A DNA stretch of 64,000 nucleotides, from contig JAZGTN010000162.1 of the NCBI GenBank assembly GCA_037783415.1, positions 558,001 through 622,000 of the forward strand, written 5' to 3'. The position numbers and the translations under genes are program-made. Shown here one piece after another: positions 1 to 64,000 of the stretch. Position 1 is the stretch's first letter. Each line of letters starts with the position of its first letter. Source of the DNA: Leptasterias polaris. Taxonomy: Eukaryota; Echinodermata; Asteroidea; Forcipulatida; Asteriidae. The notes below the pieces were generated by a model. The model searched no databases. It saw nothing but the letters and a program-made list of their open reading frames with translations, and was not told the origin of the DNA.

Positions 1-373
1 AGGGAAGCAAGCAACTTCAAACTCAAGCTATTTTTGGCTTCAGTTTCGATTCAAAATGCCTATCTCCAAGCCCTGTATCAGTCAGTAAGAGAGGCACACT
101 ACTGGTAACATCTTAATTGAGCCGAAAAATGTGCCAGGAAAGCTGAATGATGAGGTGAGATCAGGTGAAGGGTGAGGGCATTCTGTATTCCTCTCTTAGA
201 AGTAGTTACTTTCTATGAACGAAAATCAATTAGCCCCAGCTCATGCAGCATTCCTCTGGCTCTCAATGAAATCCTGTGGACCAGGGGCTGTTATTAAACA
301 AAAAATAGCCCATTTTGTACCTTGGTAGGAAATAGATGTTAATAACTATAAATAGTATTTGTTTTCTTTCTAG

Positions 374-694
374 ATTGGTACAAACATGCCAAAGTATTTA
401 GAAGAGGTGACAAATAAGCAGCCGTTCGTCTTGATACTGGGTTCGCTGATGGAACCACTGCAATGCTTCGTGATTGTCGAGCGGAAGGCCCTTCAGCAGA
501 AGTCACTCTTGAAGGCTGTGGATGTGTGTTTTAAACTGTTCTATGTTTTGGACATAAGCTACCCATGGCAGTGTGCCACCACATGGGAGTTTTTCCAGAA
601 AGTTGTGTTCGGGCTAGAAGATCACAATAGCCACAGCAAAACCTCCCCAGCTGTAATAGCCATGCGGACAGCATTGAAACATGTTGCAAAGTAG
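374..694 (+). CDS. 3' terminal exon of a conserved metazoan protein of unknown function
   Basis: A pyrimidine-rich tract ending in AG at 373 is followed by an open frame that starts IGTNMPKYLEEV and stops at 694. The exon therefore probably begins at 374, and the Met at 386 need not be a start. The pattern QPFVLILG, then QCFVIVERKA, then VDVCFKLFYVLDISYPWQC, then WEFFQKVVF resembles the C-terminal region of uncharacterised proteins that are multicopy in fish and marine invertebrates and often sit near transposon-like genes. That resemblance is from memory and I cannot name a function. Bases 1-373 would be the last intron. No AATAAA is evident just after the stop. It could be an intact gene end or a pseudogene fragment; no frame break is visible inside the exon. 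Confidence 0.5.
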   Translation: MGTNMPKYLEEVTNKQPFVLILGSLMEPLQCFVIVERKALQQKSLLKAVDVCFKLFYVLDISYPWQCATTWEFFQKVVFGLEDHNSHSKTSPAVIAMRTALKHVAK

Positions 695-1224
695 TATCCA
701 TGACTAGAGAGCGAGGCTGGATGGTACTTTGAAAAACGACTGATTTCTGATATCTGATTTCATATGAAATCAACAAAGTTTCAGAACAAAATGGCAAGTC
801 ACCTCTTAGATTTTGCTGATTTTAGTCAGTATTATTTGTAGATAACGAGATATATGCCAAATTTGAGTGATCTTTATGGCCTTCCAAAGTCAGGGTTTCA
901 ATTGTGGATTGGGCTGTTCATTTTTGAAATACATGTACTCATTTAAAAATCCCTCTTTGATAATGTTCTAATGATAATGCTGTTATAAGGCCCCAGACAT
1001 GGCACCAGGTGATAGTGGTTGAACTAGTCAGCTGAAACATGGTCTTCCAAAAGTCAGGGTGTTGGTCCAAAAGTGTGTAACCGAGAATGCTTAAATTCTG
1101 CACGACTTCCTTTCTCATAACGATCTACAAATAATTTGAAAATCAACAAAATCTAGGAGGTAGCCTACTAAGTCTTTTGTTGTTTTGAATGGAAATACCT
1201 CATGGCAATGCTGCAGCCAGTTAC
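695..1224. other. non-coding stretch, no feature recognised
   Basis: AT-rich sequence downstream of the terminal exon. It holds no convincing open frame, repeat or RNA gene and may be 3' UTR plus intergenic DNA. Confidence 0.4.
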
Positions 1225-1407
1225 TGTTTGTGGCTGCTTAATGCGCCGTAGCACCTTGTAAACCCTTATAAGGTGCTAAATAATTGGGTCTCAGATTTTC
1301 ATCACTGCAATAACCTATCTTTCTGAAAGTAATGTATATACTCAGCGCCTTGAGTACCTTGTTTGGTAGATACGTGCGCTATATAAGACTTCGATATTAT
1401 TATTACT
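1225..1407 (+). repeat. 5'-truncated, diverged SINE copy
   Basis: The sequence matches the 3' half of the full SINE at 54351-54777. It shares the block with GCACCTTGTAAACC, the GGGTCTCA segment, the CAGCGCCTTGAG segment and the tail GCGCTATATAAGACTTC, followed by short ATT repeats. It is visibly older and more diverged than the copies at 45.7 and 54.4 kb. The tRNA-like head is absent. Confidence 0.7.
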
Positions 1408-1867
1408 GAGTTATTGAAATTTGAACTTTGTTAACATTATACCTTTCATGAGACCACTGACAAAATTTGTGATGTTATAGTTATAGTTTGACCTGAAAGC
1501 TTTTGTTATCCTCCTTAATATACTTCTCTTCATCAAACAAAGATATGCCAAAGTTCTGAAGATTTAGGAAAGTGACATGAACAAATTCAAGAAAAAAATA
1601 AGTACTCTAATTATAATAGATAAAAGCTTCTGTAGACAAAAGTAAGTAAAGTTCTACTCGGTCATCTACCAGTTAGATGCATTCGGGTATCAGTACTTAA
1701 CAAAACAAATGGAAGGGGGAGGGCTATTATTATCACTCATTATTAAGACCTTTATTTCATTATTTTACAGGTTTGCTGAGAATAAAATATGTTTAATTAT
1801 ATTTATATATATATGGTTTGCTTTTCCTTCATTTAATGGTACATTTAACCAGGAATATGGTGTATCA
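1408..1867. other. non-coding stretch, no feature recognised
   Basis: AT-rich DNA between a SINE fragment and a minisatellite. A short open frame from 1709 runs into the minisatellite and looks like chance. Confidence 0.4.
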
Positions 1868-2487
1868 CTCCACATTTATAACCAGGGTCCTGGTGGAATT
1901 AACAAGGAAAACCTGGTAAATTTAACCTGGAATGGTGAAATTTCAACCAGACTCTGGTGAACCAGGAAATCCTGGTGAAATTAACCAGGAAAGAGTGGTT
2001 AGTATACGGACCAGGAATCTGGTGAAATTTCAACCAGACTCTGGTTAACCAGGAAATCCTGGTGAAATTAACCAGGAAAGAGTGGTTAGTATACGGACCA
2101 GAAATCTGGTGAAACTTCAACCAGACTCTGGTTAACCAGGAAATCCTGGTGAAATTAACCAGGAAAGAGTGGTTAGTATACGGACCAGGAATCTGGTGAA
2201 ACTTCAACCAGACTCTGGTTAACCAGGAAATCCTGGTGAAATTAACCAGGAAAGAGTGGTTAGTATACGGACCAGGAATCTGGTGAAACTTCAACCAGAC
2301 TCTGGTGAAATTTAACCAGATATTTTCACCAATGTGTCCTGGTATTTTTTACCAGGATCTGGTTGACGTACATTCACCAGGAAATCCTGGTGAAATCAAC
2401 CAGGAAAGAGTGGGTGTGGTACGGACCAGGAATCTGGTGAAATTTCAACCAGACTCTGGTGAAATTTAACCAGATTTTTTTTAGAGT
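1868..2487. repeat. 87-bp minisatellite with nested short palindromes
   Basis: The AACCAGACTCTGG block recurs at 1945, 2032, 2119, 2206 and 2293 (exact 87-bp steps), with a degenerate further copy at 2447. Each unit holds facing ACCAGG and CCTGGT words such as ACCAGGAAATCCTGGT, so every unit can fold. The period is divisible by three, so a 29-residue repeat is open on the minus strand; I regard that frame as non-coding. The flank at 2480 (T-run then AGAGTGTA) resembles a transposon terminus, so the array may lie inside a non-autonomous DNA element. Confidence 0.9.
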
Positions 2488-3040
2488 GTATATTTCTTTA
2501 TTGCTCGGAAATTATTGGTTGTATTTAGGCCTACATACCACTAAACGCAGGTAACGACTAATATTCAACAATGCTTGTCTTTGTGAATTTTATGTTGTGT
2601 CTGGCAAGCAAAATTCCCAGAATGCACAACAATGCAAAACAGCGAACGCAAATTGAAAGACCCCCAATTTATGTTTTGAATATGCAAAGTTTATCCCAAA
2701 ATCAACACCCACAAATCATCTGCCCGTCACGCAAGCTCCGCTACAGACTAACCCGCCGCAAAAAAAACAAAAAAAAAAACATGCCTGACGGGTATGAAAC
2801 ACGAAAGGGCCGACCAATGCGGGTGTCCAGCTACCGTTGCACGCTTTCACGGGGAGACGTAGGAACACCAACGCAGACCCCAACCACCCCAATGCGGGTA
2901 TCCGCCTGCTGTTGCACACAATTGCAGCTACACGTCAGAACACCAACGCAGACCCCAACCTACGGTACCCCGACAATGGCGCGCTTCTTATCCAAGATGG
3001 CGATTTAACGATCATTATAGTATAGATATTACGAACGTGG
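2488..3040. other. CpG-richer segment with a 75-bp tandem duplication
   Basis: Bases around 2812-2965 contain two imperfect copies of a ~75-bp unit (AATGCGGGT at about 2817 and 2891; ACACCAACGCAGACCCCAAC at about 2866 and 2940). An open frame from 2571 spans them, but its product is low complexity and resembles nothing known. CCAAGATGGCGAT at about 2991-3003 resembles the YY1-type downstream promoter element, so a promoter is possible but not supported by a gene. Confidence 0.35.
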
Positions 3041-3045
3041 ACATT

Positions 3046-3346
3046 AGCCCTTTTCACCCTGCATTTCTTACCCCCGTGGAATACAGCCCCGGGGAGGCTC
3101 CGGGTTTGTTTTCCCTACGGTTACCCACCATCCCCGCCTAGGTCCCTATTCCACAGGGTTCCTGTTGCAAGTTTCTAGAATACCCCGGGGTTTTACCGCT
3201 TACCCCTACTCCGAAGCAGGGGTTGCTATTCCCCGGGGTATGCACACTTGCTGGGGCAGACATGGGGTGAAGCGATCATAGTGTGAAAAGGCCGACCGTT
3301 ATTTCACGGGGTTGCCCACGGGGAATAGAGTAGTGTGAAAAGGGCT
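3046..3346. mobile_element. MITE with AGCCCTTTTCAC terminal inverted repeats
   Basis: The left end AGCCCTTTTCAC at 3046 is matched by GTGAAAAGGGCT ending at 3346. Flanks read ATT on both sides, or TA if the ends are set two bases inward, so the target duplication is ATT or TA. The 301-bp interior is GC-rich, has several CCCCGGGG-like inverted words and no coding capacity. It fits a non-autonomous DNA transposon, possibly of the PIF/Harbinger or Tc1/mariner type. Confidence 0.75.
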
Positions 3347-3640
3347 ATTGACTCCCCCAAAAAGGTGTCTTATATTTTACACAGGACTCCTTACACTAAC
3401 TGCCATCGATATGACTGAAGCCTACACATGAAGCCACTATTTTCTATAACTGATAATATAACGTGATTGTAAGGACTATACATTGTCTGTATGTTAATGA
3501 CAACATTGTATGAACAAATTAAAAATTACCAGAATATTTCACTCTCATAATCCGAATAGTGCAAATTCCAACGGGGAGGAGTGGTTGGGGAGGGGGCAGG
3601 ACGGTGCCCTCTCCTTAGTTAACAATCTGATTAAAGGAAA
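3347..3640. other. non-coding spacer
   Basis: AT-rich DNA with a short G-rich patch near 3572-3605. Nothing else was recognised. Confidence 0.3.
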
Positions 3641-5340
3641 ATCAAACAGATGAAAAGAAGAGTGATAGCAATCATTAACTTGTTTACACAGCAGTCCTAA
3701 TTTATTAGAGTATTCCAGTACACATTACAATTAACAATCAGGTGAAAACAGTCAGAAATAAATCTTAATCAATTGCTGTAATGCAACTAAGAGCTCGGAG
3801 AACACCATTACACGGAGTGTACTTCGAATCCCTTTTTTTTGGGGGGGGGGGGGGGGGGGGGGTAGTGAAATGTACAAAGTTTGAGTGAAGTGGTGTAAAG
3901 GTAAATGCACATTGTCTATGGTCAGCATCAAACTTAGAATGACGGGAGCTCGGATGTATTTAGATACAGTCAATTTCATATGCCGTTGTTTGATTGGAAT
4001 ATCATCCCGTACCAGTATTGTATATTGTTTTAATAGTAAATTTAATGTTGAAAATCTTTACAAGTTGATTGCTTGTATTGAATTGTATATATCAGTTGTC
4101 AGTAATAGTGAGCCGGTATTTAGGACATCTTATGAAAAATATGTACAAGATGCGGTACAGCATACTTCACTTATGTGTGAGCGTCGCATTCAAACTCAAT
4201 ACGAAAATGGTAATGCGATTAAAACGATATCTTAAAATATAAGATTTTATCAGCTTGTAGTCGTAGAAACATTCAACATTATTTACACTTATTCACTCGT
4301 CGATGAAACTTCTAACAAAATGACAATTCACAATTTAAGCGTGTGAAGTCAAGCATTCAAAATATTTATTTTTTACAAGGTTGTACTATTAAGAAGATTT
4401 GTGAATATTCGATTTCTCTATTCTATTTAAATGTTATTATTGGTGTAATAAGTAATTGTGTCCTTGATTGGTAGAAATAAATACTTATACGTTTTTCGTT
4501 TTTAGTTTAACTATTACAGGGATTGTTCAACGAGCTTGTTCAAACTTATCAACAATAATTTTGGAACGGCACCATTAAAGTCAACCAATTTTATGTAGCA
4601 AACTATTGTGTAGAGACTAAATTCAATTCATGTACAAACAAAGTCGTCACTAAAACAACTTCCCAACCGTCTTCTGTTAGTATTGCATCAGAGGGGATCA
4701 ATTATTTCATTATGATTTCTCAGAAAATACAATCTCCCAGAAAGATAAAGAAAATACGTTTTCGTTCACAAGTTTTGGGGTAAACCTGTTTATTTGATTA
4801 GTTGTCTTTAGAATTTGTTTAATACAAACGACAACCTTCTTATTAATGTTGTACATCCCTTGAATATGAGTCTACGGTGAATGTTAATACTGGTGTAATG
4901 GTTAATGTTGTATTTTGATTCGTTGATATAATTGACGTATTTGCCTAGTCTGGTATTGATGAGATTCGCTTTTGTGTTTAAAGGTAACTTTACTTGAGGG
5001 TTTTGTACATGGAGATGAACAATCACAAATAACTGCAAAATGTAGTAAACGCACATCTTGATGTGGTTTTACCGGTTAGACTTAAGTAATGAGAATGCAA
5101 AGTAATTGCTTTGTGAATTAATACTTCATTTTGGAATGTCCAACATTAAGTTTGCAGAAATAGAACTTAGTTAAACGTTTAACAACTTGGTTTAGACTCA
5201 CTTTGTTTTTTAAGCAATTAGAGAAAGCGTTATTGATGGAAGATTAACAAAATACATTTATCGATACCTCGATCATAATTCCAAAAGAAACGTTAACAAA
5301 GTACAAGTTTTAAAAAAGAGTCAAATTTACAAAGCTAGCT
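3641..5340 (+). repeat. anonymous diverged repeat, copy A
   Basis: Segments of this region align by eye with 5341-6600 and with 20790-22450. Examples are the GTGAAAACAGTCAGAAAT block near 3742 against 20848, a GGTAACTTTACTTGAGGGTTTT block at 4982 against 6200, and a CGTTTAACAACTTGG block near 5176 against 22171. Open frames inside (for example 3885-4235) are not conserved between copies, so it is not a gene family at protein level. Confidence 0.6.
3833..3862. repeat. T8-G22 homopolymer tract
   Basis: Eight T are followed by 22 uninterrupted G. Such a run can form G-quadruplex structure and is prone to sequencing error, so its length is uncertain. Confidence 0.9.
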
Positions 5341-6600
5341 TAAGTGTTTTTAAATATCTTTGAATGTACACCTTCTCTTGATATTTGAATATTTTAATTA
5401 GAGTATTTATTATTTGAGTCTGTGCTTGTTGGAAATAAACACTGAGATAGATGGTTTCGTTTTAGTTTCAGACCTTCTATAAGGGATTGTACAACGTTCT
5501 TATTCCAGTAACACCTTTTGAGTAACTCCCGCATTTTTTTTTCCTAACACTAAAATCAATATTTAAAAAAATAATAAAAAAAAAAAAAAAAAATCTTTAA
5601 AGAAAACATTTTTAACTCACCAATTTGAATCACAACGGTTTATCTTTTCCGATCTTCTTTAAAGCAAAAACATTCTTCAGAAAAATAAAAACAGCTTCAT
5701 GTTTAAAATCATTAACATTGAATGGCATCCTATGTGGCTGTCTTCAAAAATGATCAGAAAATTGTAAAACTCAGTTCTGTTTGTATAAAGCGAATAACCA
5801 CATCAAGGGCTGTAAATCTGGTTAAAAACGTGTTAAAAACGTATTTAATACAGAGCTCCGAACAGATTTAAAGTAGTTCAATTTTGCGACAAAATACATC
5901 TTTTATCTTACGTTTGTGGACACACTGACTACTTCGTGCTTTTCTAAAAACGTAAACAGTACAAACCTATAGTCTACCTGTTGATAAGATTCCTCCAGAT
6001 AAACATTGAAGCTCAATCGTGACGTAAACAACAACAAATAAAAAATTAGGCATATTCTTATTAATAGTGTTGTATAATTCCTTGAATATAATAGTTAAAA
6101 AGTGACGTTTATAGTGGTCATATTTAATATTCTGCACGTAGGCCTATTGTGATATTTTAATGATTTGCCTGCTCTGAGAAGCTGTAAAATGTGTGTATTA
6201 TGGTAACTTTACTCGAGGGTTTTACATGAAAATTAACAGTCTAGAGAAACAAACCGGAAACAAAAGCATTGGCTTTGTATCGACCACACAAAATAGAACT
6301 GGGTTGTTTGAATTAGACGTAATTTTTATAAAGAGGCAAAGTTATTGCTGTATGTGGAACGTGCATTACAGTTAACAATACAGTTAATGGAATAACGTGG
6401 CTATAACTATTATTGGTTTAAACTTACTGTGTTTTCAGTCAAGAATAGTAATAAGCTAAAGTTCAAGAGACAATGCTGTAACGTACCCTTGATATTTATT
6501 TTCCAATGTAATCAAACAAACAAATGAGAATCCAATATTATTTGCATTTTGTTAAATTGCTCCTGCTATACAATGTAATTCAGCTTTTGTCTTAACGATC
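5341..6600 (+). repeat. anonymous diverged repeat, copy B (tandem to copy A)
   Basis: This copy follows copy A with a period of roughly 1.2 kb. Shared landmarks include the GTTTAGTTTCAGACC and GGGATTGTACAACG block at about 5460 (against about 4500-4525), a TTCTTATTAATAGTGTTGTA block at 6056 (against 4837) and the GGTAACTTTACTCGAGGG block at 6200. No coding sequence is apparent. Confidence 0.6.
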
Positions 6601-6686
6601 ACCAATTTCTCAAATGCACATGGTCAATTTAGTCAGTTTTTCTTTTAATCGAGATAATGCTATTGTAATACTGGTGTATAAAGTGA

Positions 6687-9600
6687 TGTTATTATTATTA
6701 TTATTATTATTTTATTTGCCATAACAGTACAAAACAAAATACAAGACAATATACCCCGAGATGGGCAAGGGACAACAAAAGCAAATACATACTATGATCC
6801 GTAGATCTGTTGCCCCACATCTGGGGTACACAATGAAATAAATATAGATTTAAACATATAATATAGTACACGCAATAATAAAAGCAGATAATAATACAAA
6901 ACCAATAATAAATAAATAATAAATAACTAATTTATAAAACGAAAATAAATGAGTAAAATAACAGTAAAAGTAAAGATAAACAAATAAAGAAGTATGTATA
7001 TAAATAAATAAATAAATAAACTTGTAAATAAATAAATAAATAAATAAACTTGTTAATAAATAAAAACGATTTAAATAAAAACGATTTAAAATATTGCACA
7101 AGTGAATGGGCTATAGCAGGCTATTAAAAGGGTGGACTAAACCCCAAACAAGTCCCAACACTAGAGCCACACTCCCCTCCCCGGAGAATTATAATACATG
7201 TATAAATAAATAAAAATGAGAACAAATAAAATAGTACAAAATTTACAAGTAAGAAAGAGTAATACAAAAATACGGACAGAAAGCCCTGCCCACACTGAGA
7301 AAAATAATAAAAACTATTCAAGTTGATTCATGAGATTGGCAGACAGAATATCTAAGTGATTTGAGGAAGCTGTGGAAGGGCAATAGCAGTAGGGAATTAC
7401 GAATGTTTTCTGGTAAACTAGACCAAAGTCTGGGGAAAAGATGAGGAGCAGACAAATGCAAAGCATCGGTTCTAGCATACAGGTGTTTGAAGGTGAGAAC
7501 GTCAGGATATCTATGGTTGACAGAAATGATGCCAGCCACATCACAATGAATAAGGTTAAACTTACACTTAATGATAAAATACAAAACAGAAAAATTACGA
7601 CGAATTGACAGAGACGACCAATTAAGGGACTTAAGTCTATCGGGGTAAGACATCTCACCCATCCTCTGCCCAAGAATAAATCGAGTAGCACGTTTTTGTA
7701 CCCGTTCAAGGGCCTGAGTCTGGAGAGATGTATGAGGGAGCCATGCTGGCATACCATATTCTAAAATAGGGAGAACTAGAGATTTATAAAGACAGAACTT
7801 GGCTGAAACAGAAGAATTGAAAGCAATGGTCTTAATGAGGCCCAATGTTCTATTGGCACTTGAAACAACATTCTTGATATGGTTAGTCCAAGAGAGCTGA
7901 GCATTCAGAGTGACTCCAAGGTATTTGACAGAGGTTGTGGGTTGCAAGGGAAAACCTGAAAGAGTGTAAACAGGGGGGTTGAGAGAGTGTTTACGGGAAA
8001 TATGCATGATTTTGGACTTTGTAGGGTTGAACGTCATACCATTGGAGACACTCCAAGTGCTCAGCTCATCAAGGTCATGCTGGAGGGAGCTTACATCTAA
8101 ACAGGAACGGATTGGACGATAAATTAATACATCATCAGCGAAAAGAACACAATTAGAACTGAGGTTGTAAGATATATCATTGATGAATAAATTGAATAAC
8201 AGGGGCCCAAGAACACTACCTTGAGGAACACCAGAGCTAACTACGGACCATGAGGAGTTCATACCTACAAATGTGACTCTTTGTTGACGATCAACCAAAA
8301 AATCTTTAATCCAACTCCAGAGAGAGCCACGGATGTTAAAATTACTAGCAAGTTTACGTACAAGTATATGATGGGGCATACGGTCAAAAGCTTTACTCAT
8401 ATCCAAGAAAACTGCATCAATCCTTGGGGGACTACGCTTATCTAAAGTGGTAGCCCATGAATGATACACATTCATAAGTTGGGTGACACAGGATTTGTGA
8501 GGAACAAAACCATGCTGCTTATCAGACAATAAACAATTAGAATTTAAATGATCTTTAACAACATTAGATAACAGTCTCTCCATGATCTTGCTAACGAGAG
8601 AAGTGAGAGCAATAGGCCTATAGTTACTAAGAAGGGAACGGTCACCAGTTTTAAACACGGGGGTAATATTGGCAAGCTTCCAACCACGGGGAAGGCGTCC
8701 ACAGGCAATGGAATCATTGAAGATCCTACAGAGAACTGGAGAGATAGTAGAAACTGTGTTACGCAAGAATTTAGCACTGATTCCATCTGGCCCAGGAGCC
8801 TTCCCCAGAGGTAAAGAAGATAAGGTACGCTGAATATCATCAACTGAGAAGTTAACACTAGACAGAGCTGGAATGGGAAAATCACATGTGGGAGGGTCTT
8901 GACAAACAGGGACATCAGCAGAAAAAACTGAAGCAAAATAAGTATTAAAAGCACAAGCTATTTCATGAGGTTTGACTAGTGTTTGGGCATTATGTTTAAA
9001 AGACAATGGGGTAGGTGATCGTTTCCTGCTACGAACAAAGGACCAAAAACGTTTTTTGTTGTCCTTGGATGAAAACATGTTATTAACAAAGTGTTTATAA
9101 GCCTTGCGAGTGCAATATTTTAGCTGATTACGTACAAGTTTATAAGAGTTCCAATCAGCAAGAGATCCAGAGCGCTTAGCCTTGGAAAACAGTTTACGCT
9201 TTACTGAGCACAAATGTTTCAGGTCAGCATCAACCCATGGAGAATTGTTCCTTTTCCTTGTCCGCTTTATAGAACCAGGAATGGCGTCTTTGACAGCAGC
9301 ATTAATCAGATCCAAAACACCTTCCCATGAAGAGTCGATGTCATCTTTGTCAACAACAAGATCCCAGGGAGCATATTGGAGGAGAGCGTTGAGATGAGTG
9401 ATGGAATCAGGATTGTAAGACAAAAACTGTCTAACAACAGAGGGATGCGGGGGAGAAGTATTCAGACGAGTGACGAACTGAACGGCAAGATGATCGCTGG
9501 TAACAGGGTTGGGAACAGTCTCAACGGATACGAAGTTATGCGGAGAACTACTGAAGACCAAATCGATGGTGGACCCAGAAGAAATGGTATCATCACTACA

Positions 9601-11090
9601 TGGGGGACGGGTGATGTCTGTGACAAGCTGAAATAGGTTTAACGAGTCGGCAAATTCATACAAATGAGAGCGGTTCGGAGAGTCGGCTACTGCAGGATTA
9701 CAGTCAATGTTGAAATCTCCCATGAGAATAATACAGTCAAATTTGGGAAGAAAGTGATCCATTCTTGAGACCACGGCGTTGAGATCATCCCAAAACGAAG
9801 TAGTTGCGCAGGGAGGGCGATATAATGTGCCAAGAAGACATCTTCCACGATGACAGGATAAGGACACCCACAAGAGTTCAAGCTCAGGGGAGTCAAACTC
9901 GGCATGGTGGACAGGATGGATGTTTGCTTTGACTGCAGTCAAGATGCCACCACCGCGAGAGGGACGGTCCTTGCGGAAGATCAAGTAGTCGTCAGGGAGT
10001 CCCAAGATGGCGTCCGAATCATGCTCCTTGAGCCAAGTCTCTGTGAGTGCCAGGATGTCAGGCGGGGTCGAAGAGGCGATAGACGTGGCAAGATCCAAAC
10101 CCTTGTTTCGGACACTACGGGCATTAAATAACAGCCCAGATAGGTGACTAGGGGATGCGGTTGGGAGTGATGGGGTGTTATCTGAGATACTTGGAAGTCT
10201 TCTAGAGAGCGAAGCTGGATTGTTTGGAATGTCAACTGACGGATGAGAGGAATTTGGCAAATCGGCAAATGCTTCTTGGAGTGAAGTGTCACTGCATGAT
10301 GAGAATGGCAGTGATGCAGTAAAACAGCTTGGACAGAACCAGTCAATTGTACTTGAGATGAGCAGGTTGTACTGGGTAATGGTCATCTCAGGAATACACT
10401 TATGATGCCAATACAGGTTGCAATCTTCACATAGAAGAGATCTTTGGTTTGATTTAACTGGGCGACTACAATTACCACAGGGGTCCTTAACAGGACCAGG
10501 ATTGACTTCAATGTCTCCAGACATTGCAAGGGGTAGATTGAATGTAGCTGTAGAGTTTGGGTAATAGTTAACTGGAGCTTTGCCAAACTTACTACATGAG
10601 CTGTGGTTTCCAATAGATAGTTTGATGGTCAGCCATATTGGATGCACACAGGCAGGTACATGTAGCTTGTTGTAGTCCACTGAATGCAGGAGGGGACAAA
10701 GGGTGGCATGGTCATGACAATAGAATCGGCCAGGTGTGTACTGCATGATGCAACTGGCTTTGAAGACTGGCAGAAATTGAAGAAATTCTGATGGGAAAAC
10801 ACCACATAATCTGTCTTCCTCAGCAGCAAATCCATCAGAAAAACAACCATTCTGATCAGCAACCACTAATCTTTCATGTGGTATCAAATTTACACTACTT
10901 AGAGGGCTATGGACAGCAACATTTATCAAAAATGGGAGAGCCAAACACAGAGCTTGCAAGCAAGTAGCCATCTTATCACCGGCGATGTTAATGTATGTAG
11001 GTCACTCTATAGGTGCAACCGATATTAAATTGAGAACAGAAGTTTGACTCATGGAAAAGTGACCATTTCTACTATATTCCTTTAGAGTGA
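6687..11090 (-). mobile_element. apparently full-length CR1/L2-group LINE with intact ORF
   Basis: The 3' end on the minus strand is an (AAT)n tail at about 6687-6712. A ~600-bp 3' UTR with AATA-type simple repeats (6850-7220) leads to the 1217-codon ORF at 7318-10971. The 5' UTR boundary is not visible and I place it only roughly. No target-site duplication was identified. The uninterrupted ORF suggests recent insertion. Confidence 0.8.
7318..10971 (-). CDS. LINE polyprotein: 2A, PHD finger, endonuclease, reverse transcriptase
   Basis: 1217 residues, uninterrupted. Residues 1-22 form a hydrophobic signal-like start. DIEVNPGP at about 153-160 is a canonical 2A (ribosome-skipping) motif, predicted to split off the Cys-rich N-terminal part. 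A C4HC3 PHD-type finger follows (Cys 165, 168, 181, 184, His 189 or 190, Cys 192, 213, 216). An apurinic-endonuclease domain covers about 278-500 (NARS, ETW, YRPP, GDFN at 418-421, SDH at 492-494). The reverse transcriptase covers about 720-1020 (FLDMSKAFD, GVPQGSVLGP at 913-922, FADD at 943-946). The enzyme would nick DNA and prime reverse transcription of its own RNA. 2A motifs in APE-type LINEs of sea urchin and amphioxus are published; membership of the CR1/L2 group is my judgement from motif style. Confidence 0.93.
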   Translation of the reverse strand: MATCLQALCLALPFLINVAVHSPLSSVNLIPHERLVVADQNGCFSDGFAAEEDRLCGVFPSEFLQFLPVFKASCIMQYTPGRFYCHDHATLCPLLHSVDYNKLHVPACVHPIWLTIKLSIGNHSSCSKFGKAPVNYYPNSTATFNLPLAMSGDIEVNPGPVKDPCGNCSRPVKSNQRSLLCEDCNLYWHHKCIPEMTITQYNLLISSTIDWFCPSCFTASLPFSSCSDTSLQEAFADLPNSSHPSVDIPNNPASLSRRLPSISDNTPSLPTASPSHLSGLLFNARSVRNKGLDLATSIASSTPPDILALTETWLKEHDSDAILGLPDDYLIFRKDRPSRGGGILTAVKANIHPVHHAEFDSPELELLWVSLSCHRGRCLLGTLYRPPCATTSFWDDLNAVVSRMDHFLPKFDCIILMGDFNIDCNPAVADSPNRSHLYEFADSLNLFQLVTDITRPPCSDDTISSGSTIDLVFSSSPHNFVSVETVPNPVTSDHLAVQFVTRLNTSPPHPSVVRQFLSYNPDSITHLNALLQYAPWDLVVDKDDIDSSWEGVLDLINAAVKDAIPGSIKRTRKRNNSPWVDADLKHLCSVKRKLFSKAKRSGSLADWNSYKLVRNQLKYCTRKAYKHFVNNMFSSKDNKKRFWSFVRSRKRSPTPLSFKHNAQTLVKPHEIACAFNTYFASVFSADVPVCQDPPTCDFPIPALSSVNFSVDDIQRTLSSLPLGKAPGPDGISAKFLRNTVSTISPVLCRIFNDSIACGRLPRGWKLANITPVFKTGDRSLLSNYRPIALTSLVSKIMERLLSNVVKDHLNSNCLLSDKQHGFVPHKSCVTQLMNVYHSWATTLDKRSPPRIDAVFLDMSKAFDRMPHHILVRKLASNFNIRGSLWSWIKDFLVDRQQRVTFVGMNSSWSVVSSGVPQGSVLGPLLFNLFINDISYNLSSNCVLFADDVLIYRPIRSCLDVSSLQHDLDELSTWSVSNGMTFNPTKSKIMHISRKHSLNPPVYTLSGFPLQPTTSVKYLGVTLNAQLSWTNHIKNVVSSANRTLGLIKTIAFNSSVSAKFCLYKSLVLPILEYGMPAWLPHTSLQTQALERVQKRATRFILGQRMGEMSYPDRLKSLNWSSLSIRRNFSVLYFIIKCKFNLIHCDVAGIISVNHRYPDVLTFKHLYARTDALHLSAPHLFPRLWSSLPENIRNSLLLLPFHSFLKSLRYSVCQSHEST

Positions 11091-13548
11091 ATCAGTGTTG
11101 GAGCCAAGACTTCCCCGTACAAGACCGAGACGGAAAACCTTTTCTTCAACGACCAAGGTAACGGCTTGGTATCTAACAATCGAGTCATAACCCGAAGGAC
11201 CAACAATGCCTACTGCCATTTTGTTGGAAAGCTAAGGACTTCAACACAAATTATCATTATAGTGGTATAAAAGGTTACACTTAATGACACCATTTTTCCT
11301 CCATGATTATTCAAAATGATTCATGATGCCCGTCGGTGAGATCAATTTTTTACAAGCTTCATCCTCTTCCCAGATCAATTAAGCATTTATAAATCAAAAT
11401 ATCGATTAGAAAACAAAAACCACCGTACAGTTTCCATAAATATTTATATTGTACTTTTTTAACTTGGAATATCTCGTAGACAATTTGCATAAATTAAAGT
11501 TGTTTATTCCGATTCATTCTTTCTTTCTAATCCTTAGAAGGACAAAAGGCCGATTATTTCAATACAGAACAATTGGGTATGTCAAGGTTGTTATTGTATC
11601 GTGTTACCGAAGAATGCTAATAATCTGTTAGTGACCTATTTGTAATGTGAATGCTAATAAATGTGTGTTTAAAAAAGTTGAGCAATCTGTAACTGTTGTG
11701 CATGTTTTACAGTGAGGTGTGACTCATAGGGTTGCCTCGTAGTCTACCAGCACTAACATTAAATACCTATATAATGTCAAGTCCATGAAACATCAATCTA
11801 TGAAATATCTACAGAAAAACCGCTGCATAAATACGATTACAATTCATTACTGCAGATAAGTTCAAGTATACTCCAACATAAGGAGGTTTGCTCTAGTTAC
11901 GATTCTAAAAAGCAATATGTGTGTGTCCTGAGCTACTTGCTGTGATTAACCACCCCTAAAAGTATGGGCCCGTTGTTAAAATCAGAGAAATTACATACCA
12001 AATATTTTTGTTCAGTTCAGAAGTATGCAGGCAGTCCCTTTAAGGGTTTGTATACGTTTGGTAATCACTCTTAAAATTATTGGCACTAAAAACGTAGTGT
12101 AGAAGCCTACAGCAGCTTTCGATAGTATGAAGCATTTTGAGAAACATTTCACTTCCAAGAATATATACTTAAGTACTTATGACCCAACATTTGAATCTGA
12201 GAAGAGTTTCTGTCAGAAACGTTCCTCAGATTGTGTATTGCTATTAGGGATTGTTCTTCCTGCGTGGAAATATTCCCTCCGGATTTTCGGCGATATCTAA
12301 AACACACGACCATGATTGTTTTTAGCCCCTTTCCTGTGAATAGACCACTGAAATAGTTTTGAGATTGAGAAACTCCCTTATCTTTGATGTATAGATTACA
12401 GTTGTCATGAATTGGTTTGCCCTTTGAGTCACAATGGAACATAGGAACAGTGACACTTAAACAACGATTAAAGCTTCCTACCTGATTGAATTTGATGTCC
12501 AGGTGTACAGTCAAACAAAGCACAAGGCTCCTGCGTGTAGAGTGCCATCACAGTGGGTGTACTATCAGGACGAGTGTGCTGATTCCTGGACAAACTCCAG
12601 TGAAACATTTAGCTTCATTAAGACATCTTTATTTACTGGAGATAATCCTATAAATAAATTGTAAATACATATGTTGGATGATGCTAATAATAGTTGGTGA
12701 CCATCATCCTTGATCAGTCAGATGCTTTGATTCTCCGCATTCCTACGTGTACAATATGCCCTCAATCTTGTATAAGAACTAAGTCTTTAACTTCAACATC
12801 AGGCCTCCAACCCTAATGAAAAACATGCACGAAAAACATGCACGAAAAAAAGAAGGAACAAAAAAAAAGGAATCTGAATAATATTGTGTTGGGTAAATAT
12901 TCTATATAATATAAGGAAAGGCATGATAGTGACAACAACCTTTTTTCTGCAAAAAATAAATGTTTATCACGTTACTTTTATAATATCAAATAAATCAAAC
13001 ACAAGGGAAACTGACTTGATAATTTTTTTATGATTTTGGGGTTGAACAAAGAAAAGCAGAGCTTAGTTTTTAAACAACTATACATAGAAAATGAAAAGGC
13101 TTTTTAGCCAAAATCCACAAGTACCACCTGCTTGATTGGTTACCTGATAAAATGTTATCAGCAGAAACTTGTTGAGAAGAAGGTTCTTCTTAAGCAGCAC
13201 TATGAGTGAAGGGCCTAATTTCAGACAGCTGCTTTCAAAAGCAGAACATTTTGCTTAACAAATTGCTGCTCAGCAAAAATAATTTGTGCTTAGGTACTTG
13301 TTGTGCTTTAGCACCAAATGAAATCATGCATGGATGTTTAAATTAAGGAAATGCCCTGGAATATTTGGGGTAAATGGTAAATCAATTACATTATTGGCAG
13401 GTACATGTATGAAACTGAAGAATAGTGGATCATGCAGAGTTCTTAAATTCAGACCAATTAGGAACTCACTCCACAGCACTTAGGTTAATAACGAGAAGTC
13501 CCCTCAATCCACTAAGCGAATATAGTAGTCCCAGCCAATGTCCTACCT
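11091..13548. other. mostly non-coding; possible minus-strand exon remnants near 12.15-12.61 kb
   Basis: No repeat family fills this stretch. On the minus strand, 12149-12523 is open. It contains an acceptor-like pyrimidine stretch ending CACAG near 12333 and a donor-like CAG|GTAGG near 12480. A second open frame lies just upstream, to about 12610. The product is unrecognised, so I treat it as a weak exon candidate only. A degraded copy of the GGGCCCAATTT-type dispersed repeat is at about 13205-13340. Confidence 0.25.
13205..13340 (+). repeat. dispersed repeat, GGGCC(C/T)AATTT family, diverged copy
   Basis: The opening GGGCCTAATTT, a nearby AGCTGCTT word and clustered AGCAGAA/TTTGCTTA words match the better copies at about 18325-18480 and 42781-42935. 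It is non-coding. Confidence 0.5.
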
Positions 13549-16500
13549 TCACCAGAATGTGACCACATAAAGAACTCAGTGTCACCACAGTGTGACCACG
13601 TAGAGAACACAGTGTCACTACAGTGAGACCAGGTAAACATCATAGTGTAACCAGAGTGTGACCACTGTTACGTACGCCCAACTCATTTGGATTTGACCAA
13701 GTGAGGTGGTTCGCAGCACAGCGATTTTACAAACAATAGAAATACCTAAATGAAGATTAATGGGGAAAAACCAGCAACAAACAAATGGGAACACGTCCAG
13801 ACGTTGTATATAATCATAAATAACAAATATATGAATTTATTTACAAACAACAAAGGCGAATCAAGGAAACTTACAATCAGTAATTGAAAATCATGAATTA
13901 AAGCGACTTGGTACACATAAATGAATGTTATTATTTGGCCAAAATAATAGCTTTAAATACCGTAAATAATGTCGCCCGCTCAAACAACTCAGGTCTCGGG
14001 AATGGGGAGTCCGGCGCCAACCACACAGCCACACGGAGGGGGTAGTGGGTAGTCCCAGTCATAGCGGAGCTTCTCGTCAATCTGAGCCGATAGCCAACGA
14101 CCACGCCCAAGTGTCGTACTGCCAGTGGTAGTAGCGCCGTCAATTCCCGTGGTGTGGCCGGTCAGCATCCCATCCCGAGCTCTGAGCCGAAGGAGGCCGC
14201 AGCATAGGCATACCATGCCTTATATACGTACATTAGAATTTAAATAAATGCAACCACTTGCTAAAGAAATAAAAGAACTAAGGAGTGCAGCCAGCCGAGA
14301 ACAATCCAACAGAAAGGAACAGCTAAACTAGGAATGTTCATCTCGGCAATTATGTGGCTGAAAGGAATTCCAAAGATAAATCAGATGGTACAAACTGTGA
14401 CCATAACACCACATAGAGAACACAGTGTCACAACAGTGTGACCACATAGAGAACACAGTATCACCACAGTGAGACCAGGTAAACATCATAGTGTAACCAG
14501 AGTGTGACCACATAGAGAACACAGTGTCACAACAGTGTGACCACATAGAGAACACAGTATCACCACAGTGTGACCAGGTAAACATCATAGTGTAACCAGA
14601 GTGTGACCACATAGAGAACACAGTGTCACAACAGTGTGACCACATAGAGAACACAGTATCACCACAGTGAGACCAGGTAAACATCATAGTGTAACCAGAG
14701 TGTGACCACATAGAGAACACAGTGTCACAACAGTGTGACCACATAGAGAACACGGTATTACCACAGTGAGACCAGGTAAACATCATAGTGTAACCAGAGT
14801 GTGGCCACATAGAGAACACAGTGTCACAACAGTGTGACCACATAGAGAACACAGTATCACCACAGTGAGACCAGGTAAACATCATAGTGTAACCAGAGTG
14901 TGACCACATAGAGAACACAGTGTCACAACAGTGTGACCACATAGAGAACACGGTATTACCACAGTGAGACCAGGTAAACATCATAGTGTAACCAGAGTGT
15001 GGCCACATAGAGAACACAGTGTCACAACAGTGTGACCACATAGAGAACACAGTATCACCACAGTGAGACCAGGTAAACATCATAGTGTAACCAGAGTGTG
15101 ACCACATAGAGAACACAGTGTCACAACAGTGTGACCACATAGAGAACACAGTATCACCACAGTGAGACCAGGTAAACATCATAGTGTAACCAGAGTGTGG
15201 CCACATAGAGAACACAGTGTCACAACAGTGTGACCACATAGAGAACACAGTATCACCACAGTGAGACCAGGTAAACATCATAGTGTAACCAGAGTGTGAC
15301 CACATAGAGAACACAGTGTCACAACAGTGTGACCACATAGAGAACACAGTATCACCACAGTGAGACCAGGTAAACATCATAGTGTAACCAGAGTGTGACC
15401 ACATAGAGAACACAGTGTCACAACAGTGTGACCACATAGAGAACACGGTATCACCACAGTGAGACCAGGTAAACATCATAGTGTAACCAGAGTGTGACCA
15501 CATAGAGAACACAGTGTCACAACAGTGTGACCACATAGAGAACACAGTATCACCACAGTGAGACCAGGTAAACATCATAGTGTAACCAGAGTGTGGCCAC
15601 ATAGAGAACACAGTATCACCACAGTGAGACCAGGTAAACATCATAGTGTAACCAGAGTGTGACCACATAGAGAACACAGTGTCACAACAGTGTGACCACA
15701 TAGAGAACACAGTATCACCACAGTGAGACCAGGTAAACATCATAGTGTAACCAGACTGTGGCCACATAGAGAACACAGTGTCACAACAGTGTGACCACAT
15801 ATAGAACACAGTATCACCACAGTGAGACCAGGTAAACATCATAGTGTAACCAGAGTGTGACCACATAGAGAACACAGTGTCACAACAGTGTGACCACATA
15901 GAGAACACAGTATCACCACAGTGAGACCAGGTAAACATCATAGTGTAACCAGAGTGTGGCCACATAGAGAACACAGTGTCACAACAGTGTGACCACATAG
16001 AGAACACGGTATCACCACAGTGAGACCAGGTAAACATCATAGTGTAACCAGAGTGTGACCACATAGAGAACACAGTGTCACAACAGTGTGACCACATAGA
16101 GAACACGGTATCACCACAGTGAGACCAGGTAAACATCATAGTGTAACCAGAGTGTGGCCACATAGAGAACACAGTGTCACAACAGTGTGACCACATAGAG
16201 AACACGGTATCACCACAGTGAGACCAGGTAAACATCATAGTGTAACCAGAGTGTGGCCACATAGAGAACACAGTGTCACAACAGTGTGACCACATAGAGA
16301 ACACGGTATCACCACAGTGAGACCAGGTAAACATCATAGTGTAACCAGAGTGTGGCCACATAGAGAACACAGTGTCACAACAGTGTGACCACATAGAGAA
16401 CACAGTATCACCACAGTGAGACCAGGTAAACATCATAGTGTAACCAGAGTGTGACCACATAGAGAACACAGTGTCACAACAGTGTGACCACATAGAGAAC

Positions 16501-17845
16501 ACGGTATTACCACAGTGAGACCAGGTAAACATCATAGTGTAACCAGAGTGTGGCCACATAGAGAACACAGTGTCACAACAGTGTGACCACATAGAGAACA
16601 CAGTATCACCACAGTGAGACCAGGTAAACATCATAGTGTAACCAGAGTGTGACCACATAGAGAACACAGTGTCACAACAGTGTGACCACATAGAGAACAC
16701 GGTATCACCACAGTGAGACCAGGTAAACATCATAGTGTAACCAGAGTGTGGCCACATAGAGAACACAGTGTCACAACAGTGTGACCACATAGAGAACACG
16801 GTATTACCACAGTGAGACCAGGTAAACATCATAGTGTAACCAGAGTGTGGCCACATAGAGAACACAGTGTCACAACAGTGTGACCACATAGAGAACACGG
16901 TATCACCACAGTGAGACCAGGTAAACATCATAGTGTAACCAGAGTGTGGCCACATAGAGAACACAGTGTCACAACAGTGTGACCACATAGAGAACACGGT
17001 ATTACCACAGTGAGACCAGGTAAACATCATAGTGTAACCAGAGTGTGGCCACATAGAGAACACAGTGTCACAACAGTGTGACCACATAGAGAACACAGTA
17101 TCACCACAGTGATACCAGGTAAACATCATAGTGTAACCAGAGTGTGACCACATAGAGAACACAGTGTCACAACAGTGTGACCACATAGAGAACACGGTAT
17201 CACCACAGTGTGACCAGGTAAACATCATAGTGTAACCAGAGTGTGGCCACATAGAGAACACAGTGTCACAACAGTGAGACCAGGTAAACATCATAGTGTA
17301 ACCAGAGTGTGGCCACATAGAGAACACAGTGTCACAACAGTGTGACCACATAGAGAACACGGTATCACCACAGCATGACCAGGTTAATATCATAGTGTCA
17401 CCCGAGTGTCCCCACAGATAAAACGCAGTGTCACCAGAGATAGATAATACAGTATCACCACAGTATGACCACAAAGAGAAAGCAGTGTCACCACAGTGTG
17501 ACCACTTAGAGAGCACAGTATCACCACAGTGTGACCATACAGAGAACACAGTGTAATCACAGTGTGACCACATAGAGAACACAGTATTACCACAGTGTGA
17601 CCACTTAAAGAACACAGTATTACCACAGTGTGACCAGGTAGACATCATAATGTCTCCACAGTGTGACCATACAGAGAACAGTGTTACCACAGTGTGACCA
17701 CATAGAGAACACAGTATCACCACAGTGTGACCAGGTAAACATCATAGTGTCACCAGAGTGAGACCAGGTAGAATCATAGTGTCCCTAATAGAGAACACAT
17801 TGTCATCAGAGTGTGACCATATAGAAATCAAAGTATCACCAGATG
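13549..17845. repeat. satellite of 33-bp monomers in 99-bp higher-order units
   Basis: Landmark AAACATCATAGTGTAACC recurs at 14481, 14580 and 14679 (99-bp steps) and so on for about 30 units. Each unit has three 33-bp monomers: two of the GTGTGACCACATAGAGAACA type and one of the GTGAGACCAGGTAAACATCA type. The edges (13549-13661 and 17390-17845) hold less ordered, more diverged monomers, as expected of an array homogenised from its centre. Excluding the inserted LTR there are about 108 monomers. Since 33 is divisible by three, a 1131-codon minus-strand frame (14328-17723) stays open. I consider it a by-product. Confidence 0.95.
13666..14408 (-). mobile_element. solo LTR inserted in the satellite
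   Basis: A 743-bp insert interrupts one monomer. It begins TGTTA and ends TAACA (5'-TG...CA-3'), and is flanked by CCAC at 13662-13665 and 14409-14412. Removing the insert and one CCAC restores the monomer exactly (GTGTGACCAC then ATAGAGAAC). On the minus strand there is a TATATAAGG box at 14218-14226, so transcription would run toward 13666. There are no internal genes. This is the expected product of recombination between the LTRs of an LTR retrotransposon; a 4-bp duplication fits Gypsy or Bel/Pao-type integration. Confidence 0.8.
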
Positions 17846-18324
17846 AATAAAAAGGTACTTTTAAGGATGGTCCTTTTATGATCACATGAATAACACACTT
17901 TGGTGACTTGGACAAATTTTCATAAGGGGAGCTCAGAGTATTTGTAGTATTTCTGAGGCTAGAAATTTTAAGGAGGGTTTCTTACAATTGTTTTTGTCTC
18001 AATGTTTGATGCCACCTCAAGTTGTCATTCATCTTGCTGCTTGCATACATGTACATCGGATCTTATGACATATCAGTTGATAACCAAACTCATAACTCAT
18101 TGATCGGCTCTGCAACCTTGGCCTGAGGATTGTGAAGCTGTCTTGTTATCTACACACTGGTAAAAAATACAAATAAAACTGATTGATGTGACAGGTTTTG
18201 ACTAAAAACATTATGATTTACAGTTTAGAACACAAATTGATTTCTCCACTCTTAGTTCAGATGTAGTGAGTTACTTTACTTCAACATGTATTCCAAGCAT
18301 GTACACACATGTGTTCAAAACCAG
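17846..18324. other. non-coding stretch
   Basis: AT-rich DNA following the satellite. No recognisable feature. Confidence 0.4.
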
Positions 18325-18480
18325 GGCCCATTTTTATAGATCTGCTTCAGCAGAAAATGTTGCCTTAAAATATTCTGCAAAGCAAAAGAGGAAGGAGATT
18401 GTAATTGTCAAGATTGTACTTGTGAGATGGTATTTTGGCTTGAAACCTTATTCTTGTAAGTAGGGCCTGTAGTTTTATTG
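18325..18480 (+). repeat. dispersed repeat, GGGCCCATTTTTATAGA family
   Basis: It opens with GGGCCCATTTTTATAGATCT and CTGCTTCAGCAGAAAA and closes with AGTAGGGCCTG. It matches the copy at 42781-42935. The open frame from 18266 across it is not conserved. Confidence 0.55.
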
Positions 18481-20789
18481 GGTCTGATTGTCACAAGAGG
18501 GCTTTGATTTTTATGTGAATATTTAGTTAAGTTATGAAACGCACACAAAACGTAGTATATGGGGCGTTGCCCTACGTCATAGACCATATAAGGAAGTTTT
18601 AACCGAGTTACTTTTGTTAGTAAATTTTTGAATAGTTAATGAGGTGATTTGTATATAGGAGCCCGTCGTTTAAGGAACCGTACGAGCATTGGAATGTTTT
18701 GGGGATCAGATCCGTCCAGCATCTCGAGGGTGCGATAGCATCAGATTGGCGTTAGCCTATACTCAAATAAGAGTGAAGAAACATTTGGCGATAGCCTATG
18801 AGGTCAGCGATAGCTGGGAGTAAATTAACGGTCTTTGGGTTAATTTAACTGATGCAAGCAGACAACGAACAGTACAAAGTTCTGGAGGAATCTGCTATAT
18901 AAATACACTTTTAAGGGGAGCCAGTTTTTTAAGTAGAGAAATCTCGCCGAAACTGGCTCAGATTATTGGAGCCAGAGATGGGGGCAACGCTAGCTGCCGT
19001 GAGAGAGTCAAGTGGCTGTGGATGTCTACTAAGTAATAGACATCGCAAGTATGCAATACCCGATAGGAGGGGAGAGACTCCAAGTATGCAATACCCGATA
19101 GGAGGGGAGAGACTCCCGTCGAGGGCAACACGTTTGGACGTTGTGACAATGGTAATCACCGAGAACTTAACTTCGAAAACTTTAACAATATACCAAACAG
19201 GCGAGAAAAGTGCAACCTTAATTTAGTAATGTATTCCTATTTTCTTCATTTAATTTGTTGAGTGTAAATACTGTAAATCAATAGGTTAGCGTATAAAGAA
19301 ACATTCGCTACGAAACCTGTGCTTCTATTTGTAACTTTGTGGGGTCAAAGAGAGGACCAATTATTGGCTAGAGTGTATTTTGGACTTTGTGAAAACCCGG
19401 CTTTGTGACACTGACTATTTATTGTGCTCTAAGCAACTCTACCAAATTGTGCCTTGCACTGTTGTAAACTTCCCATGACTTTTGCTGTTTGACTCTTGTT
19501 CTATGGGTCTTGAATCTCATTAGACTTGGGGTGGAATATGTATGTTAATCAGTTTTCACACAACTTGGTCTTTCTTATGGTTGCTTTGAGGGTACGGGAA
19601 CAACATGAGGTATTCAGTGGTTAAAATATCTTGGTAAAATAATCACCAGATTATACTCACTATGTTTGTCGCTCCTTTTTACTCATCAGCTGAAAGTTGA
19701 GTTGTGTGTGAACTGGCAGCCCTCAAGCACTTAGCTTCAAAAACACAACTCTATAAAAGAAAAGTAATTCTAGAGCAGTTAATACAAACTCAACTCATGA
19801 CAAAAATCATGTGTCTGGGCATCAATCAAGTAAACGTCACCTTATCATGCGCTTTGAACTCATCAGCTGCAACTGACGACACAATCGGCTAAGATAGTTT
19901 AATTATCAATTCTACTATCAAGCAAATAGTTATCATTTTCTTACCAAAAACGAGCGACATACGGGACTAAAACAATAATAAACTGTTACACTTTTGGGGA
20001 AAGTTATACAAATCTTACTTGAAAACTACTATGTAAATTTTTCCTTTCAATTTTCCACCTTTTATGCGTTTTTGTATGCAAAGTTTATTTTGTTTAGTGT
20101 AAGTAATTTCTCTTTTTTAAGTAATTCTTTTTTCACAAATTGAGGGCGCTATTTTGTGAATTTGCAAAATGTTAAATTGGCGGCTGCCGCTGCGGATTTA
20201 TTACCACGTTAACATGCATTCAAGCATAGGCTGCCCTTAGAAACAGCCATATTAACAAGCAACAGCCACATATGTCGATGCAGACACGGCCTAAATGTAA
20301 AGTGACATCCACTAGTTAGAATCGCATTGATGTCAAACCGATGTCAAACCGATGTCAAACGTTGCTCTGTCACGTTCGCCTTTTGGCAATTAGGAATTCA
20401 AGATTATTGTTATCACGTATTTGCATCAATTGACCAATCTGTATTAAAATACTTTTTTCGACACCAGCTTCGGCCTCGACTCCATCAGTTGTTTTGAAAA
20501 TACGCACTTTCTGTACGAGGCAAATGGTGCGTAAGCCGTGGTCTAAGCCCAGGCCTTTGTTTTGAAAAGGCCACAGAGATCTAGCCATAGCCATAGTCAA
20601 GCCAGTAGCCAGAGCCAAACACGTCAACCAGACATAGCATTTCGTAATCTTTTAATTTTAGGATGATACTCACTGGAAAATACGTACACAATACCGTACT
20701 AGAAACCTGTCATTACTTCATTAAGGCAACAGACATAGTAACTTTTAGTTTAGTCTGAATATATTTGCTAATAATGCTTAATTTTTAGC
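18481..20789. other. non-coding region; one short open frame and small tandem repeats
   Basis: Bases 18540-19400 are GC-richer than their surroundings and include a TATAAATA at 18898, which could be LTR or promoter DNA, but no ends were found. A 35-bp unit is perfectly duplicated at 19046-19080 and 19081-19115. A 12-bp unit (GATGTCAAACC-type) is repeated three times near 20331-20360. A minus-strand frame at 20370-20627 is unrecognised. Confidence 0.4.
19046..19115. repeat. 35-bp perfect direct repeat, two copies
   Basis: The unit begins CAAGTATGCAATACCCGATA. The two copies are adjacent and identical by eye. Confidence 0.95.
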
Positions 20790-22450
20790 TGTAAACAGAA
20801 ACAACAAAGAGATGAAAGAGTGATGACATGCAAGCAATTACAATCCGATGAAAACAGTCTGAAATGCATCAATGCAACCAAGAACTTTGAGATTATCACT
20901 TAGGCCTACTTGTTTGAGTGTACGTTGAGCCATATGAGTGGGTAGTGAATTTAGATATTATTGTTTGAGTGCAATGGTGTTACGGTAAAGAATGCATCTT
21001 TTTTTCACTTTGGTCAGTGTTAAACTAAGAATAACTGTATACGAGTGCGTCGATTGTGTTGTATTATAATGTAACTGCCGAATAACAGTAAATCAGGATA
21101 TCTTCTCATTATGGTATATGTATAATAAGCAGTAAGCATTGTGTACTTGAATGTTACGAGTTGCAATATATTATTTCACATCTGATGACGAAGGTTTTGG
21201 CTCGTATCTTTGTCCCTAATAATAACAGTTTTTACTAGAAGGTCCACGTTCTGTTGGGCATGAGTATTCACTTTCCTGTCATGGTGCACACACAGAGCAA
21301 TACCACATCTACTTCAATTTAAAAACAAAGTTTAATGTGAATTATTTTTCCGTATTTTGGATAACTCTGGCAAAATATTATCCTGTTATCAAGTTGACTG
21401 TTTTATGTACACTATATGCATTCAAGAGGAGTCAGATTCACAATGTTTTACCTATCAAGAGATTTCTGAACTTACATCCTCTGTTGACATATACATATTA
21501 CTTATATACTACTAATTGAGTCTTTGCTTGATCGAAATGTACACTTATAGGAGTAGATGTTTTAGTGTAAAAGATATTAAAGTGATAGTTTTACAACAAT
21601 TTTGCTCGACGTCGTTCCCACTGCAGCACCGTCAAAGTGAACCCAATTACTTTGCAATGACTTTTTTACGAAAACGAAAGTCTGAGAATACGGACGTAAA
21701 GAATCAGGAAGAGTTACTCTTGGTACATCCTCTAGATTCATTTGAATTCACATTGAGGTTTGTTTCCAAGGGAACGCTTTTTCAAATACGAGTAAAATTA
21801 TGTTATTGTTTTCTTTGTTGTTTTTTACGTTATAATGATTTGCTTCAAATTAAAACAGTGATTAAAACCCATGACTGTCTTTGGAAAAATATATAAAATC
21901 ATCCTGGCAATTAAAGGACAAGATATCAAAACGTGATACCGATTGTAGTATAATGGTGTATATTTACAGCTGTTGTGTTGTAATTGGGCAACATTGGTCT
22001 AGCACATCAACGTCGTCGTGTTTATTTGTTTGAGTTTTTTTTCCGTTTAGAGTAGTTTCTTGAAGTATGTAGTCTTTATGAACTGTCGAAGTAATTACTC
22101 TGTAAATTGTTACAACTTGCACTTGAATGTAAGACAATGTATTAAATTATACGACATGTAGTTTTGCTTTACGTTTAACAGCTTGGATTAAACATAATTT
22201 TATAGTGTTTCAATCAAAAAGAGTAAAGGCCCAATTTATTTTTCAAATCCAACGATTCTGTAAAGTCACGTGGAAGTTATGAGCTCAGTATTTCTAATAA
22301 AACCAGTGGTAAAAACGTAACATGAGACGCCACATGATAACGTGGTGATACAAGTCAACAATTTTACATGTTTTTCGTAATAAAGTAAACTATAGGTTAA
22401 CAGCTTGTCGCTTTTAAAATAAAAGTTTACAGTAATGCTATAGTACATGT
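20790..22450 (+). repeat. anonymous diverged repeat, copy C
   Basis: This is the third copy of the repeat seen at 3641-6600, same orientation, ~15 kb away. The start (GATGAAAACAGTCTGAAATG at about 20847), the GTGTTACGGTAAAG block, the GAGTCTTTGCTTG block near 21519 and a CGTTTAACAGCTTGG block near 22172 all have counterparts. Frames at 21337-21896 are open but are not matched in the other copies. Confidence 0.6.
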
Positions 22451-22500
22451 ATGTGCAGGTGATGTAGGCCTATTTAAACAAAATCGTATTTAAAGTACCA

Positions 22501-22645
22501 GGGGTGGATTTCACAAAAAGTTAGGACTGGTCTTATCTCGAGTTTTGTGAAATCGATCTTAGCTAGCATTTATCCTATGTCTAGGACTAGTCCTAACTCC
22601 TAGGACTAGTCCTAAGTTAGGACTATCCTTTGTGAAATCCACCCC
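22501..22645. mobile_element. 145-bp palindromic MITE
   Basis: The ends are perfect inverted repeats: GGGGTGGATTTCACAAA at 22501 and TTTGTGAAATCCACCCC ending at 22645. The interior holds several facing TTAGGACTAGTCC-type words, so nearly the whole element can fold. There is no coding capacity. Similar GGGTGGATTTCACAAA-ended MITEs are, to my recollection, widespread in marine invertebrates. Confidence 0.85.
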
Positions 22646-22683
22646 AGGTTAATAAACAACATTCAAATATGGGTAACCTCGTT

Positions 22684-22805
22684 GCAGCAATCCACTAGAA
22701 CGCCGCAACGACCCACTGGAACGCCACAGCAATTCACTAGAACGCTACAACGATTCACTAGAACGTCACAACGATTCACAAGAGAGCCACAGCGACTAAC
22801 TAAAA
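22684..22805. repeat. 21-bp minisatellite at the end of the Helitron remnant
   Basis: About six degenerate 21-bp units of the form CACTAGAACG(C/T)C(A/G)CAACGATT. The period is divisible by three, so both a plus (22682-22903) and a minus frame stay open. On the minus strand it follows directly after Helitron-derived protein sequence. Confidence 0.85.
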
Positions 22806-23917
22806 CGCATGTAGCTGGCATCGGAGGAATAGGAAATTCAAATCGGCATACAAGCTTGCCACCATTTGTGCAAGTCCACCTGTGTGTGTTTGTGTTCATG
22901 TAACTTAGAAACATTTACAAGCGCTTCATATTCAACGTGTCTTTTGCAGGTAACATTTTATGTGTCTATAAAATCTATGACATCATGACCAGCATCCTTT
23001 CCATACTGCGGAGAATCTTTGATCCAAAATAAACAATGGATATGGGGAGAGCCACGTTGCTGGAGTTCAACCCGGTAAAAAAAGTCATCAATTTTTCCAA
23101 TCGGTGCAAGAGTAGATTTTAACACAGTGTTGAAGAAAACTTGTACCCTATGATCAAATTGTCTGGCACTTAAGACAGGATCAGTTTGAATTAATTCTGA
23201 CTTTTCCTGCCAAGTCAATTTTAAGACATCTTCATCGGAGAGCATTTTTCCATTTACACTGAGGCTCAAGTTCTTTAGTGACGCTGCTCATTTTGTTTCT
23301 GCGGCAGAAAAAGATGCAACGAATGTCGGTATGCCCAACTGACGTATCATGGCGAATAGATCTTTTTGACGAGCCTGCCAATACGGTGTAGAAGTGCGTA
23401 ATGTCTTTAAAACCCGATAGCCTTGGTTGACATGAATCAAATCATCTAGAGCTCCAGATAACCAGCTGTGTAAGTTTTACTGACATATTTTGTCTTGCGT
23501 AAGACAGTCGTTGCACGATCTCTGATCTGTAAAGTTTGTAGTTTCTTCAGTTGAAAAAAATAATTTGGAACATACATTTCAAATCTTGTCTTTATTTCTT
23601 CTTTCAACTTTGCAAATTGTGCTGTATGTGAGTGGAATAGTTCGTTGTGTATTGTTAATTCTACGAATTACCACAGAAGAGACTGGGAAATGACTTTTCC
23701 TCACAATCTTTATCCAGAAAAATATTGATTGGCTGAATACCTTCTCCAGGTGCAATTTTCAATGCATGCTGTCCATCCATTGTAAAGTCATTAGGATGAA
23801 GCATAGTGTCCCTATTACCACAGAATACTGTTCTTCCATAAATACTTCAATCCAACCGTCGGTTTCTTTGTCAAGTTTTGCATCTTCATTAATTTTTTGG
23901 AATCAGACATGGATTTA
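22806..23917 (-). pseudogene. Helitron Rep (HUH) region, decayed, 3' portion
   Basis: Minus-strand fragments resemble the Helitron-like N-terminal domain. Around 23760-23700 the frame reads IAPGEGIQPINIFLDKDCEE; at 23400-23330 it reads [16 protein letters not shown]; 22958-23269 is open and includes FDHRVQVFFNTVLKSTLAP and ELQQRGSPHIHCLFW, whose HIH is the HUH metal-binding motif used in rolling-circle transposition. Past a stop at 22958, CRFEFPIPPMPATCVL continues to about 22806. Several frameshifts and stops make it non-functional. The Pif1-like helicase that should follow is absent. Confidence 0.85.
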
Positions 23918-25662
23918 ATAATAATAATAATAATATAGAACATTTATAACGCGCACAAATCCGCAAAAAACGCTCATGGCGCAAACAGAGCAACATGGTC
24001 ATAAAAACAAAAGCAACGTACACAAGTACATAATAGTAACAGGATGCAATCATGATTTACAAATGGAAAAACTGAAATAAGCATTTACATATGATCCCGA
24101 CCATAAGTGCTTTGCATGAGATGTGTTTTTAACCTGTTTTTGAATGTCTCAAGTGATGGAGAAGTACGAATATTGTAGGGAATTGCGTTCCATAACCGGG
24201 GAGCTGCGACAGAGAAAGCTCTGTCGCCCCAGGACCTAGATGATTTAGGCACAACCAAGAGTAATTTAGCAGCTGATCGCAAACCAGACCGGGGTGGATT
24301 ATATAATTCAAGTAGATCAGAGATGTATGGTGGTGCTTGATCATTGACAGCACGGTAAGTGAGAAGCAACAGCTTAAACTGGATCCTAAGATGAACGGGT
24401 AGCCAGTGTAACTCACAAAGGACAGGAGTTATGTGCATGGACAGTTTGGTGCACGTGACAAGACGAGCAGCCATGTTTTGTCTCAACTGAAGACGATGAA
24501 CCTGTGATTTTGAAAGTCCGAAAAGAAGGGAATTTCCTATGTCTAGACGAGAAGTGACATAGGCGTGTACTAATTGTTCAGCAGATTGTGGAGTGAGATA
24601 TTTACGAATTCTACCCAAGTTTCTGATCTGGTAAGAAGATGATTTTACAATTGAAGAGATATGTGAGTCCAGAGTCATGGTGTTATCCATGACGACACCA
24701 AGATTGCGCACAGATTGAACAGAAGCAATGGTTGAGTTCCCAATTGTAATATGTGAGGTAGTGATCTTATTGAGTTTCTGTTTAGAGCCAATGAGGATGA
24801 ACTCAGTCTTGTTATCATTAAGTTTGAGGTAATTATTTTTCATCCACTGACGGATTTCTTCAACACATGCTTCAATACGTTTAATACAATAATTGGCGTC
24901 TTGTTGTGTTGCATCAAATGACAAATAGATCTGTGTGTCATCTGCGTAAAGGTGGTATTGAAGTTTATGCTTCTGAATGATGAAACGAACTGGTGATGTG
25001 TAAATGACAAACCATTGCGGTCCTAGCACTGACCCTTGAGGTACAGAGTAGTCAAGTGCAACAGCCTCTGAAGAAGATTGACCAACACGCACACATTGTG
25101 GTCGGTTTTGTAAGTAGGATTTACACCATCTCAGGGCCGCACCTGTAATACCGATGTTATTCTCAAGCCTGTGTAACAAGATGTTATGGTCCACAGTATC
25201 AAATGCAGCACTGAGATCGAGTAAAATTAGCGCAGTTATTTTGCCACTATCCATTGCACGTAATATGTCATTGTGAACACGCAACAGGGCTGTCTCACAG
25301 CTATGATTAGCCCTGTATGCTGATTGAAAATGATCTTGCAAATCATATTTGGTGATGACAGACCACAACCGAGGTGAAACAATGCGCTCAATCATCTTCC
25401 CAAGAAACTTCAAGTTTGCGACTGGTCTAAAGTTCTTAAGATCCTCTTTGTCAAGACTAGGCTTTTTTAAGAGGGGCCTAATGTACGCCAGCTTAAGATC
25501 ACTTGGAAAGATACCTGAAACAAGAGACTTATTAATGATACTTGTTATGAATGGAACGATATCATGAGCACATTCTTTTATCAACCATGTCGGCAAGGGA
25601 TCAAATCTTTTTCCGGTTTGGATACCAGCATCAGTGATGACATTGTTGATACTATCAGATTC
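23918..25662 (-). mobile_element. 5'-truncated L2-type LINE
   Basis: The 3' end is an AAT-repeat tail at about 23918-23932, followed by a ~150-bp 3' UTR and the C-terminal part of the ORF. Protein homology starts mid-domain at 25662, where the 3' tail of the next LINE begins. 5' truncation during insertion, or loss when the other LINE landed, would explain this. Confidence 0.85.
24085..25596 (-). CDS. L2-type LINE reverse transcriptase, N-terminally truncated
   Basis: 503 residues from the first Met; homology extends a little upstream to 25662. Motifs are FRPVANL, LLDLSAAFDTVDHNILLHRL at about 125-144, SVPQGSVLGP at 184-193 and YADDTQIYLSF at 217-227, the catalytic box. The C-terminus ends with the WNAIPYNIR and FKNRLKTHL pattern typical of L2-clade ORFs. 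No endonuclease domain is present, so it could not retrotranspose autonomously. The frame is open through the whole remaining length, so the copy is young. Confidence 0.9.
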   Translation of the reverse strand: MPTWLIKECAHDIVPFITSIINKSLVSGIFPSDLKLAYIRPLLKKPSLDKEDLKNFRPVANLKFLGKMIERIVSPRLWSVITKYDLQDHFQSAYRANHSCETALLRVHNDILRAMDSGKITALILLDLSAAFDTVDHNILLHRLENNIGITGAALRWCKSYLQNRPQCVRVGQSSSEAVALDYSVPQGSVLGPQWFVIYTSPVRFIIQKHKLQYHLYADDTQIYLSFDATQQDANYCIKRIEACVEEIRQWMKNNYLKLNDNKTEFILIGSKQKLNKITTSHITIGNSTIASVQSVRNLGVVMDNTMTLDSHISSIVKSSSYQIRNLGRIRKYLTPQSAEQLVHAYVTSRLDIGNSLLFGLSKSQVHRLQLRQNMAARLVTCTKLSMHITPVLCELHWLPVHLRIQFKLLLLTYRAVNDQAPPYISDLLELYNPPRSGLRSAAKLLLVVPKSSRSWGDRAFSVAAPRLWNAIPYNIRTSPSLETFKNRLKTHLMQSTYGRDHM

Positions 25663-25949
25663 AATTCAATTCAATTCAATTCAATAAACATTTATTTCGG
25701 TATTGCCCTCACATGATATAATACATCATTGGTTTATCATAAATATTAACAGTGGCAGTTATAAACAGTAGCCAAAATTATTAACAAGTCAGAAGGGCAA
25801 AACTTAGGATTGGGTGAAGCCTTGGCTTTTGTACCCTAACCTATTGACAGACTAACAAAACAATAAGACTCACAAAGACAAGGGACTACAAGGACAGACG
25901 AACAAATGTAGGTGTATCAACAATATACCAAAAGTAAGCCATGAAATAA

Positions 25950-28931
25950 TTATAATGAATATGCATTGAGTAGTAATTGTTTTAATTTTTTTGAGAATAT
26001 AGGTAGAGTGATTGCAAATTTAACAGAACCATCCAAATTATTCCAGTATGTAACACCGCGTTGAACAAGGCTGTTTTTATACATTGAGGTTCGGTTGCGA
26101 GAAACAAAAAGATTTTTCTTTGAAGTGCTTCGAGTTTTGTATGAATGAATGCCAGTAGTTAGAGTAAAAAATGAGCTAAAACAAGGTGGTAATGCATTAC
26201 TCATGTACTTGTACATAAATTTACCTAATTTCAAATGATAAAGATCATTAAATTTTAACAATTTAAGATTACAAAATAATGCAGCAGTATGATCAAGAAA
26301 ACCAGCGTTAGAAATGATCCTAACAGCTCGCTTTTGTAAAGTAAGAAGCCTATTACATTGTGTAGGTAAACCACCCCAAGTAAGAACTGAGTAACTTAAA
26401 TAGGGAAGAACAAAACAATTATATAGAGTTAATAAGACATGGCTTGGTAAAAATTTCTTTAGACGATTAATTATACCAATATTCTTTGATATTTTACTCG
26501 CAACATCATTAATATGATTTTTCCAAGACAATTTTTCATCAATTCTTATACCAAGGAATTTAGTACTTGTTACTCTTTGTAGGTCAGTTCCATTTAAGAT
26601 TAAAGGCACAGATTGGATATATTTACGTTGTCTTGGACAAAATATCATATAATTTGTTTTGAGTAGATTAATACACAGTTTATTAGCAACAAGCCACGTA
26701 CTTATTTTTACCATTTCAACGTTAAGGTTAAGAATAGCTGTATCTACATTTCTGTGGCTGTACACTAAACTTGTATCATCGGCAAAAAGACAAAATGATA
26801 TAATTTCGGATGTGTTACAGATATCATTAATATAAATAATAAAAAGAAGAGGACCCAAAACAGAACCCTGAGGTACTCCACAAGAAATATGTTTTTCAGA
26901 TGAATGGACAGAATTATATGAAACAAACTGTTTTCTATTAGATAAATAGCTTTTGAACCACTCCAAGGTTACTCCACGGATTCCATAATGCTCTAGTTTA
27001 CATATCAAAATATCATGGTTAATCGTGTCAAAAGCTTTAGATAGGTCTAAAAATACACCAATAGAAATGTTGTTTTCTTCAACGGCATTTAGCAAATTAT
27101 TCATTACATAAGACGTTGCTAGCTCAGTAGAGCGATTTGCCCTGAAACCAAACTGTGAATCAGAAAGAATGTTATGTTTATTTATGAATGCAATGAGGCG
27201 ACTATATATCAACTTTTCAAATACCTTGGAAAAAGTAGATAAAACAGAGATAGGTCTGAAATTACCAATGACATGTTTATCCCCTCCTTTGTGAACCGGA
27301 ATGACTTTAGCTATTTTAAGACCGTCTGGAAAAACCCCAGAACTTATAGACCTATTGAAAATCTTGGCTAGTGGTTTTGCTAAGGAGTACCTGGCTTTCT
27401 TGATAACAAAAGAATTTAAAGAATCACAACCTGGCGATTTGCCAGAAGGGAGATTATTTAAAACATCTGCAATTTCTTCTTGTAAAATAGGACTAAGGAA
27501 CAGAGAATGGGAACATTTATCGTCAAGAAAGGATTGAAAAGTAGTGTTACATAAGGGAAGCTTACTAGCAAGTGAAGCGCCAATGTTAACAAAGTACTCA
27601 TTAAATGCCTCACTAATTTCTTTGTTTCCTTCGATTGACGCACCATCTTTGACAAAATAAGAGGGATTGGGCTTGTGGTTGCCCTTGTTCAACACAGAAT
27701 TGATCACTTTCCAAGTACCTTTAATATTGCCCTTATTTTTTTCAAATTTCGAACAAAAATACTGTTTCTTTGAAGCCTTTATTAAATAATTTAGCTTATT
27801 TTTATACGTAGTATAATTAGATTTATTTTGCAGAGTTGGATTATTAAGAACTTTTTTATACAGATAGTTTTTTCTCCGCATTGAGTTGTAAACACCATCA
27901 GATAACCATGGTGACTTACATTTATCGTATCTACATTTAACCTCTTGTAAAGGAAAGTGTTTATCATAAAGTTTAAGGACATGATCTAAAAAGGTAGTAT
28001 ACATGTCATGCATGGTATCTTGCAATGTTATTACATCCCAGTCAGTTGCATTTAAATCATTAATAAAACATTGGATATTATTATCAGTAAAATAACGTTT
28101 ATTATAGTTTTTCTTATTTTGCACTCTATCTTTTAAAGCATCAATAATCAGAAACACAGGTAAATGATCACTTATGTCAGTTAGCAAAACACCAGCAATA
28201 TGATTCAGCAAGTCATTTGTTAAAATATTGTCAATCAGAGTTGAACTACCTGCAGCTATTCTTGTAGGCTTAGATTTTATGGTTGGATAAAAGGACTGAG
28301 AAGACAAAGTATCTATGAAGTTTTGTACTGCAACATCCACATCATAATTTAATAAATTAATATTGAAATCACCCATAATGTAGCATTTTTTATTTTCATT
28401 ACTAATTTTCCCTAATAATTCATTTATATGGTCTGTGAAGTTATTACATGAAGCACTAGGTGGTTTGTATACAACTCCAGTTAGTATATTACTTTGAGAG
28501 GAGTTGATTATCTCAATAATGCAAGATTCTATTTCAGAGTTATTTATACACAGATCTTTACGAATTTTATACACAACATCATTTTTAATGTAAAGTGCAA
28601 CTCCGCCTCCTTTCTTATTTTGTCTACAAAAACCTTCAATAGAATAATTTGGAATTTGAATGAGTGGATCCTGAATATCCTTTAACCATGATTCAGATAC
28701 ACCAATGACAGAAAAACAATTATTTAGAAGGTTGACATAGTTGATAATATGTGACACATTCTTATATAAGCTACGTGCATTTATATGTAGTAGTTTAACA
28801 TTAGTGTTTTTATTAAAGTAATTCATGAATTCAGTTTGATCATAGTAGTCACAACTTACATCAGGTGCCTCAAAGTTTAAATCTGGATCTATACTAGAAT
28901 TAACGTCATTATGTGTTACATTATTTGTCAT
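25950..28931 (-). CDS. LINE ORF2: endonuclease and reverse transcriptase
   Basis: 993 residues without interruption. An apurinic-endonuclease domain spans about 46-262 (LLHINARS at 47-54, SESW, YKPP, MGDFN at 186-190, SDH at 254-256). The reverse transcriptase spans about 495-760 (FLDLSKAFDTINHD at 627-640, CGVPQGSVLGP near 684-694, FADD at 716-719). The C-terminal region is of the Jockey/CR1 type, with LGIRIDEKLSWKNHI. It lacks the PHD finger and 2A of the LINE at 7.3-11 kb. It is expressed after ORF1 on the same RNA. Confidence 0.93.
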   Translation of the reverse strand: MTNNVTHNDVNSSIDPDLNFEAPDVSCDYYDQTEFMNYFNKNTNVKLLHINARSLYKNVSHIINYVNLLNNCFSVIGVSESWLKDIQDPLIQIPNYSIEGFCRQNKKGGGVALYIKNDVVYKIRKDLCINNSEIESCIIEIINSSQSNILTGVVYKPPSASCNNFTDHINELLGKISNENKKCYIMGDFNINLLNYDVDVAVQNFIDTLSSQSFYPTIKSKPTRIAAGSSTLIDNILTNDLLNHIAGVLLTDISDHLPVFLIIDALKDRVQNKKNYNKRYFTDNNIQCFINDLNATDWDVITLQDTMHDMYTTFLDHVLKLYDKHFPLQEVKCRYDKCKSPWLSDGVYNSMRRKNYLYKKVLNNPTLQNKSNYTTYKNKLNYLIKASKKQYFCSKFEKNKGNIKGTWKVINSVLNKGNHKPNPSYFVKDGASIEGNKEISEAFNEYFVNIGASLASKLPLCNTTFQSFLDDKCSHSLFLSPILQEEIADVLNNLPSGKSPGCDSLNSFVIKKARYSLAKPLAKIFNRSISSGVFPDGLKIAKVIPVHKGGDKHVIGNFRPISVLSTFSKVFEKLIYSRLIAFINKHNILSDSQFGFRANRSTELATSYVMNNLLNAVEENNISIGVFLDLSKAFDTINHDILICKLEHYGIRGVTLEWFKSYLSNRKQFVSYNSVHSSEKHISCGVPQGSVLGPLLFIIYINDICNTSEIISFCLFADDTSLVYSHRNVDTAILNLNVEMVKISTWLVANKLCINLLKTNYMIFCPRQRKYIQSVPLILNGTDLQRVTSTKFLGIRIDEKLSWKNHINDVASKISKNIGIINRLKKFLPSHVLLTLYNCFVLPYLSYSVLTWGGLPTQCNRLLTLQKRAVRIISNAGFLDHTAALFCNLKLLKFNDLYHLKLGKFMYKYMSNALPPCFSSFFTLTTGIHSYKTRSTSKKNLFVSRNRTSMYKNSLVQRGVTYWNNLDGSVKFAITLPIFSKKLKQLLLNAYSL

Positions 28932-29353
28932 TATTCAAGATAGTGATTTAATCATTACAGGCGAGTTAATATCAAACACATTCGATAAGTCAAGTATGGG
29001 CTGATAACTTGTCTTACACCTACACAAATAACCAAACACAAAATAACACAGAACAATGACATAATTATAAATGGGTTAACAATTAGGCAAATTACGGTAC
29101 TAATGTTAAGGTGATCAATAACACGAGGAAGCCTAACAGTTAAAAGGAAAATTGAGTAGAGAACAGACAGCAGAGGACAAAACAAGAAAACACCAGTAAG
29201 CACATGTATGAGCTTACACCAGATCCAACCAGATCCTCCAGCTGTAACAAATATATGTGCATGTACAGGAGTATCACAATTTCAGAATGAGAATTGTATT
29301 TATATAATGTTCATGATGTAATAATCCTGGAGGTATTTACCGAAGAGATCTCT

Positions 29354-30235
29354 CTATTCAGCTTCACGGAATGTGAAAGGCTGGCCGTTCCTACGCCATT
29401 TCCCAGCAGAGAATTTGAGTTTTTTCCCTTGATCGTACAGTTCCTTGACTTGTTTGGACCACTTCTTTTTTTCGGTCAGGTCAGCTTTGGTTAGGTCGTC
29501 AAGGATAAAGTAGCCAGTATCCTTTAGGGAAGATTTAGCTTGTTTCATTATCTCGATTTTGTCACGATATGATAACAATTTTACCAGGATGTGTGGTGAT
29601 CTCCCATGAGGGGCGCGTCCGTCCCGGTGGGCACGTTCAACCGCAACATTGTGCATATCGAAGTGTCGGGAAAGGACGTCTTCTTCGACGATACGGACAC
29701 AGTTTTCCCCAGCCCCAGCTGTAAGAGGAATACCGGCGATCCTGAAGTTATTTCTCCGGGAGAATCTCTCATGACGATTGATGAGGCTGCTGATCAGCTC
29801 TGTCTGATCCCGGAGCTGAATAATTTCATGTTTAAGTTCTGCATTTTCTTTCACAAGAGGATCAACTTGGGCTTGGATGTCATCGATTCGGGAGCTTTGA
29901 AACTCGATAGATTGGTTTAGGTCAGATTCAAGTTTTTTCATATCACTGAAGAGACCATCCAGGGTGCGCTTCACCTGTGTTTGAAACTCGGAGATTGAGG
30001 TTTGGATGTGGCTTTTCAACTCTTTGGGAGTTTTGGCACCGGGTGAAGATGAGGAGTACGGTGGGGTGGAGCTCCCCGGCGAGTCAGCTGCCAGACAGGG
30101 TCCAGATTCACTGTCATCATCACCATGTTCGGGTACCAGTGAAGACATCATGGCCGCCGTTGGAGGTGAAGCCTGGGGTGAGGATTTAGATCTTGTTTTC
30201 ACTCCTCCTCTCTTGCCTTTGCGCTGAGTATTCAT
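29354..30235 (-). CDS. LINE ORF1: coiled-coil RNA-binding protein
   Basis: 293 residues. The N-terminus is basic and Ser/Pro-rich. A heptad-rich segment at about 75-150 (LFSDMKKLESDL, IDDIQAQVDPLVKENAELK) should form a coiled coil. This is followed by an L1-ORF1-like region with RRNNFRIAGIPL, VAVERAHR, PHILVKLLSYRDKIEIMKQA and a basic C-terminus. Known proteins of this type trimerise, coat LINE RNA and act as nucleic-acid chaperones. It lies upstream of ORF2 in the same orientation, separated by about 420 bp. Confidence 0.85.
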   Translation of the reverse strand: MNTQRKGKRGGVKTRSKSSPQASPPTAAMMSSLVPEHGDDDSESGPCLAADSPGSSTPPYSSSSPGAKTPKELKSHIQTSISEFQTQVKRTLDGLFSDMKKLESDLNQSIEFQSSRIDDIQAQVDPLVKENAELKHEIIQLRDQTELISSLINRHERFSRRNNFRIAGIPLTAGAGENCVRIVEEDVLSRHFDMHNVAVERAHRDGRAPHGRSPHILVKLLSYRDKIEIMKQAKSSLKDTGYFILDDLTKADLTEKKKWSKQVKELYDQGKKLKFSAGKWRRNGQPFTFREAE

Positions 30236-30384
30236 TGTATGAGGTCCAGAAGATTCACCAAGCTTTATTTAATAACTTGTTAAGATAAGGGAAGTGAGAT
30301 CTTCGGAAAAGAGTGTAAGCTGGGGGATTTTGGTTGGAGCTGGCGCAGCGTGATGTGACACTCAGCACATACTACACATAAACT

Positions 30385-30927
30385 CTAGTCATTGTCTTCG
30401 TTCTGAGTATCAAGAGCAAGATTATGTTCCGTTATGAAGTCAACTGTTGTTTTATCTTTCCATGCTTCATTCATCCAAGGCATATCTAACTGAATATTTC
30501 CATCTTGGTATATGGGACTGTTTTTTACAAGCCACTCGGCAGCATCAAATATTTTCTTTGGTCTGACCGATTCATAGTGATAAGGTGTTTTATACCTCAA
30601 TCTTCTCATAAATTTCAATTGACTCGTTTCGGTGTCTTGAAACGAGCGAGGAAGTGCAGCTACAGTTTTAGACACATCTACAGGTACATTTACAACATTT
30701 CCCCTGATGCCAAATTGATGGTCTCTTCCCAATTCTCTGATCTGCATAAATGGTATGCGGGTTGATACACATCTTTCCTCCAAGATCGTCAAGTTCTTTA
30801 AGGGATCTGGAATTTTCTCAAAGCCTAAACCATTTGCTACTGCCATTTGTGGAAGCTTACACAATAAAATGTGAGAGTAACAGGTTTTGCAAATCCACTC
30901 AACTCCTGTGTGACTTATAACTCCCAC
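30385..30927 (-). pseudogene. Helitron protein fragment (DUF6570-like segment)
   Basis: 180 residues, including IPFMQIRELGRDHQFGIRG, NVVNVPVDV and TVAALPRSF, the signature stretch that precedes the Rep domain in Helitron proteins. Its 5' end overlaps the preceding frame (30899-31870) by 29 bp in another register, so a frameshift separates them. At its 3' side the frame ends at the LINE insertion near 30385 and the homology resumes beyond both LINEs at about 23905. Confidence 0.85.
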
Positions 30928-31870
30928 GAAGGCATGAATCTAGCAGGTTGGTTGGAATATTCTTTGATTCCAAAGACTTCTTTATAACAACATTCACACT
31001 GTGTTGATAAAGTAAACTGTTACAACATGGACAAACATAATGGGGTCCATCTTTGGTCTTAAAACACAACTTTTTCTTGACTTCATTAATTGTCAAGCGT
31101 TTTTCTTTCTGTTTTCGTTTTCTTGTATTATCATACAACTTTTCTCGTTCATGATAACTGTTGCTCATTCGCTGTATTCTTTTTCGATTTAAATCATTGT
31201 TCCGTGCCATCTTTGTTTTGCATTTATTCCTTCTTCTCTGTGCATATTCCGCTTGTTTATTTTTTTCTTTACTTCTGAAGTTTGGGTCACTTCTTCTGTG
31301 AAAACCTTGCAATGTTATCTCTTTTTCTTGACTCCTGTAGTTTGGGTCACTTCTTCTGTGAACACCTTGCAATTCTTTCTCTTTTTCTTGGCTTCTGTAG
31401 TTTGGGTCACTTCTTCTGTGAACACCTTCCAACTCCTTAATCTTTTCATTTTCTCTTGACTCCAAAACTTGTCTTCTCCTGGTTTTGCAGTCCCTTTCCC
31501 ATTTTGCTTCCTTTTTCTTGAACTCTGGGTCACTTCTCTTATTAAGTTGTTTTCTCAAGCGACCCTTTTCTTTTCTTTGTTCATATTGGCCTTGTTGATT
31601 ACCTTTTTGTTGCACGCTTCCACCACACTCATTGAGTAAAATGTTCTGCTTCACAGGCGTTTTTCTTGTACTGGACACATAATGGAGGCTATCATTTCCA
31701 GCTTGTATTGAAATTAATGACTGCTTTCTCTCACGTTGTTGTTTCTTTAAATCAAAGTCTAGTTGATGGTTCAGCTCGTGCACAAGCCATTTGTATTCTT
31801 TAGTAGTGTCATCTGTTGTATGAGGGAGAACCTTTGTTCCACATGCAGACTGCAGACGAAAAGGATGCAC
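30899..31870 (-). pseudogene. Helitron N-terminal region with charged repeats and Cys motif
   Basis: 323 residues, very rich in Lys, Arg and Glu. Three consecutive ~20-residue repeats contain HRRSDPNYRS-type cores (about residues 150-210). Near the C-terminus a CxxC pair (YVCPCCNSLLY) is followed by the frameshift into the next fragment. Arg/Lys/Glu-rich repeats just before a Cys motif are common in Helitron proteins of animals. The function of the repeats is unknown; nucleic-acid binding is a guess. Confidence 0.7.
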
Positions 31871-31936
31871 ATTTAACGGTGCCTTATAATGGTTACCATT
31901 CTTATGATTAAATGATTAAATACTGCTCCAAAGAAT

Positions 31937-32260
31937 TTATGCCATATTGGACTTGCAACACTGTTGCTTCTCATCTGCTGAAGACATATTTATATTTACT
32001 CTGCTGGAAACAACAAAGATCTCAACATCAGTGGCCCAGGAACCACTCTGCATCATGTTACTACGAGCAAGATAATCTGAAAGAGATGTACCTTGACCAA
32101 AACAAAAATTCTCCAGGGGTCTCCTGATAGTACGCATGTGGGACACTACCAAACTACGTAATTCACCATGAAATAAATGTTTGACTTCCTGTTAAAAGAT
32201 AACTGAGAGTTCTAAAGAAACAGTTTCCATCACCGCAGACTGAACAAAACAACATTCAGG
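31937..32260 (-). pseudogene. Helitron-associated OTU-like cysteine protease remnant
   Basis: On the minus strand, about 32245-32165 reads CGDGNCFFRTLSYLLTGSQT, which has the Asp-Gly-x-Cys catalytic signature of OTU proteases (D and C both present). After a stop and a frame change, 32152-31937 continues with SNMMQSGSWATDVEIFVVSS, the typical second block of Helitron OTU domains. A His-containing third block is not obvious. OTU domains fused to Helitron replicases are known in animals. This copy is broken. Confidence 0.75.
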
Positions 32261-32759
32261 CAAAATGTTAATCAATGCATGGTAATGAAAGTTGATGACA
32301 AAGTTACATCTGTAGACCTACATCTATTCTGTGAAATTGAAAGTGATGTTGAGTTCTTCCCTGTAACGTTTTCAGAAACTGGTTGTTTATGATGACTTAT
32401 GGAATCGGCATTGGCTTGTGAGGATGAGAAACTGTGACAAGTCGTTTTGGGTTGTTTTGGGCGAGGGATCTTCACTATATCTGCATAGGAGACAGATTGA
32501 TGAGTAGTGTCTTGAGTAGTCCTGAAGAAATTGTTTTGCTGGATCTTATCAGCGGAAGAAGTCTTCGGTGGTGACGTACTTACAGATGTAGTGGCTGAGG
32601 TTTGAAACTGTGAAGATAATGTACATTATGATGCTGAAACTTCTGATAAGAAGAATAAACTCTCTTGCAATGAGCACACCATGGACACTTGTGGTTTGTG
32701 AAAGTTTTAGCACTTTTGTATGATTTAGGTCAAACTTTCAGCTAAGTTGAAAACAAAAT

Positions 32760-33251
32760 TACTGCTTTTCTTTTGCCTCGACTTCCTCAAAGACTTTTAG
32801 GAAGTTTTTGTCATCCTCATCATCTGCACTGAAGGAGGCACTGTGAGAAAGCTGGTGGTCATCACTTATAGAGTCGGGTTTTGCTTTGCGTTTATTTCCC
32901 AAGAACCTGTGGTGAGCAAGAAGAGGCACTTGAAACGTTGATCTCTTTCACATTTGACATTTCTTTAGCTGGTGTGGATGTTGAACTGATTTGCCTGGAT
33001 CTTAAATATTTTACAGAGCTCTCCAAGGAACAAATCTTCTTCTTCATGTTTCCTTCATGCTGTTGCAATTGTCTTTTTAATGTTTTGGCATCAAACTCCA
33101 CTCTCAGTATGGTTTTTTCAAGATTCTTTTCAACTATTTCTTTAGCTTCTTTTATGTTATGGGCACGATCAACCTTATATAGGGTAGCCATAACAAAGGC
33201 TTCTATTGTATTCTGGACATCCTTTAAGTTGTTCATGATTGTTTCTGACAT
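32760..33251 (-). pseudogene. coiled-coil ORF of unknown identity upstream of the Helitron
   Basis: The frame 33251-32892 encodes 119 residues that begin MSETIMNNLKDVQNTIEAFV and are predicted coiled coil (LEKTILRVEFDAKTLKRQLQ). In a shifted frame the sequence continues with an acidic tail (SADDEDDKNFLKVFEEVEAK) to a stop near 32762. It may be the first part of the Helitron-encoded protein or an unrelated captured exon. I do not recognise it. Confidence 0.4.
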
Positions 33252-33300
33252 CTTTACAAGTCAAGGTACAGCAGCTCTGCATGAAAGCAAGACACACACA

Positions 33301-34029
33301 AATAAAATGGTAAACACTATATTTGATGCAACTTGAAAACTACTGTTTGATGTTTCATTATGGGGTTCACTCAATTTCTGAAGTTTTTCCAAGTGTCCCT
33401 CTCAAAATTAGTTGAAAATTATTAAAACAGTTTTAATCTTAAACAACTTTGAATTTTTAAATCTTGGCTCCTAGCATTTAGTTAGTTCAGCCCCCTTTTT
33501 TAGTGTGGCACCTTCATTTGATACTCACAAATGTTGCTGACACTTTTAAACAAATTTAGTTCACTTTTCATGGGAAAAGTATGACCTTAGAAGTTGGGTG
33601 GTACATGGATATTAATGGATATTATTGATCTTGACATAAGAGACATGATGTAAAGGGTTGTATTTCAGCCTTATTCGGACACACGTGAACACCCTTTTTT
33701 TTCAAGGAAAGTTGTTTTTCCAATAAAAATGTATTATCTTTGGAAATTGTTGTCAATGTGCAACCAAAAATTTGTCGCTTAAAAAAAGGAAGCAACAAAC
33801 CCACTTTTAAGAGCTGTTACTACCATGTTTTGTTATTTTTATTTTGTTGTAAAAGATAACATTAGGCACTTCCTTTTTTTGTTTGCTTCCTATATAATTC
33901 TTGGGTGGCGTGTGCCAAAGTAAACAAATGTTGACTTACATGTACAGACAATATGTAATGTGCATCACTGCTGAATTTCTGCAAGCAACAGGAAAATTAG
34001 CACCAGAGACTAGGAAAGACCTTTCACTA
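33301..34029. other. non-coding AT-rich spacer
   Basis: T-rich DNA between the Helitron remnant and the 8-bp array. No Helitron 5' end (TC) could be defined. Confidence 0.4.
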
Positions 34030-35816
34030 TGATGGCCTGATGGCCTGATGGCCTGATGGCCTGATGGCCTGATGGCCTGATGGCCTGATGGCCTGATGGC
34101 CTGATGGCCTGATGGCCTGATGGCCTGATGGCCTGATGGCCTGATGGCCTGATGGCCTGATGGCCTGATGGCCTGATGGCCTGATGGCCTGATGGCCTGA
34201 TGGCCTGATGGCCTGATGGCCTGATGGCCTGATGGCCTGATGGCCTGATGGCCTGATGGCCTGATGGCCTGATGGCCTGATGGCCTGATGGCCTGATGGC
34301 CTGATGGCCTGATGGCCTGATGGCCTGATGGCCTGATGGCCTGATGGCCTGATGGCCTGATGGCCTGATGGCCTGATGGCCTGATGGCCTGATGGCCTGA
34401 TGGCCTGATGGCCTGATGGCCTGATGGCCTGATGGCCTGATGGCCTGATGGCCTGATGGCCTGATGGCCTGATGGCCTGATGGCCTGATGGCCTGATGGC
34501 CTGATGGCCTGATGGCCTGATGGCCTGATGGCCTGATGGCCTGATGGCCTGATGGCCTGATGGCCTGATGGCCTGATGGCCTGATGGCCTGATGGCCTGA
34601 TGGCCTGATGGCCTGATGGCCTGATGGCCTGATGGCCTGATGGCCTGATGGCCTGATGGCCTGATGGCCTGATGGCCTGATGGCCTGATGGCCTGATGGC
34701 CTGATGGCCTGATGGCCTGATGGCCTGATGGCCTGATGGCCTGATGGCCTGATGGCCTGATGGCCTGATGGCCTGATGGCCTGATGGCCTGATGGCCTGA
34801 TGGCCTGATGGCCTGATGGCCTGATGGCCTGATGGCCTGATGGCCTGATGGCCTGATGGCCTGATGGCCTGATGGCCTGATGGCCTGATGGCCTGATGGC
34901 CTGATGGCCTGATGGCCTGATGGCCTGATGGCCTGATGGCCTGATGGCCTGATGGCCTGATGGCCTGATGGCCTGATGGCCTGATGGCCTGATGGCCTGA
35001 TGGCCTGATGGCCTGATGGCCTGATGGCCTGATGGCCTGATGGCCTGATGGCCTGATGGCCTGATGGCCTGATGGCCTGATGGCCTGATGGCCTGATGGC
35101 CTGATGGCCTGATGGCCTGATGGCCTGATGGCCTGATGGCCTGATGGCCTGATGGCCTGATGGCCTGATGGCCTGATGGCCTGATGGCCTGATGGCCTGA
35201 TGGCCTGATGGCCTGATGGCCTGATGGCCTGATGGCCTGATGGCCTGATGGCCTGATGGCCTGATGGCCTGATGGCCTGATGGCCTGATGGCCTGATGGC
35301 CTGATGGCCTGATGGCCTGATGGCCTGATGGCCTGATGGCCTGATGGCCTGATGGCCTGATGGCCTGATGGCCTGATGGCCTGATGGCCTGATGGCCTGA
35401 TGGCCTGATGGCCTGATGGCCTGATGGCCTGATGGCCTGATGGCCTGATGGCCTGATGGCCTGATGGCCTGATGGCCTGATGGCCTGATGGCCTGATGGC
35501 CTGATGGCCTGATGGCCTGATGGCCTGATGGCCTGATGGCCTGATGGCCTGATGGCCTGATGGCCTGATGGCCTGATGGCCTGATGGCCTGATGGCCTGA
35601 TGGCCTGATGGCCTGATGGCCTGATGGCCTGATGGCCTGATGGCCTGATGGCCTGATGGCCTGATGGCCTGATGGCCTGATGGCCTGATGGCCTGATGGC
35701 CTGATGGCCTGATGGCCTGATGGCCTGATGGCCTGATGGCCTGATGGCCTGATGGCCTGATGGCCTGATGGCCTGATGGCCTGATGGCCTGATGGCCTGA
35801 TGGCCTGATGGCCTGA
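34030..35816. repeat. perfect (TGATGGCC)n array, about 223 copies
   Basis: Every line of the 1787-bp tract repeats the same 8-bp unit in phase, with no substitution visible by eye. A 607-codon minus frame (SGHQAIRP repeated) is open only because the unit lacks stop codons in that reading. GGCC in each unit gives a HaeIII-type site every 8 bp. Confidence 0.98.
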
Positions 35817-36340
35817 ATGTGTTACATAATAAAAGCATGCTGACCAGCATCTTAGATTTCTTTGAAGAACATTTTCATCACAAAGGAGTAGTTAGTTCAA
35901 AAGAGAGGTACAAAAGGGGATAGCTCAATGGTCCATTTAGTGCTCAATACATGGCATGGTGTAACCCCACCCCTCCTATTTTGCCTTCATTGTGTTTTGG
36001 GAATCTCCGAAATTCTTTGGGGATTTTAGGGGGGTTACACTCATGTACAGGAGGAGAAAGGTATGTTTAAGTATGGGAACAATTGGGGACACCCTCTGCA
36101 ACATACCTGGCATGGTATACAGTGGTCATTCAAAAGATACTGCCTAGTTCTAACACTGTCTGACAATTATAGTAACAACAAATTATAAGATGAGTTCTCT
36201 CATTCATCACAGTCAAAGACAAATATTTACAAGAGTAGATGTATCTACGAAATGTAAATTACATGTACTTAAGTACATCAGGCTCAGAATAGAAAGCCTT
36301 TACAAGAGACCATTGACCTGACAAGATGGAAGTATTACTA
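35817..36340. other. non-coding stretch with an 82-bp inverted-repeat element
   Basis: GTGTAACCCC at 35959 faces GGGGTTACAC ending at 36040, which would make a small foldback. Nothing else was recognised. Confidence 0.5.
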
Positions 36341-36494
36341 TGGAACAATTTGCCATGACTCTAAGAAAACAACCTGACATTGCTTCTTTTCGATCACGTC
36401 TCAAAACTTATCTTTTCAATCAGGCATATAATTAACTCTCCCGAGGTCTCAGCGCATCAGTGAATAGTTTTACTAGATACCAGCGCTATACAAA

Positions 36495-36525
<31 letters not shown>
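36341..36525 (+). mobile_element. 3' end fragment of an L2-type LINE
   Basis: A frameshifted C-terminus is visible: WNNLP, then in another frame QPDIASFRSRLKTYLFNQAY and a stop at about 36434. It is followed by a short 3' UTR ending AGCGCTATACAAAT and an (ATT)n tract at 36498-36522. The 5' part is missing. Confidence 0.8.
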
Positions 36526-37359
36526 TACAATACTCATCCATGTGCAGGTATGTACAGATGCATTTATACATGTATATTTATATGTGCATGTGTGAAATAA
36601 TGGGCTTAAACACAATTGTCAGGAAACAAAACAATGGAAATACAAAAATGTGCAAGAAATGTGCTTTGACAACTGACCATGTGTTGTTATGTTTGGTTTT
36701 TGTTCATTCGGGTAGGCTCGGGATGGGGAAACAAAAAAATGTAACCAACTGTATTTAACAATTTTATGGGAAATTGGGTTTGTATCCAGACAGGTGAGGA
36801 AACAACTAAAAACCAAAAATATCAAGGAACCTCAAATATGACAGCATGGTGAAAAATATTGGGGAATTAGACTGCATTAAATCTTCGTGTCAGTAGCAAT
36901 ATTATTTGATTCAAGTTTCAAGTCAGTACATCATTGCAATAAGGAGTTATGACCATTTAAGGTTTTCATTGTTTTAGATCATTCAACTGGAACCGGTGAC
37001 ATACTCATCAGTTTTATCTTTTCATATGAATCTGCATGTCAGTAGCAATATTTACTTCAAGTTTCAAGTCAGTACATCATTGCAATAAGGTTGCAATATG
37101 TTTTGAAATAATCACTCAAAGTTACAAGCTTACTCTAAAACTTCAATATTTTAGTTCGAGTTTGGCTCTTTACATTCCAGAGGTCACTATTTAAGCATGT
37201 AAAATAATGTTTGTTTGTTTTTTCATTCAAAAAACTTTAACATTTTTATTCAAAAACATTAACATTTCCTGAAAAACATAGTTGGGGATTACAAAACATG
37301 ACTGACACTGTATAACAATCTCGATTGGGCTTGTACATTCCATAACACAACTCAACACT
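36526..37359. other. non-coding; ~140-bp tandem duplication
   Basis: TCAAGTCAGTACATCATTGC recurs at about 36918 and 37063, with flanking sequence (CAGTAGCAATATT) also shared. No gene. Confidence 0.6.
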
Positions 37360-38060
37360 TAAAGGTTGGAGCTTAAAGTAAAAACTTTAACATTTCCATT
37401 GAATGCGGCCGGCCGGACGGACGGACGCACCGACGGACAGACGGACGGAAATGGTCATTACATAGGTTCACTCTGCTTCGCAGCTCGCCAACAAGTTTCT
37501 AGAGTTCGCTCACACCAAACGGTATATGGCGTTTGGATCATGCATTTTTGTTAAGAAAATGTTTGTTGTTGTTGTTTTTTAATAATATGAACGTTACAAG
37601 TTATTTGTAGCTGGGAAAAGGGTCGTCTTTTTTCATTTCCACTATTTGGTAACCCCTGGAGAATTAAATTTCATGGAGTTTTGAGAATATACAAGTACAG
37701 CATCAGAAAGTGGCGACCAACATAATTTTCCTCCACCAATTCTCCACCAATTTGAAAAATATGAGAGTCCGAATTTAGAGAATAGTATTGGATTTATCAT
37801 CCCTCTTCAATATACATGCTTTCCTACTATCTTTAGAGGGCTAGACTTACCTTATTACAAAATCCTTTTACATATCAAGCTCCAATAAGCAATTTATTTT
37901 GACTATATTTTGCATGACTGAGAAGTGCTCAGTATTTTAAAAAGGTATAATAGCTAGCTGCAATTTGTTCATAATGGCTGTTAACCAAACCATGCGTATT
38001 GACAAGCATTTGATGAACATTACCATGTATACATTTAATAATTTACTGTTTCATTTTACT
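37360..38060 (+). repeat. diverged segmental duplicate, copy 1
   Basis: Paired with 39360-39960. Shared landmarks in order: a GGAC-type simple repeat, GGTAACCCCTGGAGA, TACAAGTACAGCATCA, TCATCCCTCTTCAA, TGACTGAGAAGTGCTCA and GTTCATAATGGCTG. Non-coding. This copy lacks the palindrome of copy 2. Confidence 0.75.
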
Positions 38061-39359
38061 GTACAAGGTCAGACTTATATAGTTCTTTTAGGCTATATAG
38101 AGGACAACATATTTATTAATAATTAATTCAAGTACGACTTGATCTGCTAATTAGCTTGTATTTAGTTGTATAGAAATATTGCATAAATCTATAATCTCAT
38201 TTCCCAGTGCTTAAAAATAATAGAACAAATCATGCCTACATGAGGACTTTATAGGTTTTAAACTTCATGTCAGAGTAAAGAAATCATGACAGAAAACGGA
38301 TCTGGCATTATGAATCTGTTGGATTAAGATTATGTCAATATGTTCAATTGCGTGTAGTCCGCTGATGTGTTGCTATATTACTGCCAATAGACACAGCATC
38401 TTAAAGGAAGTGAATCTAACTGAGAGAGGTTTGCGGTAACACCATGTTAAAATCTCTTTTGAGTAGGCCTACTGTTGGTTCTGAAAAGAACCGGTGGTCA
38501 ACGACTCAACGTTTCGATCAGTATGCTCTGATCGTCTTCAGGAGAATGCTGGACTCTGTTGCTGGATGCTGCTTATGTACTGCCTGTAGGGGATTAACTG
38601 GGAGTTGGGCTTAGCTCAGTGATGCACGAGAAGTGGATCTAACAGATTGGACTGGTTTTATGTGATTTTATTTTAGAACCATTTATGATCTCGTCACGGA
38701 GGCAAAAGTAGTCCTTAAGTTTTTAGGAACATATTTTTCTTTTGAATAACTACAACTGCCAACGTCAAAAGAGGTTGACATACTTGATTTTCCACAAAAT
38801 AAACACTGATAAATCTTTGTGGAATTTTACACGTTCAAGTTTTTATTATCTTGTTCCAAGCAATTTTTTGCATTGAGTTGGATAAAGTCTCGAGATTTCA
38901 ATTGTTTTGTGAAAAAGGTTAAGAATTAATATTGACAAAGGGTTTAAAGCTGGGATCCACATTTTAGGAAGCTTGTTGAATTGAAAACAATATACCATTT
39001 TGGGAACAGTATCGACAGCATTAAGAAAATGACAAAAGTAGAGTTAACAAATAACAGCTCAATTTTTATTTATTTATTTTGTAATGCACCAGGATAAAAG
39101 TTTTTAAAAAAAACTAACAAAAAACTCAGCCCTTAATATATTTTAGCTTACTAAATATATCCCCAATCCATGTTTCTACACCCGAACACTGTAACCTTTA
39201 CAATTTATCTGTTGACTTTACCACTTTGACCTTTACCTTTGACCTGTTCACCACAAAACAATCGCAATTTTCCTTTTCCCAACGGCAAAACCACCAAATG
39301 TTAAATTCCAAATGGCACTTTTAACCAGAAATCACTTTACCCATAACTCACAACCGTGA
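38061..39359. other. non-coding; includes a Penelope-like motif
   Basis: AT-rich DNA. At 38470-38545 the minus strand carries a CTGAAGA, hairpin, GAAAC arrangement reported as a separate feature. No gene. Confidence 0.4.
38470..38545 (-). mobile_element. Penelope-like element terminal fragment, hammerhead-like
   Basis: On the minus strand: CTGAAGA, then the stem GATCAG with loop AGCATA and CTGATC, then GAAACGTTGAG, and further on the hairpin GGTTCTTTTCAGAACC. CUGANGA-stem-GAAA is the hammerhead core and such motifs mark the ends of Penelope-like retroelements. One extra C lies between the core and stem II, so ribozyme activity is doubtful. No reverse transcriptase remains nearby. Confidence 0.45.
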
Positions 39360-39960
39360 CCTTGACAATTGACCTTTTCATCCCAATTCAATTCAAACTT
39401 TCCTTTCCTTAAGGGAAAACCCCAAATCCCCACCCCACCCCCACCCCAACCAAAGTTACAAAGCCAATTGTCACTTCAAACTCCGTCCAGAATCGAAAGC
39501 CGAACGGACCAACGGACGGACGGACAGACGCCTAGGCAACGACAATGCCCATATACAGCCTTTTTCGCCTTCAACCATTAATTGGTAACCCCTGGAGAGA
39601 TTCATTTCATGGAGTTTGATAATCTACAAGTACAGCATCAATAAAGGAGCGACCAAAATATTGTTCTCAACCAATTTGACAAAAAGAGAATCTAAATTCA
39701 GAAAATATTAATATTGAATTTGTCATCCCTCTTCAACATATTGATCTTACTTGTTTAAGAATCTAAGCTCCAAACAGTAATTTATTTTGACTTTCCTTTT
39801 CATGACTGAGAAGTGCTCAATATTAAATATGAACACATTGCAGGTAGCACTTTGCGTTTAAATTTTTTTTATAAACGCAAAGTGCTACCTGCAATGTGTT
39901 CATAATGGCTGATAACCAAACCATGCATATTGGAAAGCATGTGATGATCATTATACCACC
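39360..39960 (+). repeat. diverged segmental duplicate, copy 2
   Basis: Partner of 37360-38060, about 1.9 kb downstream in the same orientation and clearly diverged. It differs by a de novo palindrome at 39828-39904. Confidence 0.75.
39828..39904. repeat. perfect palindrome, 33-bp arms, 11-nt loop
   Basis: The left arm 39828-39860 is the exact reverse complement of the right arm 39872-39904; the loop is AATTTTTTTTA. The right arm is continuous with the duplicated sequence (…TGTTCATAATGGCTG), whereas the left arm has no counterpart in copy 1. Confidence 0.95.
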
Positions 39961-41340
39961 TAAACATGGTTCATACCCAGGATGCCGTACTTAGGCAGGC
40001 AGGATTCGTCGTGTGTGTAAACATGTTTGTGTCTGTCCGAATTGGTAATACAGGAGGATTGGATAAGGAAGATTTTGCGTTGGATCTAAGAAACAATTAT
40101 AAACGCGGGTTAGCAAATTACGAAACATTTACGAAATGAGTAATTATACTCAAGACTTATTACAACCTATTTTTATTTTGCATTCCAATCCAGAGGAATA
40201 ACTTATAAAACTTCATTTTCATATCCAAAGTGTATGCAGAGTAACCTCGGAAGTGAAAGGTCTTAACCCTTGCAACAAGAAATCACAAAACCGTCCCACA
40301 GCCTTGGATCAGTTCTACCAGACCACCAGATGTGATCATGATATCGTAATGGGTTGAACATCTTCTTTGTTGTTATATATGAAATTTTAATGCATTTCAA
40401 TTGACATTTTTATGACGTATTAGTGACACTTAATAAATTGTTTATGCAAAAGGTTTCCATGCTCTAAAGCCAGACTCCTGCCTGCCGTTAACCATGCGTA
40501 AACTACGGCATGTCGCTGGCGCAACCGCTGCGTTTTGCGTTTGATACCTTATTCGGGATGATCAAAAGTGAACATTCGCTGTATATAAACGTATAAGAAT
40601 GTCTACGTTAGAGATGATGCCACATAGACACCTCTGTACACAGTTTAAAGAAAATGTATTTGAAAGCCTACCTACGTTCAATATCTTTTAACTATTAATT
40701 ATTATACATTGCTGTCCAAGGCAAAGCGAACGGCCTAAGTCTATGTCCGAACAATACCACAATGTTTGTCAGAGTAGCAAGCTCTAAGCTTCCTGCCGTG
40801 AACCGTGGGTGAACTACGGTATGCCGCTGGCTAACCCGCTATGTTTGGTTTTGATACCAAACTGGAGTAAAAATTGACATTCGCTGAACAAACCTATGTG
40901 GTTGTCCAATGAACAATTTCGATGTGCAAAATAGACATTTACGCTACAAAACTATATGAAAGTCCGATGTCCATTATCGATGTGCAAGGTTAGACATTCA
41001 CTGCACAAAACTTACATGATTGACCAAAGTCCAATTTCAAACTAAATTTACTGTCTTCTTTTGCCCAAGGTTGAAAACATCCAATCGACAACGTGAAATT
41101 GGCGTGAAATTTCACAAACTGTGCTCCACTTCGTGTATGTGAACATCAGAACTTGCCTAAAATTGCACAACTTTTGCACCATGTTCTGTCTAGATATCAC
41201 GAATGTATATACCGTTTGCCACGGTGACGTAGTAAGTCGCCGAGGTGGCAAAATACCGTACTCATCAAGACGAAATAGTTGAGATGCTTTGACTGGTTTT
41301 TGTTGCAAATTTACGCTTTCAAAGTTTATACCATGCATAA
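39961..41340. repeat. non-coding with local tandem duplications
   Basis: A ~110-bp block containing CTGCCG, GTAAACTACGGCATG-type and GACATTCGCTG-type words occurs at about 40450-40575 and 40775-40885. Three degenerate ~60-bp units (GACATT(C/T)(A/G)CTGCACAAA-type) follow at 40875-41045. A minus frame at 41048-41338 is unrecognised and unsupported. Confidence 0.55.
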
Positions 41341-42780
41341 GTTAACTCTTGATATAATTATATTCGATGGAGCGCATTGAGGATATTTAAAAAAAATATA
41401 TATAAAGAATGGAAAGGCAACCCTTTTTGTGGTCACTATTAGAGTGAATATAAATCGGAAAGACTCTCTTATTTTGCTAATTTATGTAAAATATAAGATT
41501 CTAAAGTTCTAAAATATTTGACAATATGGATATTTTTATTTAATAACAATTTGCAATTATATATTTAACACTAGGAAAGAATTCATAAATAATTAAACGT
41601 ACAAAGGTTATCTAAAATACAAGAAAGCCCCGATTGAGATAAATGGGTCTCCGTGAAGCATTATTTCTCTTAGTTATCTTACTCTAAATTTGAATGCCAA
41701 TAAACCGTGCGCTTGAACAAAATTAATGTCGGACTCCTTTTCGCCAAGCAGGTCAGTTATTGATTTATTTGCTGGTTCCACTGCATTAAGCTGTCATGGA
41801 AACAAAACACTAACCGCTACCAAAAACAGAATTATAAAATCCCGAGTTTAAGGTAAGAGAATTGAAGGGCCCTCTGCCCCTTGGATTGTATTCATTTGTT
41901 GATGGTGTTGGCCTCCTCACGGAAGTATAAATAGTGTTGTTAGCCAGCAACCGACAGGCTCAGTATGCAGTGAATGGTCTTAATTGGGCTCGTATACATT
42001 CGATAAATTCAAACTAATACACATTTAATAAATATCTTATATTTTAAACAAAGCCCTTAATAAATGTTTCAGCATTTAATCATAGTCAGTTCTTAACTAA
42101 TGAGTGTTGCATAGGTAGTTTGTATTTGGAGAATAAGTTGCCTTTTGGGGTTGAACAGGGGTTTTTCCAACTCAAGCATAATTAATGCGGTTAGCTACAA
42201 AAAAAATCTACAAATTCACGATTCTGCACTTTCCGCAAATTTGTTTATTCGTTCTAACGAACTAATTCTATTTCGATCCCTTGCAATATTATGTCATTCC
42301 CACTAAATACTTTATTTCATTTCCTTCAAAAATCGTTTCGAGGGAACGAAATAATAATTGAAGGGAATGATATAATATTTCAAGGAAATGAAATAATATT
42401 TTGAGGGAACGAAATTATTATTATTTTTTTCTCCCCTTTTTAAATTTCTTTTTTTTTCTCCCCTTTTTAAATTTCTTTTTACCGACTCCTTTAGGGGCCC
42501 CCTAACACAGCTTTGTTGGTTATTTTTTTGTTTAATCATTTAATTTCGATACCAGGGTCTCTAAACAGGTACAACAGGCGTCCATTGCGGCCATACATGA
42601 CTACATAATGTACACCAACGACACAGTGTAAAATAAGAATGCGTGTCAGTAAATCATATAAAAAACTCCCGTAATCATATGGCAATTTTTCGTCGTATCT
42701 TTCGCCTGAAAAATGATTCCTTAATACCTTTTCGACAACCCAATAAAGACCATCTCACTATTTCTTTTACTATTTTTCAG
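41341..42780. other. AT-rich non-coding DNA with small repeats
   Basis: Four degenerate ~28-bp units (GAGGGAACGAAATAAT-type) lie at about 42335-42420. Two copies of a ~30-bp TTCTCCCCTTTTTAAATTTC-type unit lie at about 42427-42482. No gene was recognised. Confidence 0.4.
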
Positions 42781-42935
42781 GGCCCAATTTTATAGAGCTG
42801 CTTAAGCACAAAAGAGCCCTAGCTCAAAATAATAATGCTGACAAGAATCAGGTTAACAGTCAATGATTAACAATGTCACGTGTAAAATGTATGATCCTAC
42901 TCCCTTTTGCTTAGCAGAAAACTGTTCAGGAATAA
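42781..42935 (+). repeat. dispersed repeat, GGGCCCAATTTTATAGAGCT family
   Basis: It opens GGGCCCAATTTTATAGAGCT, then GCTTAAGCACAAAA, and closes near TTTTGCTTAGCAGAAAACTG. It is the best-preserved of three copies (others at 13205 and 18325). Confidence 0.65.
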
Positions 42936-43689
42936 TAAATGGTTAAAGCACATGTTTCACATTGATAATTGTCAATGACCAGTATCCACACTTGATGTGA
43001 CGCAACATATGTACATGCATTAATAACCTATAAAAGTCGGTCACTGATGGAGTCACGAGACAAAAAAACGATAAATCTTAAATAATGTTTTCACTGTTTT
43101 CAAACATTGATGTTTAGACTAACAAGATCAAAACTAATTGTTTTAATCATTCCTTAAAAAATATTGTATTTCAAGCAAAATATTTCAAAGGGAGTTTCCC
43201 ACCATGACCATCTTTATACCATGTAAGTTATGTGCAAATCTATGAATATTAATACTTTTACTCTTAACAATGTTATGCACACCCTTAACATTGGGCAAAG
43301 GTCTCTCTTCAGGCAAGTACAACGACGGTTTGAAAAGTTTTCCATCCCAAAGAAGATTAGTAAACATTTATTGAGTACTTAATTGTTCACTGAAAAAAAC
43401 AAAACAACAACAACAAACAACAATACACAACAGAATAATGTTCTTTATAGCATGCAAAATTGACTAAATGTTATGTCACTGAATAAGACACTAATATTGA
43501 CAGTTACTTGTTTGTCACTGTAGCAATCAGTATCGTCCTACCAAGCGTTGAGTATGACCCTGAATTTGCTTTTCTGAATCTCACCTGACGTTTCCACCCA
43601 AAGAAAACCACGGCTCAATCCATTTTATTAAAAAGGTGAGATCTACATTTTGTTCCCCGCCATGCATGTAGCTATTCCAGGACGAATGG
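42936..43689. other. non-coding stretch
   Basis: AT-rich. A minus frame of 60 codons at 43185-43367 has no recognisable features. Confidence 0.35.
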
Positions 43690-44150
43690 CAAACAGTGGA
43701 CATTGGTGTTTGAAAAACAAAGGCTAGGCATGACGTCTTTTAATATGGAAGCAGCTGCTAAGAGCTGAAATGTGAGAGGAACGACTGGATTTTGCCCTTC
43801 CGGATGATCAACCAAAACGACAAAACGACTCTGAAGCTAAATTACCAAATTAATAAAACTTTCCTTCTTTTTAAATGAAGGTTACAAGTTTACTGGATTT
43901 CAAGTATTGACATGAGCTTGAAAAACAAAGGCTATGTATGATGTCTGTTGAAATGGAAGCGGTTGCTAAGAGCTGCAGTATGAAAGGAACGACTGGATTT
44001 TGCCCTTTCGGGTGATCGACGAAACAAATTAAATTATCACAACTAAACCGATTTCGAAGCTAAATTATTACATCAATAAAATGTTTCCTTGTTTGTAAAT
44101 GAAAGTTTTTAGTTAACTGGGTTTCAATTCTTGACATGGGCCTGTGATGT
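43690..44150 (+). repeat. ~209-bp tandem duplication upstream of the PAN/discoidin gene
   Basis: AAAACAAAGGCTA, GGAAGC, GCTAAGAGCTG and GGAACGACTGGATTTTGCCC occur in the same order at about 43711-43800 and 43921-44005. A partial third unit (TTTCAATTCTTGACATG) lies at 44122-44138. It is non-coding and may carry the promoter of the following gene. Confidence 0.75.
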
Positions 44151-44311
44151 ACACAGATATGATTGGAAAATAATTCCACTATACACCCCTGCTATATTAT
44201 TGACCACCCCCCGTAGGCGATATTACTTCACTACGGATTTGGAACACTGCGTCATTTCCACTGTTGAGCCGGGGTCGACCGGTTGTGGAAAGACACGCGA
44301 AAATACAAAAT

Positions 44312-44731
44312 ATGAAAACTTTAATATCGTTCACCATCGCAATTGTCGCAATGGTCGCATGGGTGTCCTACGCGACATCAGCGACTGAGAATAGTTGCAC
44401 CATCAGGTCCCATGGAAGTATTTTCCTGCCACACCAGCACCACGCACTGATCGGTCACTTTTTCCTGAATCAATCTGGGACAATTCGGATCAAGTGTATG
44501 ATGCTTTGCTGGAGGCACAGTCGCTGTTTGTCATTTAATCACAATGACATCAGTGGCATATGTCAGCTCAACGACGCCAGCAAAGAGGATTTTCCTGATA
44601 GCTATAATCAAGATGACGGCTTTTCTTACTTCGGTGGTTCATCAAATAAGGCCAAACCACTCCCTGAAGAAACGATGACAACCAAGACAGAACAAAATAC
44701 ATCACAAGACCAAGCAACAACGACTAAACGA
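44312..44731 (+). CDS. PAN/Apple-discoidin mosaic gene, exon 1
   Basis: Starts MKTLISFTIAIVAMVAWVSY, a clear signal peptide with cleavage likely after about residue 24. A PAN/Apple-like domain follows at about 29-108, with Cys 62, 66, 72 and 84 in IKCMMLCWRHSRCLSFNHN and ICQLND, the family core. A Thr-rich linker (TMTTKTEQNTSQDQATTTK) ends the exon at 44731, just before the donor GTAAGC. Length 420 bp, so phase 0. The Met at 44312 is chosen over the in-frame one at 44264 because it places the signal peptide first. The protein should be secreted or surface-bound. Such modules bind carbohydrate or protein partners in adhesion and innate recognition; the actual partner is unknown. Confidence 0.72.
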
Positions 44732-45465
44732 GTAAGCTTGTTTAAGTTTTTCTTTCTTGGACGGATACGAAAATGCAAAGTGGTGTCATTAGTTATCACC
44801 ACATGTTTCAAAAGAACAACGAAGTTGCCAATCATTTCGTACTCTAATGCTTAGTAATGCAGCAATCAAGAAAAATTAATATTGAAAACAATAACATGTT
44901 TTGTCACCAGACTTGCTCTGATGCAATTACAGAAAGACAGTAACGTTAGAAACAGGGTAACATAATGCAAACTATTAAATTACACGTACCTTTTACAGAC
45001 CGCCGTTCCTTAGTGTAAACGTGGTTATCCGATTATTTTTTTACATTCCAATGACTTTTTCGATTAACCTTGGAAAAAGAAAATTGCAGCCGTTGCTCAA
45101 GTCCAAACAACACAAAGTAAAAAAGCAAGTAATTTATATATTATTTCAAAAAGGGATAGATTCATTGGTGTGTTGTTGAGGAGGGAGACGGAAAATCTTC
45201 AAGCTTTTGTTAAATTGATGCATTGAGAAAATTCAACCTTAAATGCCCTGAAAAAAATGTTGTAAGTGTCGCCCTTCTTCTAGTTTCATTTTCGTGTCTT
45301 CTTCTGCCAAACCAACCCTGATAAGTGTGGTTTAATATTATAACCGATTGATCCAACAGCTGTGTAATAATATTACGGCAAATCAATTGTGACAACACAT
45401 GTCAATGTTGATGAACCAAAAGTTACAGTGGTCATGATGAACTCCATTGTTCCATTTGTATCTAG

Positions 45466-45526
45466 GTCAGCGCATTTCCGATGGAACTTCAAACTGAAAC
45501 ACTCAAAAAAACTTCAAACAAATCAG
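45466..45526 (+). CDS. PAN/Apple-discoidin mosaic gene, exon 2
   Basis: A 61-bp exon between the acceptor TATCTAG and the donor GTAAGG. It begins in phase 0, as exon 1 requires, and ends with one extra base, as exon 3 requires. It encodes a Lys/Thr-rich linker VSAFPMELQTETLKKTSNKS. The phase match on both sides is the main evidence; the peptide itself is not diagnostic. Confidence 0.5.
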
Positions 45527-45663
45527 GTAAGGGCATGTAGGAAACGGGGCTACTCCTTTATGTGTATGGGTGTTTGTATTATAAGGAAAACAATCTATAT
45601 TTAGAACGCCATTATACCAAAAAACACACGCTCAAACAAGTAACTAGTTTTTAAACATAATAA

Positions 45664-45932
45664 TAATAATAATATAATAATAGTGGCTTCTTATATAGCG
45701 CTCATATCCGTCACTCAGTGACGCTCAAGGCGCTTCAACAGTCAGTATTTTCCTGCAAGGTGTGGAGCTACTTTTTGAAGTATGAGACCCATTTCTTTAC
45801 ATAGCACCATGTAATGGTTTACAAGGTGCTGTGGCGCAATATGCAGCCAATCAAACCAGGAACACCGGGGCAAACCCCTTCTCTTTACGATAAGTGCACT
45901 GGGTTCTTTTACGTGCATTACACAACACACGC
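45664..45932 (-). repeat. SINE copy inside intron 2 of the mosaic gene, 5'-truncated
   Basis: It lies between exon 2 and exon 3, antisense to the gene. It matches 54514-54777 base for base as far as I can follow by eye, including the GCGCTATATAAGAAGCCACT tail and ATT repeats. The tRNA-like head is missing; similarity stops near 45932. Confidence 0.9.
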
Positions 45933-46206
45933 CGTTCTGCTTTGTTTATTGAAAGTGACCCCCCCCCCCCCAAGTAAAAAAAACCCACAAAACCTGCCTT
46001 TATTCCTTTGAAAATATAAAACCAAAGGACAACTACTTTTTCTAAATTAGATGAAGACAATACCAAGTTTGACATTTGTTTGGTCAAATAAGAAATGCAA
46101 CATTTAACGCATCCATGGATGAATTGCTTTGTACAATTACTTATTGCTCTGATTTGTTTGTTGTTAATGTTGTTTTTATTTATTTCTTTTTTAATTTTAA
46201 AAGCAG

Positions 46207-46332
46207 TTTGCAACATCAATTGCCTTGGTATGGAAAGCGGCGCCATCGCCGACCATCAGATTACTGCAAAGGACGTCCGGAGCAACGACTACGCAAAATA
46301 CGGACCAGCGCTAGCCAGGTTGAACAGCAATG
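46207..46332 (+). CDS. PAN/Apple-discoidin mosaic gene, exon 3 (F5/8 type C start)
   Basis: 126 bp. The acceptor is AAAAGCAG and the exon begins TT, completing a Val codon with exon 2. It encodes CNINCLGMESGAIADHQITA and YAKYGPALARLNSN, the unmistakable opening of an F5/8 type C (discoidin) domain. The frame to exon 4 is preserved only if the intron starts at the GC of GCAAGT (46333), a non-canonical GC-AG donor. Using the GT three bases later breaks the downstream frame. Confidence 0.75.
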
Positions 46333-46803
46333 GCAAGTAGAATATTTCTTGAAGATTAATTAATCGTTCTTGACCAAATTGGGATTCAGAATGATAATGT
46401 TAAGGCAAGTGAACAAAATTATCGTTTTATGGGGGGGAAAAAAAATAAAATAAAATTTTTTGCTGAGATAGGTACAGCAATAAGCCTTTTTGGGGGGGCT
46501 ATAATTTTCAGCAACCTCAAACGGCAAATAACTCTAAACGATTTTAATTATGATAAAACTGTCTGTCTACTAGTTAACCCTTGTTTATGAAAGGAGAAGA
46601 ACTGTCAAACACTACTTGTGCCGCTCATTGTGGCTTCTTTGAGATAAAATCATACGATTTCAATACATTATTGTACGTGCCAAGGATTTGTGGCTGTTTT
46701 TGTGACTGTGCTTCCGTTTTGAATGATTTGCGAGTTGAAAGTCACCTGGATGTGACATGGATACCATTAACATTAAGAGGTACTCAACTGTTGATTCTAA
46801 CAG

Positions 46804-46985
46804 GTTCCTGGTGCGGGGAGAAATACACTAGCACTTTCATTCAAGTAGAATTCACTTACACAGTAGATACTTGCAGCCTGATCATTCAGGGCCGGTACGG
46901 ATCAGACGAACACGTGACATCTTTTAATCTGAGGTACATCGAAGGTTCTGGGGCATGGAGGTATGTGGGGAGTTATCCGTATAAG
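46804..46985 (+). CDS. PAN/Apple-discoidin mosaic gene, exon 4 (F5/8 type C middle)
   Basis: 182 bp after the acceptor CTAACAG, ending before the donor GTAATT at 46986 in phase 0. It encodes SWCGEKYTSTFIQVEF, then LIIQGRYGSDEHVTSFNLRY and WRYVGSYPYK, the middle of a discoidin domain with the conserved W, GRYG and VTSF positions. The final third of the domain, normally ending in a Cys, is not found before the repeat block that starts 51 bp later. The next exon either lies beyond 53 kb, unseen by me, or the gene is truncated. Confidence 0.75.
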
Positions 46986-47036
46986 GTAATTATAAATATT
47001 GATAGTATCCGTGTTATTTATTCAGTTAACATAATT

Positions 47037-47511
47037 AGGTGTTCGGGCACTCCGCCCGGAACACCTCTTGTTTTTGTTCCGTTTTTTGTTTTGTTTTTTT
47101 TCTTACTTTTTAGGTGTTCGGACAAAGGTCCGAAGACCTCTTCTTATTGTTCGTTTTTTTGTTTGTTAGGTGTTCGGACAAAAGTCCGAAGACCTCTTCT
47201 TATTGTTCGTTTTTTGTTTTTTTTAGGTGTTCGGAGCGGAGCATAGCTCCGAACACCTCTTCTTATTAGGTGTTCGGTCTTAGAAGACCGAACAACTCCT
47301 TGTTTTTGTTCGTTTTTCTTTTGTTTTTTTTTGGTTTTTTTTAGGTGTTCGGGCATTCAGCCCGAACAACTCTTTGTTATTGTTCGTTTTTTTTTAGGTG
47401 TTCGGGCCTTACGCCCGAACAACTCTTTGTTAGGTTTTCGGGCTTAGAAGCCCGAACAACTCTTTGTTATTGTTCGTTTTTTTTTTAGGTGTTCGGGCCT
47501 TACGGCCGAAC
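47037..47511. repeat. tandem array of nine covarying short hairpins
   Basis: Hairpins start at 47037, 47112, 47168, 47225, 47268, 47343, 47396, 47432 and 47487. Most share the outer left arm AGGTGTTCGG facing CCGAACACCT or CCGAACAACT. Inner stems differ but remain paired: GGGC with GCCC, GGAC with GTCC, GGAGC with GCTCC, GGTCTT with AAGACC, GGGCTT with AAGCCC. Several are joined by T-rich spacers with TTATTGTTCGTTTT. They lie directly upstream of the CRE-rich repeat units, whose boundary also carries this motif. Short open frames here are incidental. Confidence 0.9.
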
Positions 47512-47529
47512 AACTCTTTGTTATTGTTC

Positions 47530-49696
47530 GTTTTTGGGTTTCCTTCTTCTTTGTTTTGCTTATTCTTCTCAGTGGGCTTTGTCCGCAAGCAAACGCATAC
47601 TAGCAAATCTTTGATCAACTTGAAACTTCATGTGTAGTTAGAACATAACTAGCAGAAGCTGAGTAAGTTGTGACGTCACGATTACGTCATCGGGTGTCAA
47701 GTTACAAGCCATTTAAGTTCAAAAAGTGACCTCATACCGATGCCTGTATGTCTCTGAATATTACAGATACAGTATTCATATTTAGGCATATGATAGATAA
47801 AGACATAGGCAACATTTACAAAGTTAACGCCAAATTCACATGATCTTTACTTCCGGTCGTACCGGAAGGTCAAAGTTTGCCTTGGTGTAATTCTTCAAAA
47901 CAAAAACTTTCCCAGCAAAGATATTGATTTTTGTTTATCAGATTAACTTTAAATTTACACCATGTTAGGAACTTGATAAGACCTCCATTATGTAGTTGTG
48001 ACGTCATAATGACGCCATCAGGTGTTGAAATACAGTAAATCAAACTTTAATACTTCAACAATTCATAACTCAAGAAGTACTTAAGCTATTATAACAATCT
48101 ATACATCATCGGAGAGGTCTTGAAAAATGTAGCAAATACTACACATAAACTTATGCGGATTGTTCACGACTTCCTGTTCAAACCGGAAGTTGAAAATTTC
48201 AAAATTCATACTTTAAGAAATATTCATAGGGGGGCCTACTATTTACACCCACACTACGGACAATTTTTATATCAGATTGTAGGTCCTTAAGCCTTCTCAA
48301 ACTTTTCCACAGAGATGTTACCTTTTTGAACTTCACTTATGGTTGAAATCGGGCATACATTGACCCGCTGTCAAACCGCGGGAAAATAAACTGCACTGAG
48401 AACACACACACAATACGCGATCTAAACGGTGACCGCGGCTGCTGCATTGAATCAACCGCAAGGTTCAAAGTCCATCAAGGTTCGCGCAACCTGATGTTAG
48501 CGTTATGCTTTGTTAGTCTCTAAAACAGTCGTCCATGCAAACCTCGTTAACAATCAATGTTAGGATCTTGATAGTGTCTGCTTTCTTAGACCATATTAGG
48601 ACCTTGATCAAACCTCCATTAGGTAGTTATGACGTCATGATGACGCCATCAGGTGTCAAATTACAAGGTTTTTAAACATTAAAAAGTGTAATCTTTGAAA
48701 ATCTATATCAAATCAAGCAAAGAGACCGTCGGTTGCTTTTTGCGGGATTATATAGAGTTATTATAGGTCTTCATTTTTCAAAGTGTGCGTGACATGACAT
48801 GAAATGAACTCTACTTCCGGTCGAAACCGGAAGTGCCTTGTAGCTTAAAAGAGGCCATTTTTCAAGTTGTTTTCAATGATGTTATAATCCAGCAAGGGTC
48901 TGATTTACAAAAAATTGACCGGTGACGTCAAAACATCTCAAAGCGCCCTCTAGCGGCAGGTTATAAACATACCAAAATACACTTTTACTAGATTTCTGCG
49001 GTGAAGTTTATGACAATCGTTTCAAAATTGGTATACATAATGAACTTTATGCGGACAACATATGTGTGGTATTTCAGATTGATGACGCCATCGTGTGTCA
49101 CGTGGTAATGCCTTTAAGTTTAACTTTTTGAAACCTTGCATCTCAAAAACCAAAAATTTTACTGAGTTGAAACTTGGCATAGAGATAGACAATGATAATG
49201 ACTACGTAAATCTAAAGTTACAACATGATGACGTCATTACATTTTTTTACAAATATTTGAAATTTTGACCATTTTTTTTATTACGGGTATTTATTGACCC
49301 GCTGTCAAACCACGGAATAAACACACAATACGCGATCTAAAAAACCAGTTACCAGTTAAACGGTGAGCGAATCAACCGCAAGGTTCAAAGTCCATCAAAA
49401 ATGCTTGTGGTCTAGTCTCTGTTCAAGGTTCGCGCAACCTGCTTTTTACAATACGCTTTGTTAGTCTCTAAAACAGCCGTCCATGCAAACCTCGTTAACA
49501 ATCAAATTAATGCCAGGCTTTTGATCGTGTGCTTTTTTTTTTACTTTTGCTAAAGTGTGTAGTTTGTTACGCACCTCAAAACAGTAATAACACCAAAGTT
49601 CAACTTAATGAAATAGCTCACGCATTGACACAGTACTGACCCCCAGCGATACCCGAACACCTAGTGTTTGTTGTCACAAACACGTTAAGACTAGTT
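47530..49696 (-). repeat. CRE-rich repeat unit 1
   Basis: About 2.2 kb, non-coding. In plus coordinates it runs from CTTCTTTGTTTTGCTTATTC to the boundary CCCGAACACCTAGTGTTTG. It holds TGACGTCA at about 47674, 47999, 48629, 48922 and 49229. ACTTCCGG and CCGGAAG face each other near 47850-47872 and 48812-48830, and GCGCCCTCTAGCGGCAG lies at 48943. I give the strand as minus so that AGGTGTTCGG leads, as in the copies at 60-64 kb. Confidence 0.8.
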
Positions 49697-52110
49697 TTTT
49701 CTTCTTCATTGTTTTGCTTATTCTTCTCCCCGAGCTTTGTCCTCGAGCAAACGCATACTTGCGAACCTTTGATCAACTTGAAACTTCATGTGAAGTTATA
49801 ACATAACTAGCAGAAGCCGAGTAATTTGTGACGTCACGATTACGTCATCGGTGGCAAATTACAAGCCATTTCAGTTCAAAAAGTGACCATATGCCAACGC
49901 CTGTATGTCTCTGAATATTAAAACTACAGTATTTATATTTGGGCATATGATAGATCAAGTCACGGGCAACATTTGAAAAGTTAACGCCAAAATCGTCCGA
50001 CCTTAACTTCCGGGTCGTTACCCTAGGTCGAAGTTCGTCTTCGTTTTTTTCCTTCAAAAAACCACTTTCGAGCTTATCTACGGAATAACCCAAGATTGAG
50101 ATTGAATTGAATAATGAAACTCAACAGATAGTTGAACTATCAAGACGACACAAACCTATTTACGTCATGATGACGTCATCGGGCATCGAATTATAATAAA
50201 TCAAAGTTTAATATTTGTAAAAAGCATAACTCATGAACCATTTTTTATTATTTTTATAATCTACACATCATCGGATAGCTCATTTAAAGTTCGACCAACC
50301 CTACACAGAATTCGTACAACATTTGACCTTACTTCCGGTTCAAATCTGAAGTTGAAAATTTCAAAATATCTTATCTTATTCATATCTTTAAAACTACTAA
50401 TCATTTCAGCATAATTTTTGTATCAGGTTGTAGAAAGTTAATCCTGCTCAAACTTTTGCACAAACATGACAACATTTTGACCTTAACATCTGGTCAAAAC
50501 CGGACAATGAAGTGCACTTAGCCATTTCGTACCCCCCCCCCCCCTTACACACACACTTTAATTGACTTAGCATTATGTACATATAACGTTGAAACCGATG
50601 CAAGCAACAGTTCACGCGCTGACTGTGTGCACTGTCGTCGTCTTTCTGAGTTTGATCTGGCAGCGGGAAACAATATTTTTCAACAGCGCCCTCTTTCGTT
50701 GGATATTTATTAAATATCGCTGATAAATAAAATCTTTTTTGGGGCTTATCTACAGAATAACTCAAGATTGAAATTGAATTGAACATTGAAACTCATAAGA
50801 TAGTTGAACCTCAGTATCAATACGACACAAACTTAATGACGTCATGATGACGTCATCGGGTATCGAATTTCAAGGTTTTTAAACATTATCAATGTTAAAC
50901 TTTAAAAATCTATATCAAATCAAGATGAGGAGACCGTCGGTTGCTTTTTGTGGCTTGATATAGAGGTATTATAGGTCATCATTTTTTATTGTGTGCTTGA
51001 ATCAATTAACAAGACCTTTACTTCCGGTCGTACTGGAAGGTCAAAGTTTGCCTTTGTGTAATTCTTCAAAAATACAATACCCGGCAAAAATCTTAACTTC
51101 CGTATATCTGATCAAATTCAAATTTACACCATGTTAGGACCATGATAAAACCTCCATTAGTAGTAATGACGTCATGATAATGTCATCAGGTGTCAAATTA
51201 CAAGGTTTTTAAACATTAACAATTTTAATCTTTAAAAATCTATATCAAATCAAGACGAGGAGACCGTCGGTTACTTTTTGCGGTTTGATATAGAGGTATT
51301 ATAGGTCTTCATTTTTAGTGTGTGCGTGACATATCATGACCTCTACTTCCGGTCGAAACCGGAAGTGCCTTGTAATTTGAAAGTGGCGAATTTTTTTCAA
51401 GTTGTTTTTAACGATGTTATAATCCAGCAAGGATCTGGTTTACAAAAAGCGGACCGGTGACGTCATAACATCTGAAAAAGGCCCTCTAGCGGCAGGTTGA
51501 AAACATATCAAAAAACACTTTTACTAGATGTCTGTGGCGAAGTTTATGACAATCGTTTCAAAATTAGTAGACATAATAACCTTTATGCAGACAACATAAT
51601 GTGTGGAGTTTCAGATCGATGACGTCATCGTGTGTCACATGGTATTGCCTTTCAGTTTTACCTTTTGAAGCCTTGCATCTTAAAAAACCAAAGGTTTGAC
51701 TGAGTTAAAACTTTGCATATAGATAGACAATGATAATGACTACGTAAAACCAAATTGACATCATGATGACGTCATCACATTTCTTTTTACAAATATTTGA
51801 AATTTTGACCAATTATTACGGATATTTATTGACTGCTCATTCCATTGAATCAACCGCAAGGTTCAAAGTCCATCAAACATGCTTGTGGTCTAGTCTCTGT
51901 TCAAGGTTCGCGCAACCCGATTTTGACAAAACGCTTTGTTAGTCGTGTGCTTTTTTAAACTTTTGCTAAAGTGTGTAGTTTGTTACGCACCTCAAAACAG
52001 AATAACACCAAAGTTCAACTTAACGAAATTGCTCACGCATTGGCACAGCACTGACCCCAGCGATACCCGAACACCTAGTGTTTGTTGTCACAAACATGTT
52101 AAGGCTAGTT
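49697..52110 (-). repeat. CRE-rich repeat unit 2
   Basis: A tandem second unit of about 2.4 kb with the same start (TTGTTTTGCTTATTCTTCTC) and the same end (CCCGAACACCTAGTGTTTG at 52067). TGACGTCA lies at about 49830, 50173, 50838, 50847, 51167, 51453, 51619 and 51767. A CTCF-like word is at 51481-51495. Some internal modules are duplicated relative to unit 1, for example the GAGACCGTCGGTT block at 50931 and 51261. Confidence 0.8.
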
Positions 52111-53200
52111 TTATTTGTTTTTCTTCTTTGTTTTGCGTATTCTTGCAAATCTTTGGTCAACTTGAAACTTCATGTGAAGTTAGAACAGAACTAGCAGAAG
52201 CTGAGTAATGTGTGACGTTACGATTACGTCATCGGGTGTCAAATTAAATACCATTTAAGTTTGAAAAGTGACCTCGTGCCAATGCCTGTATGTCTCTGAA
52301 TATTAAAGCTACAGTAATAATAGTTGGGCATAATTATGATAGATCAAGACACGGGCAACATTTGAAAAGTTCACGTCAAATTCACATGACCTTTACTTCC
52401 GGTCGTAACGAAAGGTCAAAGTTTGCCTGGCGTAATTCTTCAAAAAAAACACTTTCACGGCAAAAACATTAACTTCTGTTTATCAAATCAACTTTAAATT
52501 TACACCATGTTAGGACCTTGATAAAACCTCCATCAAGTTGTTGTGACGTCATGATGACGTCATCAGGTGTTGAAATACAGTAAATCAAAGTTTAATACTT
52601 CAACAATTCATAACTCAAGAAGTACATAAGCTATTATAACAATCTATACATAATCGGAGAGGTATACCGTTTAAATACCGTTTGAACTCGACTTCCTGTT
52701 CAAAGCGGAAGTTTAAAATTTCAAAATTCATACTTTAAGAAATATTCATAGGGGGGCCTACGTTTTACACACACACTACGGAATTTTTTTTTTAAATCAG
52801 ATTGTAGGTCCTTAAGCCTTCTCAAATTTTTCCACAGAGATTTTTGAGTTTGTTCGCCAACCTCAAAAATACACGCATCGATGGCCGCAGACTTTGACAT
52901 CTTTCCTAAACTCGCAGAGTCATGAAACTTGGCAACAACATTATACCCGATGAAAAGATGAAACAGAAGTTTGGACAACATAATGACGCCACCAAATGAT
53001 TTATTGGGTAATTAAATGTAATCAATTTTAATCGAATTTAGAGTTTTTGGTTTATCAACCAGAACTCACAAACTAAAAACGATAAATTCGTTGTTATTTC
53101 TTGATAACAAAGGGTATTGAATACTTATCGTTTCGTACATTGGAACAAATCAAGTTTGACAAAGGTTTCATCTTAAGCCCAAGCCGTATAGTATTGAAGG
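52111..53200 (-). repeat. CRE-rich repeat unit 3, partial
   Basis: It starts like units 1 and 2 and holds a TGACGTCATGATGACGTCAT pair at 52543. From about 52830 it switches to a module whose inverted copy lies at 60290-60660 (TTTTTGAGTTTGTTCGCC at 52841, inverted near 60635). The CTCF-like module is missing. Confidence 0.75.
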
Positions 53201-53339
53201 ACCACGTGTTTGTTTCCGCGTGAAGTTAGGTAAGTGTGCCCTCCACAGATTTACTCATAATGTAGAGCAGGTCTCAGTAATAGTCCTTTTTGGCTGTCGT
53301 TGCTTTATTTTCGATTCATTAATTTATTTGTTATAGATC

Positions 53340-53475
53340 TTATGCACATGACGTCATTTGGATAAAGGGGCACCTTCGGCTAGAGCTCGAGGTTGCTCAT
53401 TGGCTCAATCTCTGCGCCGCGCGTACAAGCTGTGCGTTTTATCATACGGTTTACCTCCAAGATGGCGGCGTAATG
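53340..53475 (+). promoter_or_regulatory. promoter-like segment with CRE, CCAAT and YY1-type motifs
   Basis: An exact CRE (TGACGTCA) is at 53349-53356, an inverted CCAAT box (ATTGG) at 53399-53403, a CpG-rich GCGCCGCGCGTAC patch at 53414-53426 and CCAAGATGGCGGC at 53457-53469. The last matches the YY1-type element found just downstream of transcription starts in TATA-less animal genes. A short exon follows at 53567. Spacing and order fit a housekeeping promoter on the plus strand. Confidence 0.5.
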
Positions 53476-53566
53476 ATGTTAATGCATAAGGGCCATTATA
53501 GGACATTTTATTATTGAACACATTATATCTTGTTTAAATCTTTAATATATATTGATCTTTATCAAA

Positions 53567-53677
53567 ATGGATCAAGAAGATAAAGAAATGGAAATAGCAC
53601 ACTCTGTATACCTAACTAAACCATACCGAAAAGCACTACTAAAATGCAATAACAAACACAGTGCCGCTTACTGTGAT
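53567..53677 (+). CDS. candidate first coding exon downstream of the promoter
   Basis: It encodes MDQEDKEMEIAHSVYLTKPY and then RKALLKCNNKHSAAYCD. It can end at a donor-like GATG|GTAAAC or run three codons further to a stop. The protein is not recognised. Support comes from the promoter-like context 100-220 bp upstream and from the composition. No downstream exon could be matched. Confidence 0.35.
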
Positions 53678-54350
53678 GGTAAACCATAATTTAACACAAG
53701 ATCGACCCGTTTGTTTACTGCTACTGTGTATCCACCGTTAACGTCCTGAATCTGAAGAAAATTAATTGTTTTTAAGTATCTATAGGTATTGTCGACAACT
53801 TTCAGCTGAAGTAATCCAGAAAAATAACTAGTGTTGAATTATCAACAAGTACGCCGCCAAGTTGTCATGCCCACCAAATGGGGCTGCCTGTTTTGTAATA
53901 AAAATTAAAATAATAATAGTAATAATAAAAGCGCATATTTAATAATAACGTATAATGCGCTTTACATGACTTATGTATAAGCCCCTATATAGGGTGCACC
54001 ACACTCATTAAGCTTATTTAGCAACTGTTTCTAAATGCCAACTTTTCAAAAATGCTCAACAACGTTTAATAGTCTCTCAGCCTCTTAAAAAATATTTTCT
54101 GATAAACAAACTTTGTTTTTCTTTTCAATTTTTGCTAGTCTGTAAGTCGTTTGGGTTTTGAGCTATAGGCTCGTCCAAAAATAAAAACACCCCTGACGAC
54201 TAAACTGGCCAACATCGATCTTGGAAAAAAGACTTTAACCCTTTTAGCGAAAATTGTTATTTTTACAGTGCTAGTGTACCCCAAATGCTCCAGGTAGAAA
54301 GTCAACAACACCAGGGGCACAATATTGGACCATTTTTCAACAATCCATAA
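53678..54350. other. non-coding; possible SINE/LINE tail
   Basis: Bases 53905-53970 (ATAATAATAGTAATAATAAAAG then GCGCATATT and TGCGCTTTACATGAC) look like the reversed tail of an L2-mobilised element. Nothing else was recognised. Confidence 0.4.
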
Positions 54351-54777
54351 GAGCCGTGGCCGAGCGGATAAGAGCACCGGACTTAAGCTCTGGTGTTTCC
54401 AGTGTTCAGCAGAGTGTGGGTTCGAGTCCCGGTCGTGACACTTGTGTCCTTATTAAGCAAGACACTTAACCATTATTGCTTCGTCCTTCGGATGGGACGT
54501 AAAGCCGTTGGTCCCGTGTGTTGTGTAATGCACGTAAAAGAACCCAGTGCACTTATCGTAAAGAGAAGGGGTTTGCCCCGGTGTTCCTGGTTTGATTGGC
54601 TGCATATTGCGCCACAGCACCTTGTAAACCATTACATGGTGCTATGTAAAGAAATGGGTCTCATACTTCAAAAAGTAGCTCCACACCTTGCAGGAAAATA
54701 CTGACTGTTGAAGCGCCTTGAGCGTCACTGAGTGACGGATATGAGCGCTATATAAGAAGCCACTATTATTATTATTA
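54351..54777 (+). mobile_element. full-length tRNA-Leu-derived SINE
   Basis: The head has a Pol III A box (TGGCCGAGCGG at 54357-54367) and a B box (GGGTTCGAGTCC at 54418-54429). The arm GGACTTAAGCTCTGG is like tRNA-Leu (UAA). The body holds a conserved central block, and the tail GCGCTATATAAGAAGCCACT with (ATT)n matches L2-type LINE ends, implying mobilisation by an L2-like LINE. The first and last bases of the head do not pair, so it is not a tRNA gene. The near-identical partner at 45.7 kb shows recent activity. Confidence 0.88.
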
Positions 54778-55075
54778 AATCCTTGACTCAGAGAAAAAGG
54801 TTGTGTGTATTTCATATTACTAATGAGGCCGGCCCCGTGCATGAGTGTCTCTCTATTTAGTGTGGTGCAACCGTATATTTGATTGTCCTTCGGAGAGGTG
54901 GTTCCATTGTTCAGGTTTTTAATAACACTGCGCGATACCGTTTTGGAAATTCTTTAGCGGAAGCCTGTAATTGAAATTATGCGGCATGGGCTGTGTTTTT
55001 TGTTTCTGTTCTTTTTTTTTCTTTTTCTTTTCATTATTGATTTTCTGTATAGGACCAAACAACCGGCAGTCATTT

Positions 55076-55112
<37 letters not shown>

Positions 55113-55175
55113 GCAAAACAGACGAGGCTTTATTTTAACTTTAATCAGCTTAACTTTAACTTTAATCAAACAATA
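54778..55175. other. non-coding, with a (CT)n microsatellite
   Basis: (CT)16 lies at about 55079-55110. The rest is T-rich. Confidence 0.6.
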
Positions 55176-55251
55176 ATGAATTTTATTCAACTTTTGAGTG
55201 TCTTTGTTTGTGTTGGTTTGGTCAATGCATCGACTGAAATTTGCCCTACCG
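55176..55251 (+). CDS. candidate signal-peptide exon of a secreted (lectin-like?) protein
   Basis: It encodes MNFIQLLSVFVCVGLVNAST, a good signal peptide, then EICPT, ending at CCG|GTGAGT, a strong donor. Read through, the frame continues GESYDGLCYFGES to a stop at about 55321. CPTG, then Y, then CYF is reminiscent of the start of C-type lectin domains. I saw no further exon. Confidence 0.35.
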
Positions 55252-55489
55252 GTGAGTCCTACGACGGGTTATGTTACTTCGGGGAGTCTCCGGAATCTGA
55301 TGGTTTCAGATTTGAAATTTAAATTTTCTTTTTCTCGGATTTGTCTTGGTTCTTATTGCGGCCTCTGATTTTTTTATGCGAAACAGGAAAATTCTCAGTT
55401 ACCCAGCAACATGGGATTATCACCCTGTTATCTGCTTTCAATTCAGGAATGGTTTCAAGTGCTGTAAAACGGTGCAAAAGCCTATGTAG

Positions 55490-56560
55490 GCCCTACTGGT
55501 GAATGTTTTCTTGTCAGAATCTTTTCAAATTGAGCGCGGTTGCCGGCAAGGAGACGGCCTAAGCCCTTATTTGTTCCTTTTCGGAGCCGGAATTCTTGGG
55601 AAAATTGTGCGTAGGGACACATTTCTGAGGGTGTTACGGTGGGTGTGGGTTCCGAATACAGGCTTTCTCAATATGCATCCGACACTGTGTTTTTTAAGAC
55701 GCGTCAGAAAATTTTCTTAGCAGAGCTTTTAAGCTATCAGAGGAGTTTGTTCAGTGTCGGACCTTAAAGTCAATAATATTGATAAAACTATGCAGTATGG
55801 TAACAAGGGCCGACAAAGGTGTTTGTTCTGATATTAATATCAACTGGGCCGATCCCCAAGAAAATTTTAGAGCTCTCGGCATTGACTTTTCCACTAACCT
55901 GGACAGTTGGTTGATATTGATAATTATAACAGGGTTTCAACCTCCATTGAAAGTTTAAATGCAATGGTCTAAACGTAACCTTACAGTGTTGGGTAGAGTT
56001 ACTGTTGTGAAATCTCTCATTTTGTCTAAGCTTTCCTTTTTATTTCAACACTCCCCATTCCTCTAGAATTATTTACTAAGAATCTTCAATTCTGAGTTGT
56101 ATAAGTTTATTTGGAAAGGGGTTCAAATGATTCAAGACTACCGCCAGGGTTGTGTTGAAATGGTGGATCTCCGTTCTTATTCTAGTACTCTCAACAAGTG
56201 TACATGGATTGGCAGGCTGGTAAGAACAGAGACTTATGGTTGGACTTCCCTGTTTTTTTAAATATCCAATCTCCAAAATTAACTTTGTCTGGAAGTCGGC
56301 CATCCAAGTATCGCTCGAACATTAAAGAGGGCTGTTCACCCTAATCGTTTTGGGATAGATGTTCTTACTGCCTGGGGTTCTTACGTAAATATACAAGGTC
56401 ACCAGCCGGTTAATGACTTCTCAACTAGTGTTTTATGGTAAAATTATAAAAAGTTAATCAAAACTGTGTTCATTACAAACATTGGATTAATAAGGGAGTT
56501 GTCTATAGTGTTTGATCTTCTAGATGAAAGGGGAGACTTTCTAACCATGGTGAACCTTTG
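55490..56560 (+). pseudogene. L1/Tx1-like LINE reverse transcriptase remnant
   Basis: Broken frames read in order: FQIERGCRQGDGLSPYLFLF (55530), SQYASDTVFF (about 55660, the catalytic YADD degraded to YASD), NFRALGIDFSTNLD (about 55865), KRNLTVLGRVTVVKSLILSK (about 55972) and LYKFIWKG (about 56098). This order and wording match the reverse transcriptase and C-terminal region of L1/Tx1-clade LINEs. Stops and frameshifts are numerous. It ends close to where the next CRE-type repeat begins. Confidence 0.8.
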
Positions 56561-56577
56561 GTGTTAAGACTAATAGT

Positions 56578-58188
56578 TATAACTAGACTTAACGTGTTTG
56601 TGACAACAAACACTAGGTGTTCGGGTATCGCTGGTGGGCTCACTGCTGTTTTAATGCGTAAGCTATATCATTGAATCGCTGAAAACAATCCTGATAGCTT
56701 TTGAAATATTAGAGAAAGTAAAGTATAAATAGGTTACACAAGAAATAAAGGGCTGCTAAAAATTTTATAAATTTTATAAATAACAACCTTTTGTTTAGCC
56801 AAATTTGAAAACCTATGACATCATTATGAAGTTAGAAAGTTTTTAGCGAGACATAGGCATTTAAATATGTGCCTAGTGGAAAACAAAGATAAACTTAGAA
56901 AGTAAGTTTATTTATTTTTCGATGGTTATCGATTTTGTATTGATAAAAAACCACACTATACATGTTGACATTATTAGGTTACAATTCAGAAAAGTTTTTA
57001 ACAGGGTTTCAAATCCAATGAGGTGGATACTCGGTTCAGGAAACATTGATTGTTCAATACAAAAACACTGATGATGATGTCGCTAAAATAAGTCAAGCAA
57101 GTTCTGAGCTAGCAGTTGTATTATTTAAAAAGCTTAATTTGCTTGATTTTTGGATATTGATTTTCCTACAGAACAGTTTGTTAATTTTTAGACTATTGAA
57201 AGGGCACTTGTTTTAAATCATAAAGCAAAACGAAGGCAAATCATGAAGACGGCAAATCTAAGCCTCTCTTGAATTTTGACTTATAACATAATGATTTATA
57301 AGTTCTATTTCTACCTGTATGGTGCATCATACAGGAAATGAGGAATGCAACACAACAACACGTGGAAAATCTGTCACTGGATCCAAGACCATGCCGGTGG
57401 ATGTGCTGTATTCTGAAGAAGAAAAAAACAATATTACAAAATAAACAAAGTATGACTCTAGGAAAATTGAGTCAAGCTGAAACTGTTAAAATAAACAAAA
57501 ATCAAGACTTAAAACGTTTCATATTTATATAATACTACTACTAATTTATTTAATTTATATTGCGCTCTCTCAATGACCAACCTGTTCAAAGGGGGTGGGG
57601 GTCAAAACAGTAACAACATTCAAACTTAGGAAATTGCACAAGAAAAGGTTAGTGGAAGGTGCACATATTGTTTTGGAAGTGAACAACTTATAAACAAAAC
57701 CTACTTTACTTAACACAAACGTCATCAAAGTTGCCGACAAACATTCTTCAGTCGGACCATTTTCTGACTTTAGTGACACAGCCAACAATCATACCAATCC
57801 CCCATTGCCCAATTCTACTCCTCGACGATCACACTAAACGTTCTTTAGTTTTAAAAACATCACCAACGCCACCACTTGATAATTAAAGATAAACTTTATA
57901 ACATAACTGTGCATTAAATAAATACTCATTTTGAAAAGCAATGATTTTCACACAAAGCTTACCGTTTTATCACCGTGTGGCACCGATATAGCATCGATAA
58001 ACACTGCCGTGGACGCCGTCCGAAACACCCATTCATGAGCTGATGTCAAGTCTCTGCTTCTCGGTGTTTGATAAACACATAACCAATGTTCGTCTTTTTC
58101 TGCTTGCATTTTCTCAAACAATTACAAGTCATACGAATCACTGAAGTAGGTGGTCATCTCAGTGAAACTTCGTCTTCAATTCCATATT
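56578..58188 (+). repeat. repeat unit with AGGTGTTCGGG boundary, copy 1
   Basis: It begins ACTAGACTTAACGTGTTTGT, then GACAACAAACACTAGGTGTT, and continues GTATCGCTGG, the same boundary as the CRE-rich units at 49.7 and 52.1 kb but in the opposite orientation. It is tandem with the next unit (period about 1.61 kb). The interior is CRE-poor and non-coding. Confidence 0.75.
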
Positions 58189-59580
58189 GATCACTAGACT
58201 TAACGTGTTTGTGACAACAAACACTAGGTGTTCGGGTATCGCTGGTGGGCTCACTGCTGTTTTAATGCGTAAGCTATATCATTGAATCGCTGAAAACAAT
58301 CCTGATAGCTTTTGAAATATTAGAGAAAGTAAAGTAGAAATAGGTTACACAAGAAATAAAAGCTACTCTCAAGATATGAAATTTTATAAATAACAAACTT
58401 TTGTTTAGCCAGATTTGAAAACTGATGACATCATTATGAAGTTACAAATGTTTTTATCGAGACATAGATATTTAAATATGTGCCAAGTGAAAAACAAAGA
58501 TTAACTTTTTTTTTAAAATCAGCGAAAGAGTACATTATTTAAATTATTTGAAAGGGCAAAAGGTCCATTGTCATTTCATAGTCATACAGCAGAGGAACAT
58601 TTTCCCCCTTCCCCTTGGCAGCAGATGTTGAAACGATCCTTTGAATGACCCACACGTTCAACTAAATATGCCATTCACTGAAGTTTATTTATTTGTCAAT
58701 GGATATCGATTCTTTTTTGATTAAAAAACCACATTAGATGATATTCATGTTGTTATTATTAAGTTACAATTCTGAAACTTTTTACAGTGAGTTGGATACT
58801 CATTAAGTATCGGTGCATGAATCATTAATTGTTCGAAACATATATGCACTGATGAAGATGTCATTAAAATTAGTCAAGTATTATGAGCTATCGGTTGCAT
58901 GTTTTAAATTAGCTTGTTTGATTTTTAGACATTGATTTTCGTACAGAACGGTTTGTTAAATTTAGAATATTAAAATGAAAGACACTTGTTTAGGATAAGT
59001 ATGCAAGACAAAGGCAAAGCATGAGGACGGCAAGTCTAAGCATCTCGTGAATTTATACTAATAACATAATGAGTTAAGTACTATTTTTAGGAAAACCTCC
59101 ATCGAAGGGTCTTTAAATATGCATGTCATAATAAAAAAGTTTACGAAAAACATTTATTAGTCGAACCATTCTCTGACTATAGTGACACAGCCAACAACCA
59201 TACCAATCCCCCATTGCCTAATTCTACCTCTGCGACGATCATACTAAATGCTTCTTAGTTTTAAAAACATCTCACCAACGTCACAACTTGATGATACAGG
59301 ATAAACTTTATAACATAATTGTGCATTAAATAAAATGATGTTCATACGAAACGTACCGTTTCTAGTCACCGTGCAGGGACGATAAAGACTACCGTGTGTG
59401 AGGGTCTGAAACACCCTACACAAACCGATGACGCGTCCCTTCTTCTCGGTGTGTGATCAAAACACAACCAATGTCCGTCTTTTTCTGCTTACATTTTCTT
59501 ACATAATTAAAAGTCATACGAATCACTGAGGTAGGTGGCCATCTCAGCGAAACTTCGTCTTTAATTCCATTTGATCATTA
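58189..59580 (+). repeat. repeat unit with AGGTGTTCGGG boundary, copy 2
   Basis: The first ~180 bp are almost identical to copy 1 and the rest is clearly alignable. AGTGACACAGCCAACAA at about 59181 matches 57772, and CTTTATAACATAA occurs near both ends. Non-coding. Confidence 0.75.
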
Positions 59581-59912
59581 AGCCATGAGAAGGGCGAAAA
59601 GGGGAACAATTAGACGCCGAATCTGAGTGGAATTCAGATCTGTAATGTTACTATTGTTAGTACGCCATTGATAAGATTGCTCTACGTTGTAAGTGCGTTG
59701 ACCGGTGGCGTGTCAAAACATGAATGAAACTCACGCCACAACACATAGACTTCAGCGAAGGCGCTCACGGCAAACAATACGCGGTTGCGGTTACTTTCGT
59801 CTGATTTCGTGCCGATTGTTAATCGCCTCCCCTAACAAGCGTCTTGACTGGCAAACTACCCACCGTTGCGCAATGCAATCAGTCGCGAGGAGGTATGCCA
59901 TGCTGCGTTAGG
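59581..59912. other. GC-richer non-coding stretch
   Basis: A 68-codon frame from 59705 is basic and unrecognised. No repeat match was found. Confidence 0.3.
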
Positions 59913-60279
59913 CAATAAGCCATTTGCGAGTTACATTTGAATAATGTCTGGTACAATGACTTGTTTAGTCACAAGTTACCGCTTAAATTTGAATTCCTCA
60001 GACTATAGAGACAGTTGCTATGTCACATGCTTCGGGGCAAGCTTTTGTATAGCAACCTCCAGATGAGCAAACCCTGGTACCATTGTGCCATACACATCCA
60101 TTCAGAATTGTGTATGGGTGTTCACCGTCTCTTACGTAACTAAGCAAAAGCTTGCCCCTAATCATGTGACATAGCAACTGTCTCTATAGTCTGAGGAATT
60201 CAAATTTAAGCGGTAACTTGTGACTAAACAAGTCATTGTACCAGACATTATTCAAATGAAACTCGCAAATGGCTTATTG
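59913..60279. mobile_element. foldback element with 135-bp near-perfect inverted arms
   Basis: Left arm 59913-60047 begins CAATAAGCCATTTGCGAG; right arm 60145-60279 ends CTCGCAAATGGCTTATTG. The arms differ at only a few positions by eye. The ~97-bp centre is unique and non-coding. No clear target duplication was found. It fits a MITE or foldback transposon. Confidence 0.9.
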
Positions 60280-60660
60280 ATTAAGATTTAAACGTTTTAA
60301 AAGGCCAAATTCTCTCAGAAATCTTTGTCTAACTTGATTCGTTCCAAAGTATGAAACGAAAAGTATTCAATACCCTTTCTTTTCAAGAAATAACAACGAT
60401 TTTATCGTTCTTATTTTGTGAGTTCTGGTTGTTAAACCAAAAACTCAAAATTTGATTAAATAAATTACATTTAATTACCCAATAACTCATTGGGTGACGT
60501 CATTATGTTGTCAAAATTTATGTTTTATCTAATCATCAGGTGTAATATTGTTGCCAGGTTTTATGACCGTGCGAGTTTGGGAAATATGTCAAAGTCTGCG
60601 GACAACGATGCGTGTATTTTTGAGGGGGCGAACAAACTCAAAAATCCACTAGAGATTTAG
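60280..60660 (+). repeat. inverted copy of the 52.83-53.16 kb module
   Basis: Reverse-complement landmarks are CGAAAAGTATTCAATACCC, ACCAAAAACTCAAA, AATTACCCAATAA, TGTCAAAGTCTGCGG and GCGAACAAACTCAAAAATCC. It includes one CRE at 60497. Confidence 0.75.
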
Positions 60661-62223
60661 TGTTTGTGAGAACAAACACTAGGTGTTCGGGTATGGGGCA
60701 CTGTTATGTTACTAAAATGCGTAAGCAGATTTATATTGAACGTTTTTTAATAATAAAAAAAAAGTCGTTTGCAAACCTATTACTTTTATACTTTTAGTGT
60801 ACACGGGGGAAAGTGATATCGTTGCTGTATGAGTCTCCATAAAGTAGTTTAGATACACATGTATAACAATTTTCATGTAAATAGTCACAAACTTAACAAG
60901 CTTAACTGATAAATTAAAAGACTATCACTAACAATTCAAAAATTAATGTTATCAAACTACGCATGCTTGCTATCTTATGTGTGAAGCAACATAATTTGTC
61001 ATGATTATGAAAAGGGCATAAGAACCTACTGTTTACACGATGTGCAATTTATGTTGAATTTATTTTGCTAGTCACATTGTATTTCTTTGAAGTATTCAAC
61101 AGGATCTAATAGTTAGATTCGCATAAAAACCGTTGTTGATCAGAGTCAAATTTATGTTGACCTTTTTCCGATTGCATTTTCTCAGTTATCAAAAGTTATT
61201 CAAATCACCAAAACAGTTCAGCAAAATACACTCGTTCAGTTGATATTTACCACCAAGCCAACAAAAGGCTAACACGAAGGTTAGGCAATGAGCTATTCAT
61301 TGGACCACCGTCGAACATCGTAGATTTCCGAAGGATGGTTGCATTTATCGACGAGTGCAGTAACAAAGGACCATTAACTTGGTATAGCGCCACCATGGAT
61401 AACGTATCACGACACAGCAATGCAGTCTTCGTGGACTTTGCACCAAGGATCAATGGCGCAGTGTGTGTACCGTTTACATGTACATGCAAGCTTACGCGTG
61501 GTCAATGGAGCAGAATGACCAGCCCTGCGGGCTAATACTAACGTAATGTTCAACTTACATTTACAGCGGGAAGTCAAGAACAACCGGGATAACTCTTTGT
61601 GTAGCATTTGTTGAGTTTTAAAAGACCTGTCCGATGATGTATTGATTGAAGCAATCCATTCAGTAATGATTAAGTTATGATTTTTTGAAATATTAAATTT
61701 TGATTTACTGTATTTCAACACCTGATGACGTAATCATGACGTCACAACAACTTGATGGAGGTTTCATCAAGGTTCTAACATGGTGTAAATTTGAGGTTGA
61801 TCGGATAAACAGAAGTGAAGAATTTGGGCAGGAAATGTTTTTGGGTTAAGAATTGCAGAAAGGCAAACTTTGACCTTCCGGTACGACCGGAAGTAAAGGT
61901 CATGTGAATTTGGCGTTAACTTTTCAAATGTTGCCCGTGTCTTGATCTATCATAATGTTTAAATATGAATATTATAGCTTTCCTATTCAGAAACATACAG
62001 GCATTGGCATGAGGGCACTTTTTGACCTTAAATGGCTTGTAATTTGACACCCGATGACGTCATCATGACGTCATTGCTCACACACCTTCTGCTCATTATG
62101 TTCTAATGTCACATTAAGTTTCAAGTTGATCAAAGGTTTGCAAGTATGTTTTTTTTGGCGGACAAACGACTATCAGAAGAATAAGCAAAACTAAATATAA
62201 TTTTTGGTTGGAAACAAAAAAAG
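60661..62223 (+). repeat. CRE-type repeat unit, inverted orientation
   Basis: It opens with GTGAGAACAAACACTAGGTG and TTCGGGTATGGGGC. Bases 60720-61700 are not matched elsewhere in the window. From 61700 to 62190 it is the reverse complement of 47540-48020 (CREs at 61736, 62054 and 62066; the ETS-like pair CCGGTACGACCGGAAGT at 61878). Frames at 61247-61721 are unrecognised. Confidence 0.7.
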
Positions 62224-63374
62224 AGGTGTTCGGTGTGACATCGTGTTTCAAAGAAATGTTATAAACATGTCTGTGTATTAAATATTGTATACTTCTATAG
62301 AGTCTTTAGAATGGTGGTTCTAAATATTTGACCAAACTTTTTGGATGTAACACATCCCAGCTTGAGTACATGCAAAGTTTCCATTTGATCACCAAAGTTG
62401 TTCTGTACATATAGATCTTGTAAAACACTACCTTGGTGGTGACATAACATGAAAATCGATGACGTCGTGAAAACGTCACTCCACGTTATATCCTTGTACG
62501 ACCTTCCAAGTCTCATGCAAAATGAAATTTGACTATAGCTTGCTTGTACTGAAGATATGTACCAATTGGTCAAAATTTCTAAAATTTGTAAAAAACAATT
62601 TGATGACGTCATCAAGTCGTCACTCTAGCTTTAAGTAGTCAATATAACTGTCTATCAACATGCCAAGTTTCAACTCAGTCAAACTTGTGGTTTTGTAGAT
62701 ACACAGCTTCAAAAAGTAAACCTTTAATGCGATACCACGCGACACATGATGACGTCATCAATCTAAAAATTCACACATATGTTGTCTGCAAGAAGGTCAT
62801 TATGTATACCAATTTTGAAACGATTATCATAAACTTCGCCACAGACATCTAGTAAAAGTGTATTTTTAATTGTTTTCAATCTGCCGCTAGAGGGCGCTCT
62901 TGACTTTTATGACGTCACTTGTCTTATTTTTTGTTAACCAGACTCTTGCTCGACTATAACACCGTTAAAAAAAACTTCAAAAAGTGTGCCACTTTTAAAT
63001 TACAAGGCACTTCCTGTTTCTTCCTGTTTCGACCGGAAGTAGAGGTCAAGTCATGTCACGCACACAATAAAAAATGAAGACCCATATTACCTCTATATAA
63101 TCCCGCAAAAAGTAACCGACGGTCTCTTCATCTTGATTTGATATGGATTTTCAAAGATTAAATTGTTTAATTGTAAAACCCTTGTAACTTGACACCTGAT
63201 GACGTCATCATGACGTAAATGAAACGGTTTCGTCTCCTAATGGTTATCTAACTATGGTAGAAATTTCAAGTTTATACGAGCTTGGGAAGTGTGCTTTTGT
63301 TAGCGGACAAGCGGCGAAGAGAAGAAGAATCTGAAGAAGTAACTAGAAATAATTTTTTGTTGGAAACAAAAAAG
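62224..63374 (+). repeat. CRE-rich repeat unit with CTCF-like word, 1151 bp
   Basis: It starts AGGTGTTCGGTGTGAC. CREs lie at 62613, 62751, 62909 and 63201. A CTCF-like word (CCGCTAGAGGGCGC) is at 62883-62896 and a CCGGAAGT at about 63033. The order of modules mirrors 48.6-49.3 kb in reverse complement. Non-coding; the 106-codon minus frame at 62295-62615 is incidental. Confidence 0.8.
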
Positions 63375-64000
63375 AGGTGTTCGGTGTGACCTCGTGTTTC
63401 AAAGAAATGTTATAAACATGTCTGTGTATTAAATATTGTATACTTCTATAGAGTCTTTAGAATGGTGGTTCTAAAGATTTGACCAAACTTTTTGGATGTA
63501 ACACATCCCAGCTTGAGTACATGCAAAGTTTCCATTTGATCACCAAAGTTGTTCTGTACATATAGATCTTGTAAAACACTACCTTGGTGGTGACATAACA
63601 TGAAAATCGATGACGTCGTGAAAACGTCACTCCACGTTATATCCTTGTAGGACCTTCCAAGTCTCATGCAAAATGAAATTTGACTATAGCTTGCTTTGTA
63701 CTGAAGATATGTACCAATTGGTCAAAATTTCTAAAATTTGTTTTAAAAAAATTGATGACGTCATCAAGTCGTCACTCTAGCTTTAAGTAGTCAATATAAC
63801 TGTCTATCAACATGCCAAGTTTCAACTCAGTCAAACTTGTGGTTTTGTAGATACACAGCTTCAAAAATTAAACCTTTAATGCGATACCACGTGACACATG
63901 ATGACGTCATCAATCTAAAAATTCACACATATGTTGTCTGCAAGAAGGTCATTATGTATACCAATTTTGAAACGATTATCATAAACTTCGCCACAGACAT
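63375..64000 (+). repeat. second, almost identical copy of the 1151-bp unit, cut by the window end
   Basis: It repeats 62224 onward with very few differences over the visible ~626 bp (for example ACATCG versus ACCTCG near the start). The high identity indicates a very recent tandem duplication or an assembly effect. Confidence 0.9.

What the first reader, a model, noticed from the sequence alone, without database searches (positions are those of the whole stretch)
47037..47511. Nine tandem hairpins with a conserved outer stem and covarying inner stems
The array keeps pairing while sequence changes: inner stems are GGGC/GCCC, GGAC/GTCC, GGAGC/GCTCC, GGTCTT/AAGACC and GGGCTT/AAGCCC inside a common AGGTGTTCGG arm. 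Compensatory changes across tandem copies imply selection on, or a copying mechanism acting through, the folded form as DNA or RNA. The same motif marks the boundaries of the CRE-rich repeat units, so the array may be a pile-up of element ends. I know of no described system that matches; this is the best candidate for something new in the window.
Basis: partly seen in the sequence, partly recalled or inferred. Interest (0 to 1): 0.82.

Follow-up and report, generated by a model that had tools for sequence, protein, structure and literature searches.

The report
Pile-up of nested transposon left ends
The nine hairpins are left ends of rolling-circle transposons (Helitrons) that appear to have inserted into one another's leaders in a sea-star-like genome, so a puzzling array is best read as a record of repeated insertions at one spot and not as a new kind of structure.

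Summary
Confirmed: nine hairpins, 47037-47515, far beyond chance. Not a new system: each is the 5'-terminal hairpin of a non-autonomous Helitron of Helitron2/Helentron (HINE) structure, TT + repeat AGGTGTTCGG + its complement. The matching 3' repeat CCGAACACCT lies 42-43 nt before the YTAG end of 7 of 7 elements in the window. The host genome (nearest named protein relatives: a sea star) holds 11,835 AGGTGTTCGG, reversed control 745. In a sample with 37 hairpin groups (75 hairpins), 21 groups are single and the window's nine is the largest. Five of its nine hairpins occur letter for letter elsewhere, eight within one base. L136 has an uninterrupted leader; in L133 and L163 a related leader is split by TTAGG...CTAG between T and T, and the window's hairpin 1 is cut at the same place. 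So the array is best read as left ends piled up by nested insertion. Stems covary between hairpin types, but only in inner pairs 10-12. Open: nine left ends, only two complete right ends; bodies were lost or some hairpins were duplicated locally.

The parts
47037..47066 (+). Hairpin 1: left-end repeat + complement; its leader (to 47111) is cut at CTTACTTT|TT
   Evidence: exact same hairpin in L136 and twice in L143, where the two copies share their 5' flank; uninterrupted leader in L136
47112..47139 (+). Hairpin 2 (left end, one base from hairpin 3)
47168..47195 (+). Hairpin 3 (left end; exact copy is the only hairpin found in L148)
47225..47258 (+). Hairpin 4 (left end, the only one with the ten outer pairs all formed without a bulge; exact copy in L144)
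47268..47297 (+). Hairpin 5 (left end; no exact or one-base copy elsewhere in the sample)
47343..47371 (+). Hairpin 6 (left end; exact copy in L159)
47396..47424 (+). Hairpin 7 (left end; exact copies in L138, L140, L146)
47432..47461 (+). Hairpin 8 (left end; one base from the only hairpin found in L150)
47487..47515 (+). Hairpin 9 (left end; one base from hairpin 7); nearest to body U1, so read as U1's own 5' end (inference)
47516..47600 (+). T-rich leader of U1; of the CRE-rich units that start inside the window, the only one not preceded directly by another unit's CTAG/TTTAG
47531..49694 (+). U1, CRE-rich element body (start approximate)
49653..49694 (+). U1 3' end: repeat CCGAACACCT, hairpin GTGTTTGTTGTCACAAACAC, CTAG
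49695..52108 (+). U2, second body; starts inside the leader right after U1's CTAG; 3' end 52067-52108
52109..52838 (+). U3, third body, lacks its 3' end
52839..53169 (+). Piece of another element (V type), 88% like 60318-60646 on the minus strand
63343..64000 (-). Minus-strand cluster, first body in the window (W), 3' end at 63343-63384; its left-end hairpins lie outside the window in L165
62191..63342 (-). X1 body, 3' end TTTAG
60649..62190 (-). X2 body, 3' end CTAG
58194..59590 (-). B body, 3' end CTAG (5' boundary approximate; no left hairpin seen there)
56583..58193 (-). A body, 3' end CTAG

Best explanation
The array is a stack of nine 5' (left) ends of non-autonomous rolling-circle transposons of the Helitron2/Helentron (HINE) structural type. 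Each left end is TT + inverted repeat AGGTGTTCGG + short loop + its complement (the hairpin), then a T-rich leader, the body, and a right end made of CCGAACACCT, a second hairpin and CTAG. New elements insert between T and T in the T-rich leader of an element already there. The older hairpin stays outside and the older body is pushed to the right, so left ends pile up on one side and bodies with CTAG ends on the other. Shown: the hairpins are dispersed left ends with matching right ends downstream in many loci, and two loci carry an insertion in a leader whose uninterrupted relative exists elsewhere. Inferred: that all nine hairpins arrived this way, that bodies were later lost, and that the hairpin and its alternative pairing with the 3' repeat act in transposition. 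Inner-stem covariation most likely reflects upkeep of the 5' hairpin in mobile source elements; the left arm is fixed because it must also match the 3' repeat.
For: Right ends: 7 of 7 exact CCGAACACCT outside the array are 42-43 nt before YTAG|T. In 306,939 bases (window included) 49 of 77 solitary motifs with up to one mismatch have CTAG 30-55 nt away, 45 of them at 41-44; one of these ends is counted twice because L165 overlaps the window. Left ends: 75 distinct hairpins, 72 preceded by TT, in 37 groups of size 1 (21), 2 (8), 3 (3), 4 (2), 5, 7 and 9. 22 of 37 groups have a same-strand CTAG end downstream in the stretch; six of them at 1131-1140 nt, with 1 (L135, L156+), 2 (L156-, L163-, L165-) or 4 (L134) hairpins. 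Dispersal: 11,835 against 745 for the reversed pattern. Same hairpins elsewhere: 5 of 9 exact, 8 of 9 within one base. Empty-site comparison: L136 has an uninterrupted leader; in L133 and L163 a related leader is split by TTAGG...CTAG; the remainder TTAATACTTC follows a CTAG three times (L133 once, L163 twice), after two kinds of right end; window hairpin 1 is cut at the same CTTACTTT|TT. 22 of 51 CTAG ends are followed by a 30-mer of at least 80% pyrimidine (18) or by a hairpin within 16 nt (4); random T-starting 30-mers are that pyrimidine-rich in 68 of 5201. In 22 runs chosen, one-hairpin runs have one right end in 7 of 8 and larger runs have two or more in 10 of 14, Fisher p 0.024, Spearman 0.46.
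Against: Nine left ends but only two complete right ends (plus truncated pieces) follow in the window. The leader remainder expected for hairpin 1 is not found after a CTAG in the window or its fetched right flank. 15 of 37 groups show no right end in the stretch, some with 6.7-8 kb of it (L165+, L147). 28 of 77 solitary motifs lack a CTAG in range. Hairpins within a group are on average more alike than between groups (8.1 against 9.8, 0 of 2000 permutations); L130 and L155 are three identical hairpins each and L140 four near-identical ones. L136 and the split leaders belong to related, not identical, hairpin types. No autonomous element with these ends was found: flanks of one RepHel locus lacked the motif. 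Units A and B show no left hairpin at their 5' start.
Confidence: 0.85

Rival explanations
1. Local tandem duplication: one element's left end was multiplied in place by slippage or unequal exchange in the T-rich leader, then diverged. It may act beside nesting.
For: TRF finds periods of 36-91 nt in the array; hairpins 2/3 and 7/9 differ by one base; within-group similarity exceeds between-group; L130 and L155 hold three identical hairpins each; too few right ends in the window.
Against: Eight of nine window hairpins recur within one base, several types as the only hairpin found at another locus; neighbours in the window are no more alike than in random order (7166 of 20000 permutations as low); the split leader needs insertion.
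Confidence: 0.3
2. Rolling-circle concatemers: read-through of the 3' terminator produced head-to-tail copies, and truncated rounds left repeated left ends.
For: Tandem Helitron arrays are described as rolling-circle products (passages in PMC8268682; PMC5876387). Units here are head to tail; W and X1 are 97.7% alike over 659 nt.
Against: In a concatemer every CTAG would join the true 5' hairpin; only 4 of 51 do so within 16 nt. Units start near positions 7 (U2), 2 (U3) and 24 (X2) of U1's leader (from the pairwise matches). U1/U2 segments are 73-95% identical.
Confidence: 0.1
3. Compensatory stem changes were made by hairpin-templated replication (template switching) and not by selection.
For: The mechanism can make instantaneous compensatory changes (passages of PMC8794818). 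On 30 of 44 scored edges of a minimum spanning tree only 1 both-sided paired change was seen against 19 one-sided ones. Hairpins 5 and 8 differ at pair 11 on both sides.
Against: Outer mismatches at pairs 3 and 5 persist in 15 and 13 of 45 types.
Confidence: 0.3
4. A structured RNA or a chain of terminators transcribed from the host gene's intron.
For: Hairpins followed by T runs; the array lies 51 nt after a splice donor that I read from the sequence of a PAN / F5-8C gene.
Against: No Rfam family reaches its gathering score; the same hairpins are dispersed transposon ends.
Confidence: 0.03

Closest known systems
Helitron2 (Bao and Jurka 2013, PMC3627910; passages seen)
   Same: 5' repeat 0-2 bp from the 5' end forming a 5' hairpin with downstream bases; matching 3' repeat just upstream of the 3' hairpin; 5' T; compensatory changes between two related elements
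   Different: Here the left hairpin is stacked up to nine times; 3' end is CTAG as in canonical Helitrons; the 3' repeat ends 32-33 nt from the terminus against about 20-30
HINE / Helentron non-autonomous elements (PMC4067079; oyster Cg_HINE, PMC7492417; passages seen)
   Same: subTIR of about 10-12 bp plus complementary IR after a short spacer on the left; subTIR plus palindrome on the right; T-rich, TT target; no coding
   Different: CTAG terminus, as in the proto-Helentron of Phytophthora (5'TT and 3'CTAG) and in oyster elements of mixed features (PMC7992393)
Nested or tandem Helitrons (Fusarium and Metarhizium, PMC5148889; plant centromeres, as cited in PMC8268682; passages seen)
   Different: In the passages seen: single cases or truncated tandem copies; here a recurrent insertion point in the leader and a tally of left hairpins

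Membership tests
Helitron2/Helentron (HINE) | Left inverted repeat within 0-4 nt of the 5' end, forming a hairpin with its complement | tested here: met
   75 hairpins, 72 preceded by TT; boundary from one leader site, two loci
Helitron2/Helentron (HINE) | Matching 3' repeat upstream of a 3' hairpin | tested here: met
   7 of 7 in window, one hairpin imperfect by eye; 49 of 77 solitary motifs in sample have CTAG in range
Helitron2/Helentron (HINE) | Insertion in TT without target duplication | tested here: met
   One leader site only: L136 uninterrupted, L133 and L163 split, related types; not tested in unique host DNA
Helitron2/Helentron (HINE) | RepHel-encoding partner with the same ends | tested here: inconclusive
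   73 Helitron_like_N matches in the genome; flanks of one examined, no shared repeat, one CTAG end with another repeat
Helitron1 (canonical) | 5' TC end | tested here: not met
   Left ends read TTAGG in 9 of 9 in the window and are preceded by TT in 72 of 75
Helitron1 (canonical) | 3' CTRR with a hairpin about 10-12 nt upstream, followed by T | tested here: met
   CTAG in 6 of 7 window ends (TTTAG in one), all followed by T; 47 of 51 ends in the sample followed by T
Known structured RNA (Rfam) | Covariance-model score at gathering level | tested here: not met
   0 matches; best sub-threshold match 27.5 against 80 bits

The most novel reading that the evidence does not exclude
The T-rich leader right after the left hairpin is a dedicated landing pad: these elements preferentially insert into each other's leaders at fixed T-T positions, perhaps because the single-stranded left hairpin or bound Rep marks it. 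Arrays of left hairpins would then be a readable log of insertion order at safe sites.
Probability: 0.3. Interest if true: 0.6.

Novelty: new variant of a known kind. Interest (0 to 1): 0.42.

Why it matters
It turns an apparently unknown structured array into a possible record of Helitron insertions: one-sided left ends with typed hairpins could give their order, and the many copies in one genome make target choice and 5'-hairpin evolution in rolling-circle transposons testable. It also warns that covariation in tandem hairpins need not mean an RNA gene.

Tried and rejected
Rfam at low threshold gave only matches below the gathering score, the best to bacterial RNAs, judged chance. Exact patterns of the CRE core, the A-type end and the array tail found nothing in viral contigs, the A-type end nothing in genome contigs. 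Protein searches with exon 46587-46985 and with an array reading frame found nothing. I first took the array for right ends because its right arms resemble the B-type end; dropped. Pure concatemers were disfavoured on junction positions. Neighbour similarity in the window was uninformative, as two tails are short. A script crashed on sorting (counts printed before the crash are used) and was mended and rerun. Rows dropped: for the run test, 11 stretches with hairpins but no right end after them, and three hairpin groups (2821000 minus, first of 2667000, first of 6520500), were left out, and several kept runs are cut by the end of the stretch; of the 51 ends at least one (L159) lies inside an array. 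Hairpins were sought with at most one mismatch in the left arm and at least 8 of 10 outer pairs, so mutated ones are missed (78 with two mismatches). In one search the register of most bulged types was not corrected, which lowers pairing at pairs 9-12, and 14 of 44 tree edges were not scored.

Full report
Observation. The array is real. Nine hairpins run from 47037 to 47515; perfect 7-nt-arm hairpins number 9 against a shuffle mean of 0.30 and maximum 3 of 500, and each folds as DNA better than all 200 shuffles. All nine are preceded by TT. Left arms are AGGTGTTCGG in 8 of 9; right arms are CCGAACACCT in 1 of 9. On the nine, 1 of 11 pairs changes on both sides, 2 change only by breaking, 8 never vary. 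Column shuffles reach the observed covariation score in 11 of 500 and the percentage paired in 39 of 500.

Surroundings. The window is from an animal: LINE-like reading frames with reverse transcriptase and endonuclease and, left of the array, exons of a PAN / F5-8C-like gene. The PAN frame's named relatives are lactadherin-like and neuropilin-1-like proteins of Asterias rubens, a sea star. The frame just left of the array had no database hit and no Pfam match, but matches the second of these proteins pairwise, E 8e-11; that match ends at 46973. To the right lie head-to-tail units with CRE motifs. No closed reading frame of 120 aa or more lies beyond 47246. Outside the array exact AGGTGTTCGG or its complement occurs 7 times, each time as CCGAACACCT 42-43 nt before a YTAG followed by T, with a palindrome between (imperfect in the copy at 62233). 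This is the layout of a Helitron right end.

Identification. Passages of three papers describe the matching left end: Helitron2 with a 5' repeat at the terminus that folds with downstream bases and a 3' repeat just upstream of the 3' hairpin, with compensatory changes between two related elements (PMC3627910); oyster HINEs with an 11-12 bp subTIR, a 7-12 bp complementary IR after 1-12 bp, and a right subTIR followed by a palindrome (PMC7492417); mite and mosquito elements with T-rich targets and Ts at the ends (PMC4067079). The array arms are the inverted repeat of the right-end motif over 10-12 nt; TAGGTGTTCGGG is expected 0.001 times per strand and is found at 4 hairpins and 5 right ends.

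Genome test. The own genome (629.7 Mb, 334 contigs) answered for the motif: 6045 + 5790 copies against 353 + 392 for the reversed pattern. I fetched stretches around all the places that one search lists (about the first hundred, on C1 and C2) and around the window. In 306,939 bases, window included and 2 kb of it counted twice through L165, there are 75 distinct hairpins (orientation ambiguous in 2), 72 preceded by TT, in 37 groups: 21 single, 8 double, 3 triple, 2 of four, and one each of 5, 7 and 9; the window's is the largest. 22 of 37 have a same-strand CTAG end downstream in the stretch, 15 do not, some with 6.7-8 kb to spare. The sample is biased to places with an exact left arm and, for hairpins, to at least 8 of 10 outer pairs, so the constancy of left arms in it is partly built in; the window's own nine were not chosen that way.

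Pile-up. Hairpins 1, 3, 4, 6 and 7 of the window have exact copies at other loci; 2, 8 and 9 are one base from another known type; 5 has neither. Several are the only hairpin found at their locus (L136, L148, L138, the two L143 copies, which share their flank; L150 for hairpin 8 with one base different). L136 carries the same hairpin as window hairpin 1 with an uninterrupted leader ...CTTACTTTTTAATACTTC. In L133 and L163, whose outer hairpins are of a related type, the leader is split...CTTACTTT, then TTAGG..., and TTAATACTTC after a CTAG. The right end before TTAATACTTC is of one kind in L133 and in one place of L163 and of another kind in the second place of L163. So an element beginning TT and ending CTAG sits between T and T without duplication. 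Window hairpin 1 is followed by hairpin 2 at the same point. Bodies U2, U3 and X2 begin right after a CTAG or TTTAG at about positions 7, 2 and 24 of U1's leader (pairwise matches; the multiple alignment misplaces U3). 22 of 51 CTAG ends lead into a pyrimidine-rich stretch or the next hairpin. In most same-strand runs left ends come first and right ends follow, as nesting predicts; in 22 runs that I kept, single-hairpin runs have one right end in 7 of 8, larger ones two or more in 10 of 14, p 0.024.

What does not fit. The window array has nine left ends and two complete right ends; the leader remainder of hairpin 1 was not found after a CTAG in the window or its fetched flank. Within-group hairpins are more alike than between groups, and some groups are copies of one unit. 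I hold nesting as the main process and allow local duplication and loss of bodies by recombination between neighbouring bodies (inference).

Covariation. On 45 distinct hairpins, pair 11 is paired in 40 with all four orders, pair 12 in 36, pair 10 in 44, each above the maximum of 1000 shuffles; pairs 3 and 5 are unpaired in 15 and 13, and pairs 3, 5 and 9 gain nothing over shuffles. Along 30 scored tree edges (14 not scored) one both-sided paired change was seen against 19 one-sided ones. So stems are kept between types, presumably in mobile source copies, and decay in place. As two separate strands, the left arm pairs about as well with the A-type 3' repeat as with its own partner: better in 7 of 9, equal in one, worse in hairpin 4 (for hairpin 9, -16.6 against -12.9 kcal/mol); with the B-type repeat it is better in only 4 of 9 (hairpins 2, 3, 5 and 9). 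This would suit the switch proposed by Bao and Jurka, an inference here. Template switching remains a rival cause (PMC8794818).

Autonomous source. The genome holds at least 73 Helitron_like_N matches, many in long open frames, none in 14 control genomes, and one degenerate piece lies in this window. I looked at flanks of one locus only; they lack the repeat but show a CTAG end of the same layout with another repeat. The link between these elements and a helper is not shown.

In print. The listings of searches (titles and starts of abstracts) show no report of stacked Helitron left hairpins; only open-licence papers are searched, and of the papers cited I saw passages, none whole. Nested or adjacent Helitrons as such are reported.

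Noticed in passing
window 23030-23500, minus strand: Degenerate Helitron_like_N (Rep) fragment with two in-frame stops, E 2.7e-19; no AGGTGTTCGG-type motif with up to one mismatch left of the array.
   Followed up: no
window 34030-35816: Perfect 8-bp repeat TGATGGCC, 223 copies, open as a 607-aa frame on the minus strand.
   Followed up: no
window 1933-2474: Minisatellites with palindromic pieces (ACCAGAATCTGGT type), periods 87 and 22.
   Followed up: no
window 14408-17766: 99-bp repeat, 34 copies, with 33-bp and 22-bp substructure, open frame of 1131 aa on the minus strand.
   Followed up: no
window 45670-45931 and 54515-54777: Inverted copies of 263 bp, 99.6% alike, on either side of the array, probably a recent duplication.
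   Followed up: no
window 59908-60284: Fold-back with 145-nt arms, 95% complementary, 87 nt apart.
   Followed up: partly
window 47067-47535: 7 of 9 array tails carry TTGTTCG or TTGTTCCG, which can pair with the right arm in five of them (read by eye); hairpin 1 has the extra base on both sides. Role unexplained.
   Followed up: partly
L170 about 244-285 of the minus strand: Helitron right end of the same layout with a different repeat (CCGGAACAGCTTC), some 11 kb from a RepHel domain match.
   Followed up: no
L165, about 522-713 bases beyond the window's right end: Left-end hairpins of the minus-strand cluster whose bodies fill the right side of the window.
   Followed up: partly
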